Source: Alphaproteobacteria bacterium | GTDB taxonomy: Bacteria; Pseudomonadota; Alphaproteobacteria; Thalassobaculales; Thalassobaculaceae | Reading direction: 5' to 3' | Length of the DNA stretch: 64,000 nucleotides | Assembly (NCBI GenBank): GCA_024742275.1 | Contig: JANSYS010000018.1 | Span: 1 to 64,000, forward strand | Shown: piece by piece, positions 1-64,000 of the stretch | Position numbering within the stretch: position 1 is the stretch's first letter | Layout: each line of letters opens with the position of its first letter | Notes under the pieces: model-generated | Databases searched by the model: none | What the model saw: the letters and a program-made list of their open reading frames with translations, nothing else | What the model was told of the DNA's origin: nothing | Made by a program: the position numbers and the translations under genes

Positions 1-67
1 CGTCCGCTCCGGCGAGCAATTGATCAAGAACGGCATCGGCAATCACAGGCGCTTTGCGTCGGGGCAT
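1..67 (-). CDS. IS256-family transposase, N-terminal 22 codons only
   Basis: The start ATG is at 67-65, preceded on the reverse strand by an AAGGAGAT ribosome binding site at 73-80. The translation begins MPRRKAPVIADAVLDQLLAG, the characteristic opening of IS256/Mutator-type transposases, which usually continue with a KTAFDPNGLLD segment. The remainder lies beyond the left edge, so it cannot be judged whether the gene is intact. Its expected role is cut-and-paste or copy-out transposition through a DDE catalytic domain, which is not present here. Confidence 0.72.
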   Translation of the reverse strand, partial: MPRRKAPVIADAVLDQLLAGAD

Positions 68-122
68 GGGGGATCTCCTTCATTCCCATCATGCTCCCCC
101 GCACACGAAATTTCTGACAGTC
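1..122. mobile_element. End of an IS256-family insertion sequence, cut by the left edge
   Basis: The reverse strand from 67 to 1 encodes the N-terminus of an IS256-type transposase. The stretch from about 98 to 122, read on the reverse strand as CTGTCAGAAATTTCGTGTGC, looks like the terminal inverted repeat common in IS256-family elements. The exact outer boundary, about 118 to 127, cannot be fixed because the other end and the target duplication are outside the window. The element ends only about 40 bases before the permease start at 161. It probably separates this permease from ATPase genes that normally precede it in such operons. Family assignment rests on remembered sequence resemblance. 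Confidence 0.75.
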
Positions 123-160
123 CCCAGCGACGCGCGCTCGGCCAACGGGGGAGGCCAGCA

Positions 161-1047
<887 letters not shown>

Positions 1048-1051
<4 letters not shown>

Positions 1052-1845
1052 ACAAGCGCTGGATCGTTCCGACGCTCTACATCGTTTTCCTCATGCTGCC
1101 GATCTACTGGCTGCTGAACATGTCGTTCAAGACGACCAACGAGATCCTCGGCGGCTTCTCGATGTTTCCTGCGGAGTTCACTGTCGAGAGCTATGTGAAG
1201 ATCTTCACCGATCCCACCTGGTACTCCGGCTACATCAACTCGATCATCTACGTCGTCATCAACATGGTGATCTCGGTGACCGTGGCGCTACCCGCAGCCT
1301 ATGCCTTCTCGCGGTATCGCTTCCTCGGCGACAAGCATCTGTTCTTCTGGCTCCTGACCAACCGCATGGCCCCTCCGGCGGTGTTCGCCCTGCCGTTTCT
1401 GCAGCTCTACTCGACGATGGGGCTGTTGGACACCACCCTGGCCGTCGCCCTGGCGCATTGCCTGTTCAACATTCCACTGGCGGTCTGGATCCTCGAGGGC
1501 TTCATGTCGGGAGTGCCCAAGGAGATCGACGAGACGGCCTATATCGACGGGTACTCCTTCCCCAAGTTCTTCGTGAAGATCTTCATGCCGTTGATCGCGC
1601 CCGGCATCGGTGTGACGGCGTTCTTCTGCTTCATGTTCTCCTGGGTGGAGATGCTGCTGGCGAAGACCCTCACCACCGTTCAGGCAAAACCGATAGCGGC
1701 GGTGATGACGAAGACGGCGTCGACATCCGGATACGAACTCGGACTCTTGGCCGCAGCGGGCGTGTTGACCATCATTCCAGGCGCCATCGTCATCTACTTC
1801 GTGCGCAACTACATCGCGAAGGGCTTCGCGATGGGGAGGGTCTGA
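1048..1845 (+). CDS. Carbohydrate/glycerol-type ABC transporter permease 2
   Basis: This 265-residue inner-membrane permease is of the MalG/UgpE type. Several hydrophobic helices and the EAA loop (ETAYIDGYSFPKFFVKIFMP, about residues 170-190) are visible. The ATG at 1048 overlaps the previous stop as ATGA, so translation of the two permeases is probably coupled. GGGAGG lies just upstream at 1036-1042. It should form the heterodimeric channel with the upstream permease. The operon continues with the DUF2160 gene two bases after its stop. Confidence 0.9.
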
Positions 1846-1847
1846 CC

Positions 1848-2213
1848 ATGCGGTGGCTCCTGCTGGCGGCCCTCACGGCGCTGATTCCCGACGCCGCGTT
1901 CGCGCAGAACACGAGCCCGACCGGCGTGTCGTTCCTCGGGTGGATGGCCTGGACGTGGCAAACGGCGCTGTTCTTCGTCTGCATCGCGGTAGCCCTGGTG
2001 ACCATGACGGTCTGGGAGATCGCGCGTCCGGGCGGAGACCCGCGCGAACCCGGGATCCTCGGCATCGATACGACCCGCGGCGACCGGCTCTTCATCTCGC
2101 TCTTGAGCGCCGCCTACATCCACCTGGCGTGGCTCGCGCTGTTCACCGGCCCGCTCTGGTGGGCCTCCATCATCGCCCTGGTTTGGGCGGCGGCGGTCGC
2201 GAAATGGGTGTGA
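1848..2213 (+). CDS. DUF2160-family small membrane protein of a glycerol-type ABC operon
   Basis: This 121-residue protein has a signal-like N-terminus (MRWLLLAALTALIPDAAFAQ) and about three hydrophobic stretches with Trp-rich segments (WMAWTWQTALFF). It resembles the DUF2160 family, whose members sit between the permeases and binding protein of glycerol-type ABC operons; their biochemical role is not established. The ATG at 1848 follows a GGGGAGGG site at 1833-1840 and lies two bases after the permease stop. It may be an accessory subunit of the transporter, inferred from constant neighbourhood only. Confidence 0.82.
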   Translation: MRWLLLAALTALIPDAAFAQNTSPTGVSFLGWMAWTWQTALFFVCIAVALVTMTVWEIARPGGDPREPGILGIDTTRGDRLFISLLSAAYIHLAWLALFTGPLWWASIIALVWAAAVAKWV

Positions 2214-2231
2214 CCGCCCTTACGAAATCGG

Positions 2232-2305
2232 CTTCGGCCCGGAGGTTTCCGGCCGAAGACGGAAGGCACGCGAAAAGCGTGCGGCACAACCCGGGCTCGG
2301 CCGGG
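2232..2305 (+). promoter_or_regulatory. Three consecutive stem-loops in the leader of the binding-protein gene
   Basis: The 118-base gap between the DUF2160 stop and the binding-protein start holds three inverted repeats. The first has arms 2232-2242 and 2249-2258 (CTTCGGCC-type, one bulge). The second has arms 2266-2271 and 2277-2282 (GCACGC/GCGTGC, loop GAAAA). The third has arms 2290-2294 and 2301-2305 (CCCGG/CCGGG). None is followed by a T-run. In binding-protein-dependent transport operons such hairpins often protect or process mRNA so that the binding protein is made in excess; that function is inferred here. The strong AGGAGG site at 2320-2325 belongs to the next gene. Confidence 0.55.
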
Positions 2306-2331
2306 AAGAGGAACCTCACAGGAGGAAGCAA

Positions 2332-4062
<1,731 letters not shown>

Positions 4063-4085
4063 GATCACTAACACCACGAAGACAG

Positions 4086-4113
4086 ACGCCGGGGCCCTTG
4101 GCCCCGGCGTTTT
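4086..4113 (+). terminator. Rho-independent terminator after the ABC operon
   Basis: A perfect 11-base-pair inverted repeat, ACGCCGGGGCC (4086-4096) and GGCCCCGGCGT (4100-4110), has a three-base loop and is followed by TTTT. It ends the forward transport operon. The same stem lies beyond the 3' end of the reverse TolC-type gene (stop at 4177) and may act in both directions, although the reverse U-tract is weak. Confidence 0.92.
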
Positions 4114-4176
4114 GCTGTCGATGCTTCCGACGCCCGTGGGGGCCGGACCCTAAACCTGTTCACCGTCCCGGTGCGT

Positions 4177-5562
4177 CTACTGCACCTCTTCGACGTCGAC
4201 GGTGAAGCGATTGTCGCGGATCTGCCTGTAGTAATCGTCCGGATCATAGTAGGCGACGTCGAGTTGCAGGTTCCGTGCGCCAAAGCGGCCGATCGCCTGA
4301 AGCAGTCTGACCTCCGCACTCCGTACGGCGCCATGGGCTTGGATGAATGCCTGCTGAGCGGCGATAAAGCGCTCGTTGACGTCCAGGGCGTCCAGCAGAC
4401 TGATCCGCCCTTCGTCCAGCCGCCGTCGGAGCGCGTCTCTCGAGAATTTCGCCGCATTCAATCGCAGTTCCGCCGCCGATACCTGGCTTTGGCTGGATGC
4501 GAGTTCACCCCAGGCTGTCATGGCTTCCTGACGGACCCGGTCCTCGATCGCCTTGAGGGTCAGCCGCTCCGCGTTTGCGGTCTGCTTTGCCTGACGGACA
4601 GCCGAGAATTCGGTGCCAGCCTGGAAGATCGGGACGGACACCGACAGTTCAACGGAGCCGTACGTGCTGTCGCCGGCGGTCGCGATCCCGCTGTCGTCGG
4701 GTGCGGTAAAAACATCCTCGCGATTGACGCTGCCCGAAAGGTCCACCGTGGGCAGGCGGCCCGCCTTGGCGATCCGCACCGCTTCCTGGGCGGCGCGCAC
4801 CGCTGCCTTTGCGCTCTGCATCAGCGGGTTTTCGGTCAGCGCCGCCGCAACGGCTTCCTCAGCGGTATCCGGCATGTTTGGGAACACGGGGAAATCCTGA
4901 AGTTCGGCCGGCGCAAGGCCGACGAACTGTCTAAAGCGGGCCTCGGCGTTGGCGACCAGTTGTTCCTGGGCGGCAATGTCCGCCAGCGTCTCTCCGATAT
5001 GGATCCGCGTGTCGGCAATATCGAACGCGGTCCTTTGTCCGCTTTCGACCAGTGTCTCCAACCGGTCGAAAAAATCCTGCAAATCGAAGAGGTTATCCTG
5101 CTGGGCTGCGAGGATGCGCCGGTTCACGAGCACATCGACATAAGCGATGCCGGCCTCGGCGAGCACCTGCTGTTCGGTCGTCATCAGATCGGCCCGCGCC
5201 GCGCCCGATTGCTCCCGAGCGCGCTGTAGTTCGGCGTCGCGGCCGCCACCGTTGTACAGCGTGTAGCTCATGGTCAGGCTGCCGCTGGTCTGGCTGGTGC
5301 CGCCATGGGCCGAGGTTCCGGCGTCGGATTTGGTGCTCTCGACGCTCTGGGTCCCCGTGCCGGTGAGGGTGACCGTCGGCAGCCAGCCGCCAAGAGCGGT
5401 GAAGACGGTCTCGTCGGTGGACCGGGTCCTGGCCCGTTCAGCCGCAAGGTTCGGGCTGTAGGCATAGGCGGATTCCAGCGCCTCTTTCAGGCTCTGAGCG
5501 TCGGCGGGCGATGCCGCGATCGTGGTCAGAAGACCGGCGAGGAACGCCGTCGCCGCCTTCAT
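4177..5562 (-). CDS. TolC-family outer membrane efflux protein
   Basis: This 461-residue protein has a signal peptide (MKAATAFLAGLLTTIAASPADA) followed by the SLKEALESAYAYSPNL segment typical of TolC/OprM outer-membrane channels. It contains two long alpha-helical, Gln- and Ala-rich repeats (around residues 130-240 and 340-440) that would form the periplasmic tunnel. A GTG start at 5592 would add ten residues (MDGLPRKRRP); 5562 is preferred because the signal peptide then has a normal short positive N-region. It lies 75 bases after the stop of the NRPS on the same strand. It is the only outer-membrane channel in the cluster and is the likely partner of the HlyD and ABC proteins at 49331-55750. 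Confidence 0.87.
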   Translation of the reverse strand: MKAATAFLAGLLTTIAASPADAQSLKEALESAYAYSPNLAAERARTRSTDETVFTALGGWLPTVTLTGTGTQSVESTKSDAGTSAHGGTSQTSGSLTMSYTLYNGGGRDAELQRAREQSGAARADLMTTEQQVLAEAGIAYVDVLVNRRILAAQQDNLFDLQDFFDRLETLVESGQRTAFDIADTRIHIGETLADIAAQEQLVANAEARFRQFVGLAPAELQDFPVFPNMPDTAEEAVAAALTENPLMQSAKAAVRAAQEAVRIAKAGRLPTVDLSGSVNREDVFTAPDDSGIATAGDSTYGSVELSVSVPIFQAGTEFSAVRQAKQTANAERLTLKAIEDRVRQEAMTAWGELASSQSQVSAAELRLNAAKFSRDALRRRLDEGRISLLDALDVNERFIAAQQAFIQAHGAVRSAEVRLLQAIGRFGARNLQLDVAYYDPDDYYRQIRDNRFTVDVEEVQ

Positions 5563-5637
5563 CGGGCGTCGCTTTCTCGGCAGACCGTCCACCGCTTCGT
5601 CATGCTCTTGTCTTCCCCACAGCCGTCACGGCGTGTC

Positions 5638-8600
5638 TCAGCGATCCAATTCAGCGAGAATTGCGGAGCGTTCCTCTGGATCAAGCTCTGCAAGTTCCGC
5701 CTCCAGGACAACATCAAGCATAGCCTCGACTGTCCTCGCGTTAAACAACGCTCGCATAGATATCTCGACGTCGAATGTCTCGCGTAGGCGCGCAGCGACT
5801 TGAACGAGCAAAAGTGAATGGCCGCCGAGTTCGAAAAAGTCCTGGGTAACGCCCACGTCGTCGATCTGCAGTATCTCCCGCCATATAGCCGCGATTTCCC
5901 GCTCCTCGTCGGTGCGTGGCGGTAGGACGGACGCAGACGGCGCCGGAGCTGCGTCGGCCGAAATCAGCTTGCGGCGATCAAGCTTGCCGTTCGCCGATAG
6001 GGGCAGGGTTTCATGGAATGCGAAAGCCGCCGGGACCATCGCTTCGGGAAGGAACGCGCGAACGGCATCGACGGCCCGCTGGCGGACCGTCGGTCGATCG
6101 GCGTCGGTGGAGGCAACAAGATGTGCCGCCAGATGAGGCCGGGGCTCGTCGGGTACCACGACGACAGCGGCGTCTTGGACGCCGGTCACCGATCGAAGCA
6201 CCGCCTCGATTTCCCCCAGTTCGATTCGGATTCCGCGAAGCTTGATCTGGAAATCCCGGCGACCGAGATAGGTGAGTTCATCAGTCGGGTCGAAGCGTGC
6301 GAGATCGCCGGTCCGATACATCCTGGTGCCCGGTACCGGACTTGATGGGTCGGGGATGAAACGCTCCGCCGTCAGGGCCGGGCGGCCCAGATATCCTCGC
6401 GCCAGATTGATGCCGGCGATATGGATTTCGCCGGCGGCGCCCGGCGGCACCGGGTGCAAATGCCGGTCCAGCAAGTGCAGTCGGGTATTCGCAATCGGAC
6501 GACCGATGGGGACGTCCTTGGCTGTTTCTTGCCGGTCGCAGTCGTGGAAACTGACGTCGATCGCCGCCTCCGCAGGTCCGTAGAGATTGTGGACGCTTGC
6601 CGTTAGGCGTTGGTGAGCCAGGTCGCGATCCGCGCCGGACAGCGCCTCGCCGCTGCACAGGATCCGAGCAAGGCTCCGGCAGCACTCGATGTTCTCCGCC
6701 GCCAAGAAGGCGCGAAGCATGGAGGGGACGAAATGGCAGACTGTGACGCCGTGAGCGGCAATCAGGTCGCGCAGGTACTCGGGATCCCGGTGCCCGCCGG
6801 GGGCGGCCAGAACCATGGCCGCCCCTTCGGTCAGCGGCCAGATCAGTTCCCAGACCGAGACGTCGAACGTAACGGGTGTCTTGTGCAGTACCCGGTCCGA
6901 CGCTCCGATGGGATAGGCACTTTGCATCCATGCGATGCGGTTTGTGAGGCCGCCCCAGGTGTTCACGACCGCCTTGGGGCGACCGGTCGATCCAGAGGTG
7001 AAGATCGCGTAGGCGGCGGCGTCCGGATCGAACTCCCGTTGAGGCTTTGGGTCCGCCGGTGATCGGGCTAGGGTGTCTTGATTCAGTGTAAGCACCGGCG
7101 CGGTGGAAGGGGGTACCCGATGTGCGAGGTCAGCGCGCGTCACGGTCATGCTGACGCCGGCCTCCTCGATCAATGCGGATAGCCGGGATGGAGGGTCGTT
7201 GGGGTCCAGCGGCAGAAAGACAGCCCCGGCCCGCATGGTTCCCAACACCGCCAGCGGCAGTAGCGCATCCCGTTCCAGCAGCAACGCGACAACGGACTCG
7301 GTGCCGACGCCGCGGGCCCTGATCGTCTCCGCGAGGGCGCCTGCGGCTGACCACAGCGTGCCGTACGACACCGTATCGAAGTCGCCGATCAGCGCTGGTG
7401 CCGTGGGTGCCTGGGCTCCAATCTTCGCAAGAAGATCCGCTCCGCCGATATCGGTCGCATCGGTCGCATTGAACCGATCCGACAGAAAGGCGAGGTGCTT
7501 CGGTCCCGCGACGCCGATGTCGCCAAGGCGGCGATCCCGGCCTGCTGTGACCGCATCGATGGCCGCCTCGAAGGAGTCGCCGAGCGCCCGCGCCCGGTCT
7601 CCGTTGATCCGGTTCGGGTTGTGGACGACGAGCATGGTCGGCGGCGCCCCGAGTTGAATGCCGATATTGAGGTCGAAGTTGGTCTGATCGACGAACCGGT
7701 AGTCGCGCACCTCGAGATCGGCGAAACGATCGGGTGCCGCGCTCATGCTTGTCCCTTCGAGCACCAGGATGTGATCGAACAGCGCCTCGGCGGCCGGTAC
7801 CTTGGAAAGCGGCCTGATCTGAGACATCGGGACGTGGGCATGGGCGTTCACTGCGGCCACGGTCTCCGCCACGTCCGCGAGCCAATCGTCGAGTCTGCGG
7901 TCGGCCGGGATGTCGATCGCGAGGGGCACGGTGTTCAGGAACAGACCGATCGTGGTCTCCACGCCGGTCATGTCGCCCGGTCGACCGGCCGCGGTGAGTC
8001 CGAAGACGACGCGATCGGTATCGCAGTGCCTGGCCACGACCAGCGCCCACGCGGCGGCCAGCAACGCCGCTTCCGTGATCCCTAGCCTTTGCGCCGCCTG
8101 GCGAAGGCTTTCGGCGCGCTCCGGCCCGATCCCGCGGGCGTGTTCAACGAGCGGCGCGTCGGTATCGGGCCGCGCGTCGTCGGGCGGAAGTAGGGGCGTC
8201 GCGAAGTCGACATCGCCAAGCCGATTGCGCCAGAAAGCCGCGTCGTCGTCACCGTCTCGTCGTTCGAGCCAATCGACATAGTCCTGGAACGGCCTGGGCT
8301 TTGGAAGATCGGCGGAGCGCCCATCGACCTCGGCGGCGTATAGCGCGGCGAGTTCGTCGATCGACAACGCCATCGACCAACCGTCCATCAGCACATGGTG
8401 GCGGGTCCAGACGAGGAGGTGGTCGTCGTCGGCGTATTGGATCAGTGTCACCCGCATGAGCGGAGCCATATCCAGACTGAAACGCCGACCGAGATCTTCG
8501 GCGAGGAACTCGGCCTCCCGTTCCGCCCGCGCGTTCGGTGGAACGCTGGACCAATCGCGTTCGTCGAACGGGATCGGCGCGGCGGTCTTCACCACCTGGA

Positions 8601-8826
8601 GCGGTCGATCCAACCCCTCGGTGGCAAAAGCCGTCCGAAGGGCGGTATGGCGGCGGATCAAGGCATCGAACGCGCGCCGGAGTGCTTCGGCATCGAGCGG
8701 TCCGATCAGGCGGCACGTCAATTGGCCGACGAAGGTCCCGGCCGTGCCGGCGCGGCTGTACAGCAGCATCGCTTCCTGCATCGGTGTCAGGCCGTAAATC
8801 GCCTCGGCTCCATCGAAAACCGTCAT
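5638..8826 (-). CDS. NRPS module C-A(Ser)-T
   Basis: This 1062-residue single-module nonribosomal peptide synthetase has a condensation domain (about 10-440) with intact HHVLMDG near residue 143; its TPMQEAML opening fits a DCL type that accepts a D-residue. The adenylation domain (about 480-960) has FTSGSTGRPKAV and specificity residues read as D-V-W-H-L-S-L-I-D-K, identical to the serine code as I remember it. The thiolation domain (about 985-1055) has LGGHSL, with phosphopantetheine Ser1004. No thioesterase follows, so the chain must pass to another protein. The ATG at 8826 overlaps the upstream NRPS stop as ATGA, which fixes the start; a longer reading to 9579 is rejected. The preceding protein ends in an epimerase, agreeing with a DCL condensation domain. 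Confidence 0.93.
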   Translation of the reverse strand: MTVFDGAEAIYGLTPMQEAMLLYSRAGTAGTFVGQLTCRLIGPLDAEALRRAFDALIRRHTALRTAFATEGLDRPLQVVKTAAPIPFDERDWSSVPPNARAEREAEFLAEDLGRRFSLDMAPLMRVTLIQYADDDHLLVWTRHHVLMDGWSMALSIDELAALYAAEVDGRSADLPKPRPFQDYVDWLERRDGDDDAAFWRNRLGDVDFATPLLPPDDARPDTDAPLVEHARGIGPERAESLRQAAQRLGITEAALLAAAWALVVARHCDTDRVVFGLTAAGRPGDMTGVETTIGLFLNTVPLAIDIPADRRLDDWLADVAETVAAVNAHAHVPMSQIRPLSKVPAAEALFDHILVLEGTSMSAAPDRFADLEVRDYRFVDQTNFDLNIGIQLGAPPTMLVVHNPNRINGDRARALGDSFEAAIDAVTAGRDRRLGDIGVAGPKHLAFLSDRFNATDATDIGGADLLAKIGAQAPTAPALIGDFDTVSYGTLWSAAGALAETIRARGVGTESVVALLLERDALLPLAVLGTMRAGAVFLPLDPNDPPSRLSALIEEAGVSMTVTRADLAHRVPPSTAPVLTLNQDTLARSPADPKPQREFDPDAAAYAIFTSGSTGRPKAVVNTWGGLTNRIAWMQSAYPIGASDRVLHKTPVTFDVSVWELIWPLTEGAAMVLAAPGGHRDPEYLRDLIAAHGVTVCHFVPSMLRAFLAAENIECCRSLARILCSGEALSGADRDLAHQRLTASVHNLYGPAEAAIDVSFHDCDRQETAKDVPIGRPIANTRLHLLDRHLHPVPPGAAGEIHIAGINLARGYLGRPALTAERFIPDPSSPVPGTRMYRTGDLARFDPTDELTYLGRRDFQIKLRGIRIELGEIEAVLRSVTGVQDAAVVVVPDEPRPHLAAHLVASTDADRPTVRQRAVDAVRAFLPEAMVPAAFAFHETLPLSANGKLDRRKLISADAAPAPSASVLPPRTDEEREIAAIWREILQIDDVGVTQDFFELGGHSLLLVQVAARLRETFDVEISMRALFNARTVEAMLDVVLEAELAELDPEERSAILAELDR

Positions 8827-11800
8827 TTCGCCTCCAGTTCCGCGGCGATTTCCGAGATGCGATCCAGGTGGTCGCGTGCGAGCCGATCGATCGTGGTCTT
8901 GTCGTGGAGCGCGCTGGAGTAGTGCCACTCGAAGCGCAGACGTCCGTCGGCGATCTCGCCATCGATTTCGATCATGCATCGGCGCGGCAGGTCCGGCGCC
9001 CGTGTGCGCCCGACGGGCCCAGGGGCGATCATGAAAAGAGCACCCTCCGGCGTGACCAGATCGGTACGGCCGAGGAAGTTGAACAGCACGTCGCCTCCCG
9101 TATCCGGCGAGTCGAGGAGGCCGTGTCCGAAACCGTCGTCCGGTACCGATGCAAGCTGGTCGAGGGTCGCGCGCCGGGCGGAGGCGTGGTCGCTCTTGGG
9201 CAACCGGAGGACCACCGGATGGATCGTGGTGAACCACCCCACGGTCCGGTGGGTCGGCTGGCCGACCAAATCGTCGTTCCGGCCATGGCGTTCGCGATCG
9301 ATGCGGATGAGGGTGTCGCCGCACCAAGCCGCCAGGGTTTCCGCGAGGCAGGCCGTCAGGACGGCGTCCAGCCCGCTCCCGAAGGCGCTTGGCGCGCGGC
9401 GGGACAAGATGTCTGTTGCCGGCGCCGCCAACTCGACGGAGAGCGTCCCGACGTCGCGCTCCCGGTTCGCCGCGCCGGAACGATCGCAGGGCAGCGGTGA
9501 GGCGTCGGCCGTGGCCTGATCGCGCCAAAACTCGCTCGATAGCCGGTCGACCGGAAGCCGCCGGATTGCCGAGGCCCACGCGGTGAAGGATCCCGCTGCT
9601 CCGGACCAGGAGACCGTTTCCGAGTCCCCCAACGCCCGATAGGCGGTTTCGAGATCGGCCATGACGATCCGCCAGGAGGCGGCGTCGATCGCCAGATGAT
9701 GGACCACGGCGAGCAGAAGATCCGGGGCCGGGGCGCCGCGCCGGATCAATGCGAGGCGGGCGTGCCGCCCGTTTGCCGGATCGAGGCCGGCATGCAGGGC
9801 CTCCCAGGCGCCGGCCTCGATGCCGGCATGTGCCGGTTCGGGAACCCTGGACAGATCGTAGAGAAGCGGCGGCTCGTTAACGGGGGGACCGGGATGCTGG
9901 AGCCATCCGTCCGTGCCCTGCTGGAACCGCAACCGGAGTGCTTCGTGGCGGGCTATGACGGCGGCGAAGGCGCTCTCGAGGCGGGCGAGATCGAGCGGTT
10001 CCCGGCAAATCACCCGCAGCGTCTGATTGTAGCGGTCCGGGATGCCGCCGGCGCGGCCGATCAGCCAGTCCTGGATCGGCGTGACCGGCACCGGATCCAT
10101 CGGCGCTGTTGCATGGAGGCTGGGGCTGTCCGGTTTCACTGGCGAGATCCGGGGCGCTACCTCGACAAGGCCGGCAATCGTTGGATGTTTCAGCAGCAAT
10201 CTGGGGCTCGCGTCGAGACCGACCTGGCGCATGCGGGTCGCGGCCCGCAGGGCGACGAGGGAGTCGCCCCCGAGCCGGAAGAAATCGTCGTCGATACCGA
10301 CACGATCCAGTTTCAAGAGATCGGCCCAGATCCGCGCGACGGCGGATTCCGTCGCATCGCGGGGCGGGCGCGAAGGGGCTGTGTCTATCGTCGCGTCGGG
10401 CTCCGGCAAGGCGGGGCGGTCGAGCTTGCCTGTCGCGCCGCGCGGCAACCCGTTGAGGATGACCCAAGTATGCGGCCGCATCCATTCGGGCAATCCGGCG
10501 CAAATCCTCTCGCGTTCTATCTCCGCGACGGGATGCCCGTCGCGGGGAACGATATAGGCGGTCAGACGGTCGTTCCGGAGTGCCACGGCCGCCTCGCGTA
10601 CCGCCGGATCGACCTGTAGGTGTGCCTCGATCTCCTCCAGTTCGACCCGGAAACCGCGCAGCTTCACCTGATTGTCGGATCGGCCTTGATACAGAATGTG
10701 TCCGTCCGCGGTCAGCGTTCCGCGATCCCCGACCAGGAAGAGGCGGCTGCCGTCGGCGGCGAAGGGGTCAGGGACGAAGCGGGCGGCGGTCTCTGCTGGC
10801 TGGCCTCGATAGCCCCGGGCGAGTCCGTAACCCCCGACGCAGATCGCGCCGGGCACACCCGGCGGTACCGGGCGAAGCCAACGGTCCACTACCCTGACGA
10901 TCGCGCCAGGAATGGCGCTTCCGATGGTCACGTCGTCACTTGATCCGGTGTCGAGACGGGCCGCCGTACACCAGACGGTCGCTTCGGTCGGGCCGTACTC
11001 GTTCTCCAGACGGGTCCGGGGAAGGTGGGTGCGGTGCCGGTCGACCAGGGGTGCCGGGCAGGCTTCGCCGGCGACGATGACGACCGCAAGGCAGTCCAGG
11101 TCGCCCGGAGCGGCGGCGTCCAGCACCGCATCGTAGAGACCGGGCAGCATCAGGGTGTGGGTGATCGAACGCTCTCGGATCAGGCGGGCGAGTGCCCCCG
11201 CGTCGGTGGCTTCTGCATCCGTAGGCAGGTGAACGGTACCGCCGGTTGCCAGGGTCCAGTAGAGACCGGCGACAGAGCTGTCGAAACCGAGTGGCGATAC
11301 CACGAGAAACCGGTCCGGGTTGGCGCCGTAATGCAGGGATCGGGCCGCTGTCGACGCGGCCAAAGCCGCATGGCTGACATCGATGCCTTTCGGCGTTCCG
11401 GTGGATCCGCTGGTGAACAACAGATAGGCGAGATCGCCGGGACCGATGGCAGGAGGTGCAGCGCCGCCCTCCTCGGGCATCTCGACGACCGTTGCGGCTG
11501 GCTTGGCGACCGCGAGCATCGCGTCGATCCGGGACTGCGGCAGTGCCGGATCGCAGGGCAGATACGGTCTTCCCGATCGCCAGGCACCGAGCATGGTGGC
11601 GATCGCATCCGGGCCACGCGAAAGCCGGATTGCGACGGGCCGATCGGCGTCGTTCCCTGCCCCAGGAACGGTGTTGGCGACCTCGCCGGCGCGTGTCCAG
11701 AGCGCACCGTAGGTAAGGATCCGTTCCTCTTGCATGATCGCCGGATGGTCGGGACGAGTCCGGGCCTGCCGGGCAACGGCATCGGGCAATGCCTCAGGCG

Positions 11801-13052
11801 TCGGCAAATCCGCACCGCTACCCAGAGAAAGAAGCATCGCCATGGCCTGTGCATCCAGCCAGTCGAGTTCATGCGCCGGTCGGTCCGGCTCGGCGGCCGC
11901 AGCATCGGCGAGGGTCGTCACCATGCCGGCGAGAAGCTTCGCCTGCGCCATTTCGACCAGAAGTGGGTCGACCAGAACCGTCAGGCGTCGGGACATCGGG
12001 TCGATCCGCAGGATCAGCGGCGGCGCGCCGGGCTCCGGATCCAACCATTCGACAACGCCGGCCACCGCGTCGGACATCAGATGGACTCCGACCGAGATCG
12101 TCGGGGCTCTGGCATCGCCGATACCGGCTTCCATAAGGTGCTGCCAGTCGACTGCTTCCGAGATCGACGGCTCGGCGGCGGCACGCCAGGCCTCAAATGG
12201 GGTGTCCAGATCGTGCCGTGACACGATCGGCAGCCAACGGGCCAGTGGGCCGATTGCACCAGACAGGTCTTCGAGATCGCGACCGTCGGTGCGCCAGGCG
12301 ACTGCCACCGGATCGCTGTCGGCGCAGCGCGTCGCGAAGATCTGCGCCAAAGCGACTGTCTCGGCCGGTGTCGGGCCGCCGTCGCTCCAAGCGGTGGGCC
12401 ATGGCGCTTCGATGCTCTGCCAGATTTCCCCGCAACGCCCCGGCAACCCCAAGGCCGCGGAGAGACTCGACGCCGACTCCATAGCGGCGCGCCAATGGGC
12501 GAGGCCGGGTGCCGCATCGGGATCGTCAGCCAGCGAGGCCGACCATTCCGCGATGTCGGGATACTGCAGCGGTGCATCATCTTTTGCCGGGCCGAGGATC
12601 CGGTCAGCCAGCAGGAGCAGGCTGTCGCCATCCACGGCATGGGCCGCGCCGGCGATTTGGAGCCAAGAGTCTTCCGGGCCGATCAGGAGTCGGACGGCGA
12701 CAGGCGGCGCGGCGGTCGGATCCGCGAGACGCATCGACGGGTCGGAACGGTCAGGCGCCTTCGGCGCCGTGTCCACACGCTCGATCGAGAGGCTGGCATC
12801 GAGGGGTGTGTCGAGCACCATCTGGAGAGGGAGCCGCGACCAGGCGGGCGCGACGCAGACCGTGCGGAGGATTTCCAGATCGTCGATGCAGGCCGCCCAG
12901 CGGCGCTCCACCTCAGCCGGATCCGGCGGCGTGTCGAGCCTTAGGGTCACCGACAGTTTCGGAACCGCATCGGTCCGGTCGGAGAACAACCGGGCCTGTT
13001 GCGGGGAAAGCCGGAACCCGGCCTCTTCCGGGTTCGCGCCCGCTTCACCCAT
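8823..13052 (-). CDS. NRPS: inactive condensation-like (interface) domain-A-T-E, His-like specificity
   Basis: This protein has 1409 residues. The N-terminal condensation-like domain (about 10-400) has AAHAVDG at 136-142 in place of HHxxxDG, so it should not condense. The adenylation domain (about 430-900) has LFTSGSTGTPKG and code residues D-S-A-M-I-A-E-V-W-K, closest among codes I remember to histidine (DSELTAEVCK; six of ten match). The thiolation domain has LGGDSL with Ser931. The C-terminal epimerisation domain (about 985-1405) has HHLAIDAASW at 1118 and RTVGWFT. A dead condensation-like domain before an A domain, beside a TauD-type hydroxylase gene, matches the siderophore interface domains that recruit beta-hydroxylases. 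The likely product is a D-configured, beta-hydroxylated residue. The start overlaps the oxygenase stop by eight bases. Confidence 0.9.
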   Translation of the reverse strand: MGEAGANPEEAGFRLSPQQARLFSDRTDAVPKLSVTLRLDTPPDPAEVERRWAACIDDLEILRTVCVAPAWSRLPLQMVLDTPLDASLSIERVDTAPKAPDRSDPSMRLADPTAAPPVAVRLLIGPEDSWLQIAGAAHAVDGDSLLLLADRILGPAKDDAPLQYPDIAEWSASLADDPDAAPGLAHWRAAMESASSLSAALGLPGRCGEIWQSIEAPWPTAWSDGGPTPAETVALAQIFATRCADSDPVAVAWRTDGRDLEDLSGAIGPLARWLPIVSRHDLDTPFEAWRAAAEPSISEAVDWQHLMEAGIGDARAPTISVGVHLMSDAVAGVVEWLDPEPGAPPLILRIDPMSRRLTVLVDPLLVEMAQAKLLAGMVTTLADAAAAEPDRPAHELDWLDAQAMAMLLSLGSGADLPTPEALPDAVARQARTRPDHPAIMQEERILTYGALWTRAGEVANTVPGAGNDADRPVAIRLSRGPDAIATMLGAWRSGRPYLPCDPALPQSRIDAMLAVAKPAATVVEMPEEGGAAPPAIGPGDLAYLLFTSGSTGTPKGIDVSHAALAASTAARSLHYGANPDRFLVVSPLGFDSSVAGLYWTLATGGTVHLPTDAEATDAGALARLIRERSITHTLMLPGLYDAVLDAAAPGDLDCLAVVIVAGEACPAPLVDRHRTHLPRTRLENEYGPTEATVWCTAARLDTGSSDDVTIGSAIPGAIVRVVDRWLRPVPPGVPGAICVGGYGLARGYRGQPAETAARFVPDPFAADGSRLFLVGDRGTLTADGHILYQGRSDNQVKLRGFRVELEEIEAHLQVDPAVREAAVALRNDRLTAYIVPRDGHPVAEIERERICAGLPEWMRPHTWVILNGLPRGATGKLDRPALPEPDATIDTAPSRPPRDATESAVARIWADLLKLDRVGIDDDFFRLGGDSLVALRAATRMRQVGLDASPRLLLKHPTIAGLVEVAPRISPVKPDSPSLHATAPMDPVPVTPIQDWLIGRAGGIPDRYNQTLRVICREPLDLARLESAFAAVIARHEALRLRFQQGTDGWLQHPGPPVNEPPLLYDLSRVPEPAHAGIEAGAWEALHAGLDPANGRHARLALIRRGAPAPDLLLAVVHHLAIDAASWRIVMADLETAYRALGDSETVSWSGAAGSFTAWASAIRRLPVDRLSSEFWRDQATADASPLPCDRSGAANRERDVGTLSVELAAPATDILSRRAPSAFGSGLDAVLTACLAETLAAWCGDTLIRIDRERHGRNDDLVGQPTHRTVGWFTTIHPVVLRLPKSDHASARRATLDQLASVPDDGFGHGLLDSPDTGGDVLFNFLGRTDLVTPEGALFMIAPGPVGRTRAPDLPRRCMIEIDGEIADGRLRFEWHYSSALHDKTTIDRLARDHLDRISEIAAELEAK

Positions 13053-14061
13053 GGTAGGGCTCTGCCATTGCGACGAGAATGCGCCGGTGGCCGGAGTAGG
13101 GCTGCCGTCCGTGGGCTACCGACATGTTGTCGACCAGGAGGATATCGCCGTTCTGCCATGCGAAGCGGCGCTCCTCTGCATGGTAGGCGTCCAGAATCTC
13201 CCGAACGGTTTCGGTCGCTATCTCGGTGCCGTCTCCAAAGGCGGTCGCATATGGCATTCGCTCGGTTCCGAGTTCGGCTTCCAGAGCGTCGCGGTCCGGT
13301 CCGGCATAGCTGCTGACATGGAAGAACGCGGCGTGGTTGAACCAGACCGGCTCGCCCGACACAGGGTGCCGCCTGATTGCGGGCCTCGTCTGGCGGGTCG
13401 CGAGCCGGTCGTCCGCACCCCAGGCGAAGGCGATATCGTTGTCCTTGCAGAAGCTCTCGACGGCGGCTCTGTCGTCGGTCTGAAACACCTCCTGCCAAGG
13501 CAGACCGAATCCGTCGTTGAAGCGGCGGACCAACGTGAAGCCGCGGCGCTCGAAATCCTCGACCGTCTGCTGGGACAGCCTGCCGAGAACCCCGGCGATA
13601 TTGGCCAACGGCGTTTCGCCGCCGCTTTCCGCCGCCGTTTCGCAGGCGAAATACAGCTTCATCGGCCACGCGCGCCAATAGGTACCTTCGTTGTGCAACT
13701 CGATCCGGCGGTCCGCGGGGTAGGAGGTCGAGGTATAGAGCTTGTTCCCCAGGGACTCGCGCGGGGTCGTCCGATCCCGGTAGTCGAGCAGCGTGTTGTC
13801 GCTCGTCGCCGCCACGAAATCGGCGAGCTGTTCCGCCGACTGGCGATCGAAACCTCGGAACAGCAAGGCCTTGTGGCGCTCGAGGAGATCCTGGGCGAGG
13901 GGTTTCGCCATGGCGGCCCATCCGACGAGGTCCAGGCCGGAGACCTTCGGCGTCACGATTGCCGGCCACCATCCGCCATCGGCCATCGGACGGCAGTCGA
14001 TCAGATCCTCCGCTTCGGTGCTCACGGCCCTGCGTTTGACCGCTCCCGGAGTGATTTTCAT
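13045..14061 (-). CDS. SyrP/TauD-type Fe(II)/2-oxoglutarate-dependent hydroxylase
   Basis: This 338-residue TauD-superfamily oxygenase has iron ligands visible as H123-N-E125 (HNEGTYW) and distal H317 (VAHGRQP), with a following Arg for 2-oxoglutarate (GHRR). HxE rather than HxD is normal in the SyrP and AsnO type enzymes that hydroxylate the beta-carbon of an amino acid, often while it is carrier-bound. The ATG at 14061 overlaps the PKS stop (ATGA); an ORF start further upstream is a shadow inside the PKS. Its stop lies inside the start of the NRPS with the inactive N-terminal domain, so the two are probably translated together and act on the same residue. A free amino acid substrate remains possible. 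Confidence 0.9.
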   Translation of the reverse strand: MKITPGAVKRRAVSTEAEDLIDCRPMADGGWWPAIVTPKVSGLDLVGWAAMAKPLAQDLLERHKALLFRGFDRQSAEQLADFVAATSDNTLLDYRDRTTPRESLGNKLYTSTSYPADRRIELHNEGTYWRAWPMKLYFACETAAESGGETPLANIAGVLGRLSQQTVEDFERRGFTLVRRFNDGFGLPWQEVFQTDDRAAVESFCKDNDIAFAWGADDRLATRQTRPAIRRHPVSGEPVWFNHAAFFHVSSYAGPDRDALEAELGTERMPYATAFGDGTEIATETVREILDAYHAEERRFAWQNGDILLVDNMSVAHGRQPYSGHRRILVAMAEPYHG

Positions 14062-17000
14062 GGCTCGGTCCCCTCTGTCCCGGTCCGCGCGCGCTTCGGC
14101 CGTCGGGCGGCGGCGAGCCGATCGCGCTGTCTGCCCTGGAACCGTTCGGCTCGTGCGGTCTCCCGTCTCATTCTGATCTCGGCACACGTCGCCGTCATCT
14201 CCGACATGCGGGTCTCTGGGTCGTTGACGCTGAGGGCCAGCACGGCCTCGAATGCCTCCGCCAGTGTCGACACCGTTTCAGGCCGGTAAGCGCGGCGCGC
14301 GAACTCGAGATGTCCGATAAGGCCGTCGCCGTCCGGCTCCAGCACCAGGGCGAGCGGAAATCGCGCCGGACGATTCTCTGGATGAATCACTTCGAGCGCC
14401 AGTGCATCGTCAAGTCGGCGCGGCGCGCTGTGGGTCAGCACAGTGAACCACACATGAAACGGCGGCGGCTCTGCAGGTCCCCGTCCGAGAGCCTCTAGAA
14501 CGTTCTCGAAAGGCGTTTCTCCATGGCCGTGGGCCTCGACCACCGTGCGCGCCGTCGCGTCGACCAGGGCCGCGAAACCGGTATCGTCCGGTACGGTGGT
14601 CCGGAGCACCGCTGGATTGACGAAGTAGCCGACAACCGTCTCCGCTGCCGGTTCCGTTCGTCCAGCCAGCGGGGTTCCGATCGTCAGATCCCGCGCGCCG
14701 CCGAGGCCATGGATTGCCGCCTCGAAGGCGGCGAGCAGCCAGACGAACGGTGTCGTTCCGCGTGTGGCGGCAGTGCTGCGGATCGCCGCGACCGTGTCCA
14801 GCGGAATCGTGAGGGTCACGGCTTCACCGTCGTAGTCGCCATCGGATCCGCCGGGGGCGTCGTATGCAAGCGGCGGCGACGACGGCAAATCGGCAAGTCT
14901 GCTACGCCAATAGGCGATGTCCTGGGCACGGTCCGGCCGTTCGGCTCGCGCCGCGCAGATATCGGCGAATTGGAGCGATGGAACGGAGGTGGGCGGCCTG
15001 CCTTTCAGGAAATCGCGGTAGAGCGTTCCGATATCCTCGAGCAGCAGTCCGATGGACCAGTCGTCGACAACGATGTGATGAACGGCGAGCAGGAGCGTAT
15101 GTCGGTTCGATCCGGTCCCCATGAGCTTCGCCCGCCATATAGGCCCTGCTTCCAGATCGAATGGCCGGCTGAAGAAGCTCTGCATGCGGGCGGCTTCATC
15201 CTCCACCGTATCCGCGACCTCGAGCGGTGGACCCGATCCCGGCGCGTCGACAATTTGCCGCGGCTGCCCGCCGACGGCGATTAACCGGGTGCGCAATGCC
15301 TCGTGCCGGTCGGACAATGCGGCAAGGGCGGCGGAGAGCGCGTCGCGGTCTAGGGCTCCTGTCAGCCTGTAGGCGGCGGTGACCGCGAAGTTTGATCTGT
15401 CCGTCGACATCTGCTCGGCGATCCAGATCCGCCGTTGCCCGGCAAGGACCGGCAACGCGGAGGATCGGTCCGCAATGCCGATGTCGGTGGGGGCTGCCTC
15501 GGCCCCTCGGCTCACCGTCTTCCGGAGCCCGGCAAGGGTCGGCGCGGCCAGGAAATCGGCCAGGCTGATCTCCACGCCGACCGAGCGGCGGACGCGGGAG
15601 AGCAGTTGCAGGGCCAGAAGGGACGATCCGCCGAGTTCGAAGAAGTTTTCGTTCGTCCCGGCGTCGTCCAGACCGAGCACCTCGTCCCAAAGGCGCTCCA
15701 GGGACGGCGGGGTCTGCCCAGGGACGGTATCCGCTCTAGCGATGGCGCCTTGCGCTTTCGACCGGGTCGCGGCGGCGCGCCATTTTTCCAAGCGGGGCGC
15801 GAACGGCGTCGCGGAGATCAGGATCTCCCCGCGCAGCCCGTCGAGGACGGCGGTCAATAGGCGGCTGAATGCCCGAAGCGCATCGTCGCGACTCAGGTCT
15901 TGGTCATCCGGAGGCCCGTCTGTCTTGGCAACCGCGTCCAAGGCGACGCTCAGCCATGGATGGCCGCGCCGAACTTGATCGGCGGCGATGGCATCAAGCA
16001 CCGCGTTGGCCCCGGCATAGGCGCCGTAGCCGATCCCGCCGAGCCAGGTAGAGATCGACGATACGAGAAGGCAGAAATCGAGATCGACCCCAGCCAACCC
16101 CTCGACGAGCGCCTTTGTCCCGTCGATTTTTGCGGCGGCGTGGACGGCGGCAGTACGTTTCAGATCGCCGGAAAGCGGCCCGAAGCCTGACGGATCGAGC
16201 GTGCCGGCGGCATGGATGACGCAGGCGATTCGCCCATGCCGCTCCATGATCAGTCGCAGCGCCGCCGCGAGCGAACCGCTGTCGCCGACGTCGCCGGTCA
16301 GGTGATGGATGCGTCCGCCGCCCTCGCCCTGCGGTCCGCCTGATCGAGACAGGAGGTAGATGTCGACCGGTGCGTCGGCGGTATGCAGGTCGACGGCGTC
16401 GGCGAAGAGGCGGCCAACGCGGCCGTGGCCCCCGGTAATCAGAACAGGTCCGTCGATACGCGGCGAGCGGCCTCCGCAAGCTGCCAGTGTCTCCACCGAT
16501 GGCAGCCAGCGTCTCCCCGTCCGGTAGGCGACAATGGGATCGCGGTCGACGGTTGCGAGGTCGTCGGCGAGAATCTCGGTCGCCGTTCTGGGGTCGTCAC
16601 AGTCAGCCAGAAGACAGGTCGTCGCCGGGTTCTCGAGCGGCAAGCAACGAAGGGCGCCGATGGCCGGTGCCGCCTCGGCTGCAAGCGTTTCGGTCCCGGT
16701 CACGTCGAACAACCCGGTTGCCAGCCATGCGACCGTCAACGGAGTATCCGATTGGATCTCGTCCAGTCTCCTGGCGATCGCCGCGATCATTCCGGCGGTG
16801 CCGGTATCCGAGGCGGTCAGAACGAGCCCGCGGACATCCGGCTCGATCCGTGTCGGTAAATCGTCGCGCGGCACAGGCAGGGCGACGGCGCCCCGTCGCT
16901 CGATTGCAGCGGTGATGGCCGATGCGAGATCCCCGCCGGCGTCCTCGACCAACCAGGTCCCTTCGAGCCGGTCGTGTTTGGAGCGGATGCCACCGACCCG

Positions 17001-19637
17001 CCGCCAGGATGGCACAAGCAGTTCCGGCAGCTCGGGTTCAGGCTGGGCCGATGGTGCCGGGTCGAGCCAATGTCGGGTCGGCGCAAAGGGATACGGCGGC
17101 AGATCTGCTACCATGGCCGTGCCGGGCGGGTCGAGCGGCGTCCAGTCGATATCCGCGCCGGCGACCCACACCTCACCCAGCGTTTCCAGGAGCACGTCGA
17201 CGTCTTCGCGTCGGTCTAGCGGATGACGCATCAACGCCATCGTGACGGTTCCCTCGGTCATCGACGGATTCTGGCGGGCGAGTGTGGACAGAACTCGCCC
17301 CGGGCCGGATTCGATCAGGATCGGATCGGGATAACGCAGCGCGGCGCCGATGCCTTCGGCAAACCGCACCGGAGCCCGAAGCTGTCGGCACCAATAGTCG
17401 GGGTCCGTGGCCTCGGTATCGGTAAGAAGCGCGCCGGTGAGGTTGGACAGGATCGGAACCTGAGGCGGCAGCAAGTCGATCCCGGCGACGGCCTCGCGGA
17501 ACGCATCCAGCATCGGCTCCATCATGGCCGAATGAAAAGCGTGCGAGGTCGAAAGGGGATGACACTCGATCCCGGCGGCCCGGAGCGCGGCTTCGGCACG
17601 GTCGACGGCTTCGACAGGTCCCGAGACGACAGTGCTCTCCGGCGCGTTGAGCGCCGCCACGTCTACGGCTTCTGCGAGATGGAGCGAGACGGTGTCCTGA
17701 TCGGCGGCGGCCGCGAGCATCCGGCCGCGGGGCAACGCCTGCATGAGAGCGCCGCGGCGGGCGACCAGCCGGAGACCGTCGGCAAATCCAAAGACTCCCG
17801 CGACACAGGCCGCAGCATATTCGCCGAGACTGTGACCGATCAGGATATCGGGCGCGATGCCGAAGTGGTGCAGGAGGCGAGCGCAGGCCACATCGGTCGC
17901 GAAGACGAGCGGCTGCGTCAGCGCGGTTTGTGCCAAGTCGTCGTCATCGCCCTCGAACAGGATGGATCGAAGATCGCGGCCGAGCAGCGGAAGAAGTTCG
18001 GCGGCGGCATCGTCGATGGTCTCGCGGTAGACCGCGAACGCGTCGTAAAGACCGCGGCCCATGGCCGGGTACTGCGCACCCTGTCCGGGCATCAAAAGGA
18101 TCCGGATCGGCGTCCCTGCCGTCAACATTCGCCGTTTCAACGGTGCGGCGCCGGAGAACGGGGCTTCCTCCCCCGCAGCGGTTTGGAAGGCACGGGCCGG
18201 CAGATCGATCTCGGTTCGCCGCAGGGTGTATGCCACGTCGTCGAGCTCCTGCTCGGTCCGTGGGACGATCCCCTTCAGGCTCTCCATACGGCGATCCAGG
18301 GCCGTGGTGTCGGCGGCCGCGGCCAGGAAGAGACGCCGGCCCTTTCTGCGTGCGGGATGCGGCCGGGACGGCGGCCCCTCGATGACGACGTGGGCATTGC
18401 TGCCGCCGACGCCGAACGAGCTGATACCGGCCAGTCCGGATGGTGCCAACGGCAGCGATGCGCGGCTTACGGTGAAGCCTCTCTCGGTCAGCCTCAGAGC
18501 CGGGTTTGGGGCGTCGAAGTTGATCTGGGGCGGCAGGACTCCGTTCCGGAGCGCGAGCGCCGCTTTGATGAGGCCGGCAGCGCCTGCAACCGTATCCGTA
18601 TGGCCGATATTCGCCTTGACCGACCCGATCGGGCATGCCGCGGTGCGACCTGATCCCGAGAATACCGCGCCGAGAGCGCCGATCTCGACGGCGTCGCCAA
18701 GCGCGGTCCCTGTGCCATGAGCCTCGATGAAGGACAGATCGCCTAGATCGACCCCGGCTACCGCCATGGCTTCAGCGACGACGCCGATCTGTCCGGCCTC
18801 GCTCGGTGCGGTGAAGCCGAGCTTGTCGGCCCCATCGTTGTTGACCGCCGCTCCCCTGATCACAGCATGGATCCGGTCCCCGTCGGCAAGCGCGTCCTCG
18901 AGGCGACGCAGAGCCAGCACCGCCGCACCGTCGCTGAACACGGTACCCGCGGCGCGGTCGTCGAACGGGCGGCAATGCCCGTCCGGCGCTTCGATGCCGT
19001 CCGGCTCGTACAGATATCCGGATCGGCGGGGCAGGCGGAGCGAGCAGGCGCCCGCGAGGGCGAGGTCGCTCTCGCCGAGCATCAGGTTCTGGCAGGCAAG
19101 GTGAATGCCGACCAACGCGGTAGAGCAGGCAGTCTGAACCGTAACGGCCGCTCCCTTCAGGCCGAGCTTGTAGGCGATACGCGTGGCGGCGAAGTCCTTG
19201 TCGTTGGCAACGTAGGACAGAAACTGACGGCCCGGATCGCCGGCCGCATGCTCAATGTCGCGCCAGAAATGTGCGTTTGCGCCTGTGCCGGCATAGACGC
19301 TGACCGGACCCGGAAGACGCGCCGGAGAGTATCCGGCGTCCGCGAGCGCGTGATACGCGGTTTCCAGCAGGAGTCTTTGCTGCGGGTCGATCCGTTGCGC
19401 CTCTGCCGGCGTGACGTTGAAGAACGCCGCATCGAATTTGTCGGCGTCGGCGAGGAAACCGGCGACGGGCACGTATGCAGGATCGTCAAGAATGCGCCTG
19501 GGCACGCCGTCTGCGGCCATCTCGTCGCGCCCAAATCGGGTAAGGCACTCTTCGCCAGCCAAAAGGCGATGCCAGAACGTTCGGAAATCGGGGCATCCCG
19601 GCAAGCGGCAAGCCATGCCGACGATCGCGACCTCCAT
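14058..19637 (-). CDS. Modular type I PKS fused to NRPS condensation domain: KS-AT-KR-ACP-C
   Basis: This protein has 1859 residues. Ketosynthase (1-420): TACSTAL with Cys171, HGTGTALGD, NIGHTD. Acyltransferase (about 505-830): GHSLGE with Ser603 and an HAFHS motif near 697-701, which indicates malonyl-CoA. Ketoreductase (about 1060-1300): TGGHGRVG, LVSSIS and YGAYAGAN, so it should be active and leave a beta-hydroxyl. ACP: GGSSL with Ser1339. Terminal condensation domain (about 1385-1800): HHIVVDD at 1520, catalytic His kept. The trailing C domain supplies the condensation that the next NRPS cannot perform itself. ATG 19637 has GGAG six bases upstream. It is first in the reverse operon. Its AT is the only intact one in the window. 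Confidence 0.94.
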   Translation of the reverse strand: MEVAIVGMACRLPGCPDFRTFWHRLLAGEECLTRFGRDEMAADGVPRRILDDPAYVPVAGFLADADKFDAAFFNVTPAEAQRIDPQQRLLLETAYHALADAGYSPARLPGPVSVYAGTGANAHFWRDIEHAAGDPGRQFLSYVANDKDFAATRIAYKLGLKGAAVTVQTACSTALVGIHLACQNLMLGESDLALAGACSLRLPRRSGYLYEPDGIEAPDGHCRPFDDRAAGTVFSDGAAVLALRRLEDALADGDRIHAVIRGAAVNNDGADKLGFTAPSEAGQIGVVAEAMAVAGVDLGDLSFIEAHGTGTALGDAVEIGALGAVFSGSGRTAACPIGSVKANIGHTDTVAGAAGLIKAALALRNGVLPPQINFDAPNPALRLTERGFTVSRASLPLAPSGLAGISSFGVGGSNAHVVIEGPPSRPHPARRKGRRLFLAAAADTTALDRRMESLKGIVPRTEQELDDVAYTLRRTEIDLPARAFQTAAGEEAPFSGAAPLKRRMLTAGTPIRILLMPGQGAQYPAMGRGLYDAFAVYRETIDDAAAELLPLLGRDLRSILFEGDDDDLAQTALTQPLVFATDVACARLLHHFGIAPDILIGHSLGEYAAACVAGVFGFADGLRLVARRGALMQALPRGRMLAAAADQDTVSLHLAEAVDVAALNAPESTVVSGPVEAVDRAEAALRAAGIECHPLSTSHAFHSAMMEPMLDAFREAVAGIDLLPPQVPILSNLTGALLTDTEATDPDYWCRQLRAPVRFAEGIGAALRYPDPILIESGPGRVLSTLARQNPSMTEGTVTMALMRHPLDRREDVDVLLETLGEVWVAGADIDWTPLDPPGTAMVADLPPYPFAPTRHWLDPAPSAQPEPELPELLVPSWRRVGGIRSKHDRLEGTWLVEDAGGDLASAITAAIERRGAVALPVPRDDLPTRIEPDVRGLVLTASDTGTAGMIAAIARRLDEIQSDTPLTVAWLATGLFDVTGTETLAAEAAPAIGALRCLPLENPATTCLLADCDDPRTATEILADDLATVDRDPIVAYRTGRRWLPSVETLAACGGRSPRIDGPVLITGGHGRVGRLFADAVDLHTADAPVDIYLLSRSGGPQGEGGGRIHHLTGDVGDSGSLAAALRLIMERHGRIACVIHAAGTLDPSGFGPLSGDLKRTAAVHAAAKIDGTKALVEGLAGVDLDFCLLVSSISTWLGGIGYGAYAGANAVLDAIAADQVRRGHPWLSVALDAVAKTDGPPDDQDLSRDDALRAFSRLLTAVLDGLRGEILISATPFAPRLEKWRAAATRSKAQGAIARADTVPGQTPPSLERLWDEVLGLDDAGTNENFFELGGSSLLALQLLSRVRRSVGVEISLADFLAAPTLAGLRKTVSRGAEAAPTDIGIADRSSALPVLAGQRRIWIAEQMSTDRSNFAVTAAYRLTGALDRDALSAALAALSDRHEALRTRLIAVGGQPRQIVDAPGSGPPLEVADTVEDEAARMQSFFSRPFDLEAGPIWRAKLMGTGSNRHTLLLAVHHIVVDDWSIGLLLEDIGTLYRDFLKGRPPTSVPSLQFADICAARAERPDRAQDIAYWRSRLADLPSSPPLAYDAPGGSDGDYDGEAVTLTIPLDTVAAIRSTAATRGTTPFVWLLAAFEAAIHGLGGARDLTIGTPLAGRTEPAAETVVGYFVNPAVLRTTVPDDTGFAALVDATARTVVEAHGHGETPFENVLEALGRGPAEPPPFHVWFTVLTHSAPRRLDDALALEVIHPENRPARFPLALVLEPDGDGLIGHLEFARRAYRPETVSTLAEAFEAVLALSVNDPETRMSEMTATCAEIRMRRETARAERFQGRQRDRLAAARRPKRARTGTEGTEP

Positions 19638-19859
19638 GGATACTCCGCACGTTTCCTCGTCGGCGAAACTCTAGACGGTGGCATCGGGCCCGGCAACCGC
19701 TATGCCGGTTTACAAATCATGTAAAAGTAGAAAAACACGGTATTCAATTTGGTCGGGTGCGGATCGGCCGGCCACGCCCAGTTCACTTGCCTCGCATTGC
19801 GCCGATCACCCATACTCCGCTCGGCAATCGCCGGAGAACAGACCTGCAAGGGGCTAGGG
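19638..19859. promoter_or_regulatory. Divergent promoter region between the two NRPS/PKS operons, with an inverted repeat
   Basis: This 222-base gap separates the reverse PKS operon from the forward glycosyltransferase-NRPS operon and must drive at least the two of them. It contains an AT-rich core (19705-19755) unlike the surrounding GC-rich DNA. In that core lies a perfect inverted repeat TTTACA (19709-19714), spacer AATCA, TGTAAA (19720-19725). Its 17-base size is suited to a dimeric repressor or activator, but no regulator gene is seen in the cluster. Promoter boxes cannot be assigned with confidence. An AAGGGG ribosome binding site precedes the forward start at 19860. Confidence 0.6.
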
Positions 19860-22800
19860 ATGCTCGGACTCGTATTGGCAACGAACGTGCCCTACACCCG
19901 ATTTCACGGCGGCGCCAATCGCTCGAATAAGGCGCTTGCCGAAGCGCTGGCGGCGCGTGGGCATCGCGTAACGGTCATCACCCCCGCGTTGTCCAGCCCG
20001 CCGCAGGAGACACTGGAGGAGTGGCGGAGCGCGCGTCTGACCGAGGGAGCGAGTCTCAAACCGACGTCGGACGGCTATCGCTTCGAGTTGAACGGTGTAT
20101 CGGTGCTGGCCGTCGCCGATCAGGGCCGCATGCTGCCCGCCTTTGCCGAGGCGGTGGTGCGGGAACGTCCCGACTGGGTTTTGGTTTCAAGCGAGGATCC
20201 CAGCCAGGCGTTGCTGTCGGCCGCTTTGGACGCCGCGCCCGGTCGGGTGGCCTATCTTGCGCTGACGCCGCAACTCTTCCCGTTCGGGCCGGAGAGCCTT
20301 TATCCGGGTGAAGCGAGGACCGAAATGGTGCGCCGTTGTCGGCTCCGGCTCGTACTCAGCAAGGCCGCTGCCGACTATGTCGAGCGATGGTCCGGCGTGA
20401 CGGCAGAGATCTACGCTCCACCGCATTTCGGCAGCGGGCCGTTTCCCGTCCTCGGCGATCCGTCGGGCGCTGCTCTGCTGATCAATGCCAGTCAGATCAA
20501 GGGGTTGCCCATCTTCCTGGAGTTGGCGCGCCGTTTCCCAGGGCGGCGATTCTGGGCACTGCCGGGTTACGCCACTACAGCGGCCGATCGCGCGGCCATC
20601 GCAGCGCTGCCGAATATGGAGATGCGCCCGAACAGGCCGTCGCTCGACGACGTTCTGAGCGGGGTTAGCGTGGTTCTGATGCCGAGCCTTTGGTTCGAGA
20701 GTTTCGGAATGGCCGCCGTCGACAGCATGCTGCGAGGGATTCCGGTGCTGGCAAGTGACCATGGCGCGCTCCCGGAGGCGCTGCTCGGGACCCGGTCGCC
20801 GCTACCGGTCCGGCCGATCGAGGGCTATCGGGACAGTCTGGAGGACAATCTGCTCCTTCAGCCGGTCGTGCCCGAGCAGGACATCGGTCCTTGGCGCGAT
20901 GCACTTGCGGCGCTTTGGGATAGCCCCGATGAATACCCGGTCATCTCGCAGTCGGTTCGCCGCGCGGCTCAGGCATTCGCGGATGCTGGGTCGGTGGCCT
21001 CGGTCGAGCGTCTCCTGGAAGAGGGTTCGGCGACGGCCGCTCCCTTGGCCGGGTCCCTCCGACCGTCTAAGCCCGAGACCTCCGCGGGTGCCACCCTGTC
21101 GCCGTCCCAGAAGTCCGAGATGCTGCGGCGGGTCAGGGAGCGCAGGAGCGGTGCGGCCCGGTTGGTGAAAAGCGGCATTCCCGCCGTCTCGCGAGATGGC
21201 CTTCTGCCTTTGTCGCCTGGCCAACGACGCCTCTATTTTCTGCAGCGTCTTGAGCCGGATGCGGGTGCCTACAACACGGCGTTCCTGCTTCGTCTGCGCG
21301 GGAACTTGGACCAGTCCGCTCTGGCCCGGGCGCTTGATGCTCTCGCGGAGCGCCACGAGGCGCTGCGGAGCGTGATCGTCGAACGGGACGGTGCCCCGAG
21401 CCAGCGTATCCTTCCGGAGGCCTCGCTCTCCCTCGAGACCGTCGATGCGGCCGACGACGAGTCCGCGCTGAGAGCGCTGCGCGATCGCGCCGCCCGACCG
21501 TTCGACCTCACGGCTGCAGCTCCCGCCAGAGTCCATCTGGCCAGCCTATCGGATACCGATCACCTGCTGCTGTTTGTGATCCATCACATTGCCACCGATG
21601 CCTGGTCCACTGGGATCCTGGTCGACGACCTCGCCGCGCTCTATTCCGGTTTCGTCGAAGGACATCCGGCCGACTTGCCGCCGCCCGGAGCGGCGTTCGT
21701 CGACTACGCGGCTTGGCTGGAAGCCGCCGCCGAAACGGGAAGGGGACACGAGGATTATTGGGTCGAACGCCTTTCCGACGCGCCGACGGCGATAAACCTG
21801 CCGAGCGATCGGCCGCGCCCGGCGGTCAGGCGTCAGCTCGGCGACAGTCTGCCGATTTCCTTCGACGGCGAGCTGATCGACGGCGCTGGCCGGATCGCCC
21901 GCGACCAGGGGGCGACGCTCTTCATGGCGATGCTCACCGCCTGGTTGGTCGTTTTGCACCGTCTCGGCGGCGACGACGACCTCGTCATCGGTATCCCGGT
22001 CGCCAATCGCGGTCGCGCCGAGATCGAGCGAACCGTCGGTTTTTTCGTGAACACGCTGCCGCTGCGGCTGGACGTGTCGGGGAACCCGACGTTTCGCGAC
22101 CTGCTGGCCCACGTGCGAGACCTTTTCATAACCGGGCTCGAGCATGCCGAGGTGCCGTTCGAGCGGATCGTCGAGCGCTTGAACGTGCCGCGGTCGCGGA
22201 GCCATGGGCCTCTCGTCCAGACTCTGTTCGGCCTGCACAACGCCGGCGGGGAAATTCCGACGCTCGCAGGCGTGGAGGCCGAGCCCGTGGCCGTCCACAA
22301 CGGAACCGCGAAATTCGACCTGAACGTCGAGCTTGCCGAGACGGAAGGAACCGTCGAGGGCTCGGTCGAGTTCGACACCGAGTTGTTCGACCCTCAAACC
22401 ATCGAGCGTATGGTCGATGTTTGGCGCACGGTGCTGGCGGCGTTCGTTGCCGATCCCGAGGCCAGGATCGGAGCGGTCCCGTTGCTGTCGCCCGCGCGGA
22501 CTGAGGCCCTTCACCGCGGCCTGAACCCGCCGGCGACGCCCTTGGCGCCGTCCGACTCGATTGCCGCGCGTCTGCGTGCGGCGGCGGCCCGGACACCGCA
22601 AGCGGAGGCCCTGCGGATCGGGTCGGCAACCATGACCTACGGCGAGTTGGACCGCTGGACGGACCGCTTGGCCGCCGGGTTGGTCGGCCGCGGCGTCGGT
22701 CCCGACGTGTCCGTGGCGTTCGCCACCGAACGCGGGTTCGAACGCATCGCCGCGATGATCGCGATCTTGAAGGCGGGGGGAGCCTGCGTACCGCTCGATC

Positions 22801-25800
22801 TGGCGCTCCCCGCGGACCGGCTCCGCCATATCGTCGCCAATTCGCAGGCGCCGTTCATCCTGACCCAGGCGACGACCCGCGCCCGGGTGGCGCCGCTTGG
22901 CGGGCCGCTGGTGGAAATCAACGATCTCGAAGCCGGTGCGTCGTCGCCCCTGCCGGAGACGATCCCGCACGATGCGATCGCATACATTCTATATACCTCC
23001 GGTTCGACCGGAGAGCCGAAGGGCGTGGCGTATCCCCAGGGCGCCGAACTGAACCTCATGCTCTGGTTCAACGACCGCTTCTCGGAGCCGGCCCGGTCGA
23101 TGCAGTTCGCCTCCATCGGCTTCGACGCGAGTTTCAACGAGAGCCTGTCGACCCTGATGGTGGGCGGCACGCTCAATCTGCTGACCGACGCCGAACGCGC
23201 CGACATTCTGGCGGCGGTCGATGCCTACCTCGACCAGAACATCGAGCGGGCGATCGTTTCGGTCGTGTTGCTCAATCTGCTGGCCGAACGTGTTCTCGCG
23301 CGGCCGCCGGAGCGGCTTTCGCTGAGGGAGATCATCGCGACCGGAGAACAGCTCAAGATCACGCCATCGGTCGAACGCATGCTCGCGGCGTATCCCGATA
23401 TTCGTCTTTTCAACGACTACGGTCCGACCGAAAGCAACGTGATCACCGCGCTGGATGTGACCGGGAGGGCCGACCACTACGGCGCGTTGCCGCCGATCGG
23501 TCGTCCGGTGCGGTCCGCCCGGTGCTATGTCCTCGACCGCTACCTTCATCCGGTTCCCGCGGGGATGCCCGGCGAACTCTACCTCGCCGGTAGCGCGCTA
23601 GCCCGAGGCTATAGCGGCAGACCGGCATTCACCGCGTCCGCTTTTCTGCCTGATCCGTTCGCGTCGGCCGCCGGGGAGCGGATGTACCGGAGCGGCGACA
23701 TCGCCCGGTTACGGGATGACGGCGAACTTGAATTGATAGGCCGTGCGGACGATCAGTTGAAGATCCGGGGCTTTCGGGTCGAACCGGCTGAGGTCGAGAT
23801 CGCGCTGCGGGCGCAGCCGTCGGTGGGCGACTGTCTGGTTATAGCCCGGACGTTTCCGGGCGATGACCGGCGGCTCGTGGCCTATGTGGTTGCCGGCGCC
23901 GGACCCGCACCGGACCCGTCGGTGCTCCGGTCGGCCTTGGCCGACCGCCTTCCGGACTACATGGTGCCGGCGCACATCGTCGTCATTGGCGCGTTCGAAC
24001 TGAACGCCAACGGGAAAATCGACCGCGCCCGGTTGCCGATGCCGGAGACGGAGCGCGAACTGGGCGAGGGCTTGGCTGCGCCAAGAACCGAGATTGAGGA
24101 GACGTTGCTGCGCCTGTGGCAGGACGTGCTCGACGTGCGCGCGATCGACATACGCGACGATTTCTTTTCGCTCGGTGGGCACTCGCTGCTGATCATCCGG
24201 ATCATCGCCAGACTGCGCGAGGAGCTTGGAGTTGAGCTACCGCTTGCCGCCTTTCTCGATGGGCCGACGATTGAACAACTCGCGGTCACGGTTACGGCGC
24301 TCTTGGCGGAGGGCGAGGAGGAGGATCTCGAACGGCTCCTTTCCGAGATAGAGGGCGCCGAGATCGAGGGCGCCGATATCGAGGGCGCCGATATCGAGGG
24401 TGCCGATATCGAGGAGTCGGACTCAGGGAGCGGGGAGACTCCGACGCTTGAACCGGAAGCCCTACGGCGCAGCCTGCTGAGCCACGCGGCTGACGCCGAA
24501 CCAGGGACGGAGATCGCGGCGATTGGGGTTCCGTCCAGCAACCGTCCGGACATACTGGCGGGCTGCCTGACCTCTTATCTCGACAACTGTGCGGCGTATG
24601 GCCGCCGGCCGGAGATCGTCGTGTGCGGCAGACAGCGCGATCGGCAGACGGATGCGGCCTATCGGCGGGTGCTCGGCGACATCGCTACGCGGTACGAGAC
24701 CGCCGTGTCCTACGCGGGAGCGCCGGAAGCCGACCGATTTGCCCAGCGCCTTGCCGATGTCGCGGGCGTGGATCCGGCGGTGGTCCGCTTCGCTCTGTCC
24801 GACAGTGAAGGCGTCGGCCTGCCCTACGGCGTGAACCGCAACGCGCTGCTGCTGCACAATGCGGGCCGTGCTTTCGTCAGCGTCGACGATGATACGCGCG
24901 GCGTTTTTCGACGCTACGGCCCGGCGGAACCGGGCTTGATCGTCACGTCGGAACCAGGCGTCTCCGAGATCCGCGTGTTGGGATCACGCGAAGACGCCTT
25001 GGCCGAGGTTGAACCGGAGGCGATCGACTGGCTCGGTCGCCACGGCGAGGCCCTCGGGGCGGATGCGGCGGCGTTGCTCGCCATCGACCCGGATCGCCCT
25101 CTCGATACGCACCAAGCGGCTCGTGGGTCATTTGGTCGTCTGAGTTGTGGCGAGGGCCGGGTCGCACTGACCTACCAGGGATGGGTTGGGGATTCCGGCT
25201 GGGCGGGTTCCGAGGAGGCGCGTTGGCTGACCGGTGCGTCTTTCGACTGGATCACCGAGACCGCCGAGCGCTATGCGGCGGCGCTTGCCAGCCGCGAGGT
25301 CGTGCGAGGGGTGAGGGGGCTGACCTTGAGCCGAGGCGGCGATTTCTTCTGCCTGTCGGCGGGGTTCGACGCCCGGAGGCCACTCGTGCCGTTTCTGCCG
25401 GTCCAGCGTCGGGAGGATGCGCTGTTCGGCTGGCTTGCCACCTTGGTCGACGAGTCCGCGCTGGTCGCCCACCTTCCGGGAATGGTTCAGCACGATCGCG
25501 CGGGCGGCGGGCTGCCGGCGCTGCTCGATGCGGTCGACCTCGCGGCTTTGATCAGGGCCGCTCTGTCGGACGAGACCGGGCTGTCGGGACCGCCGGAGGC
25601 GCGGCTGGAAAATCTGGGCGCAAGGCTCGTGGCGGCTTGCGCCGCACCGCCGGATCGTTTTGACGCCTGGATCCGAGAGCGTGCGCTGACCGATATGGAG
25701 CGGGATCTGGAGTCCGTCGAGGCGCGGATCTCCACCTGTCCGTCAGAACGGGACTATTGGGCCCGCGATGCCGAACTCGCGGTGCAGTTTGCGCGCCGAA

Positions 25801-26002
25801 AATTGCAGGAGGCGGACAGTCATTTGCCGCGATCCTTGGGGCTGCGGCTCGATCGGGAGGCGCGCGTGCAAAGGCTGCGCCTCGTGCTTTCCCGCTACGG
25901 CGCGTTGATGGAAGCGTGGCCGACTCTGATGGCGTCGGCGGCGGCGCTGCGGTCGTCCGGCGACGGTCTGGCGCCTGCGCTCGTCGCCGAACCGGTGGCG
26001 CA

Positions 26003-26006
<4 letters not shown>
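19860..26006 (+). CDS. Glycosyltransferase-NRPS(C-A-T)-glycosyltransferase-like fusion protein
   Basis: This protein has 2048 residues. Residues 1-410 are a GT-B glycosyltransferase of the GT4 type (N-terminal HGGANRSNKALAEAL, C-terminal SLWFESFGMAAVDSMLRG). A condensation domain (about 445-885) has HHIATDA at 575. An adenylation domain (about 897-1395) has LYTSGSTGEPKG and code residues read as D-A-N-I-I-T-D-V-I-K, which I cannot assign. A thiolation domain has LGGHSL with Ser1442. After an acidic IEGAD repeat linker (1497-1516), residues about 1545-2045 resemble a GT-A/GT2 fold: a PSSNRPDILAGCLTSY opening, YGVNRNALLLHNAG and DDD at 1676-1678. ATG 19860 follows AAGGGG and starts the first glycosyltransferase strand exactly; longer readings are rejected. 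The next NRPS starts within its stop (GTGA). Transferases fused at both ends of an NRPS module are rare in my knowledge. Confidence 0.9.
24348..24407 (+). repeat. Four tandem 15-base repeats encoding an IEGAD/E linker
   Basis: Four in-frame 15-base units (24348, 24363, 24378, 24393) encode IEGAE, IEGAD, IEGAD, IEGAD and are followed by IEE. Units differ by only one or two bases, so the array is recent and may vary in copy number between strains. It lies between the thiolation domain and the C-terminal transferase-like domain of the fusion protein, and extends an already acidic stretch (EGEEEDLERLLSEIEGAE). It is probably a flexible or helical spacer between the carrier and the last domain. 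Confidence 0.93.
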
Positions 26007-33244
<7,238 letters not shown>

Positions 33245-33263
33245 GTTCCGGATCGGCTGTTCT

Positions 33264-34379
33264 TTATGAGAAGATCGCCAGCGGCGGGCCTAGGGCGCCA
33301 CGATCGACCGTGATGCCAAGTCCAGGGCCGTCCGGTAGAGCGCCGCGCCCATTCTTCGAGCGGGGCTCGTAGCCGGCTACATGCTCGTTGGTCCAGTCGT
33401 TGAAGAACGAGACATGCATCAGACTTTCGGGCGGCGAACTTGCCGCCACCTGGGCGACCGCGGCCGACACCACGTCTCCGCCCCACATGTCCTCGATGCA
33501 GTAGGTCATGCCGAGCGCGTGCGCGGTATTCCTCATGGCGACCGCGGCGCCGATGCCGCCCACCCGTCCGAGCTTGATGTTGACGGCGCCGGCGCCGGCT
33601 TCCGTCTTCGCGCGGAACAGGTCGCCGAGCGTCACCACGCTCTCGTCGAGCACCATCGGCAAGGCCGTGCGCGCGCTTATCAGGGCGCAGTCCGCCAGGT
33701 CCCGGCAGGGTTGCTCTATGAAGACGTCGAGCCCGGCGATTTCCCGCACCGCGATTGTCGCCGCTGACAGGCTCCAGCCGCCATTGGCGTCCGCGATGAT
33801 CAGCAGATCGTCGTTTCCTGCGTCGGCGGCCACCTCTGCCGCCGCCTTGACCCTGAGAGCATCGGCACGCGGATCGTCTCCGACCTTGAGCTGGAACCGC
33901 CGGATGCCCGTCGCCGCCCTTCGGCGCACGAACGCGGCCATGTCCTCCGGCGCACCCAACGGCACCGCCTCGTACAACGGAAATTCTCGGGACAGCACGC
34001 CGCCGAGCAGGGCGGCGACCGGGAGTTGGAGGGCTTTGCCGAACAGATCCCAGCAAGCCGTCTCCAGGGCGCTCTTGGCGTTCGCCTGTCCCATAAGCGC
34101 GGCGTCCATCCTACGTGCAGCAGCAGCCGGGTTGCAGGGATCCTCTCCGATCAGGCCCGGTGCCAACTCGCCGAGAGCGGCGCGCGTGGTGGCGGCGGAG
34201 GTGGGCAGGTAGGTGCCGCCGAGCGTCGCCGTCTCACCCCATCCGTCCAGGCCGTTGTCGCCGACGATCCGGACCAGGGTCGACGGCTGATGGCGGGCCG
34301 CTCGGCCTTTCGACATGACGTACTCGCCATGGGCATAGGTCAGGTCGTAGGCGTAGAGTTCGATCGACTGGATCTTCAT
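33264..34379 (-). CDS. Enolase-superfamily (mandelate racemase/muconate lactonising type) enzyme
   Basis: This 371-residue protein has the complete barrel motifs: QLKVG (catalytic Lys on the second strand, with Gln in place of the first Lys of the usual KxK), IIADANGGW, VFIEQPC and VLDESV (Mg2+ ligands Asp, Glu, Asp), then NIKLGRVGG. It most resembles the muconate lactonising subgroup that includes cis-3-hydroxy-L-proline dehydratase and dipeptide epimerases. The exact reaction cannot be read from sequence. It is third in a reverse operon behind the phosphopantetheinyl transferase and AspH-type hydroxylase, inside the cluster, so it may make, remove or recycle an amino-acid building block. 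It converges with the NRPS, whose stop is 20 bases away. Confidence 0.85.
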   Translation of the reverse strand: MKIQSIELYAYDLTYAHGEYVMSKGRAARHQPSTLVRIVGDNGLDGWGETATLGGTYLPTSAATTRAALGELAPGLIGEDPCNPAAAARRMDAALMGQANAKSALETACWDLFGKALQLPVAALLGGVLSREFPLYEAVPLGAPEDMAAFVRRRAATGIRRFQLKVGDDPRADALRVKAAAEVAADAGNDDLLIIADANGGWSLSAATIAVREIAGLDVFIEQPCRDLADCALISARTALPMVLDESVVTLGDLFRAKTEAGAGAVNIKLGRVGGIGAAVAMRNTAHALGMTYCIEDMWGGDVVSAAVAQVAASSPPESLMHVSFFNDWTNEHVAGYEPRSKNGRGALPDGPGLGITVDRGALGPPLAIFS

Positions 34380-34441
34380 GGGATCTGCCTCATGGGCTCC
34401 GAGTGGTTGCGCCCGCCCGCTTGGACCGCTGCCCGTATGGG

Positions 34442-34999
34442 CTACTGCCGCTTACCTGCGCCCTGCTGCAGGGCCTCGGCCAGTTCCGGCGACATGGCCA
34501 GATCGACCTCTGTCTTGCCGGGACGCAGAAACTCGATCAGCAGCACCACCCGACGGGTGATGTCGTCGTTCCAAGCCTCATGCTCGATCATATCGTTGAA
34601 AGCCATGAACCTGCCGGGTGTCCAGTGGTAGGTTTCCCGACCGACGCGAATCCCGCACTTCTCCGGTACGATCAATGCCAGATGTCCGACATAGAGGGCA
34701 TGCGAATAACCGATGTGGGGTTCGATGCGGGCACCTGGTTGGAGTACCGAGAACCCAGCGCTGCGCAAGCCCGGTATGGAATCCAGGAGACGTGTTGTCT
34801 TCGGGCACCGCGCGCAGTTGTCGTCGAACCGCTCTCCGAGCAGATAGAAGCCGAACGCATCCCATCCTTGGCCGTACAGATGGCGTTCCGGCCATGGGAT
34901 GAGCTCGCGCGACTCCAGATCCTCCATCTCCTGGAGAATATCGCGCCATCCGGATTCAAGACGGGCCGTGAACTCGAACTGGCTGGTATCGATGAACAT
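34442..34999 (-). CDS. Aspartyl/asparaginyl beta-hydroxylase (AspH) family oxygenase
   Basis: This 185-residue Fe(II)/2-oxoglutarate oxygenase is of the AspH fold. The family motif EPHIGYSHALYVGHLALIVP gives His95, and FNDMIEHEAWN gives His140. AspH-type enzymes coordinate iron with two His and lack the usual acid. A later R-x-VLLIEF strand carries the 2-oxoglutarate Arg. The start at 34999 is chosen because GGGAGG lies at 35009-35014; an earlier ATG at 35020 adds MVGRKTA but lies upstream of that site. In this cluster it is a second, unrelated candidate for beta-hydroxylation or another C-H oxidation. Substrate unknown. Confidence 0.88.
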   Translation of the reverse strand: MFIDTSQFEFTARLESGWRDILQEMEDLESRELIPWPERHLYGQGWDAFGFYLLGERFDDNCARCPKTTRLLDSIPGLRSAGFSVLQPGARIEPHIGYSHALYVGHLALIVPEKCGIRVGRETYHWTPGRFMAFNDMIEHEAWNDDITRRVVLLIEFLRPGKTEVDLAMSPELAEALQQGAGKRQ

Positions 35000-35044
35000 C
35001 GCCGTTTTCCTCCCGACCATCGGCCATCTTTCTACCCGTGATTA

Positions 35045-35776
35045 TCATGGCAGCGTGTCGAATGACCACGATCTAAGGTCTATCGGCCCCAACGATCCAG
35101 CAGCACACGCGATCGCCGCGATCCAGCCGGGCCGAGGTTGGATCAGGCCAAATCGCCAGTCCGACGGGTCTCCCGTCGCCGTGGAGACGAGGCGCGGCGG
35201 GTCGGTCGTGATATCCACCGAGAAACTGTCGAGGGGATGCGACAGTCCTTCGCCCAGCGCCTTCACGAACGCCTCCTTGAGAACCCAGCAGCGGTAGAAC
35301 CGGTCGAGTGCATGCGCGTCGCCGGGATCGCCGATCGCGGCCAATTCATGCGGAGTGAAGAACCGGGCCGCGACGGCGGCGAAATCGTCGATCCGGCGGA
35401 CCCGTTCGATGTCGACGGCAAACCGCTCAACGGGTCCGAGGCCAATGAGGGCGAGGTCGTCGGAGTGGGAGCTTGAGAAGATCGGGGGCCCGCTTTCGGC
35501 GGTCAGCAAAAAGGGGCGGCCGAATGCCGGATCCGCGATGAACCGCAGTTGCTCCGGCGGGACGCCCGTCGCGCTCCCGAGGATTTGACGAAGGGCCGCG
35601 CGCCGGACGACAAAGCGATCTCGATCTCGCGGGAAGCGGTACCGTTCGGCTCTCTCGATTTCGTCGACGCTCAGCAGAGACTTGATTTGTTTTACAACTA
35701 TCGGTGATATATCAAGAGGTACGGTCCAGAGCGAGACGGGGGCGGGCCCAGAGTCTCTGGCAATGTTCGCCATCAT
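35045..35776 (-). CDS. Sfp-type 4'-phosphopantetheinyl transferase
   Basis: This 243-residue enzyme transfers the phosphopantetheine arm from CoA to carrier-domain serines. Visible motifs are FAVDIE (Mg2+ ligands Asp and Glu) and WVLKEAFVKALGEGL (the WxxKEAxxKaxG signature), with FPRDRDRFVVRRAALR near the N-terminus. It is expected to activate the carrier domains of the PKS and NRPS proteins in the cluster. Two ATG codons in a row (35776 and 35773) share a GGAA site; the first is used here. It leads the reverse operon with the AspH-type hydroxylase and enolase-type enzyme. Confidence 0.93.
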   Translation of the reverse strand: MMANIARDSGPAPVSLWTVPLDISPIVVKQIKSLLSVDEIERAERYRFPRDRDRFVVRRAALRQILGSATGVPPEQLRFIADPAFGRPFLLTAESGPPIFSSSHSDDLALIGLGPVERFAVDIERVRRIDDFAAVAARFFTPHELAAIGDPGDAHALDRFYRCWVLKEAFVKALGEGLSHPLDSFSVDITTDPPRLVSTATGDPSDWRFGLIQPRPGWIAAIACAAGSLGPIDLRSWSFDTLP

Positions 35777-35978
35777 CGATTCCAGTTCAGATCAAAATGC
35801 TGCAATTCACCGATCCTTGTAGTAACTTACCCTGGCGAAAAGGATCCGGGCACCATGGACGATCAAGGTATACAACCGTTGGGCCGTCGGTAGGGACTGT
35901 TACCCGGAATAGTGCAGGTGACCGTAATTCTCTTGGTTTTGCTGAAAGATAGCAGCCCGGAAACTCTAGGAGAGCACC
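35777..35978. promoter_or_regulatory. Divergent intergenic region between PPTase and the long forward operon
   Basis: This 202-base non-coding stretch is more AT-rich than its surroundings. It must contain promoters for the reverse PPTase operon and for the forward block that begins with the alanine-rich protein gene. I see no convincing paired -35/-10 boxes, terminator or tandem operator. The forward gene has an AGGAG site at 35970-35974. Confidence 0.45.
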
Positions 35979-36614
35979 ATGGCAGAAGCAATTCAGACTG
36001 CGGCGTCCGCTGCAAAGGAAGCAACCAAGGCGGCGAAGGCGCATCTCGCAGCGGTTGATCCGACGGCGGATGTCGTTGCGGCGGCAAAGGATCACCCCTC
36101 GGCCCGGAAGCTCATCTCGGCGGTTCAGTTTCACGGCGCCGCTCTCGTCGATGCCACCGACGCCCTGGTCGATGCCGTGGACTTCGACAAGGTGACCGCG
36201 TCCCATGCAGCCAAATCCACCGCTGGCAACGCGCATATCGATACGGCCAAGCTGGGCAAGGCGACGGACGGTCTGAAGTCCGCGGCCGACCTGAGCGCCG
36301 TTGTCGCTGCGGTGAACGACATGGCGGGCGACGCCTCCCTGGTCGATGAGATGAAGGCCGGTTTCAAGGCCAACGGTCTCGAAGGCGGCTACGATGAAGT
36401 TCGTGGTGCGTTGAAGAGCATCAATGTCGACCAGATCGGCGTTGTGAAGCATCTGGAGGCGGTGATCGCCAAAGCGAAGGCGGAGGGCAGCGAAGACGCC
36501 GACGCGCTCGCGCACATGCGCAAGGAACTGGAAGCGGTCGACGCGAAGCTGAAGTCCGAACTGGGCGCTCTCCTGAAGGCCATCGACGGTTTTCTCGCGA
36601 AGCTCGCGGCCTGA
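35979..36614 (+). CDS. Alanine-rich helical protein, function unknown
   Basis: I do not recognise this 211-residue protein. It is almost wholly helix-forming, rich in Ala, Lys, Asp and Val, with no Cys, Trp or Pro-rich segment. It has no signal peptide or membrane segment, and a lysine-alanine opening (TAASAAKEATKAAKAHLAAV). Its C-terminal part (about 140-211) has heptad-like spacing (KELEAVDAKLKSELGALLKAI). An AGGAGA ribosome binding site and ordinary codon use argue that it is real. It sits first in the long forward block, ahead of the starter megasynthase, with its own 3' hairpin. Phasin-like surface binding or a scaffold role would fit the composition, but this is speculation. It lacks a double-glycine leader and is not an obvious export precursor. 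Confidence 0.85.
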   Translation: MAEAIQTAASAAKEATKAAKAHLAAVDPTADVVAAAKDHPSARKLISAVQFHGAALVDATDALVDAVDFDKVTASHAAKSTAGNAHIDTAKLGKATDGLKSAADLSAVVAAVNDMAGDASLVDEMKAGFKANGLEGGYDEVRGALKSINVDQIGVVKHLEAVIAKAKAEGSEDADALAHMRKELEAVDAKLKSELGALLKAIDGFLAKLAA

Positions 36615-36646
36615 TCGTCGAGCGACGCAGGCTTTTCCGACAATTG

Positions 36647-36674
36647 CCATCGGCGGCTTCAACCCCGCTGATGG
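36647..36674 (+). terminator. Strong stem-loop after the alanine-rich gene, no U-tract
   Basis: Arms CCATCGGCGG (36647-36656) and CCGCTGATGG (36665-36674) pair over ten bases with one G-U pair and an eight-base loop, and can be extended outwards by one more pair. No T-run follows, so full termination is unlikely. It lies 33 bases after the stop of the alanine-rich gene and 134 bases before the starter megasynthase. It may be a partial terminator or an RNA-processing site that sets different expression of the two. Confidence 0.5.
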
Positions 36675-36807
36675 CGGTCGGGATTCACACTGAGCCGAGT
36701 GCGGGGACCGGTCGGTCTGACCTGGGTGTGGCAGGTTTCGCGGCTTTCGGAGCCGGAGAAAGATTGCGATCGTGGCGGCGACCCGTGTCGGCAAACCCGG
36801 AGATCCG

Positions 36808-39800
36808 ATGACCGCCGTCGACTGGTTGAAGGCTGCGGCGACCCGATCGCCCGACCGAACGGCATTTGTCGATCTCGACGGCGATGGGGTGAGCGTCCTC
36901 TCTCTTACCTGGGGAGAGGTCGACCGCGGCGCGCGGCTGGTCGCGGGGTTTTTGAGACAACGGGTTCAGCCGGGCGATCGGGTGGTTCTGGCCTTTGCCT
37001 CCGGCGTATCGTTCGCGCAAGCGTTGTTTGGCTGCTTCTATGCCGGAGTGATCGCGGTTCCGTGCGCGCCGCCGGTGCGCGCCCGGGCGGGAGGGCGGGC
37101 CCTCGGGGTTCTCACGGATTGCGGCGCGGCCGTTATTCTGACCGCGGCGGATATGTGTGAGGCCGTCGCGCGGACCGTCACCGAAATGGAGCGGGCGCCC
37201 GACTGCTTCGCTCTCGAGGCGGTGCTGACAGCTGAGATGGCGACCGTGGCGCCGCTTCACGCGGCGAAACCGGGCGACGTCGCGTTGTTGCAGTACACGT
37301 CGGGATCGACCAGCCGCCCGCGCGGCGTGGCGATCACCCACGCCAACATCGTCGCCAATCTAACCATGCTTATAGACTGGTCCGACGCCGGGCCAGATTC
37401 GAACTTCCTGTCCTGGTTGCCGTTGTTCCACGACATGGGGCTGGTCGTCGGCTATCTGATGCCGCTCGCGTCCGGCGGGACCAGCCATCTGATTACCCCG
37501 GCCGCCTTCGCCAAGAAACCGTCCGTGTGGCTTTCCGCGGCATCGCGGTTTCGCGCGACCCACAGCGCAGCGCCTAATTTTGCGTTCGATCTCTGCGCTC
37601 GTCAGGTCGCCGATACCGAAGTCGCGGAACTGGATTTGTCCTCGTTTCACTGGGTGCTCAATGCGGCGGAAACGATCCGCCGGACGACCAACGACGCGTT
37701 TCTGGCGCGCTACGAGCCCCTGGGTTTCAGACCGGGTGCGTTGGCGCACTACTACGGCCTTGCCGAGGCTACCGTCTGCGTGACCGGACACAGGCCGGGC
37801 CGAGGACCGGTCTACCTTGCCGTTTCAGGCGCCGCGCTGGAGCGGCGCCGCGTGGCCGATGTCGATCCGTCTGATCCAGACGCGCGCTGGATCGCGGGGG
37901 TCGGCTGGACCGATGACGACTCCCGGGTCGTGGTCGTGGATCCGGATACGGGGGGCGAGGTCGGCGACGACCGGATCGGTGAGATCTGGGCCAGCAGCCC
38001 GAGTATGGCCCGTGGATACTGGAACAACCCCGATGCCACCGCCGCCACCTTCGGTTGGCGCGTAGAGGGAGACGAGCGGCCTTACTTCCGAACGGGCGAC
38101 CTTGGATTTCGGCGGGGCAACGAACTCTACATCACCGGCCGGCTGAAGGAGTTGATCATCGTCGGCGGGCGCAACGTGTACCCGGTGGATATCGAGGCGA
38201 CCGTTCAGGACCTGGACCCGATGCTGGTCCGCGATCGGGGGGCGGCGTTTCCGGTGGAACGGGACGGGACCGAGGCCGTAGCCGTTGTGCAGGAACTTCG
38301 GCGGGAGGGCGATGTCGACGTCGACGCCCTGCTGCGCCGGGCGGTTCGCGCCGTCGCGGATGCCCATGAGGTCGACGTTGCGGCCGTGGTGCTGATCCGG
38401 CAAGGCACGCTGCCTTTGACCAGCAGCGGCAAAGTGCAGCGCGGCGAGGCGCATCGCCGCCTTACGGCCGGAGAATTGAAGGAGATCGCTGCCTACCGCC
38501 GCAGCGAACGTTCGGAGCCGGCGGATCATGCAGCATCGAAGGCTCCCGTGATGCCGGGGGCGGTTGTCGCTGCCGTCTGCGAGGAGATCGCCGACGTCCT
38601 TGAACTGCGGGTCGAGGACATCGATCCGACCGAGCCGCTGACGAATTTCGGCTTTGGCTCGCTGGTCGCCGCCCGTCTGGCCGAGAGGCTCGGTGAGCGG
38701 TTCGGTCTCGAAGTCGAGCCCACACAATTCTACGACACGCCGACCGTCGAAGCCGTTTCCGAGTGGATCATGGAGCACGGGGGCATCGAGCGGTCCCAAG
38801 CCCGACAATCGGTCGAACCGTCGGTAGCGGAGGATGACGCCATCGCGATCGTCGGCATGGCCTGTCGCATGCCCGGAGCGTCGGATCTCGAGGCGTTCTG
38901 GGAGATGCTGCTGGCCGGCGACGAGGGGATCGGCGATCCGCCGGCTGACCGACGTGAGTTGGTGGAACAACTGGCCGCGTCACCCGATGTTCCGGCCCGA
39001 GCCGGATATATCGACGGGTGCGGCGGGTTCGATCCGTCTTTTTTCAAGATGGGGAAGCGAGAAGCGGACCTGCTGGATCCGCAGCACCGTCTCCTGCTGG
39101 AGACGACATGGCATGCCCTGGAACATGCGGGGCAGCGACCGGAGGATCTGCGCGCTGCACCGGTCGGCGTCTTCGTCGGCATCAGTACGTCGGACTACGG
39201 TGAACTGCTCTCGGATCAGGACAGCGCGGCGGACGCGCACTTTCCCACCGGCAACGCCCATAACATGGCCGCTAACCGGCTCTCATATCTGTTCGACTGG
39301 CGGGGGCCGAGCTTCGGCGTGGACACCGCCTGCTCGTCGTCGCTTGTCGCCACCCATCTGGCAGTGCAGAGCCTTCGACGGGGCGAATGCTCGATGGCGG
39401 TCGTCGGCGGCGTGAATCTGATCCTCACGGCCCGGCTGACCCGCGCCTTCCATGCGGCCGGAATGCTTTCCGCCGATGGGAGATGCAAGACCTTCGACGC
39501 CGCTGCCGATGGCTATGTGCGCGGCGAGGGATGCGGCGTGGTCGTGCTCAAACCGATGGCGGCGGCGCGGCGCGACGGCGACCGGATCATCGCGGCGATT
39601 CGGGGGAGCGCGGTCAATCAGGATGGTCTGAGCAACGGTATCACCGCGCCCAACGGTCCGGCGCAGCAGGCCGTGATCCGCTCGGCTCTGGCCGATGCCG
39701 GTATTGAGGCCAGCGCGGTCGGCTATGTCGAGACCCATGGAACCGGCACCGATCTCGGCGACCCGATTGAAGTTGGCGCGCTTGCCGAGGTGCTGTCCGA

Positions 39801-42800
39801 GCCACGGAAACGGCCGGTTCCGGTGTTGGGCGCGCTCAAGAGTAATATCGGCCACCTGGAAGCGGCGGCCGGTATCGCTGGACTGATTAAAGCGGCTCTC
39901 GTCGTGTCGCGCGGTGAGATCCCGCCGAACCGGAACTTCAGCGCGCCGAACCCGAAGATCGTTCGAGCGCTCGACCGGTTGAAGCCGGTGGCTCAGCGTC
40001 GGCGTTGGGGAGGTGACGGTCACCGCCGGGTCGCCGGAGTCAGCAGTTTCGGGTTTGGCGGCGCCAACGCCCATCTGGTGCTCGCCGATATGGAGAACGA
40101 TCCGGTCGCGGCCGATAGGTGGCCTGCCGAACTCTTGTGCCTGAGTGCGGGATCCGAGAGCGGCTTGCGTGCTCTCGCTGAGGCGTGGCGGCAGGCTTTC
40201 GCCGCGAAGCCGGACGTACCGGTTGCGGCCTGGGCAGTGGCGGCTGCTCGCCATCGGGGCCAACTCCCCTGGCGTCTCGCGCTCGCCGGACGGACGGTCG
40301 CAGAGTTCGACGCCACGTTGACCGACTGGATTGCCGGTCGGGATGGCGCAGTGGCCGGCAGGTCGCCCAAGCGCGGTCCGGCGAGGGTCGGATTGGCGCT
40401 CGTGTCTTCAAAGCCGCGTCAGTTGTCCGACGCGGGAACGCGCTCGTCCGCAGGGGACGCAACAGAATTTCCGGAGGTTGCCGATACTCTGAGAGAGCTT
40501 GGTCTCGCCGAGCGCGGCGGCGCTGGGGCGGCGCTTCGCTTCGCCCGGGCTTTGGGCCTGGTGCGTCTGGTGCAGGCTTGGGGGCTGAAACCATCGGCCG
40601 TTGCCGGCGTCGGGCCGGCGGCCTGGGCGGTGGCGGCGGCATCCGGCTTGGTGACGCCGCACGAAGCCATGCGGGCCGTGGTTGACGGCGACGGCGCTCC
40701 GCCGACCGGCCTGGGCACAGCCGGAATAGCGGTTGTCGCTGACGGGGGTGATCCAGCGGCGGCTCTGGTTCGGAGCGGGTGCGATCACATTGTCGAGCTG
40801 AACGAGTCGGCTGATGCCGCGTCCATCCTGACCGCAATCGGCAGGGCCTGGGTGTCCGGCTCGGGCATCGACCCGGCGCGCGGTGTTGAAGGGCGCCCGC
40901 AGGCCGCGGTGGACCTGCCGCTGATGCGTTTCGACAGACAGCTTTGCTGGTATGATGCGCCCGCCGACCAGACGGGCTGGCTGCGGTCCGCCTTGGGGGC
41001 GTTGGGCGCGGCTCAAGCGCCGATAGCCACGCTCGGACCGGCTCTGCGGCGGCTGACCGCGCTGGGCGAGGTGCGCCACGCGATCGCAACGCCGCCGCCG
41101 CCGCCTGCTGCGTCCGATATTCGAGCCGCGTTGACTGATCTGATCGCCGAGTTGCTCGGCCGGACTTCTGAGGAAATCGACGTCCATGAACGATTCGTCG
41201 AGATGGGGGCCGATTCGATCGTGCTCACGAGGGCGTTGCGGCGCTTCGAGGAGCGCTTCGGGGTTAAGCTGACCGTTCGGCAACTGTTCGAGACGACACC
41301 CGATATCGCCAGCCTGGCCGATCATCTTGCCGATGGCTCCGGAATCGGTCTGAAAGGAACAGGGGCCGATCCGTCGTCGGCAGCGGACGCGGAGCGGGCG
41401 GCGACCGGGGCTCCGCCGTCGGACGATCTGCGCGCCTTGCTGAGGCGCACCGACGAGACCATGCGGGCCTTGATCGCCCAGCAGGAGGAACTCCGTCGGC
41501 GGATCGAGGGCGGGCCGATGCCCGTGGCGAAACCGGTTGGCGCCGCGGCGCCGACCGCGAGCGCGTTGCCGCTGTGGCGGCCGGCGAAGGACCCGGTGGC
41601 GACCGAGGAACGGAATCGTGCGCTCGATCGCCTCGTCCCCCGCTACACGAAGATGACGGCCGGCTCCAAGCGGCTCGCTGCGGCGTTCCGCCTGCGGCTC
41701 TCGGACAATCGGGCCTCGGCCGGGTTCCGGTTCTCGACCAAGGAGATGGTGTATCCGCTTGTCGGCGAGCGAGCGAAGGGTGCGTATCTGTGGGACGTCG
41801 ACGGTAACCGCTATGTCGATATCTCGATGGGTTTCGGCGCCTATCTGTTCGGCCATGCGCCGGATTTCGTCGAGGCCGCGCTCCGCGAGGAGATCGACCG
41901 GGGGTTTGCTTTGGGTCCCCAGGCTCGGCTTGCGGGGGAAGTCGCGGATCTGGTGTGCGAACTGACCGGCTCCGAGCGCGTCGCCTTCGCCACGACCGGC
42001 ACCGAAGCGGTGATGACGGCACTGCGCCTTGCGCGGACCGTGACCGGAAGGCGCCGGATCGCGGTCTTCGAAGGCGCCTATCACGGTCATTTCGACGGTG
42101 TTCTGGCCGCGGCAGGGACCGACGGAGCGGTCCCCATGGCGCCCGGCGTGACAGAGTCCATGGTCGCCGATGTTCTGGTTCTGCCCTACGGCGACGATGC
42201 GGCGCTGGATGTGCTTCGTGATCAGGGAAGCGATCTTGCGGCAATCCTTGTCGAACCGGTGCAGAGCCGACGTCCCGGCCTTCAGCCCGCGCAGTTCTTG
42301 AAAGAATTGCGCGTGATCGCCGATGCCGCCGGCGCGGTCCTGATCTTCGATGAGATGATCACCGGGTTCCGGATCGGATCCGGCGGGGCGCAGGCTCATT
42401 TCGGCGTCCGAGCCGATCTCGCGACCTATGGCAAGATCTTGGGGGGCGGTCTGCCGATCGGCGCGATTGCCGGCGCGGCGCCACTCCTCGACGCGTTGGA
42501 TGGCGGCCCGTGGCGCTACGGTGACGATTCCTTTCCTGCCGCCGAAACGACCTTCTTCGCGGGCACGTACAACAAGCATCCGCTGGTAATGGCATCGGCG
42601 CGCGCCATGCTCCGAAGGATTGCCGACCTTGGAGACGGGCTCTACGCCGATCTCAACAACCGCTCCGCCGCGCTTGCGGAACGCCTGGAACGGGTGTTCG
42701 TCGATGCCGCGGCTGATCTTCGGATCGCCCGGTTCGGATCGCTCTTCCGGTTCAGCCACGGGGACAATGCCGACGCGTTCCTCTACGCCCTGCGGTCGCG

Positions 42801-45800
42801 TGGGGTGTTTGTGTGGGAAGGTCGGAACTGCTTCCTCTCGACGGCGCACGGCGATGCCGAGGTCGATGCCGTCGTCGATGCCGTGGCGGGCGCCCTGGAC
42901 GATGCCCGCGGCGGTCCGCAACGCCCGCATCCGCTTGAAGCTGCCCGGCCGTCGCCGGACGTCTTCCCGCTGAGCCGGGCGCAACGCCAGCTTTGCCTGC
43001 TTGGACAGCTTCGCCCAGAGGCTGGCCGCGCCTATCACGAGACGGTCGCGCTCGAGGTTCCGAGCGGACTGGATGCGGAGGCGTTGCGGGTTGCGATGAT
43101 AGCCGTGACGGAGCGGCATGCGGCGCTGCGCACCGTCCTCGATGTCGACGCGGGCGAACAGCGTGTTCTGCCGCTCGCGGTGACGGCCCCAAGCCTGAGC
43201 ATCCACCGACTTCGCCCCGGCGAGGACGAGCGGACGGCGATGATCGACGCTGCCGCTGCACCGTTTTCACCCGAGTCGCCGCCGGTGCGATTGCGGGCGA
43301 TCATGCGTCCCGACGGGTCGGCCCTGCTGCTTCTCGTTGCCCATCACGCCGTTGCCGACGGCTTGTCCCTCGGCATCGTGCTGTCGGATCTCGGAAAGGC
43401 GTATTCGGCACTCCGTGCCGGGTTGCCGGCGACTCTTCCCTCCGGCACCGGCTTCGCGTCCTTTTTGACCCGTCAGGCCGAGCGCGGCGATCTGCGGCGT
43501 CGGAACCTGGACGCCTGGACGCGGGCCTTGGGCACGCCGCCCATCCTTGACCTGCCGATCGATCGACCGCGTCCGGCCGACGCCAGCCATACGGGCGCTG
43601 CTGTCGGCGCGGATCTGCCGGCACCGTTGAACGGGGCGGTGGCGGTCGCCGCCCGTAGGCTCTCTGTGACGCCGGTGATGCTCTATTTCGGCGCCTACCT
43701 GTTGCTCCTGCATCGCTTGAGCGGACAGGGCGTGCTGGTCGCCGGGTTGCCAAGCGACTGCCGTATTGCCGAGGAGGATGCCTCGGTGGTGGGGGACTGC
43801 GCGCAGATGCTGCCGATCCTAAGCCGCCTTGCACCTCAGGACACGGTGGCCGGCTTCCTCACGGCGCTGCGCGGCACTATGCTCGATGCCTATGAGCGGC
43901 AGGATTTCGATTTCGCTGAGTTGCTCGACGTTCTCGATCTGCCATCCGACCGCTCGCGGACGCCCCTGATTTCCGCCGCCTTCAACCTTGATCAGACCGA
44001 CGCAGTTCCGGATGGGTTCGGCGCAGGGACACGCGTGCTACAGCCGCCGGTTAGCGCTGTGAAGTTCGAACTCTGGCTCAACATGACGCGGGTCGGCGAG
44101 CGGTTGAGCGCACGGCTGGAGTACGCGAGCGACCTGTTCGAGGAAGCGACGATCGACCGATGGCTTGGTCTCTACACCAACGTACTGGCGGCGATCACAG
44201 AGGACGCCGACCGCCGGGTTGCGGATCTGCCAGGTTGGCAACGCCCGCGGTCGTCCGAGTGCGTGACGGTAGCGGCGGATACGGTGCCCGCTTGGATCGC
44301 GTCTACGGCGGCCATGGCCGGCGACCGGGAGGCGATCGCCGCACCGGATGGAACGCTGTCCTACGCCGGCTTGGTTCGCCGCATGGACGGTATCGCCGGT
44401 GCTCTGGTTGCGCGGGGCGTCAGCACCGAGACACCGGTCGGGGTTTGCATGGAGCCTGGCCTCGCAATGGTGTCGGCATTGCTCGGCGTACTGAGGGCGG
44501 GCGGATGCTATGTCCCGCTGGAGCCGACCCAGCCGCAATCCCGGTTGGCGTCAATGGCAGCGTCGGCGCGGTGCGCTCTGGTGGTTACCGACGAGGCAAC
44601 GGCGGATCTCGCGTCGGGTCTCGGCGTGCCGGCGGTGTCGATTTCGGCACTCGACAGTGGAGGCGCCGTCAGCGTGTCGAAAGCGCCACACCCGGATCAG
44701 TTGGCGTATGTGATGCATACCTCGGGCTCGACCGGTGCCCCGAAATCCGTGGGTATCCCCCATCGTGCCCTGACCAATCTCCTTGCCTCGATGGCGTCGG
44801 CGCCGGGCCTTGAAGAAACCGATCGATTTGTTTCCGTCACGCCCCTGGGTTTCGACATCGCCGCCCTGGAACTTTTTCTCCCCCTCGTGACCGGCGCCCA
44901 CCTGCGCATCCTACCGAGCGACGCGCGGCGCGATCCTGAAGCCATCGGCGCCGCGATCGCGGAGACCGGAGCCACGGCAATGCAAGCGACTCCGGCAACC
45001 TGGCGCCTGCTCACGGACAGCGGCTGGCGGTCGCCGGCCGGGTTCAAGGTGCTTTGCGGCGGGGAAGCGCTGCCCGCGACCCTGGCGGAGCGTTTGATCG
45101 GCAGCGGCGCGGCGCTTTGGAACCTGTACGGACCGACCGAGACGACGATTTGGTCGATGCGCGCCGCGATCGCGACGCCGGCGTCGATCACGTTGGGCGA
45201 GCCGGTTGCGGGAACCGAAATATATGTCGTCGATGGTAACGTCGACCTGGTGCCGGACGGCGCCGTCGGAGAAATCGCGATCGGCGGCGTAGGGCTTGCG
45301 CGGGGCTATGGCGGACAACCCGGTCTCACAGCGGACCGTTTCCGACCGGACCCTTATTCCGGCGTCGCTGGCGCGCGGCTTTACCTGACTGGCGATCTTG
45401 CGCGGACGGCTCCGGATGGCGGACTGACCTATCTTGGACGGGGCGATTATCAGACCAAGATCCGCGGTCATCGGGTCGAGATCGGGGAAATTGAGGCCGC
45501 ATTGGAGCAGCTCCAGTCGGTCGACGCGGCGGCCGTCCTGATCCAAACCGGCCCGGATGGCGGCGCCGAACCGGTCGGTTTCATCGTCCCCACAGGCGGC
45601 ACGACGCCGTCGGTCGAAGACCTGCGCGCCGGATTGAGCCTGTCGTTGCCGCAGTACATGGTGCCGACGCGATTTCATCTGGTCGACGCATTGCCCTTAA
45701 ATGCCAACGGCAAGATCGACCGGAAGGCTTTGCCATCCTTGATCGGTCGTTCCGCGGCATCGGAGATTCCGTACGCGCCGCCGGCAGACGGTACCGAAAG

Positions 45801-46125
45801 CGTTGTCGCGGACGTGTGGAGCGAGGTGCTCGGTCTGGCGCGCGTCGGTGCCGATAGCGGATTTTTCGAGCTGGGGGGTACGTCGCTTGCGCTGGCGCGG
45901 GTTCATGACACGCTGCAACGGCGGCTCGGGCGGCGTTTTCCTTTGGCTTTGTGCGTGAGTCGACCGACGGTGCGGGCGCTGGCCGCCGCACTCGACGGAG
46001 AGGACCGACCGGCACATCGGACGGTGGCTGCCGTGGCCGCCGCAGAAGATCGGGCGCGGCGTCGGCGCGCGACCCTGGAAACCTTGAGACGCCCGTCGGA
46101 CGGGCCGAAAGAAGCGGAGGGCTAG
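36808..46125 (+). CDS. Starter megasynthase FAAL-ACP-KS-(inactive AT)-ACP-aminotransferase-C-A(Gly)-T
   Basis: This protein has 3105 residues. Fatty acyl-AMP ligase (1-567): LQYTSGSTSRPRG, WLPLFHDMGLV. ACP1: Ser618 in GFGSL, with Gly replacing the usual Asp. KS (677-1095): Cys842, His977, His1016. A shrunken AT remnant (about 1095-1388) has GVGPAAW at 1267-1273 where GHSxGE should be. ACP2: Ser1470. Class III aminotransferase (about 1598-2027): PLP Lys1876 in YGKILGGG. C: HHAVADG at 2179-2185. A: code D-I-L-Q-L-G-L-I-W-K, which I recall as glycine. T: Ser3026. This is the iturin A/mycosubtilin starter order: fatty acid activation, one malonate extension, beta-transamination, then the first amino acid. 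ATG 36808 follows GGAG and starts the FAAL fold; GTG 36772 would add 12 residues. Confidence 0.93.
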   Translation: MTAVDWLKAAATRSPDRTAFVDLDGDGVSVLSLTWGEVDRGARLVAGFLRQRVQPGDRVVLAFASGVSFAQALFGCFYAGVIAVPCAPPVRARAGGRALGVLTDCGAAVILTAADMCEAVARTVTEMERAPDCFALEAVLTAEMATVAPLHAAKPGDVALLQYTSGSTSRPRGVAITHANIVANLTMLIDWSDAGPDSNFLSWLPLFHDMGLVVGYLMPLASGGTSHLITPAAFAKKPSVWLSAASRFRATHSAAPNFAFDLCARQVADTEVAELDLSSFHWVLNAAETIRRTTNDAFLARYEPLGFRPGALAHYYGLAEATVCVTGHRPGRGPVYLAVSGAALERRRVADVDPSDPDARWIAGVGWTDDDSRVVVVDPDTGGEVGDDRIGEIWASSPSMARGYWNNPDATAATFGWRVEGDERPYFRTGDLGFRRGNELYITGRLKELIIVGGRNVYPVDIEATVQDLDPMLVRDRGAAFPVERDGTEAVAVVQELRREGDVDVDALLRRAVRAVADAHEVDVAAVVLIRQGTLPLTSSGKVQRGEAHRRLTAGELKEIAAYRRSERSEPADHAASKAPVMPGAVVAAVCEEIADVLELRVEDIDPTEPLTNFGFGSLVAARLAERLGERFGLEVEPTQFYDTPTVEAVSEWIMEHGGIERSQARQSVEPSVAEDDAIAIVGMACRMPGASDLEAFWEMLLAGDEGIGDPPADRRELVEQLAASPDVPARAGYIDGCGGFDPSFFKMGKREADLLDPQHRLLLETTWHALEHAGQRPEDLRAAPVGVFVGISTSDYGELLSDQDSAADAHFPTGNAHNMAANRLSYLFDWRGPSFGVDTACSSSLVATHLAVQSLRRGECSMAVVGGVNLILTARLTRAFHAAGMLSADGRCKTFDAAADGYVRGEGCGVVVLKPMAAARRDGDRIIAAIRGSAVNQDGLSNGITAPNGPAQQAVIRSALADAGIEASAVGYVETHGTGTDLGDPIEVGALAEVLSEPRKRPVPVLGALKSNIGHLEAAAGIAGLIKAALVVSRGEIPPNRNFSAPNPKIVRALDRLKPVAQRRRWGGDGHRRVAGVSSFGFGGANAHLVLADMENDPVAADRWPAELLCLSAGSESGLRALAEAWRQAFAAKPDVPVAAWAVAAARHRGQLPWRLALAGRTVAEFDATLTDWIAGRDGAVAGRSPKRGPARVGLALVSSKPRQLSDAGTRSSAGDATEFPEVADTLRELGLAERGGAGAALRFARALGLVRLVQAWGLKPSAVAGVGPAAWAVAAASGLVTPHEAMRAVVDGDGAPPTGLGTAGIAVVADGGDPAAALVRSGCDHIVELNESADAASILTAIGRAWVSGSGIDPARGVEGRPQAAVDLPLMRFDRQLCWYDAPADQTGWLRSALGALGAAQAPIATLGPALRRLTALGEVRHAIATPPPPPAASDIRAALTDLIAELLGRTSEEIDVHERFVEMGADSIVLTRALRRFEERFGVKLTVRQLFETTPDIASLADHLADGSGIGLKGTGADPSSAADAERAATGAPPSDDLRALLRRTDETMRALIAQQEELRRRIEGGPMPVAKPVGAAAPTASALPLWRPAKDPVATEERNRALDRLVPRYTKMTAGSKRLAAAFRLRLSDNRASAGFRFSTKEMVYPLVGERAKGAYLWDVDGNRYVDISMGFGAYLFGHAPDFVEAALREEIDRGFALGPQARLAGEVADLVCELTGSERVAFATTGTEAVMTALRLARTVTGRRRIAVFEGAYHGHFDGVLAAAGTDGAVPMAPGVTESMVADVLVLPYGDDAALDVLRDQGSDLAAILVEPVQSRRPGLQPAQFLKELRVIADAAGAVLIFDEMITGFRIGSGGAQAHFGVRADLATYGKILGGGLPIGAIAGAAPLLDALDGGPWRYGDDSFPAAETTFFAGTYNKHPLVMASARAMLRRIADLGDGLYADLNNRSAALAERLERVFVDAAADLRIARFGSLFRFSHGDNADAFLYALRSRGVFVWEGRNCFLSTAHGDAEVDAVVDAVAGALDDARGGPQRPHPLEAARPSPDVFPLSRAQRQLCLLGQLRPEAGRAYHETVALEVPSGLDAEALRVAMIAVTERHAALRTVLDVDAGEQRVLPLAVTAPSLSIHRLRPGEDERTAMIDAAAAPFSPESPPVRLRAIMRPDGSALLLLVAHHAVADGLSLGIVLSDLGKAYSALRAGLPATLPSGTGFASFLTRQAERGDLRRRNLDAWTRALGTPPILDLPIDRPRPADASHTGAAVGADLPAPLNGAVAVAARRLSVTPVMLYFGAYLLLLHRLSGQGVLVAGLPSDCRIAEEDASVVGDCAQMLPILSRLAPQDTVAGFLTALRGTMLDAYERQDFDFAELLDVLDLPSDRSRTPLISAAFNLDQTDAVPDGFGAGTRVLQPPVSAVKFELWLNMTRVGERLSARLEYASDLFEEATIDRWLGLYTNVLAAITEDADRRVADLPGWQRPRSSECVTVAADTVPAWIASTAAMAGDREAIAAPDGTLSYAGLVRRMDGIAGALVARGVSTETPVGVCMEPGLAMVSALLGVLRAGGCYVPLEPTQPQSRLASMAASARCALVVTDEATADLASGLGVPAVSISALDSGGAVSVSKAPHPDQLAYVMHTSGSTGAPKSVGIPHRALTNLLASMASAPGLEETDRFVSVTPLGFDIAALELFLPLVTGAHLRILPSDARRDPEAIGAAIAETGATAMQATPATWRLLTDSGWRSPAGFKVLCGGEALPATLAERLIGSGAALWNLYGPTETTIWSMRAAIATPASITLGEPVAGTEIYVVDGNVDLVPDGAVGEIAIGGVGLARGYGGQPGLTADRFRPDPYSGVAGARLYLTGDLARTAPDGGLTYLGRGDYQTKIRGHRVEIGEIEAALEQLQSVDAAAVLIQTGPDGGAEPVGFIVPTGGTTPSVEDLRAGLSLSLPQYMVPTRFHLVDALPLNANGKIDRKALPSLIGRSAASEIPYAPPADGTESVVADVWSEVLGLARVGADSGFFELGGTSLALARVHDTLQRRLGRRFPLALCVSRPTVRALAAALDGEDRPAHRTVAAVAAAEDRARRRRATLETLRRPSDGPKEAEG

Positions 46126-46131
46126 GCGGTC

Positions 46132-46983
46132 ATGGCAACGATCGATGCGGAGACTGGGTCGGGAACCGAGCCGTTGGCAATCGAGGAGCGCACGACGCTG
46201 CCGACTGCCGAAGAGTTCCGCCGGGAGTACGTGGCGCGCAGCCGTCCGTTGGTGATCCGTGGCGGAATACGGGATTGGCCGGCGTTCCGTGACTGGACGC
46301 CGGAGTTCCTGGCCGGAAAGGTCGGCGAGAACGAGGTCAACGTGCAGCAGTCGCCGACCGGAATCTTCGGGCTGGATCCTGAGAAGGGCGGGCCGCGCTA
46401 CCAGGAGATTTCGACCACGCTGGGCGAATATGTGTGGACGATGATGGACGCGGAGGATGATGGCATCCGGTACTATGTGCAGCGCGTGAACATTCCGGAT
46501 CGCCTGCCTGAACTGATGGAGGACTTCGCGGTTCCCGACTATGTCGACGCGTCGAAGGTCTATCTGATCAATCTGTGGCTTGGGCCGGCGGGCAACGTGA
46601 CCACGTTGCACTACGACACCCCGAACAACTTTCTCGCCCAGGTGCGTGGCCGAAAGCGGCTCAAGATGTTCTCACCATGGCAGGCACGCAGGCTCTATCC
46701 GTGCCGCAGCAAGGCCTACAACATGAGCCAGGTGAACATCGAAGCGCCGGACCTGGACCGGTTCCCGCGCTTCAAGGACGTGACCATGCACGAGGTCGAG
46801 ATCGAGGAGGGTGATCTCCTGTTCATTCCGACCTACTGGTGGCATCAGGTTTACAGTCTAACCGCGGGTATCAGCGTCAATATCTGGTGGATTCCCTTGT
46901 GGCGCCAGTTGATTGGTCCGCAGCTTTGGGACAACGTGCCGGACATCGCCCGCGAGTTGATGAACCGTGCCGGACCGCGTTAG
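46132..46983 (+). CDS. JmjC/cupin-8 type Fe(II)/2-oxoglutarate-dependent oxygenase
   Basis: This 283-residue protein is of the JmjC-like cupin-8 family. Iron ligands are visible as His160-x-Asp162 (LHYDTPNN) and His238 (PTYWWHQVYS), with Lys in the FLAQVRGRKRLKMF strand that usually binds 2-oxoglutarate. The N-terminus (RPLVIRGGIRDWPAF) is the usual family entry. It starts six bases after the megasynthase stop, so it is co-transcribed and probably a tailoring hydroxylase acting on the lipid tail or an amino acid. Substrate cannot be told. It is the third structurally unrelated 2-oxoglutarate oxygenase in the cluster. Confidence 0.9.
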   Translation: MATIDAETGSGTEPLAIEERTTLPTAEEFRREYVARSRPLVIRGGIRDWPAFRDWTPEFLAGKVGENEVNVQQSPTGIFGLDPEKGGPRYQEISTTLGEYVWTMMDAEDDGIRYYVQRVNIPDRLPELMEDFAVPDYVDASKVYLINLWLGPAGNVTTLHYDTPNNFLAQVRGRKRLKMFSPWQARRLYPCRSKAYNMSQVNIEAPDLDRFPRFKDVTMHEVEIEEGDLLFIPTYWWHQVYSLTAGISVNIWWIPLWRQLIGPQLWDNVPDIARELMNRAGPR

Positions 46984-47011
46984 ATGCCGGCTGGCGATTA
47001 GGTAGGTGAAC

Positions 47012-47233
47012 ATGGACGAGGACGACGACAAGACGATCTACGCCGTCGTGGTGAACCACGAGGAGCAGTATTCGATCTGGCCGACCTTTCGCGAGATTCC
47101 GCCGGGCTGGCGTGCCGTCGGCAAGGAGGGACCGAAGGCTGAGTGTTTGGCCTATATCGATGAGGTCTGGACCGACATGCGGCCGCTTTCCCTGCGACGC
47201 AAAATGGAAGCGATGGAGGGCTCGGCGTCCTGA
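47012..47233 (+). CDS. MbtH-like protein
   Basis: This 73-residue protein has the family signature: [18 protein letters not shown] and [16 protein letters not shown]. MbtH-like proteins bind the core of NRPS adenylation domains and are needed for solubility or activity of many of them. It is the only copy in the window and probably serves some or all six adenylation domains. ATG 47012 follows AGGTAGGTG; a GTG two codons upstream is in frame but less likely. Its stop overlaps the presumed CTG start of the thioesterase gene. Confidence 0.95.
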
Positions 47234-48024
47234 GGTCTCCGTCCAACCGACGGTGCGCCGCCCCGATCGGGGGATGGCTCCTGCCGCCGCGCCGCGAAGA
47301 AACCATCCGTTTCCGTCTGTTCTGCTGGCCCTATGCCGGGCTCGGCGCTTCCCTGTTCGTGAATTGGAGCCGGCACGCCCCGACGGGGGTCGGGATCTAC
47401 GGCATTCAACCGCCGGGGCGGGAAAGCAGAATGTCGGAGCCGCCGCTTCGGCGGGTGACCGACATGGTTGCCCAGTTGACGGAAGCGATGGCAACAGAAC
47501 CAAGCCTCTTCGATGCTCCGTTCGGGCTGCTTGGATGCAGTTTCGGCGGAATCGCCTCCTTCGAGTTGGCCCGAACGCTGGTCGCCGAAGGCGTGCCGTC
47601 GCCGTCGGCCTTCGTTGTTCTCGCTTGCCGGCCGCCGCATCGGGTTCATCCGGTCGGGCCGTTTAGCATCCTCGATGACGATGCGCTCACCGAGCGTCTG
47701 GATCGGGACTACGGAGGCGTTCCTGAGATCCTGCGCCAGCAGCCCGACCTTCTGCGCCTGTTTCTGCCGACGCTGCGGGCGGATCTCGAAGCGATGGAGA
47801 GTTACGTCCCGCCGAAGAACCCGGTAGCGCTCGGCTGCCCCGTTCTGGCGATCGGCGGCGCGGACGACGGCCAGGTTCCGGCATCGGTCCTCCAGGAATG
47901 GACGCGATATGGCGCTGAAGGATCGACGGCGCGGACCGTCGGTGGACGGCACTTCCTTGTACGCGACGACCCGGCGGCAGCGCTCGCGACGGTCCTCGAC
48001 GGTCTGCAGCCATGGCTGCCGTAA
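47230..48024 (+). CDS. Type II thioesterase, probably with a CTG start codon
   Basis: This alpha/beta-hydrolase is of the GrsT/RifR kind and removes wrong or stalled acyl groups from carrier domains. Motifs are FCWPYAG, GCSFGG (Ser104 by this start), GGADDG and GGRHF. The first ATG/GTG/TTG in frame is GTG 47359, but homology begins earlier, with [20 protein letters not shown], and no standard start exists between the in-frame stop at 47161 and there. CTG 47230 overlaps the MbtH stop as CTGA and is preceded by GGAGGG at 47214-47219 with ten bases spacing, so it is the likely start (264 residues, normal for the family). A sequencing error is the alternative. The stop overlaps the next gene. Confidence 0.85.
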
Positions 48025-49175
48025 GGCTCGGGATCGTCTCGCCGCTCTGGCCACCCGTTGGGGGTGGGGGTGAAATCTACATGCAGCGGATCGGAAGGGC
48101 GTTGGCCGCGCTGGGCGTTCCGGTAGCTGCGTGCGTCGGGATCGCTCAGCCGGAACCGGCTGTGGGCGTCGAGATCAAGGCGGGGCCGCGGGACGTGGAT
48201 CCGGACGATCCGACCTCTTGCGCAACCTGGTATCCGGAAGTGGAGCGGTGGGTTCAGGCATGGCGGCCGACGCATGTGCTCGTCAACGCGCCGTTCTCCC
48301 GTGTAAGCCATTCCCACGCCGAACCTGTCTACGCGCTGCTCCGCCGCCAGGGCTGCCGGATCGGGGCCGTGCATCTCGATCTGGATCGTGGCGTGGTCGA
48401 GGGCCTTGCCGAAGCCTACGCAGCCACTGGGGATTGGAAACAGGCGGCCGCCGCAGGCGAACACAGATTGGCTGAGATGGCGACCACGGTCGGCGCAACG
48501 ATCTTCGGCGAGATCGGGTCGCCGCTGTTCTTCGACTGCGACTTCGTAGTGTCGTGCTCGTCCTGGTCGGACCGATTCGTCGATCCGCTTGGCCGCGTGC
48601 CTCGGATCGTCTTGCATCCGCCGATGGGCGACGCCCTCGCCGGTAGCCCGACGGAGCGGATGGCCCCCGTGGATTTCGGTTTTGTCAATCCGAGGCCGCA
48701 CAAAGGGGGGCGGTCGCTGGCTGAAATCATCCGGCGGGCTCCCGCATCCTGGCGGTTTCGAGGTCTGGAAGGCGGACATGGCAGCGCGTTCTTGCGGTTT
48801 TTGCAGGACATCAAGGGTGCCGAGAGCCGAGTGGATCTGATCCGCCGCGTCGGTGACATGCGCGGCTTCTACGACGGGATCGGCGCGCTCCTGATGGCCA
48901 GTCTGTATGAGGGGTACGGCATGGTCGCTGTAGAGGCGATGATCCGCGGCACTCCCGTCATCGCCCGCGACTATCCGGCGATCCGCGAGGCGGTGGGCGA
49001 CGGTGCGGCGATCGTGCGGTTCGATGCAACGGCCGCCGATTGGCTCTCGGCGATGGCCGAGATCCGGGAGAACCCCGGCCCGTGGCAGCAGGCCGCCGCG
49101 AGCCGTGTGGCCGAGCTTGCCGAGCGAGAAGTCGCCGAAATTCAAGGGTTCCGCAGTTTCCTTTCGGAAATCTGA
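48012..49175 (+). CDS. GT4-type glycosyltransferase
   Basis: This 387-residue GT-B glycosyltransferase has the N-terminal loop PLWPPVGGGGEIYMQRIGRAL and the C-terminal nucleotide-sugar site ASLYEGYGMVAVEAMIRGTPVIA. It overlaps the thioesterase stop by 13 bases. It is the stand-alone member of three glycosyltransferase-like modules in the cluster and is moderately similar in motif layout to the N-terminal domain of the NRPS fusion (SLWFESFGMAAVDSMLRG), which suggests duplication. It probably attaches a sugar to the lipopeptide in the cytosol before export. Sugar and acceptor unknown. Confidence 0.88.
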   Translation: MAAVRLGIVSPLWPPVGGGGEIYMQRIGRALAALGVPVAACVGIAQPEPAVGVEIKAGPRDVDPDDPTSCATWYPEVERWVQAWRPTHVLVNAPFSRVSHSHAEPVYALLRRQGCRIGAVHLDLDRGVVEGLAEAYAATGDWKQAAAAGEHRLAEMATTVGATIFGEIGSPLFFDCDFVVSCSSWSDRFVDPLGRVPRIVLHPPMGDALAGSPTERMAPVDFGFVNPRPHKGGRSLAEIIRRAPASWRFRGLEGGHGSAFLRFLQDIKGAESRVDLIRRVGDMRGFYDGIGALLMASLYEGYGMVAVEAMIRGTPVIARDYPAIREAVGDGAAIVRFDATAADWLSAMAEIRENPGPWQQAAASRVAELAEREVAEIQGFRSFLSEI

Positions 49176-49330
49176 ACGCCCTTTATTCGAGGTTCGAGGC
49201 ATTCCCCGGGTACATATACTCTCAGAAGACTGCCCACGTCGTGCATGACTTCGTCTCTCCAAGGCGATACTCTTTCGGCGACTGTTTGCATCCTCGACAC
49301 GAGTGTCGGGTGGACTAGCGGGGAGTGATC

Positions 49331-50608
49331 GTGGCGCAGATTGAAGAAGCGTCCGGAGCGGTTGGTGGGCTGGTTGGACCGTCTACCCTTGCGGGGCCGG
49401 AGCGGCTTCAAACCGCGATCCGGATCACCACGCCGGCATCCTGGGTCATCGGTGCGGTCTTCGCCTTCCTCACGGTTGCGGTGATCGTCTGGGGCGTTCT
49501 GGGAGAACTTTCGACCCGTGTCAGCGGTCTCGGTATCGTCGCGACAGAGGTCGGCGATGTCTACGAACTGCGAAGCGCGGCGGCGGGCACGGTCATCGAA
49601 ATGCCGGTGGCGGTCGGCGGTACGGTCCAGAAAGGCCAGTTGATTGCCAGGATCGGGCAGCCTGGACGCGATAGCGAGATCCAGGCCGCTTGGCAGAAGA
49701 TCGAGCGGCAGCAACAGGCGTACAACAAGCGAGACCAAGACACCCGACAGGACATTGCTGATCGCAGGACGGAGACGGACCGCCAGATTGCCGTGTTGCG
49801 TCAGAAGCAGACGACGCTGAGACAACGGATTGCCTATTTGTCGGACCTCCTGAACATCCTGGTTGAGGATCGAAAGAAACAGTTGGTTACCGAAGCGCGG
49901 GTGGAAGAGGTCCGGACGGAGCTGGCGGATGCGCGGGTCAGGCTCAACGAGACGGACGTGGATATCAGCCAGGCCAATCTCAGGTTCTTGGAGTTCGAGG
50001 ATCAGCGCCAAGAGGAACTCGGTAGGCTCCGCAACGAGTTGGAGGATGCCAACGCCCGGTTGGAGACGCTTCGTCTGACCCAGCAGGACGAAACGGTGAT
50101 CACGGCGACTGAAGACGGCGAGGTGATCAGCGTCGAAGCGAAGATCGGCGATGTTCTGGCCGCGGGCGCGCCGATCGCCCGCATCGACGCCATGGGCGAC
50201 GCGCTTCATGTGATTGCGTTCTTCGAAGCGGCTGACGGCAAGAAGGTCGCGCCGGGTATGGATGTCTCGGTTTCCCCGAGTACGGCTGAACGGGCGCTCT
50301 GGGGGACGATCAACGCGACCGTCAAGCGTGTGTCGCAGCTTCCCGAGACGCTGGCGGCCATCAACAACCAACTCGGCAACCAGCAATTGGCCGAGCAGAT
50401 CTTCTCGTCGGGCCCACCGATCCTGGTTGAAGTCGAATTGAAGAAGAATCAGAAGACGCCGAGCGGCCTGGACTGGTCGTCGGGCGAAGGGCCGCCCTAC
50501 AAGATCACCCATGGAACCATGTCGGCGGTTTCTGTGGTCGTGCGCAGGGAAGCACCGGCCAATCTCGTAGTCCCGGTGTTCTGGCGCTGGGTCGGGCATG
50601 GCAGCTAA
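49331..50608 (+). CDS. HlyD-type membrane fusion protein of an NHLM-type exporter
   Basis: This protein of about 425 residues has one N-terminal membrane helix (WVIGAVFAFLTVAVIVWGVL), a biotinyl-lipoyl hairpin (GTVIEMPVAVGGTVQKGQLIARIG), a coiled coil (about 120-240) and a returning lipoyl half (ATEDGEVISVEAKIGDVLAAG). It resembles the HlyD proteins of NHLM bacteriocin export systems and is followed by the matching pair of ABC proteins. GTG 49331 is preferred since GGGGAG (49320-49325) lies five bases upstream; GTG 49325 is the alternative. The gap 49176-49330 before it shows only one weak hairpin and may hold a secondary promoter. It should bridge the ABC proteins to the TolC-type channel at 4177. 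Confidence 0.88.
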   Translation: MAQIEEASGAVGGLVGPSTLAGPERLQTAIRITTPASWVIGAVFAFLTVAVIVWGVLGELSTRVSGLGIVATEVGDVYELRSAAAGTVIEMPVAVGGTVQKGQLIARIGQPGRDSEIQAAWQKIERQQQAYNKRDQDTRQDIADRRTETDRQIAVLRQKQTTLRQRIAYLSDLLNILVEDRKKQLVTEARVEEVRTELADARVRLNETDVDISQANLRFLEFEDQRQEELGRLRNELEDANARLETLRLTQQDETVITATEDGEVISVEAKIGDVLAAGAPIARIDAMGDALHVIAFFEAADGKKVAPGMDVSVSPSTAERALWGTINATVKRVSQLPETLAAINNQLGNQQLAEQIFSSGPPILVEVELKKNQKTPSGLDWSSGEGPPYKITHGTMSAVSVVVRREAPANLVVPVFWRWVGHGS

Positions 50609-52778
50609 GGGTAAACCGACGCGTGTGGCCACGCGGACGATGCTGCAGATGGACCCCGCGGAGTCCGGGGCGGCGTCCTTGTCGGTGGTGTTGGCGTTCT
50701 ATGGTCGCTACGAGCCTATCACCGATCTGCGCGAAGCCACCGGCACTTCCCGGGACGGCACGCGGTTCGAGAACCTGATTCACGGATGCGGCCGATACGG
50801 GCTGACCACCGAAGACTCCTCGGCGGATGCCGAGGCCGCCTTGTCGGTTCCCGTGCCGGCAATCCTGACATGGGAACAGAACCAATATGTTGTGCTGGAG
50901 GGGACCAAGGGAGACAGCGTTTTCCTGAATGACCCGGCGGCCGGCCGGCGTATCGTCAGTCGGGAGGATTTCTCAAGATCCTATGCCGGCCGTTTGCTCA
51001 TCGTGGCACCGGGTCCGGATTTCAAGAAGGGCGGTCATCCGCCCTCGCTGTTGCGCAGCATGCGCGGCCTGCTTCCGGGATCGCGCGACGCCTTTGCCCT
51101 GGTCGCCCTGTTCGGGGTGATGCTCGTGCTGCCCGGACTGTTGCTGCCGGCCTTCCTGAAGGGGCTTGTCGACGATGTCCTGACGCGCGGTCTCGCCGGA
51201 TGGCTCTTGCCGCTCGCGATCGGCCTGGCGCTGACCAGCGTGTTCAACGGCGTGCTCACCTGGCTGCAGCGCTACTTCATCCTGCGTCTTCAGATGAAGC
51301 TGGCGATCACCCAGACGGCGCTGCTGATCTGGCATCTGTTGCGGGCGCCGGCGGTGTTCTTCACCCAGCGGCAGGCGGGAGATCTCGTCACGCGGGTCGA
51401 TGCCTGCAACCGCGTCGCCGAAGTGATGGGGAATCAGCTCAGCCTGAACGTCGTCAACGCGCTTGTCGTCGTGTTCTACGCCGCGGTCATGGTGTTCCTC
51501 AGTTGGCAGCTCACGCTTCTGGCGGTGGCCGCGATGGTGTTGAACTTCGCGGCGATCATCATGGCGCAGGCACCGCGCGTCGGCCTCGCCACCAATCTGC
51601 AGGGCGTTCAGGCGAAAGCGAACAGCTCGCTGCTCGGAGCGATCGAGGGTATCGAGACGATCAAGGCCACCGGAGTCGAGAGCGACGTGTTCGCCAACTG
51701 GGCCGGCCACTATGGTCGCGTCTCGAATGCTCAGCAGCGGCTCAACGCGCTGGGCGCCGTGCTCAATACCGTGCCGGAGTTCATCAACAACCTCGTCCTC
51801 GCCGCCTTCCTGGGGTTCGGGGGGCTGCTGATCATGGACGGCGACCTGACGGTCGGAGGTCTCGTAGCGTTCCAGGCCGTCTTGACCCGTTTTGTGCAGC
51901 CGGTGATCGCGCTGGTCATGTTCTCGGGCAAGATTCAGGAGACCGTTGCCGACGTGATCCGCATCGACGATGCGATGCAGACCAAGCCCGATCCGCTGAT
52001 GGCGAAGGTCGAGGCCCTCGTGCCGGCCGCGCCCGGCGATGGGGCTGCAGCGGCGACCCTGACCGGCGCCCTGGAGCTGCGCGACATCTCCTTCGCCTAC
52101 GGGCCGTTGGATCCCCCGCTGATCGATGGTTTCAACCTGACCCTCGCGCCGGGCGACCGGGTTGCGCTTGTCGGCGGGAGCGGCAGCGGAAAGTCCACCA
52201 TCGCGCGTCTCGTTACCGGCCTCTATCAGGCGCGGGCCGGCAGCATCCTGTTCGACGGCCGTCCGATAGAAGAGATTCCGCGCGACCAGTTCGTGGCGTC
52301 GGTTGCCTATATCCAACAGGACATTCACATGTTCCGCGGAACGATCCATGACAACATCACCATGTGGGACGATACGATCGATCCGGAAAACGTGCGCCGG
52401 GCGGCGGTTGACGCGCAGATCCATGACGTGATCGCCAGCCGGTCTGGCGGCTACGAGAGCGCCGTCGAGGAGGGTGGCGCCAACTTTTCGGGCGGCCAGC
52501 GCCAGCGCATCGAGATCGCTCGAGGATTGGCACGCAATCCCTCCATCGTCGTTCTCGACGAGGCGACCGCCGCCCTTGATCCGCTTACCGAACTGAAGAT
52601 CGACGAGCGGCTGAGGGCTCGTGGCTGCACGTGTCTGATCATCGCTCACCGGCTCAGCACGATCCGGGATGCGGACGAGATCGTAGTGCTCGACCATGGC
52701 CGGGTCGTCGAACGCGGCACCCATGACGATCTGATGGCCAATGGCGGCCACTATGCGAAACTGGTGGCGGCTGGATGA
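50598..52778 (+). CDS. NHLM-type peptidase/ABC transporter with inactive C39-like domain
   Basis: This protein has 726 residues: N-terminal C39 peptidase-like domain (1-140), six-helix membrane domain (about 160-450), nucleotide-binding domain (about 480-726) with GGSGSGKST, FSGGQRQR and VVLDEATAALD. In the peptidase domain the family motif ECGAA reads ESGAA (Ser23 for the catalytic Cys) and NHFVVVEG reads NQYVVLEG (Gln96 for the catalytic His); Asp112 in LNDPA is kept. It should therefore bind rather than cut, like the non-proteolytic C39-like domains of HlyB. It overlaps the HlyD gene by 11 bases and the next ABC gene by four. It probably exports the lipopeptide. Confidence 0.92.
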   Translation: MAAKGKPTRVATRTMLQMDPAESGAASLSVVLAFYGRYEPITDLREATGTSRDGTRFENLIHGCGRYGLTTEDSSADAEAALSVPVPAILTWEQNQYVVLEGTKGDSVFLNDPAAGRRIVSREDFSRSYAGRLLIVAPGPDFKKGGHPPSLLRSMRGLLPGSRDAFALVALFGVMLVLPGLLLPAFLKGLVDDVLTRGLAGWLLPLAIGLALTSVFNGVLTWLQRYFILRLQMKLAITQTALLIWHLLRAPAVFFTQRQAGDLVTRVDACNRVAEVMGNQLSLNVVNALVVVFYAAVMVFLSWQLTLLAVAAMVLNFAAIIMAQAPRVGLATNLQGVQAKANSSLLGAIEGIETIKATGVESDVFANWAGHYGRVSNAQQRLNALGAVLNTVPEFINNLVLAAFLGFGGLLIMDGDLTVGGLVAFQAVLTRFVQPVIALVMFSGKIQETVADVIRIDDAMQTKPDPLMAKVEALVPAAPGDGAAAATLTGALELRDISFAYGPLDPPLIDGFNLTLAPGDRVALVGGSGSGKSTIARLVTGLYQARAGSILFDGRPIEEIPRDQFVASVAYIQQDIHMFRGTIHDNITMWDDTIDPENVRRAAVDAQIHDVIASRSGGYESAVEEGGANFSGGQRQRIEIARGLARNPSIVVLDEATAALDPLTELKIDERLRARGCTCLIIAHRLSTIRDADEIVVLDHGRVVERGTHDDLMANGGHYAKLVAAG

Positions 52779-55750
52779 CTGACGCGATTGACAGAACCCG
52801 GCAGGCGCCGGGGCGCTGGGCCGGCGCGATCGCCGAGGAGTTGGGGATCACGGACCAGTCCCGGCGGGTCACCGGTCGAGACACGATTGATCTCGGGACC
52901 GCCGACAAGGCCGTGTTGGTGTTGCGTGGGACACTCAATCTGTTCGTCGTCGATGCGGACGGTCGCCGCCACGGCTTCGCGCAGGCGGAGGTCGGCGAAA
53001 TCGCCTTCGCGGTCGCCGCTTTACCGGATACCGGAGCCGTAGTCGGCGTGCCTGGCACCGGCACCGAGCTGATTGAGCTGGATCTGTCGGCCCTGGCCGA
53101 ACGCACGGATTCGATTGCGGGTGTATTGGAGCCGGCGCTGGGCGCCTGGATTTCCCGATTGCTCGACACCGTGCTGACGGGGCCGCCGCCGACTGCCTAT
53201 CGCGTGATCCACGCGGGCGAGAGCTTGGAGCCTTCCGGCGGGGACGGAGTCGTCGAAGCCGCCGATGACGTCATCTGGGTCCGGTCGAGCGGCGGGAGCA
53301 TGGCCTACCTCGGCGCCGTCGATATCCCCGAAGACACCGCCTTGCCGCTGGTCGGCGGCGCCTGGGTACAGCCGGGGAGAGAGGCCGGCTTGCACGCGGT
53401 GTCGTTCCAAGAGTGGCTGTCGGGCCCCTGGACCGATGATCTCTCCCGTTTTCACCACGTCATTTTGGCGACCTTCCAGCGTGGTCTGGCCGCCGACCGT
53501 GAGGCGGTCTGGCGCCGCCTGAGCGATCGCCGTGCCGCTGAGCGACGATCTTTCGACGGATCGATCGGCGCGTTGGCGTCTGTTGGTGCCGGCGACGTGG
53601 GGCTATCGGTCGGAGCGCCGGTCGATCCGCTTTTGGCCGCCGCGAGCATCGTGGCACAGGCAAGCGGCGTCTCGGTCGAATTGCCGAAAGGCGGGCTCGA
53701 GTCTTTGGCGCGGACGTCGGATCCTCTCGAGATGCTCGCGGAAGCATCCGGCTTCCATAGCATTCCGATCCAGTTGGAGGGCGACTGGTGGCGTAGCGAT
53801 CAGGGACCGATGCTCGCTTTTCTCGGCGCCGATCGCCGTCCCATCGCGTTGTTGCAGACGACGCCCGGCCGATACGAGGCAGTCGATCCCGCCACTCAGC
53901 GCAGACGCAAGGTCACCAAAGCGAATGCGGGAGAGTTCGCCAGGGACGCGCGAAGTTTCGTGCGGCTCCTGCCGAGCCGTCCGGTCGAGCTCAGGGAGGT
54001 TCTCGCCGGCGGACTGCATGATCTTCAGTCGGATGGCTGGCGGCTGCTGTTGGCGATGTTGCTGTCGGGTTCCGTGGCTTTCGCCACACCGCTCCTGATT
54101 GAGCAGATCATCGGGAGCGCAGTGCCGGAGGCCGACAGGACCGCACTCGTCGTCCTGGTCGGCGCGATGGTCGCCGTCGCTGTGGCAGGTGCCGGGTTCT
54201 CGATCGTTCAGAGCCTGTCGCTGCTGCGGATCGAGGGCAGGGCGAGTTCGCGCACCCAGCTTGCTGTGTTCGCCCGTCTGCTCCGACTGCCGACCGAGTT
54301 CTTCCGGCGGTTCACCGACGGCGACCTGTCGGTACGGGTGCGCGGCGTGGAGGAGATGCGCCAACTGCTCAGCGACAACACGTTGTTCATTATCATGGCG
54401 ACGGTGAACGGCCTGTTCTCGTTGGCGCTGATGCTCTACTACGAGGTGACCCTGGCCCTGACGGTCGCCGCCGTCGCCATCCTTGTCGGACTGGTGAACT
54501 ACTATTTCGGCGGCCGCGTGACTCAGCTTCAGCGCTCGATCCTGAACATTCGCGGCGACGTGGAAGCGGACGTCGTCCAGTATCTCGACGGTATCACCGA
54601 GCTGCGGACAAACAATGCAGAACGGCAGGTTTTCGCCCGTTGGTCGGCGAAGTTCTCCGGCGGGCAGGCCAAGGTCTATGAGGCGGGTCTGCTGTCCAAC
54701 GCCGGCCAGACGACGAACGCCGTGTTCTCGTTTGTGGCCGTGCTGGCGATCGTCGTCGCCATCGGCCTGATCTCCGACCAGCTGTTCGCGCTCTTCAAGG
54801 TCGATCTCAACTGGTCGAGCCTGGCCGCTACCGGCCTGGAGGGAACCATCAACTCGGCCGAGTTCATGGCCTTCTATGCCGCATTCGGGCAATTCAGCCT
54901 GGCGGTAAACCAGATCGTGCAGTCCGGCCTCAATCTGACGGCACTGGCACCGACCTATGACCGACTGCGCCCGTTGCTGGAAACGGAGGAGGAACACCAG
55001 GAGGGCGATCAGGATCCCGGTGTTCTGCGTGGCGATATCGACGTTCACGATGTGCAGTTCCGCTATGTGCCGGAGCAGCCTCTTGTGCTCAAGGGTGTAA
55101 GTCTCACCGTGAAAGCCGGGCAGTTCGTCGCCGTCGTCGGACCGTCAGGCGCCGGAAAGTCGTCGCTGATGCGGCTTCTGCTCGGGTTCGACAACCCGGA
55201 GGTTGGATCGGTCTTCCTCGACGGCCAGGACTTGCGTCATCTGAACAAGCGTGCGGTCCGGCGCAACTTCGGTGTCGTGCTTCAGACCGTGAAGGTGATG
55301 ACCGGTACGATCTTCGAGAACATCACCAGCGGTACGGACATGAGCGAGGAGGACGCCTGGTGGGCGGCGGAGCAGGTCGGATTTGCTGACGACATACGGC
55401 GCATGTCCGATGGACTCTACACGATGCTGAGCGACGGCGGGTCGACGCTGTCCGGGGGACAATGCCAACGGCTGATGCTGGCGCGCGCGGTCATCCGCCG
55501 GCCGCGGATCATGTTGCTGGACGAAGCGACGAGCGCCCTCGACAACGAGGTTCAGTCGATCGTTACCCAAGCGCTCGACAAGCTGAACTGCACCCGCGTC
55601 GTCATTGCGCACCGCCTGTCGACCATTGCCAATGCGGATCTGATCTATGTGATCGATGCCGGCCAGGTCGTCGAGCATGGGACCTATGATGAGTTGATGG
55701 CGCTGGACGGTGTGTTCGCGGATCTGGCGCGGCGACAGCTCAGCGAATGA
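52775..55750 (+). CDS. NHLM-type second ABC transporter (ATP-binding/permease) with N-terminal sensor-like domain
   Basis: This protein has 991 residues. Residues about 20-130 look like a cyclic-nucleotide-binding or cupin-like fold (VLRGTLNLFVVDADGRR). A variable region reaches 340, then a short C39-related segment without catalytic residues (about 305-395, GDWWRSDQGPMLAFLG). The membrane domain covers about 410-710 and the nucleotide-binding domain about 745-991, with GPSGAGKSS, LSGGQCQR and MLLDEATSALD. This is the layout of the second ABC protein of NHLM export systems, which pairs with the first to give a heteromeric exporter. ATG 52775 overlaps the previous stop (ATGA). No ribosomal precursor peptide of the kind normally exported by these systems is seen nearby. 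Confidence 0.9.
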   Translation: MTDAIDRTRQAPGRWAGAIAEELGITDQSRRVTGRDTIDLGTADKAVLVLRGTLNLFVVDADGRRHGFAQAEVGEIAFAVAALPDTGAVVGVPGTGTELIELDLSALAERTDSIAGVLEPALGAWISRLLDTVLTGPPPTAYRVIHAGESLEPSGGDGVVEAADDVIWVRSSGGSMAYLGAVDIPEDTALPLVGGAWVQPGREAGLHAVSFQEWLSGPWTDDLSRFHHVILATFQRGLAADREAVWRRLSDRRAAERRSFDGSIGALASVGAGDVGLSVGAPVDPLLAAASIVAQASGVSVELPKGGLESLARTSDPLEMLAEASGFHSIPIQLEGDWWRSDQGPMLAFLGADRRPIALLQTTPGRYEAVDPATQRRRKVTKANAGEFARDARSFVRLLPSRPVELREVLAGGLHDLQSDGWRLLLAMLLSGSVAFATPLLIEQIIGSAVPEADRTALVVLVGAMVAVAVAGAGFSIVQSLSLLRIEGRASSRTQLAVFARLLRLPTEFFRRFTDGDLSVRVRGVEEMRQLLSDNTLFIIMATVNGLFSLALMLYYEVTLALTVAAVAILVGLVNYYFGGRVTQLQRSILNIRGDVEADVVQYLDGITELRTNNAERQVFARWSAKFSGGQAKVYEAGLLSNAGQTTNAVFSFVAVLAIVVAIGLISDQLFALFKVDLNWSSLAATGLEGTINSAEFMAFYAAFGQFSLAVNQIVQSGLNLTALAPTYDRLRPLLETEEEHQEGDQDPGVLRGDIDVHDVQFRYVPEQPLVLKGVSLTVKAGQFVAVVGPSGAGKSSLMRLLLGFDNPEVGSVFLDGQDLRHLNKRAVRRNFGVVLQTVKVMTGTIFENITSGTDMSEEDAWWAAEQVGFADDIRRMSDGLYTMLSDGGSTLSGGQCQRLMLARAVIRRPRIMLLDEATSALDNEVQSIVTQALDKLNCTRVVIAHRLSTIANADLIYVIDAGQVVEHGTYDELMALDGVFADLARRQLSE

Positions 55751-55918
55751 TGGGGATGGTTTGGGGCGAGCCTCGACCGCGTGGCGCCGCCGCCGCTCGC
55801 CTGTTCGAGGGCACTCTCCGCAGTCGTTTCGCCAGACTCTCGCCGCCACCGTCAGCATATGGACTTGTGCCCGCCCGGCAGGCGAAAATGCACCGACAAA
55901 CAGGTCGAGGAGCGTGCG

Positions 55919-56818
55919 ATGACCAGCAACCCGCCGGATCAGGAACCCTGGCAGTGGGAAGATGCCCGCTGGCAGGCGATCGTCGACAAGGTCCGGGCCG
56001 GACGTTCGCTCAAGCCGAAGACCTGGAAGAACGGCGCAAGGGTCGCGGTCAGCCTGTCATTTGATTCCGACCATGAGACCAGCACGCTGCGGTGGGGGCA
56101 AAGCTCGCCGGGCAAGCTGTCCCAGGGCGAGTATGGCAGTCGCGTTGCGATCCCCAGGATCCGCAAGCTGTTGGATACGTTCGACATAAAGGCGACCTTC
56201 TTTGTCCCGGCCGTGGTCGCGAAGCTTCATCCCGACGAGCAGCGAGGCCTCGCGGACGAGGGGCATGAGATCGGAATACACGGCTGGATTCACGAACTGA
56301 ACAGCCAGCTTCCGCCCAAGGACGAACGTGAGATGCAGATGCGGTCGGCCGACGCCTTGGAGAGTATCACCGGCGTCCGTCCGGTCGGAATTCGGACCCC
56401 GTCATGGGATTTCAGTCAGACAACGCTGGCCATCAGCCGTGAGATGGGCTTGCTCTACGACTCGTCCCTGATGGCCGACGACGAGCCCTATGAGCTCATG
56501 GAGGACGGAGAACCCACCGGGATGGTCGAATTGCCGGTGGAGTGGATCCGTGACGACGCGGTGTATTTCAACATGGACCGGTTCTCTGCCCTACGCCCGT
56601 ATACGCCGCCGTCCTCCGTGCTTGAGGTGTTCATGGCGGAGTTCGACGGGGCTTACGAAGAGGGCGGACTGTTCCTGCTGACCATGCACCCGCACATCAT
56701 CGGGCACCGTTCGAGAATCAAGGTTCTCGAAGAACTGATCCGGTACATCCGGTCGCATACCGGTGTCTGGTTCGCCACCCACGCCGAGGTTGCGCAGTAT
56801 TGCAAGGACAACGCATGA
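55919..56818 (+). CDS. NodB-type polysaccharide deacetylase (PgdA/PuuE-like)
   Basis: This 299-residue protein has the NodB-homology metal and catalytic motifs: SLSFDSDHE (Asp-rich motif 1), GHEIGIHGWIHE (motif 2, HGWxHE instead of HSxxH) and a late LTMHPHIIGHR. That form is seen in helicobacter PgdA-like and PuuE allantoinase-like proteins rather than in NodB chitooligosaccharide deacetylases. There is no signal peptide, so it is cytosolic. ATG 55919 follows GAGGAG. It lies 168 bases behind the exporter and converges on the reverse ABC operon, with which it may be functionally linked; the substrate could be a small cyclic amide or N-acyl compound. A role in the lipopeptide cluster is not excluded. 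Confidence 0.85.
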   Translation: MTSNPPDQEPWQWEDARWQAIVDKVRAGRSLKPKTWKNGARVAVSLSFDSDHETSTLRWGQSSPGKLSQGEYGSRVAIPRIRKLLDTFDIKATFFVPAVVAKLHPDEQRGLADEGHEIGIHGWIHELNSQLPPKDEREMQMRSADALESITGVRPVGIRTPSWDFSQTTLAISREMGLLYDSSLMADDEPYELMEDGEPTGMVELPVEWIRDDAVYFNMDRFSALRPYTPPSSVLEVFMAEFDGAYEEGGLFLLTMHPHIIGHRSRIKVLEELIRYIRSHTGVWFATHAEVAQYCKDNA

Positions 56819-56901
56819 CCTGATCCGACCTCCCATGATCCGCGTCAAGCGCGTCCCGGCAACGGTTCGAAAAGGGTGGCGGATGATCGTGCGGCCGTCT
56901 T

Positions 56902-57681
56902 TCAGTAGCTTGGGATACCGAGGGTGACGCCGCCATCCACGACGAAGACGCTGCCCGTGACATAGCTCGCGGCGTCCGACAGCAGGTAGAGAACGAGGTC
57001 GTTCAGTTCCTCGGGGCGACCTTCGCGGCCGCTTGGGATCCGAGCGAGTTTGGCCGCGTGCTCGGCTTTTCCGGCGCCGCTCGCATGGGCCATCACCCGA
57101 TCCGTCGCAATCAGACCGGGGGCCAATGCGTTGACGCGGATGCCATGCGACGCGAGTTCCAGCGCGGCGATCCGAGTGAGTTGGTTGAGGCCCGCCTTCG
57201 ACGCGCCGTAGTGGGCGATACCGGGGCGGGCGAGCGTCGCAGCGGTCGAACTGATGTTGACCACGCTTCCGGCGACAGCGTCTTCGATCATCCGCCGGGC
57301 CACCGATTGGGTGACCTGGAACGGTGCGCGCAGGTTGGTCTCGATCACCGCGTTCCATTCCTCGACGCCTAGATCGAGGAAGCCGGAGACCGGGTACAGT
57401 CCGGCGCAATTGACCAGGCCCCGAAGCGGCCCACCGGTCGCCCGGCAGCGCGCGACCAGGTTGTCCACCGCTTGGCAATCGCGCAGATCGCCGTCGACGC
57501 CGGAGAAGGCGGAGCCGAAATCGTCCGCCGCTCTGGAAAGGGCATGAGCATCGAGATCGACGCCGACAACCTCCGCGCCGACATCGATTAACGCGCGGCT
57601 GACGCTTTGGCCGATACCCGATGCCGCGCCGGTCACAAGGATGCGACGGCCTGAAAGGTCTCTAGCAGCGGCTCCGCTCAT
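56902..57681 (-). CDS. Short-chain dehydrogenase/reductase
   Basis: This 259-residue SDR has a Rossmann glycine motif (TGAASGIG), NCAG, an active-site Ser in NISS, YGASK (Tyr and Lys) and a C-terminal VVDGG segment typical of classical NAD(P)-dependent enzymes. ATG 57681 overlaps the stop of the upstream ATPase gene (ATGA) and begins just before the first strand; a start at 57789 would lie in that gene. It is last in the ABC operon and so probably oxidises or reduces the imported compound or a product derived from it. Confidence 0.9.
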   Translation of the reverse strand: MSGAAARDLSGRRILVTGAASGIGQSVSRALIDVGAEVVGVDLDAHALSRAADDFGSAFSGVDGDLRDCQAVDNLVARCRATGGPLRGLVNCAGLYPVSGFLDLGVEEWNAVIETNLRAPFQVTQSVARRMIEDAVAGSVVNISSTAATLARPGIAHYGASKAGLNQLTRIAALELASHGIRVNALAPGLIATDRVMAHASGAGKAEHAAKLARIPSGREGRPEELNDLVLYLLSDAASYVTGSVFVVDGGVTLGIPSY

Positions 57682-58693
57682 TCGGCGAAAAAGCAGGCGG
57701 CTTCCTGCCCGGGCCAGTCGTTGCGCAGTTCGGGTTCGCTCTCGGCGCATCTCGGTTGCGCTAACCGGCAGCGGGTCCGGAACCGACATCCTGACGGAAG
57801 GTTGCCCGGATTGGGCGGCTCGCCCTCCAGGGAGAACGTGTCGGTGATGCGTTCGCCGCCGATCTGCGGGATCGCGGACAGCAGGGAGCGGGAGTAGGGA
57901 TGGCGCGGCGCGCTGAACACCGTTTCGGTGTCTCCGAACTCGACGATCTTGCCGAGATACATCACCGCGACCCGGTCGCAGATCATGCGGACCACGGACA
58001 GGTCGTGCGAGATGAAGAGATAAGTAAGATTGAACTGCTTCTGCAGGTCCAGGAACAGATTGAGAATGGTTGCCTGTACCGAAACATCCAGGCCGGATGT
58101 CGGTTCGTCCAGAATGATCAGGCTGGGTTGCAGGGTCAGAATGCGCGCGAGGCCGACCCGACGCTGCTGACCGCCGCTGATCTCGTGCGGGTAGAGATCG
58201 AGATGGCCTTCGGGCAGCCCCACCGCCCGCAGGATATCACGGACCCGGCGTTCGCGCTCCTCGTATCCGAGGGCCCCATGGATCACCATCGGTTCGTGCA
58301 GAGAGCGGCGAATCTTCCAGCGGGGATCGAGCGAGGCTCCGGGGTCCTGGTAGGAGTACTGGAGATGTCTGCGCAGGTCCCGGGCAGCATCCGGCGAGAG
58401 GCCGGCGACGTCGTTGCCTTCGAAAATGATCTCGCCGTCAGTCGGCTGGTGGATCCCCATCAGGGTCTTGCCGAGAGTCGATTTGCCGCAACCGCTCTCG
58501 CCCACGATCCCCAGGATTTCACCCTTCTGAACCGTGAACGAGACGTCGTCCAACGCCTTCAGCCAACCGGTGCGGCGGCCCCACGCGTTCCGGATCGCGA
58601 AGTACTTCTTCAGAGAGCGGATATCGAGGATCGTGTCCCCTGTGACGTCGGTCCGGCCGATCGCATTGCCGCTCGGGAGTGTCGCCGCGTCGC

Positions 58694-58697
<4 letters not shown>
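57678..58697 (-). CDS. Oligopeptide/dipeptide-type ABC transporter ATP-binding protein 2 (DppF-like)
   Basis: This 339-residue ATPase has Walker A GESGCGKST, signature ISGGQQRR, Walker B LIILDEPTSGLD, an H-loop in SHD, and the C-terminal Cys-rich oligopeptide extension (LPSGCRFRTRCRLAQPRC) specific to Dpp/Opp ATPases. ATG 58697 overlaps the previous stop as ATGA. It forms a heterodimer with the adjacent ATPase to power the DppB/DppC-like permeases. Confidence 0.93.
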
Positions 58698-59741
<1,044 letters not shown>

Positions 59742-59755
<14 letters not shown>

Positions 59756-60608
59756 GCGCTCGGCTCCGTCGGATCTTCGGGTCGAGGATGTCGCGCAGGC
59801 CGTCGCCCAGCAGGTTAAAGCCCATCACGACGAGGAAAATGGCCAGTCCCGGCGCAGTGGCGTACCACCAGGCTTCCGGCAGGAACTCGCGCGACTCTGA
59901 AATCATCCGGCCCCATTCCGGTGATGGCGCCGGGGCGCCGAGTCCGAGAAAGCCAAGGGCGGCCGCGGTCAGGATCGTGCCGCCCATGCCGATCGTCGTT
60001 CGCACGATGATCGACGACATGATGTTCGGCAGGATGTGAAGGACCATTACCCGGAATGGCGATGCGCCGAGTGCGATGCTGGCCTCGATGAAGACCTCAT
60101 TCTGCAATGATCGTGTTTCCGCGTAGACCAAGCGGGCCCAGAATGGCCAATAGGTGGCGGAAAGAGCCAGGATGATGTTCTCGATGGAGGGGCCGAGCGT
60201 CTGCGCGATGGCGATCGCCAGCACGATCTGAGGGACCGCAAGAAAGATGTCGGACACCCGCATCAGCAGATCACTGAACCAGCTGTGATAGTAGCCGGCG
60301 ATAAGACCGATCGGCACCCCGATCAGCACCGACGCACCGATCGCGATGACCGCGATGGTAATGGTGATGCGCGCTCCGAAAAGGATGCGGCTGTAGATAT
60401 CGCTCCCCATGCGATCGGTGCCGAAGAAGTGGTCGGCTTGTGGCGGCTGGAGCCGCTCGGCCGGGTGGAACTCCGCGACGTCCGCAGGATGGGTGGCGAG
60501 AAAAGGTGCCAGGATAGCGGTGAGGACCAGAAGGGCGATAAGGCTTGCGCCGAGGAGGGCGACCCGGTCTTCCGCCAGCTTGCGGAACAGGAAGATCACG
60601 GTGTCCAT
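59742..60608 (-). CDS. Oligopeptide/dipeptide-type ABC transporter permease (DppC-like)
   Basis: This 288-residue inner-membrane permease has an N-terminal helix (LIALLVLTAILAPFLA), the family FGTDRMGSDIYSRILFGAR segment and an EAA loop (EASIALGASPFRVMVLHILP). Its ATG at 60608 touches the stop of the DppB-like gene. It pairs with DppB to form the pore. Confidence 0.93.
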
Positions 60609-61612
60609 CAGCGGCTCTCCCGCGGATCGATGAAGCCATGGGCAACATCGACGATCAGGTTGACGATGATGAAGATGACGCCGGCAACGACGGTGAAGCC
60701 CATGATGGCGTTGTAGTCGGACTGCAGGATCGACTGTACGGCATAGAGTCCGAGGCCGGGCCAGTCGAACACCGCTTCAACGACGACGGCGTTGGCGATG
60801 AGGATGCCGAAGATCAGGCCGATCTGGGTGACAGTGCCGATCAGCGCATTCCGCAGCACGTATTTCCAGACGATGACGCGGCGCGGAAAGCCCATCGCCT
60901 CCTCGTACATCACATAGTTCGAGTTGATCGCCTCGAGCACGCCGGCGCGGGTGAACCGAACGATCGTCGCCATGGCAGGAAAGGCCAAGGTCAGCGCCGG
61001 TAGGACCATGTGGGCCAGGGCGCTCCAAAAGACTTCGAAGTCCCCTGTGATCAGGGAGTCAATCAGGTAGAAGCCCGTGATCTCGTCCGGCCCCCAGCCG
61101 TCCACGCGGCCCTGGAGGGGGGTCCAGCCCAGTTCCATGGCGAAGAGAAGCTGCAGCAGGATGGCCAGCCAGAACGCGGCGATCGCGAGGCCCGACACCG
61201 TGAAGAGACGCAGCGCGTGGTCCAGGAGCGAGTTGCGGTTGACCGCCGAGATCACGCCCAGCGGAATACCGATGGCGGCTGACAGGAGCACCGCGACGAA
61301 GGTCAGTTCAAGCGTAGCCGGCACGCGGCCCGCGAGATCGTCGGCGATCGGGCGCTGGGTATAAAGGCTTTGGCCGAAATTCCCTTGGAACACGTCGATG
61401 ACGTAGCGGTAGAGCTGGACGTGGATCGGCTGATCCAGGCCGAGTTCGGCCCTCAAAGCCTCGATCTGCTCATTGGTGGCGTTGTCGCCGGCCACGAACG
61501 CTACCGGATCTGCCGGGATCACATGGCTGATGGTGAAAGTGATCACCATCAATCCGAGGATCGTCGGGAAGAACCAGAAGAACCGGTTGAGAATCAGGAC
61601 GAGCAGCTTCAT
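60608..61612 (-). CDS. Oligopeptide/dipeptide-type ABC transporter permease (DppB-like)
   Basis: This 334-residue inner-membrane permease opens with the DppB-type helix (FFWFFPTILGLMVITFTISH). The EAA loop (AINSNYVMYEEAMGFPRRVI) precedes the C-terminal helices. It follows the binding-protein gene after 87 bases on the same strand and is the first membrane component of the operon. Confidence 0.93.
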   Translation of the reverse strand: MKLLVLILNRFFWFFPTILGLMVITFTISHVIPADPVAFVAGDNATNEQIEALRAELGLDQPIHVQLYRYVIDVFQGNFGQSLYTQRPIADDLAGRVPATLELTFVAVLLSAAIGIPLGVISAVNRNSLLDHALRLFTVSGLAIAAFWLAILLQLLFAMELGWTPLQGRVDGWGPDEITGFYLIDSLITGDFEVFWSALAHMVLPALTLAFPAMATIVRFTRAGVLEAINSNYVMYEEAMGFPRRVIVWKYVLRNALIGTVTQIGLIFGILIANAVVVEAVFDWPGLGLYAVQSILQSDYNAIMGFTVVAGVIFIIVNLIVDVAHGFIDPRESR

Positions 61613-61699
61613 CGGACCGCCGGAGCAAACGAAACGGGAATCTGCAGCGCCCGACCGACCAGGAGCCGGTCGGGCGCCGTTCTGAGAGATCGATGGGGG

Positions 61700-63301
61700 T
61701 CAGTCGTAGTAGACCCAGCGCATCTCCTGGCCGTTGCCGATCGGCGAGAAGCGGAAACCCTTCGCCCGCTTGGTGATCGGTCCGAACCATTTCGTGTTGT
61801 AGATGAAGATACCGGCCGCATCCTCGGTGACGATGGTCGCGGCTTTGGCGTAGTTGGCCTCACGAACCGCTTGGTCCGTGGTGACCTGAGCTTCATGCAG
61901 CAGCTTGTCGACTTCGGGATTCGAGTACCAGCTGTTGTTGCGGGCCCCGATATTCGCGCTGTCGTACATCTCGCCCACCCAGTTGTTCGGATCGGCGTAG
62001 TACGTGCTCTTCCAGAGGAACAGCAGGTCGTACATCTGTTGCTCGTCGCGCATCTTGCCCGACGCCACCGGCCACGGCTCGGCGACGATTTTGGACTTGA
62101 TGCCGATTTTGGTCAGCCCGTTCTGGAGCAGGGCGGCTGCCTGTTCCGTCTGGCCATAGCCGGCCAGCGCACCGATGGTGATCTCGGGGATCGGGCCCTT
62201 GACCTTAGCCAGGTATTCCTTGGCCTTCTCCAGGTCGTAGGTGTAGCCCTTGAGGTCGGCTGGCGCCCCCCAGATATTGTTGGGAAGCGGCCCCGGGTTG
62301 CGGGCGACGGACCCGCTCAGGATGTTGTTGATGAAGCCGTCGTAGTCGAACGCGTAGGACAAAGCCTTACGGAAGTTGATGTCGTTCATCGGCGCTCGGC
62401 CGTTGTGGATGATCGAGTAGAAAATCCGCATGGACTCCTGCTCTTCGACAACCACGTTGTCCGACTTGCGGAGGCGGATGATCTGGTCCTGCGGCATGTA
62501 GCCGTCGGATCCCTGGAAGTCGCCCTTGATCAGACCCAGCACGCGGCTGTTGATCTCGACGACGGTCCGGAACTCGATCTCATCCAGGTACTTCTCGCCC
62601 CAGCCCATGAAGTGGTCCTCGAACCGGGCAGCTTGGAAGCCCTTGGCCGGATCGTAGCGCTTCAGTTCGAAGGAACCGGAGCCGGCGTCGTTGGTCGACA
62701 GCCAGGCGGCGCCCCAGTCGCCATCCTTCTCGTTGGCCTTGACCAGGTCGGCGTTGACGACATGGATTTCCGGCACCGTCGCCATGAAGATCGCAGACGG
62801 TTTGGAGAGGTTGAATTCGACCGTGTGCTTATCGATCGCTTTGGTCGAGCCCGGTTCCACCGTGCCGATGAACAGCGAGGCCGCTCCCTTCTTCATCGCC
62901 AGGATGCGTTCGATCGAGTAGACGACGTCCGACGCCTCGATCTCGCTTCCATCGTGGAACTTGGCGCCCGGCCTAAGCTTGAAGGTGTAGGTCAAGCCGT
63001 CTTCCGAGATGTCGTAGCTCTCGGCCAGCCATAGGTTCAGCTTCGGCGGATTGTCCTGCCAGCGCATCAGCCCGTCATAGAGATTGATGCGATAGGCGAC
63101 CCGGCCGACGTCAAAGACGGCATGCGGGTCCATGGTATCGTAGGCGCTTGAGTTCGCGAAAACGAAAGAGTTCTTCGCATCCGCGCCGGCAATCGGCGTC
63201 GCGGCGACGGCGGCTCCGACTACGAGGCCCATAAGGCCGGCGGTCCCCGCCCGTCGGACACTCCGAAGGGCTGATACCGCACCAGTCCACATCTGTGTCA
63301 T
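61700..63301 (-). CDS. Family-5 periplasmic binding protein of the oligopeptide-type ABC transporter
   Basis: This 533-residue SBP_bac_5 protein has a long signal peptide (about residues 1-38, ending AGADA) and the conserved segments ESYDISEDGLTYTFKLRPGAKF and DVVYSIERI. ATG 63301 follows an AGGAGG-type site at 63311-63317; longer readings up to 63628 are rejected. First gene of the operon. The family binds peptides but also many other small polar compounds, so the ligand is open; the downstream SDR and convergent deacetylase hint at an N-acyl or cyclic amide compound. Confidence 0.92.
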   Translation of the reverse strand: MTQMWTGAVSALRSVRRAGTAGLMGLVVGAAVAATPIAGADAKNSFVFANSSAYDTMDPHAVFDVGRVAYRINLYDGLMRWQDNPPKLNLWLAESYDISEDGLTYTFKLRPGAKFHDGSEIEASDVVYSIERILAMKKGAASLFIGTVEPGSTKAIDKHTVEFNLSKPSAIFMATVPEIHVVNADLVKANEKDGDWGAAWLSTNDAGSGSFELKRYDPAKGFQAARFEDHFMGWGEKYLDEIEFRTVVEINSRVLGLIKGDFQGSDGYMPQDQIIRLRKSDNVVVEEQESMRIFYSIIHNGRAPMNDINFRKALSYAFDYDGFINNILSGSVARNPGPLPNNIWGAPADLKGYTYDLEKAKEYLAKVKGPIPEITIGALAGYGQTEQAAALLQNGLTKIGIKSKIVAEPWPVASGKMRDEQQMYDLLFLWKSTYYADPNNWVGEMYDSANIGARNNSWYSNPEVDKLLHEAQVTTDQAVREANYAKAATIVTEDAAGIFIYNTKWFGPITKRAKGFRFSPIGNGQEMRWVYYD

Positions 63302-63548
63302 GGTTCTTGATCCTCCTCTGTTCAGTTCCTGTCCCGTTCGTCCTTGCGGACGCCGGTCCCGGCCGGTCTGGCGCGGTTCCGGTTCGACCATATCGTTGAC
63401 GGTCGCTTTCGGGTGCTTGCCGGAGGGCGCACCCTTTTGATCGCCGGTTTGATCCGGCTCGAACGAAATACTCCCCCCAATTGTCGCCGCGGTGCAACCG
63501 GCCATGAGGCCGCGCGGCGGCGCTCCGCCAAAGCCGAGAGCACCCGCG

Positions 63549-64000
63549 CTAGAGTTTCCACTGAAACCCGTCGATAACGAAGTCCTGGCCGGTGATGAAG
63601 TTCGGCTCCACCGTCGCCAGGAATGCAACCAACTGTCCGATGTCCTGCGGCGTTCCGACCCGTCCCAGGACGATCCCGGTCACGAGGTCGTCTTCGCGCG
63701 CCCGAATGACCGGGTTCGGCGTTTCCGTCTTGATCAGACCCGGGCAGATGGCGTTGACGGTGATCGTCGGGCCGAGTTCCTTCGCCAAAGACCGCGTCAA
63801 GCCGAGAATGCCAGCTTTCGCGGCGGCGTAGGCGAGCTTGCTGACCGCGCTCGTCACGCCGCCGGAATAGGCGTTGATCGAAGACATGCTGACGATCCGC
63901 CCGGCACCTTGGCGCTGCATCGCGGGAACGGTCGCCCGACACCAGTTGAAGCAGCTCTTCAAATTCAGGTCGATGGTGCGGTCCCACTCCTCCTCGGTGA
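63549..64000 (-). CDS. Short-chain dehydrogenase/reductase, cut by the right edge
   Basis: The C-terminal 149 codons of a classical SDR are in the window. They include the DLNLKSCFNW helix, IVSMSSINA (active-site Ser), YAAAKAG (Tyr, Lys), VNAICPGLIKT and a C-terminal FVIDG segment. The start and NAD(P) Rossmann motif lie beyond 64000; the apparent internal start at 63962 is only the first Met in the visible part. It is separated by 247 bases from the binding-protein gene (63302-63548). I see no other gene in that gap, which probably holds the operon promoter. Confidence 0.9.
   Translation of the reverse strand, partial: TEEEWDRTIDLNLKSCFNWCRATVPAMQRQGAGRIVSMSSINAYSGGVTSAVSKLAYAAAKAGILGLTRSLAKELGPTITVNAICPGLIKTETPNPVIRAREDDLVTGIVLGRVGTPQDIGQLVAFLATVEPNFITGQDFVIDGFQWKL

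Follow-up and report, generated by a model that had tools for sequence, protein, structure and literature searches.

The starter synthetases of mycosubtilin and iturin, MycA and ItuA, have the domain order AL-ACP-KS-ACP-AMT-C-A-T. Other lipopeptides made by nonribosomal peptide synthetases (NRPS), such as occidiofungin/burkholdine and hassallidin, carry sugars and have glycosyltransferases (GTs) that are separate proteins. To our knowledge, NRPS products of known pathways receive their sugars from free enzymes once assembly is complete, and we found no published case of an NRPS–GT fusion in the open-access library searched. A core biosynthetic enzyme and a GT domain share one polypeptide in the enfumafungin-type terpene cyclase (PMC8403587), as at the locus described here, but that protein is a fungal terpene cyclase with a single GT and no carrier-bound intermediate. 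A similar idea, the delivery of a tethered peptide to a GT, underlies the RRE-fused RiPP glycosyltransferases (PMC12710340); these, however, handle ribosomal peptides and use GT family PF00535, which the C-terminal domain considered below does not match.

The window analyzed here, a stretch of 64,000 nucleotides from a genome of the alphaproteobacterial family Thalassobaculaceae (contig JANSYS010000018.1), contains a gene (19860..26006, forward strand) that encodes, in a single open frame, a 2048-residue protein with the order GT4-C-A-T-GTA. Two GTs are thus fused to an NRPS module, in contrast to the separate GT proteins of the occidiofungin/burkholdine and hassallidin systems; iturin synthetases have no GT domains, whereas here the GTs are part of a module later than the starter. 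We interpret the protein, with slightly less than even confidence, as an NRPS extension module into which two GTs are built, belonging to a conserved cluster for a glycosylated beta-amino-fatty-acyl lipopeptide.

A sequence-only reading of this DNA had claimed an uninterrupted 2048-residue frame with a GT at both ends of a C-A-T module, and the frame itself, Pfam matches, GC content and orthologues all confirm it. The longest stop-free run in the other five frames of 19860-26006 is 480 residues, and GC content at the three codon positions is similar throughout (0.70/0.54/0.77 in the GT4 part, 0.71/0.48/0.80 in C-A-T and 0.75/0.54/0.77 in the GT-A part); this is therefore one coding gene and no chance read-through. 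The search for other proteins of this domain order, proposed in the same reading, returned full-length orthologues in the isolate Salinarimonas ramus (L008:3339-9500, 2053 aa) and, through the related-genome search, in genome G010 (L012:1486-7596, reverse strand). Because three genomes, including that of an isolate, share this order, a draft-assembly artefact was rejected. The fused orthologues align end to end at about 66–67% identity with only the linkers poorly kept. The best-kept part is the T domain (80–90%); identity is 69–71% in the GT4 domain and 61–64% in the GT-A domain (61% for this domain alone in the S. ramus species-genome scan), the linkers being least kept (39–46%), as in the acidic linker with EIEGADIEGADIEG repeats at 24300..24509 (forward strand; 39–46% identity to the orthologues).

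The gene lies in a cluster of about 45 kb that is syntenic with S. ramus, and G010 has most of the same genes on two contigs. Shared with S. ramus on the reverse strand are two NRPS neighbors, C-A-T (5638..8805) and A-T-C (8823..13052), a TauD-type oxygenase (13045..14067; 75–77% identity in the orthologues) and a KS-AT-KR-ACP-C protein (14058..19637; 57–59%), the divergent neighbor of the fused gene. On the other side, a C-A-T-C-A-T-TE synthetase (26003..33244, forward strand; 65% identical orthologue in S. ramus) begins with a GTG codon that overlaps the stop codon of the fused gene (GTGA at 26003-26006), and this overlap suggests that the two genes are translationally coupled. Beyond it, on the reverse strand, are an Asp_Arg_Hydrox gene of the aspartyl beta-hydroxylase type (34442..35020; PF05118, E 5e-41; 84% in S. 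ramus) and a phosphopantetheinyl transferase gene (35045..35776; 48% in S. ramus), preceded by a mandelate racemase/enolase-type gene (33264-34379, reverse strand) for which the S. ramus cluster has no equivalent.

The starter protein of this cluster (36772..46125, forward strand; 64% identity in the orthologues), also shared with S. ramus, has the order FAAL-ACP-KS-ACP-aminotransferase-C-A-T, equal to that of the iturin/mycosubtilin starter and likewise without a built-in AT; by analogy with iturin-type synthetases, this order makes a beta-amino fatty acyl lipopeptide the likely product. The only AT domain found is that of the KS-AT-KR-ACP-C protein at 14058-19637 (reverse strand), none being found in the starter at 36772-46125, so that malonyl loading for the starter KS may take place in trans. 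Following the starter, also on the forward strand, are a Cupin_8/JmjC-type hydroxylase (46132..46983; 80% in the orthologues), an MbtH-like protein (47012-47233) and a type II thioesterase with the motif GCSFGG (about 47240-48024), the latter two identified by eye and present also in S. ramus and G010. Next come a separate GT4 glycosyltransferase (48012..49175; 67% and 62% identical in the orthologues) and an HlyD gene with two ABC exporters, the first bearing a C39 peptidase domain (49325..55750); the Cupin_8, GT4, HlyD and exporter genes are again shared with S. ramus. From the gene content, sugars on the product would be set by up to three GTs and export would fall to the ABC, HlyD and OEP genes. 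The C39-peptidase exporter (50598-52778, forward strand) is about 84% identical in both relatives, which places it with the best-kept genes, but we saw no obvious gene for a precursor peptide. The presence of three hydroxylase types (TauD, Asp_Arg_Hydrox and Cupin_8) in one NRPS cluster, at 75–84% identity where compared, is a further feature of the locus.

The central part of the fused protein has the characteristics of an NRPS extension module, with the A core motifs and a T domain bearing the phosphopantetheine serine. The condensation domain (21204..22511, forward strand; residues 449-884 by Pfam; PF00668, E 6e-101) has the active-site motif HHIATDA in 3/3 orthologues, which agrees with HHxxxD, the usual G after the D being replaced by A. 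In the adenylation domain (22575..24017, forward strand; PF00501, PF13193, TIGR01733), Pfam places AMP-binding at 906-1251 and AMP-binding_C at 1311-1386. The specificity code had been read as D-A-N-I-I-T-D-V-I-K; nine positions stand, and the fourth is V by alignment (DANVITDVIK), with a one-residue uncertainty. The aligned codes of the orthologues are DANVMTDVVK and DANVLTDVVK, and because the codes are nearly identical across the three proteins, all three A domains probably use the same substrate. The sequence-only reading had suggested that this may be an unusual residue which accepts the sugar. The thiolation (carrier) domain (24099..24284, forward strand; residues 1414-1475; PF00550, E 1.7e-16) contains the motif LGGHSL.

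Residues 1-390 (19860..21029, forward strand) form a GT4 domain of the GT-B type, with Glyco_transf_4 at residues 17-182 and Glycos_transf_1/GT4-conflict at about 248-311. All three Pfam matches are over the cut-off: PF13439 at 38.9 bits (cut-off 28.5), PF00534 at 28.0 (26.4) and PF20706 at 38.3 (26). The motif E280-x7-D288 and K214 are kept in 3/3 orthologous fused proteins, the second Glu of the donor-binding E-x7-E motif being Asp (D288) in all of them. Among the 337 genomes sampled in the class, no further fused GT4 protein was found besides the gene at 19860-26006. The separate GT4 of the cluster is 32% identical to the fused GT4 over 106 aa, and the closest non-NRPS relative of the latter is a stand-alone enzyme of 386–394 aa in genome G209 (E 3e-63). 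The operon neighbors of that stand-alone gene (L098/L099, joined 15551-16711, reverse strand) resemble an ATP-grasp protein, a glycosyl-hydrolase-like protein and a sulfotransferase. Matches of the fused GT4 to TALE effectors in the PDB sequence search were rejected as low-complexity artefacts, with no stretch passing alone.

The opposite end of the protein belongs to an unnamed family. No Pfam or NCBIfam model matches residues ~1530-2048, and the GT2 model PF00535 matched none of six members of the family at E up to 10. An AlphaFold2 model built with 34 sequences (mean pLDDT 89.8, pTM 0.92; a model with 5 sequences, pLDDT 43.7, was discarded) predicts a GT-A fold for this domain (24510..25979, forward strand), and nearly all of the matches listed for the model by Foldseek and VIA-align are GT-A enzymes. 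Of the earlier description of the domain as GT-A/GT2-like, the GT-A fold is thus upheld by model and fold comparison, whereas membership of GT2 family PF00535 is not. The best Foldseek matches are GlfT2 and other GT2 GT-A transferases (E about 1e-5), which resemble the domain in DxD, xED and C-His but share only 12–13% identity with it, and the Pfam GT2 model finds no match here.

DxD, xED and C-His are common active-site residues of GT-A enzymes, the Asp of xED being the inverting catalytic base (PMC7185993). The DDD at 1676-1678 (24885..24893), present exactly where the sequence-only reading had put it, would provide the metal motif at the end of predicted strand 142-146, and D1676 and D1678 are found in 33/33 family rows with a residue there. 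R1850-R-E-D1853 (25407..25418), at the start of predicted helix 323-334, corresponds to the xED motif with D1853 as putative catalytic base (D1853 in 34/34 rows, E1852 in 32/34 and R1850 in 31/34), and H1878-x-R1880 (25491..25499), at the end of predicted strand 338-349, occupies the C-His metal-ligand position (H1878 in 34/34); all three motifs are on the forward strand. D1676, D1678, D1853 and H1878 are invariant wherever the residue is present in the 34-row family alignment. The modeled GT-A fold together with these invariant motifs indicates that the domain is most likely a metal-dependent, inverting NDP-sugar enzyme. GT4 Pfam matches at the N-terminus and the GT-A fold model at the C-terminus, with catalytic residues kept, agree with the claim that both ends are of glycosyltransferase type.

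Catalytic motifs are intact in the C, T and GT-A domains, and in the GT4 domain with one Glu-to-Asp change. This substitution in E-x7-E could suggest that catalysis has been lost at one end or at both, leaving the domains a docking or structural role in the megasynthase, but every catalytic position of the GT-A domain is invariant across its family, and both domains are strongly conserved relative to the linkers (69–71% for GT4 and 61–64% for GT-A against 39–46%). We consider dead end domains very improbable.

The fold comparison raises a different alternative, that the C-terminal domain is a GT75-kind NDP-sugar pyranose/furanose mutase that supplies the N-terminal GT4 with a furanosyl donor. 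Its best VIA-align matches are the GT75 proteins UAM2 (Z 21.5 over 306 residues) and MtdL (Z 19.6–20.0, the higher value over 305 residues), far above the next group at 14.9, and the match spans model residues 19-500, including the GT75-type core and the C-terminal helices. In MtdL, D111 and H287 bind Mn, R257 binds the beta-phosphate, D260 is the base and R159 acts as nucleophile and sugar carrier (PMC9937993). Judged by motif and predicted secondary structure, D111, H287, R257 and D260 all have counterparts in the C-terminal domain: with equal spacing, R1850/D1853 correspond to R257/D260 and H1878/R1880 to H287/R289, and DDD is present in both. The nucleophilic arginine, in contrast, has no invariant counterpart in the region; in the family alignment R1760 occurs in 27/34 rows, R1767 in 19/34 and R1710 in 5/34, and R1760, the best candidate column, is S in one NRPS orthologue. 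The position of MtdL D195, at or near D1778, is also variable, with D in 8/34 rows.

Profile comparison likewise speaks against a mutase. Alignment of the C-terminal-domain profile with GT75 by hhalign gave a probability of 0.3% and failed to reveal sequence homology, and the RGP model PF03214 matched nothing in the genome studied here and no member of the C-terminal-domain family. One row of the GT75 profile, and one probe, was a plant RGP sequence that served to retrieve UAM2 and MtdL; the conclusions on GT75 rest on the fold and on the UAM2 and MtdL sequences retrieved from the PDB. Moreover, DDD, xED and C-His are common to GT-A enzymes generally, UAM2 itself is reported to be inactive, and a mutase would need no carrier partner. 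The domain is therefore like GT75 (MtdL, plant UAM/RGP; PMC9937993) in fold, DDD, R-x-x-D and strand-end H-x-R, but differs in having no profile similarity and no identifiable auto-glycosylated arginine, in being about 150 residues longer, and in being fused either to NRPS carriers or to small N-terminal domains. Because no invariant R159 counterpart is identifiable, D195 is variable and neither the profile nor the RGP model matches, we describe the modeled domain as having a GT75-like fold outside the GT75 family and consider a plain transferase more probable than a mutase; the mutase explanation appears improbable.

Searches for the C-terminal domain covered Pseudomonadota genomes, one species-genome scan, plasmids and viral contigs. 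The family is sparse in profile searches of Proteobacteria. Stand-alone copies were found in one alphaproteobacterium (G336) and, by a plasmid search with L024 as query, on one cyanobacterial plasmid; plasmid searches with the C-terminal domain of the fused protein or with L071 yielded no matches, nor did the viral contigs. Copies are present in 52/197 genomes of one gammaproteobacterial family (f217). These, and one of two copies from a betaproteobacterial MAG, have an N-terminal domain of ~110 residues with weak matches only, to Lant_dehydr_N (residues 147-196) and winged-helix models, which could be peptide-binding. In both gammaproteobacterial neighborhoods examined (L037:5495-7531 and L038:6496-8463) a GT2 gene follows the family member, and these could be a peptide-glycosylating system. 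In a betaproteobacterial MAG (L009:48-3542), two tandem family members lie immediately upstream of type II secretion-like genes.

Apart from its orthologues, the C-terminal domain has its nearest relative directly behind a carrier, in an FkbH-carrier-GTA protein of 1294 aa (L086:4444-8328; G978:C171; L071) with matches to TIGR01686 (E 3e-86) and PP-binding (E 1e-17); a single such protein was seen, on a draft contig. Its gene adjoins genes of the GT2 and DUF707 types, and its loading enzyme is of glyceryl type. The tree groups the FkbH-linked with the NRPS-linked GTA domains (95/83), with long branches at that fork, which suggests that the carrier-GTA pairing was kept while the loading enzyme changed. 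We considered two independent origins of the carrier-GTA fusion and dropped them, the tree joining both types and one origin being simpler, long branches notwithstanding. It is possible, though on balance doubtful, that this unnamed GT-A family is specialized for carrier-tethered substrates (C-A-T and FkbH-ACP) and glycosylates the growing chain, with the GT4 domain adding a second sugar.

For the fused module we propose the following course. The starter protein would load a fatty acid and install the beta-amine, and the fused module would add one residue to the chain. Behind its carrier, the GT-A domain would take a sugar from an NDP-sugar and transfer it, with inversion, to the carrier-bound residue or chain at a hydroxyl or amino group; D1853 would act as base, and DDD and H1878 would bind the metal. 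TauD, Asp_Arg_Hydrox and Cupin_8 could supply hydroxyl acceptors. The N-terminal GT4 would add a further sugar or act on the incoming chain, which would then be handed to the coupled C-A-T-C-A-T-TE protein for release, with possible further decoration by the separate GT4 at 48012.

The sequence-only reading proposed that sugars are added during assembly, which is reasonable. The fusion fixed in three genomes, the FkbH relative behind a carrier and the small, perhaps peptide-binding domains fused to other family members make transfer to the tethered chain plausible, although fusion alone is no proof of action on a tethered chain, and the best fold match of the C-terminal domain, to NDP-sugar mutases and not to an external-acceptor transferase, counts against it. 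Both fused GTs might instead be real glycosyltransferases working on a peptide that is already released or almost complete; the fusion would then only co-localize and co-express them with the synthetase. Free GTs are used by the pathway, as the separate GT4 attests, and this gene is equally conserved with the cluster, so that it could account for some or all of the glycosylation. The stand-alone state of the fused GT4's closest non-NRPS relative, in G209, and an acceptor that is not readable from sequence also fit action after release. On the other hand, the C-terminal domain is tied to carriers in two different synthases that branch together, and the fusion has been kept with the cluster in all three genomes. 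We regard action after release as rather unlikely, and hold sugar transfer to the carrier-bound chain to be a nearly balanced call.

The whole cluster is available in an isolate, S. ramus, and the module is a single protein of 2048 residues. If sugar transfer does occur on the carrier-bound chain, glycosylation would become part of the NRPS template, and a carrier-tethered GT domain could in principle be moved between synthetases for glycopeptides. It would also give a function to an undescribed GT-A family that otherwise occurs alone or beside small N-terminal domains.

Follow-up and report, generated by a model that had tools for sequence, protein, structure and literature searches.

The closest described counterparts of the enzyme analyzed here are the Bacillus iturin-family starters MycA, ItuA and BamA, single proteins with the order acyl ligase-ACP-KS-ACP-AMT-C-A-PCP and no acyltransferase (AT) domain. 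In mycosubtilin synthesis, acyl loading of ACP1, malonyl loading of ACP2 by FenF and beta-amination are supported by experiment (PMC3039948, where the MycA steps are summarised). In cyanobacteria, the beta-amino fatty acid of puwainaphycin and laxaphycin is made by a fatty acyl-AMP ligase (FAAL), a PKS and a class-III aminotransferase (PMC4219810, PMC7524897). A glycosylated beta-amino lipopeptide, occidiofungin, is already known from Burkholderia (PMC9494966, PMC9792986).

Here we describe an alphaproteobacterial protein of similar layout, which with good confidence we predict to be the starter for beta-amino fatty-acyl lipopeptide synthesis by a hybrid PKS-NRPS, with malonate supplied in trans. 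Since FAAL/KS/AMT starters are already widespread, the lineage finding alone is modest; the interest of the protein lies in the loss of its AT and in how that loss is rescued.

The starter protein and its ortholog

The window, a stretch of 64,000 nucleotides from contig JANSYS010000018.1, contains a stop-free frame translating into 3,105 residues (here P0001). Pfam, NCBIfam and PDB comparisons gave the domain order FAAL-ACP-KS-AT relic-ACP-AMT-C-A(Gly)-PCP (Table 1), with all Pfam matches above cut-off (two AMP-binding, the N- and C-terminal ketoacyl-synt, three PP-binding, Aminotran_3, Condensation and AMP-binding_C). The aminotransferase (AMT) matched mycosubtilin synthase MycA best (PDB 6KFM/6KFU; E = 8e-141, 473 bits), compared with 229 bits for the second-best family, glutamate-1-semialdehyde aminomutase. 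The FAAL motifs YTSGST..P.G and TSSGK are present, as are the KS Cys, His and His (VDTACSS, VETHGTGT, KSNIGH), all three carrier serines, the AMT Lys and Asp (in TYGKILGGG and DEMITGFR) and HHxxxDG in the C domain. P0001 thus belongs to the FAAL/KS/AMT starter class, in which FAAL, KS and MycA-type AMT precede the first NRPS module, here with intact motifs. The code of its first A domain reads as Gly by established codes, and BamA, treated by the identical procedure, returned its Asn code (DLTKIGEVGK). In these respects the preliminary description was borne out: the domain order in one protein, with its coordinates, and Gly in place of Asn were both confirmed, while a beta-amino fatty-acyl starter in an alphaproteobacterium is supported as a prediction from the domains, the motifs and the MycA-type AMT.

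A genome of another genus in the same family (G398) encodes an ortholog that is 64% identical overall and has the same AT relic; none of the catalytic motifs checked is missing from it. Most of the cluster is also matched there, over three contigs and in matching order (TolC, C-A-PCP, A-PCP-E, TauD, PKS, GT4-NRPS, NRPS-TE, beta-hydroxylase, starter, cupin, TE, GT4, NHLM triad), so that the cluster is kept in two genera. No match on these three contigs was found for the mandelate-racemase-like protein, the phosphopantetheinyl transferase or the polysaccharide deacetylase.

Table 1. Features of the starter protein P0001 and of the surrounding cluster (window positions; aa, residues of P0001)
Feature	Position	Strand	Evidence or remark
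TolC-like outer-membrane channel, probable cluster edge	4177-5592	-	conserved in G398
NRPS C-A(Ser code DVWHLSLIDK)-PCP	5638-8826	-	domain search, A-code extraction
NRPS degenerate C-like domain-A-PCP-E	8823-13052	-	domain search
TauD-family Fe(II)/2-oxoglutarate dioxygenase	13045-14187	-	domain search
PKS subunit KS-AT-KR-ACP-C	14058-19637	-	its AT is the sole genomic AT besides the FabD-like gene (PF00698)
Intact AT, GHSLG and HAFH, candidate trans donor for P0001 ACP2	17268-18101	-	350 bits to AT profile
GT4-C-A-PCP-X glycosyltransferase-NRPS fusion	19749-26006	+	domain search; matched in G398
NRPS C-A-PCP-C-A(Ser-like)-PCP-TE, terminal subunit	26000-33244	+	domain search, A-code extraction
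Mandelate-racemase-like, cis-3-hydroxy-L-proline dehydratase-like	33264-34379	-	308 bits, under NCBIfam cut-off of 500
Asp/Asn beta-hydroxylase family	34442-35020	-	conserved in G398
4'-Phosphopantetheinyl transferase	35045-35776	-	domain search
335-aa protein, no known family matched	35787-36794	-	39% conserved in G398
P0001 starter megasynthase	36808-46125	+	translation, Pfam, NCBIfam, PDB, motifs
FAAL	36808-38487, aa 1-560	+	NCBIfam fatty-acid--AMP ligase, E = 4e-128; PDB FAALs 7r7e, 3kxw; FAAL tree
ACP1	38560-38778, aa ~585-657	+	PP-binding; serine in NFGFGSL
KS, Cys-His-His intact	38836-40107, aa 677-1100	+	Pfam, motifs
KS-AT linker, retained	40108-40344	+	linker-AT profile segment 1, 32 bits
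Remnant of AT active-site region, GHSxG to GVGPAA	40540-40683	+	profile segment 2, 7.5 bits; same in G398 ortholog
Post-AT linker (..LPLMRFDRQLCWY), retained	40801-40971	+	profile segment 3, 25 bits
ACP2	41113-41337, about aa 1441-1507	+	Pfam, motifs
MycA-type PLP aminotransferase (AMT)	41605-42918, aa 1600-2037	+	473 bits to 6KFM; invariant Lys, Asp
Condensation domain, HHAVADG	42958-44226, aa 2051-2473	+	Pfam, motifs
Adenylation domain, code DILQLGLIWK (Gly)	44296-45732, about aa 2500-2975	+	code extraction, BamA Asn control
PCP	45775-45987, aa ~2990-3060	+	Pfam, motifs
Cupin_8 (JmjC-like) oxygenase	46132-46983	+	conserved in G398
Stand-alone thioesterase (type II)	47257-48024	+	domain search
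Stand-alone GT4 glycosyltransferase	48012-49175	+	domain search
NHLM-type export triad (HlyD, C39-ABC, ABC)	49325-55750	+	TIGR03794, TIGR03796, TIGR03797 above cut-off

Remains of an AT domain and the probable source of malonate

Between KS and ACP2, P0001 carries an AT remnant that the preliminary description had overlooked. The remnant keeps both flanking linkers but has lost its middle and the GHSxG serine. A profile of 59 cis-AT relatives, spanning KS-AT linker, AT and post-AT linker, matched P0001 in three collinear pieces (linker, lost-active-site region and post-linker) that total 69 bits, against 3.5 bits for the best of 200 shuffles. The central segment alone is weak (7-11 bits), and it is the two flanking linkers that carry the conclusion; an AT profile gave only 8 bits on the same stretch. 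From the end of the KS to the start of the AMT we counted 499 residues, compared with a median of 696 and a minimum of 597 in 60 cis-AT relatives, and the distance between the linkers is 124-153 residues in P0001 and its G398 ortholog versus 11-43 in other AT-less forms. An intact but divergent AT was ruled out, since neither motif check nor AT profile found GHSxG between KS and ACP2 and the KS-to-AMT stretch falls ~200 residues short of the cis-AT median. The three collinear profile pieces, together with the shortened stretch, lead us to conclude at the level of sequence that the AT of P0001 is gutted rather than replaced. The protein also lacks the marks of trans-AT PKS ancestry: both linkers and a relic are kept, and it is nested among cis-AT relatives. 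It preserves the trace of an AT domain lost from an otherwise intact-looking module.

So clearly degenerate an AT could mean that the whole starter module is decaying, with KS and AMT idle and an ordinary acyl chain passed on. We regard this as very unlikely, because every other catalytic motif checked is kept in two genera, the AMT is the best conserved domain between P0001 and the G398 ortholog (81% identity) and the KS the next (76%), compared with 51% and many gaps for the relic, and Bacillus synthetases function without a cis AT (PMC3039948).

Since the AT of P0001 itself is gutted and the genome yielded no discrete AT, ACP2 of a functional P0001 would receive its malonate in trans. Searching the window's genome (G000) with PF00698 returned two ATs only, that of the PKS subunit and a FabD-like gene, and the G398 genome likewise yielded one PKS-embedded AT and a FabD-like gene; a discrete FenF-like AT was found in neither, although the window's assembly (97.9% complete, 88 contigs; G398 is listed as 100% complete) may lack a gene and the search is blind to ATs outside PF00698. 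The arrangement of trans-AT PKSs, where a discrete AT serves AT-less modules, was thus not what the PF00698 search recovered. Three other alphaproteobacterial starters have no cis AT (G247 C232, G095 and G343). Each of these genomes contains one PKS-embedded AT by PF00698, and FabD-like genes were found in G247 and G095, while none was seen in G343, a 92%-complete genome. Across all five AT-less alphaproteobacterial genomes, the PF00698 tally was therefore no discrete AT, one PKS-embedded AT each and FabD in four. At AT-less Bacilli-type loci, in contrast, a discrete AT gene lay beside the starter in all eight cases (from Bacillus, Viridibacillus, Paenibacillus and Alkaliphilus), one of them annotated bamD.

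Taken with the discrete ATs of the Bacilli, the PF00698 result narrows the alphaproteobacterial donor to a PKS-embedded AT or FabD, unless an assembly gap hides the true donor or PF00698 does not cover it, and by exclusion we infer the same pair for P0001. The AT of the PKS subunit appears the likeliest donor, with FabD as the alternative, and the sequence fits both. The HAFH signature seen in the former is associated with malonyl specificity. FabD transfers malonyl in fatty acid synthesis, a FabD-like gene was found in both G000 and G398, and the donor in Bacilli is likewise a stand-alone protein, all of which makes it quite possible, if not the reading we prefer, that FabD serves ACP2; such a pathway would differ from the preferred one in the donor only. 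Against FabD, the dedicated discrete AT kept at every Bacilli-type locus suggests that FabD alone is insufficient there, and a PKS AT accompanies the FabD-like gene in four of the five AT-less alphaproteobacterial genomes. For this last reason, gene presence does not settle the donor. The question, whether an AT built into one megasynthase charges the carrier of another or FabD does so, has become testable, and its answer bears on module engineering.

The AT-less starters of Bacilli (L012, L027, L030, L038, L040, L046 and L056) likewise have both AT linkers still in place around the excised AT, and the iturin-type enzymes therefore look like former cis-AT modules as well. A tree of KS+AMT forces at least five changes of AT state which, if cis-AT is ancestral, means that the AT was lost repeatedly. 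We tentatively propose a scenario, possible rather than probable, in which the starter AT was lost several times, Bacilli kept a discrete AT nearby and alphaproteobacteria came to draw on the cis AT that belongs to another PKS module; P0001 would then be a half-decayed intermediate whose ACP is charged by an AT embedded in another megasynthase.

Surrounding cluster and predicted product

In the pathway that we favor, the FAAL would adenylate a fatty acid and load it onto ACP1, and the KS would extend the acyl chain by one malonate carried on ACP2, which would be supplied in trans, most likely by the AT of the PKS subunit or alternatively by FabD. The AMT would then turn beta-ketoacyl-ACP2 into beta-aminoacyl-ACP2, and the C domain would couple this chain to Gly on the PCP. 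The PKS subunit and the NRPS subunits would take over the chain next, and it would finally reach the TE, which ends at 33244. Pairing of C and A domains makes the following module order plausible: the starter (beta-amino acyl-Gly), the PKS subunit 14058-19637 (one malonate, KR, C), 8823-13052 (A-PCP-E), 5638-8826 (Ser), 19749-26006 (GT4-NRPS) and 26000-33244 (two residues, TE). On this order the product would have some six amino acids plus a single ketide unit. Ring closure may be through the beta-amino group, which by analogy with the iturins probably forms a macrolactam. The product is probably decorated by the glycosyltransferases and Fe/2OG oxygenases and probably exported by the NHLM pair together with HlyD and TolC, pointing to a macrocyclic, probably glycosylated beta-amino lipopeptide. 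We found no described molecule to match this prediction, in which a beta-amino lipopeptide goes together with glycosyltransferases, a dedicated exporter and several Fe/2OG oxygenases.

Several features of the cluster deserve mention in their own right. Where NRPS-fused glycosyltransferases had been reported, one GT4 is indeed fused, at the N-terminus of the 19749-26006 protein, and the second (48012-49175) stands alone. The fusion ends in a domain X of ~540 residues (24381-26003, + strand) with an SVDDD motif and 63% identity in G398; it matched no Pfam, NCBIfam or PDB family, and among 398 genomes of the phylum it had one distant stand-alone match (G774). The N-terminus of the A-PCP-E subunit (11853-13052, - strand) is a degenerate condensation-superfamily domain without HHxxxDG (E = 3e-13, local search) that adjoins the gene for the TauD dioxygenase. 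Judged by sequence, it resembles the interface domains, which are described as recruiting beta-hydroxylases (Reitz 2019, as cited in PMC12230676). The NHLM-type bacteriocin export triad (49325-55750) adjoins the NRPS cluster and is conserved in G398; we found no literature linking NHLM exporters with NRPS. The thioesterase frame 47257-48024 has no ATG, GTG or TTG ahead of its conserved start, the first being a GTG at 47359, which may reflect a non-standard start or an assembly error.

Descent and comparison with known systems

The preliminary description took this domain order to define the Bacillus iturin family and saw in P0001 an extension of iturin chemistry to a new lineage. Neither view held. 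Single proteins of the same FAAL-..-KS-..-AMT kind also occur in Chamaesiphon, Chitinophaga, Microbulbifer, Pseudoalteromonas and Streptomyces. Of 385 alphaproteobacterial genomes sampled, 6 (one of them the window's) encode MycA-type AMTs, which are also found on rhizobial, agrobacterial and Aliiroseovarius plasmids. This rules out that P0001 is unique among alphaproteobacteria. Among the matches listed, MycA-type AMTs extend to cyanobacteria, Bacilli, alpha-, beta- and gammaproteobacteria, Bacteroidota, Actinomycetota, Acidobacteria and Planctomycetes. Occidiofungin, moreover, was known, and the domain-wise phylogeny proposed as a check of iturin-type identity placed P0001 outside the Bacilli.

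P0001 falls, in the KS+AMT tree, into a 100/100 clade of 29 rows that comprises the FAAL-associated starters. Within this clade the Bacilli have a 100/100 clade of their own, and P0001 and its G398 ortholog stand beside Pseudoalteromonas rubra (95/87). The FAAL tree is deeply split, with P0001, cyanobacteria and marine gammaproteobacteria on one side and Bacilli and Chitinophaga on the other. Forcing P0001 together with the Bacilli was rejected moderately for KS+AMT (AU p = 0.015) and strongly for FAAL (AU p = 3e-70), the groups in both tests having been named after earlier trees were seen; common descent with the Bacilli enzymes inside the wider AMT family was thus not recovered for P0001. 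The identical domain order, the MycA-type AMT and the missing cis AT could still suggest an iturin-family (MycA/ItuA/BamA) synthetase acquired horizontally from Bacilli. Given both trees, which reject acquisition from Bacillus, and given Gly in place of Asn and no FenF-like gene found by PF00698, we hold such a transfer to be extremely unlikely. Because the FAAL and KS+AMT trees separate P0001 from the Bacilli, the shared layout is best read as convergent assembly, and the cluster would represent a second route to an iturin-like starter layout.

Among the known systems, puwainaphycin differs from P0001 in having FAAL and ACP encoded by separate genes and in PuwE, which adds a monooxygenase (PMC4219810); the FAALs of cyanobacterial loci fall in the P0001 FAAL clade, and a cis AT is retained in those cyanobacterial loci that the KS+AMT tree includes. 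Occidiofungin and burkholdine resemble the predicted P0001 product as proteobacterial cyclic glycolipopeptides with a beta-amino fatty acid (PMC9494966, PMC9792986). The Burkholderia arboris locus L011 is a probable relative and could be ocf itself. It has the order KS-AT-T-AMT-C-A and, unlike P0001, split FAAL and KS genes, a cis AT and a Ser-like first A-domain code. The occidiofungin xylosyltransferase OcfC is a separate gene, unlike the glycosyltransferase-NRPS fusion of the P0001 cluster. Nearest to P0001 in the KS+AMT tree, apart from its ortholog, is the uncharacterised P. rubra S2471 locus L043 (FAAL-KS-AT-AMT-C-A), which shares the deep FAAL clade and a Gly-like first A-domain code (DILQWGMIW), common in proteobacterial relatives (P. 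rubra, rhizobia, Rhodobacteraceae), but retains an intact cis AT between KS and ACP2.

With MycA, ItuA and BamA, P0001 shares the one-protein layout, the absence of a functional cis AT and an AMT of the same family. It differs from them in a FAAL of another clade, a KS+AMT outside the Bacilli clade, Gly as the first residue, an AT relic that is still visible where the Bacillus systems have a discrete FenF-type AT (fenF/ituD/bmyD), and a cluster in which a PKS subunit, a glycosyltransferase fusion and oxygenases follow. Donor gene, Asn code and descent thus all set it apart from the iturin family, and P0001 is predicted to work like an iturin starter as a member of the wider FAAL/KS/AMT class.

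Follow-up and report, generated by a model that had tools for sequence, protein, structure and literature searches.

The window, by which we mean the whole 64,000-nucleotide stretch of DNA analysed here, contains a lipopeptide NRPS/PKS cluster. Besides a starter megasynthase gene, the cluster carries a sister PKS, further NRPS genes, a PPTase, glycosyltransferases, a TauD-type oxygenase and two ABC exporters (Table 1). Rfam and tRNA scans of the whole window found nothing. The megasynthase gene has a GTG start at 36772, and an alternative start is Met 13 at 36808. In its product, Pfam profiles identified AMP-binding (FAAL), ACP, ketosynthase (KS), KS C-terminal extension, ACP, class-III aminotransferase (AMT), C, A and PCP domains. 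The domain profiles thus follow the MycA-type order FAAL-ACP-KS-(AT)-ACP-AMT-C-A-PCP, and the protein is a lipopeptide-making starter of the mycosubtilin/iturin (MycA) type. The KS, ACP and aminotransferase motifs are all present, and what lies in the place of the acyltransferase (AT) is the subject of the following analysis.

Table 1. Coordinates of the starter megasynthase, its parts and the related features (positions refer to the window unless a locus is named)
Feature	Position	Strand	Residues	Remarks
Starter megasynthase gene	36772..46125	+		3117 aa, FAAL-ACP1-KS-(AT remnant)-ACP2-aminotransferase-C-A-PCP
Ketosynthase	38836..39939	+	689-1056	TACSSS, ETHGTGT and KSNIGHL (Cys-His-His motifs) present
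KS-AT linker / flanking subdomain	39946..40317	+	1059-1182	conserved, 66% identity to G010
Collapsed AT core	40375..40806	+	~1202-1345	
Former nucleophile elbow	40606..40626	+	1279-1285	GVGPAAW, replaces GHSxGE
Post-AT linker	40807..40959	+	1346-1396	ends LPLMRFDRQLCW, counterpart of LPTYPFx5W
Segment between post-AT linker and ACP2	40978..41085	+	1403-1438	36 aa
ACP2	41128..41328	+	1453-1519	GADSI motif
Embedded class-III aminotransferase	41749..42816	+	1660-2015	motif YGKILGGG
4'-Phosphopantetheinyl transferase	35045..35776	-		
Sister PKS	14058..19637	-		KS-AT-KR-ACP-C
Sister PKS intact AT	17337..18092	-		GHSLGE, HAFHS; candidate trans-acting partner
Burkholderia arboris collapsed AT	L162:5049-5525	-		one of the SSAGDG/GHGIGE pair
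Burkholderia arboris collapsed AT	L131:6040-6693	+		one of the SSAGDG/GHGIGE pair

Homology and predicted structure of the AT remnant

A previous sequence-only reading had described a shrunken AT-like region after the KS at 40090-40970. We found this region to be real; it corresponds to residues 1107-1400 of the 3117-aa ORF and contains the peptides quoted at the time. The motif GVGPAAW was also present, although residues 1267-1273, as it was then numbered, imply a start at Met 13, and the count from the GTG gives 1279-1285. A custom AT-region profile was built from 39 intact MycA-type relatives, and it matched the KS-AT linker and the post-AT tail that had been proposed on either side of the remnant at hmm 2-144 (91.7 bits) and 455-621 (95.2 bits), respectively.

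Pfam Acyl_transf_1 at its gathering score gave no match in the whole starter protein or in the remnant segment, and the call would be "no AT" because Pfam scores alone miss the remnant. With the custom profile, the middle of the remnant taken alone showed a weak match around GHSxGE (3.2 bits, E 0.015, hmm 228-274), and the remnant of the orthologue in genome G010 matched at the same place (9.0 bits, E 2.8e-4, hmm 232-266). Upon alignment of a window and G010 profile with the intact modules by hhalign, we obtained a score of 56.9 and a probability of 93.5%; the maximum was 25.5 among 200 column shuffles, and the reversed alignment scored 14.7. The same two-sequence profile was compared with all PDB chains and found AT domains at E 1.8e-5 in the nucleophile region. 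PKS/AT chains made up 12 of the 14 matches at E<=1, and the other two were a phosphatidylinositol synthase fusion. The single-sequence PDB search of the remnant revealed one match, the ZmaA AT, at E 0.42. The remnant descends from AT domains.

The core of the remnant keeps the first strand, the nucleophile helix-strand-helix and the last strand of an AT. The nucleophile Ser of GHSxG is absent, the site reading GVGPA in the window and GTGTA in G010. The alignment with intact ATs placed the HAFHS stretch, which we take to be that of the catalytic His, inside a deletion together with the ferredoxin-like subdomain. With both Ser and His lost, there is no functional AT within the starter module; the AT is catalytically dead, and therefore another enzyme must load the building block. 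An assembly error or frameshift was ruled out because the G010 orthologue has the same collapse in one open frame.

To place the remnant in three dimensions, AlphaFold2 was run on residues 689-1409 (KS, linker and remnant) with a 36-sequence alignment. The resulting model had a pLDDT of 86.9 and a pTM of 0.89, with block pLDDT values of 76-90 at model residues 561-700 and 40-66 at 521-560, and it may be pulled towards the AT fold by the intact ATs in the input alignments. VIA-align superposed about 645-690 residues of this model on KS-AT didomains (e.g., 7vee, Z 60.9, 650 aligned, 3.2 Å; 4mz0, Z 59.8, 679 aligned, 3.0 Å), compared with about 525-566 residues on trans-AT ketosynthases (e.g., 5erf, Z 60.0, 552 aligned, 2.4 Å). 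A structure lacking the AT fold, which the sequence-only reading had named as the outcome that would speak against it, was thus not what the prediction gave. The model of the remnant alone was of lower confidence (pLDDT 69.2); its best VIA-align rows were AT domains with a Z-score of 8.4, namely 2hg4 (162 aligned, 5.6 Å) and 8jpt (151 aligned, 3.4 Å). Foldseek on the remnant alone found nothing at E<=0.001 (best E 0.29), and its first 44 rows were AT-fold chains. The remnant model also aligned with the ClbK PKS module (PDB 8cjh) over 122 residues of chain region 518-676 at a Z-score of 6.8, which is below 8. Because of this alignment, the solved ClbK module, presumably AT-less, may hold a similar AT-like core.

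Ancestry and divergence of the module

Aminotransferase-anchored searches yielded 60 loci and 62 ORFs with the aminotransferase. We used the 50 ORFs in which the aminotransferase was accompanied by a KS in the same ORF that reached the end of the KS query. Of these, 49 were distinct; L057 and L118 represent one locus, which was counted once, and near-copies (Rhizobium, Pedobacter) were kept. L044 was counted as intact, as it is of full length though without the exact GHSxGE string. Seventeen further phylum loci were fetched and three were dropped (no KS in the ORF); the remaining 14, in which the KS is present there, all have an intact AT. Among the 64 distinct MycA-type modules, 54 have an intact AT, 8 have no AT and 2, those of the window and G010 only, have a remnant. 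The Burkholderia loci L131 and L162 stand outside these counts. Other families of the class have three AT-less MycA-type starters (G280:C232, G130:C7 and G375:C164, corresponding to L116, L120 and L121).

The distance from the KS end to the ACP2 start is 396 aa in the window and 373 aa in G010, compared with approximately 530-545 aa in the intact relatives L023, L035, L036 and L118 and 232-272 aa in the AT-less L024, L037, L116 and L120. In the AT-less relatives, matches to the custom profile were confined to the KS linker, ending near hmm 145, and to the part that starts at hmm 437-467, whereas the window and G010 add to their KS linker and post-AT matches the stretch around GHSxGE given above. 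The proposal of a decayed AT was therefore upheld by the AT homology in profile and PDB searches, by the loss of both catalytic residues and by a length between the cis-AT and AT-less states.

In the KS trees, the window and G010 formed a pair with support of 100/100. This pair sits with the intact-AT modules L035 and L044 in one tree (90/94) and with L044 alone in the other (95/84). The nearest KS relatives, which include Leptolyngbya L035, Pseudoalteromonas rubra L044, Microbulbifer L036 and others, have the same architecture; unlike the window, these cis-AT MycA-type modules have an intact AT, as do 54/64 modules overall. The window KS groups with cis-AT MycA-type KSs, in trees that were built without classical trans-AT reference KSs. 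The AT-less Bacillus modules formed a clade of their own, and a common origin with them is not favoured, as the KS tree separates them from the window and G010. The starred branches of the tree force at least three changes of the AT-less label. The starter module had also been called an intermediate between cis-AT and trans-AT enzymes; this description is apt for its sequence and ancestry but not for its function, since the module must by now rely on an AT other than its own.

The starter gene was found in 2/36 genomes of the order, the window's own and G010, which belongs to the same family but another genus. When 385 genomes of the class were searched with 39892-41100, the window alone was found at E<=1e-25, G010 evidently lying outside that sample. 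Two genomes filed in the window's genus (G001 and G005) are 1.5 Mb in size, compared with 4.7-5.6 Mb for the other listed members. The G010 orthologue is 79% identical to the window in the KS, 81% in the aminotransferase and 74% in ACP2, but only 45% over residues 1181-1400. Its remnant has a further 35-residue deletion in the N-terminal part, and its nucleophile site reads GTGTAG. The dN values between the two were 0.135 for the KS, 0.144 for the AMT, 0.190 for ACP2, 0.291 for the KS linker, 0.404 for the ACP2-AMT linker and 0.554 for the remnant. The remnant diverges faster than any other measured part of the protein, as expected under relaxed constraint. As synonymous sites are near saturation (dS 0.9-2.3), dN/dS is rough; its value for the remnant, 0.36, is less than 1 and no proof of neutrality. 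In the 36-aa segment that precedes ACP2, 27/36 positions are identical in G010, a conservation as strong as that of ACP2; the segment, possibly a docking helix, had no significant match in the other loci compared.

A similar truncation was observed in Burkholderia arboris MEC_B345 (NZ_CP101526.1), where a single assembly line has two collapsed ATs and one intact AT. By gene content and order the line looks occidiofungin-like, a name that we infer because the record is unannotated; its neighbours are a class-III aminotransferase, an epimerase and a thioesterase. In module 1, on the FAAL-ACP-KS protein, the KS-DH segment matches hmm 2-193, 226-271 and 456-514 with SSAGDG at the nucleophile site, and module 2, upstream of the KR, matches hmm 2-193, 228-277, 360-400 and 462-508 with GHGIGE. 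The third module has an intact AT (GHSVGE) before the ACP and aminotransferase. The four collapsed ATs of the window, G010 and B. arboris have a common core and all lack hmm 278-359; their joint profile finds PDB ATs at 2.1e-24, to which the GHGIGE member probably contributes most. B. arboris is thus like the window in having collapsed ATs of the same truncation beside one intact AT. It differs in that its modules carry DH/KR and that its KSs are not grouped with the window's in the best tree. Accordingly, a common origin of the window and module-1 collapses is not favoured by the best tree, although it is not rejected either (p-AU 0.173).

Proposed loading of ACP2 and possible role of the remnant

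The earlier reading had noted no free AT gene in the window, and we likewise found none among the ORFs scanned, including the dedicated AT gene beside the starter gene that is a trait of the iturin subgroup. The genome-wide search for a stand-alone AT, which had been suggested as a check, revealed FabD as the sole one in the draft. PF00698 had only two matches in the window's genome (G000), namely the sister PKS AT and a protein on contig 88 that is FabD (TIGR00128, 311.2 bits against a cut-off of 260.9). G000 is a draft that is 97.9% complete in 88 contigs, so a further AT gene could be missing. The same pair was found in G010, which has a stand-alone FabD-sized match and an orthologue of the sister PKS with 77% identity in the KS and about 61-62% in an intact AT (GHSLGE). 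If the line works and the draft is complete, ACP2 would therefore be loaded by one of these two.

We consider it very probable that the ancestor of the starter module was an ordinary MycA-type module with a cis-AT, that this AT lost its function and collapsed where it stood, and that ACP2 is loaded in trans. In the proposed sequence of steps, the FAAL would load a fatty acid onto ACP1 and the KS would take the fatty acyl. Malonyl would reach ACP2 in trans; the most likely donor is the housekeeping FabD and, failing that, the sister PKS AT. The KS would then condense the fatty acyl with malonyl, the aminotransferase would turn the beta-ketone into a beta-amine, and the C domain would transfer the resulting beta-amino acyl chain onto the first amino acid. 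Catalysis would not involve the remnant, which, if it is retained for any purpose, would fill the space from the KS linker to ACP2. Both the activity of the starter module and the identity of the loading enzyme are our inference.

FabD is favoured as the donor because there is precedent for it with AT-less NRPS-PKS modules and because MycA itself takes malonyl from a discrete enzyme. For mycosubtilin, the loading of MycA ACP2 with malonyl by the discrete transacylase FenF is described in PMC3039948. MycA and BamA (mycosubtilin and bacillomycin, with the discrete ATs FenF and BamD) have the same domain order as the window's starter, and in them, too, the module lacks a working AT. Unlike the window, BamA has no AT core (the profile jumps from hmm 142 to 437), a dedicated AT gene adjoins it, and the KSs lie in a separate clade. 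The loading of the AT-less NRPS-PKS BrnF (barnesin) by FabD of primary metabolism is reported in PMC13096860, where pseudotetraivprolide and detoxins are cited alongside barnesin for the loading of AT-less modules by FabD. BrnF thus resembles the window module in being AT-less and in its donor, for which FabD is the favoured candidate here; the available text of PMC13096860 does not mention an AT remnant.

Our weighting gives FabD roughly an even share of the probability, the sister AT a clearly smaller one and the rest to another donor or none. The suggestion that the intact AT of the sister PKS could serve in trans was accordingly kept as a possible one, with FabD at least as likely. According to this alternative, the sister malonyl AT would load ACP2, so that one AT would serve two modules. 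It is the only AT in the genome besides FabD, its orthologue has been kept intact in G010, and the B. arboris line likewise has two collapsed ATs beside one intact AT; its HAFHS motif, which goes with malonyl specificity, fits as well. However, modular cis-ATs usually prefer their own ACP, FabD has a published precedent for loading an AT-less module, and no docking feature was identified. The other AT-less genomes of the class could not separate the two donors, because G280 and G130 have a stand-alone FabD-sized AT but also carry a cis-AT elsewhere, and G375 has no FabD-sized PF00698 match, its matches being cis-ATs only.

Somewhat less likely still is that the remnant is a pseudo-AT, a selected and folded scaffold that positions the KS linker and post-AT linker or docks a trans-acting AT. 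Consistent with such a role are the predicted fold at model residues 561-700, the retention of core hmm ~226-277 with loss of hmm 278-359 in the window, G010 and both Burkholderia modules, and the strong conservation of the 36-aa segment. On the other hand, the remnant evolves faster than the ACP2-AMT linker, 35 of its residues are lost in G010, the AT-like core is wholly absent in 8/64 modules, and the model is less certain at residues 521-560. A broader form of this idea, which we regard as rather doubtful, is that lipopeptide starter-line ATs collapse repeatedly and independently to one mini-core, retained as a non-catalytic pseudo-AT that organises KS and ACP for a shared AT. The mini-core, on the same doubtful footing, would consist of the first strand, the nucleophile helix-strand-helix, the last strand and the post-AT linker. 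If this were true, the state between cis-AT and trans-AT would be an evolutionarily stable one and not a fleeting one.

It is quite improbable that the module is dead, with ACP2 never malonylated and the cluster decaying; the loss of its only cis-AT would suit this, but the KS, ACP2 and AMT have kept their motifs, and all three are conserved in the orthologue from another genus, whose frame is open throughout. An alanine-rich, unrelated linker that resembles an AT by chance would explain the missing Pfam AT match and the E of 0.015 for the window alone, but it has a negligible probability and was ruled out, as 0/200 shuffles came near the real hhalign score, the PDB profile matches reached 1.8e-5 and the collinear order has the correct flanks.

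We return to the collapse of a cis-AT in place. AT-less modules and trans-loading are well known, and truncated ATs have had earlier mention. PepC from the pepstatin cluster is described in PMC12081711 as a KS-AT-ACP protein with a "truncated AT domain", with cis-AT or AT-less versions in related clusters, and that paper uses the labels KS-AT-ACP and cis-AT for it as well; by this description, PepC and the remnant are alike in having a truncated AT. The literature searched, which includes only a minority of subscription journals, contained no account of a MycA-type module with a half-collapsed AT. As far as that literature shows, it is new to find the AT of a MycA-type module in mid-collapse, in two orthologues, with no trans-AT dedicated to it. 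The change from cis-AT to trans-AT has mostly been inferred from finished states. Since the window and G010 represent different stages of one collapse, and their nearest relatives have intact ATs, one can compare how much was lost and in what order, and use deletion to ask whether the remnant is needed. They offer a natural snapshot of an assembly line that loses a built-in part and becomes dependent on a shared one. Should FabD be the donor, the module would have passed to primary metabolism without gaining a trans-AT of its own.

Other genes of the cluster

Two further features of the NRPS genes were observed. At 19749-26006 (+), one open frame matches a glycosyltransferase of family 4 at residues 54-348 and then a C-A-PCP NRPS module. 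Either the two are fused, which would be unusual, or a separate upstream gene lies in frame with the module. At 8823-13052 and 5638-9579 (-), tandem Condensation-type domains meet at the frame junction (A-PCP-C, then C-A-PCP), and the first of them may be an epimerase.
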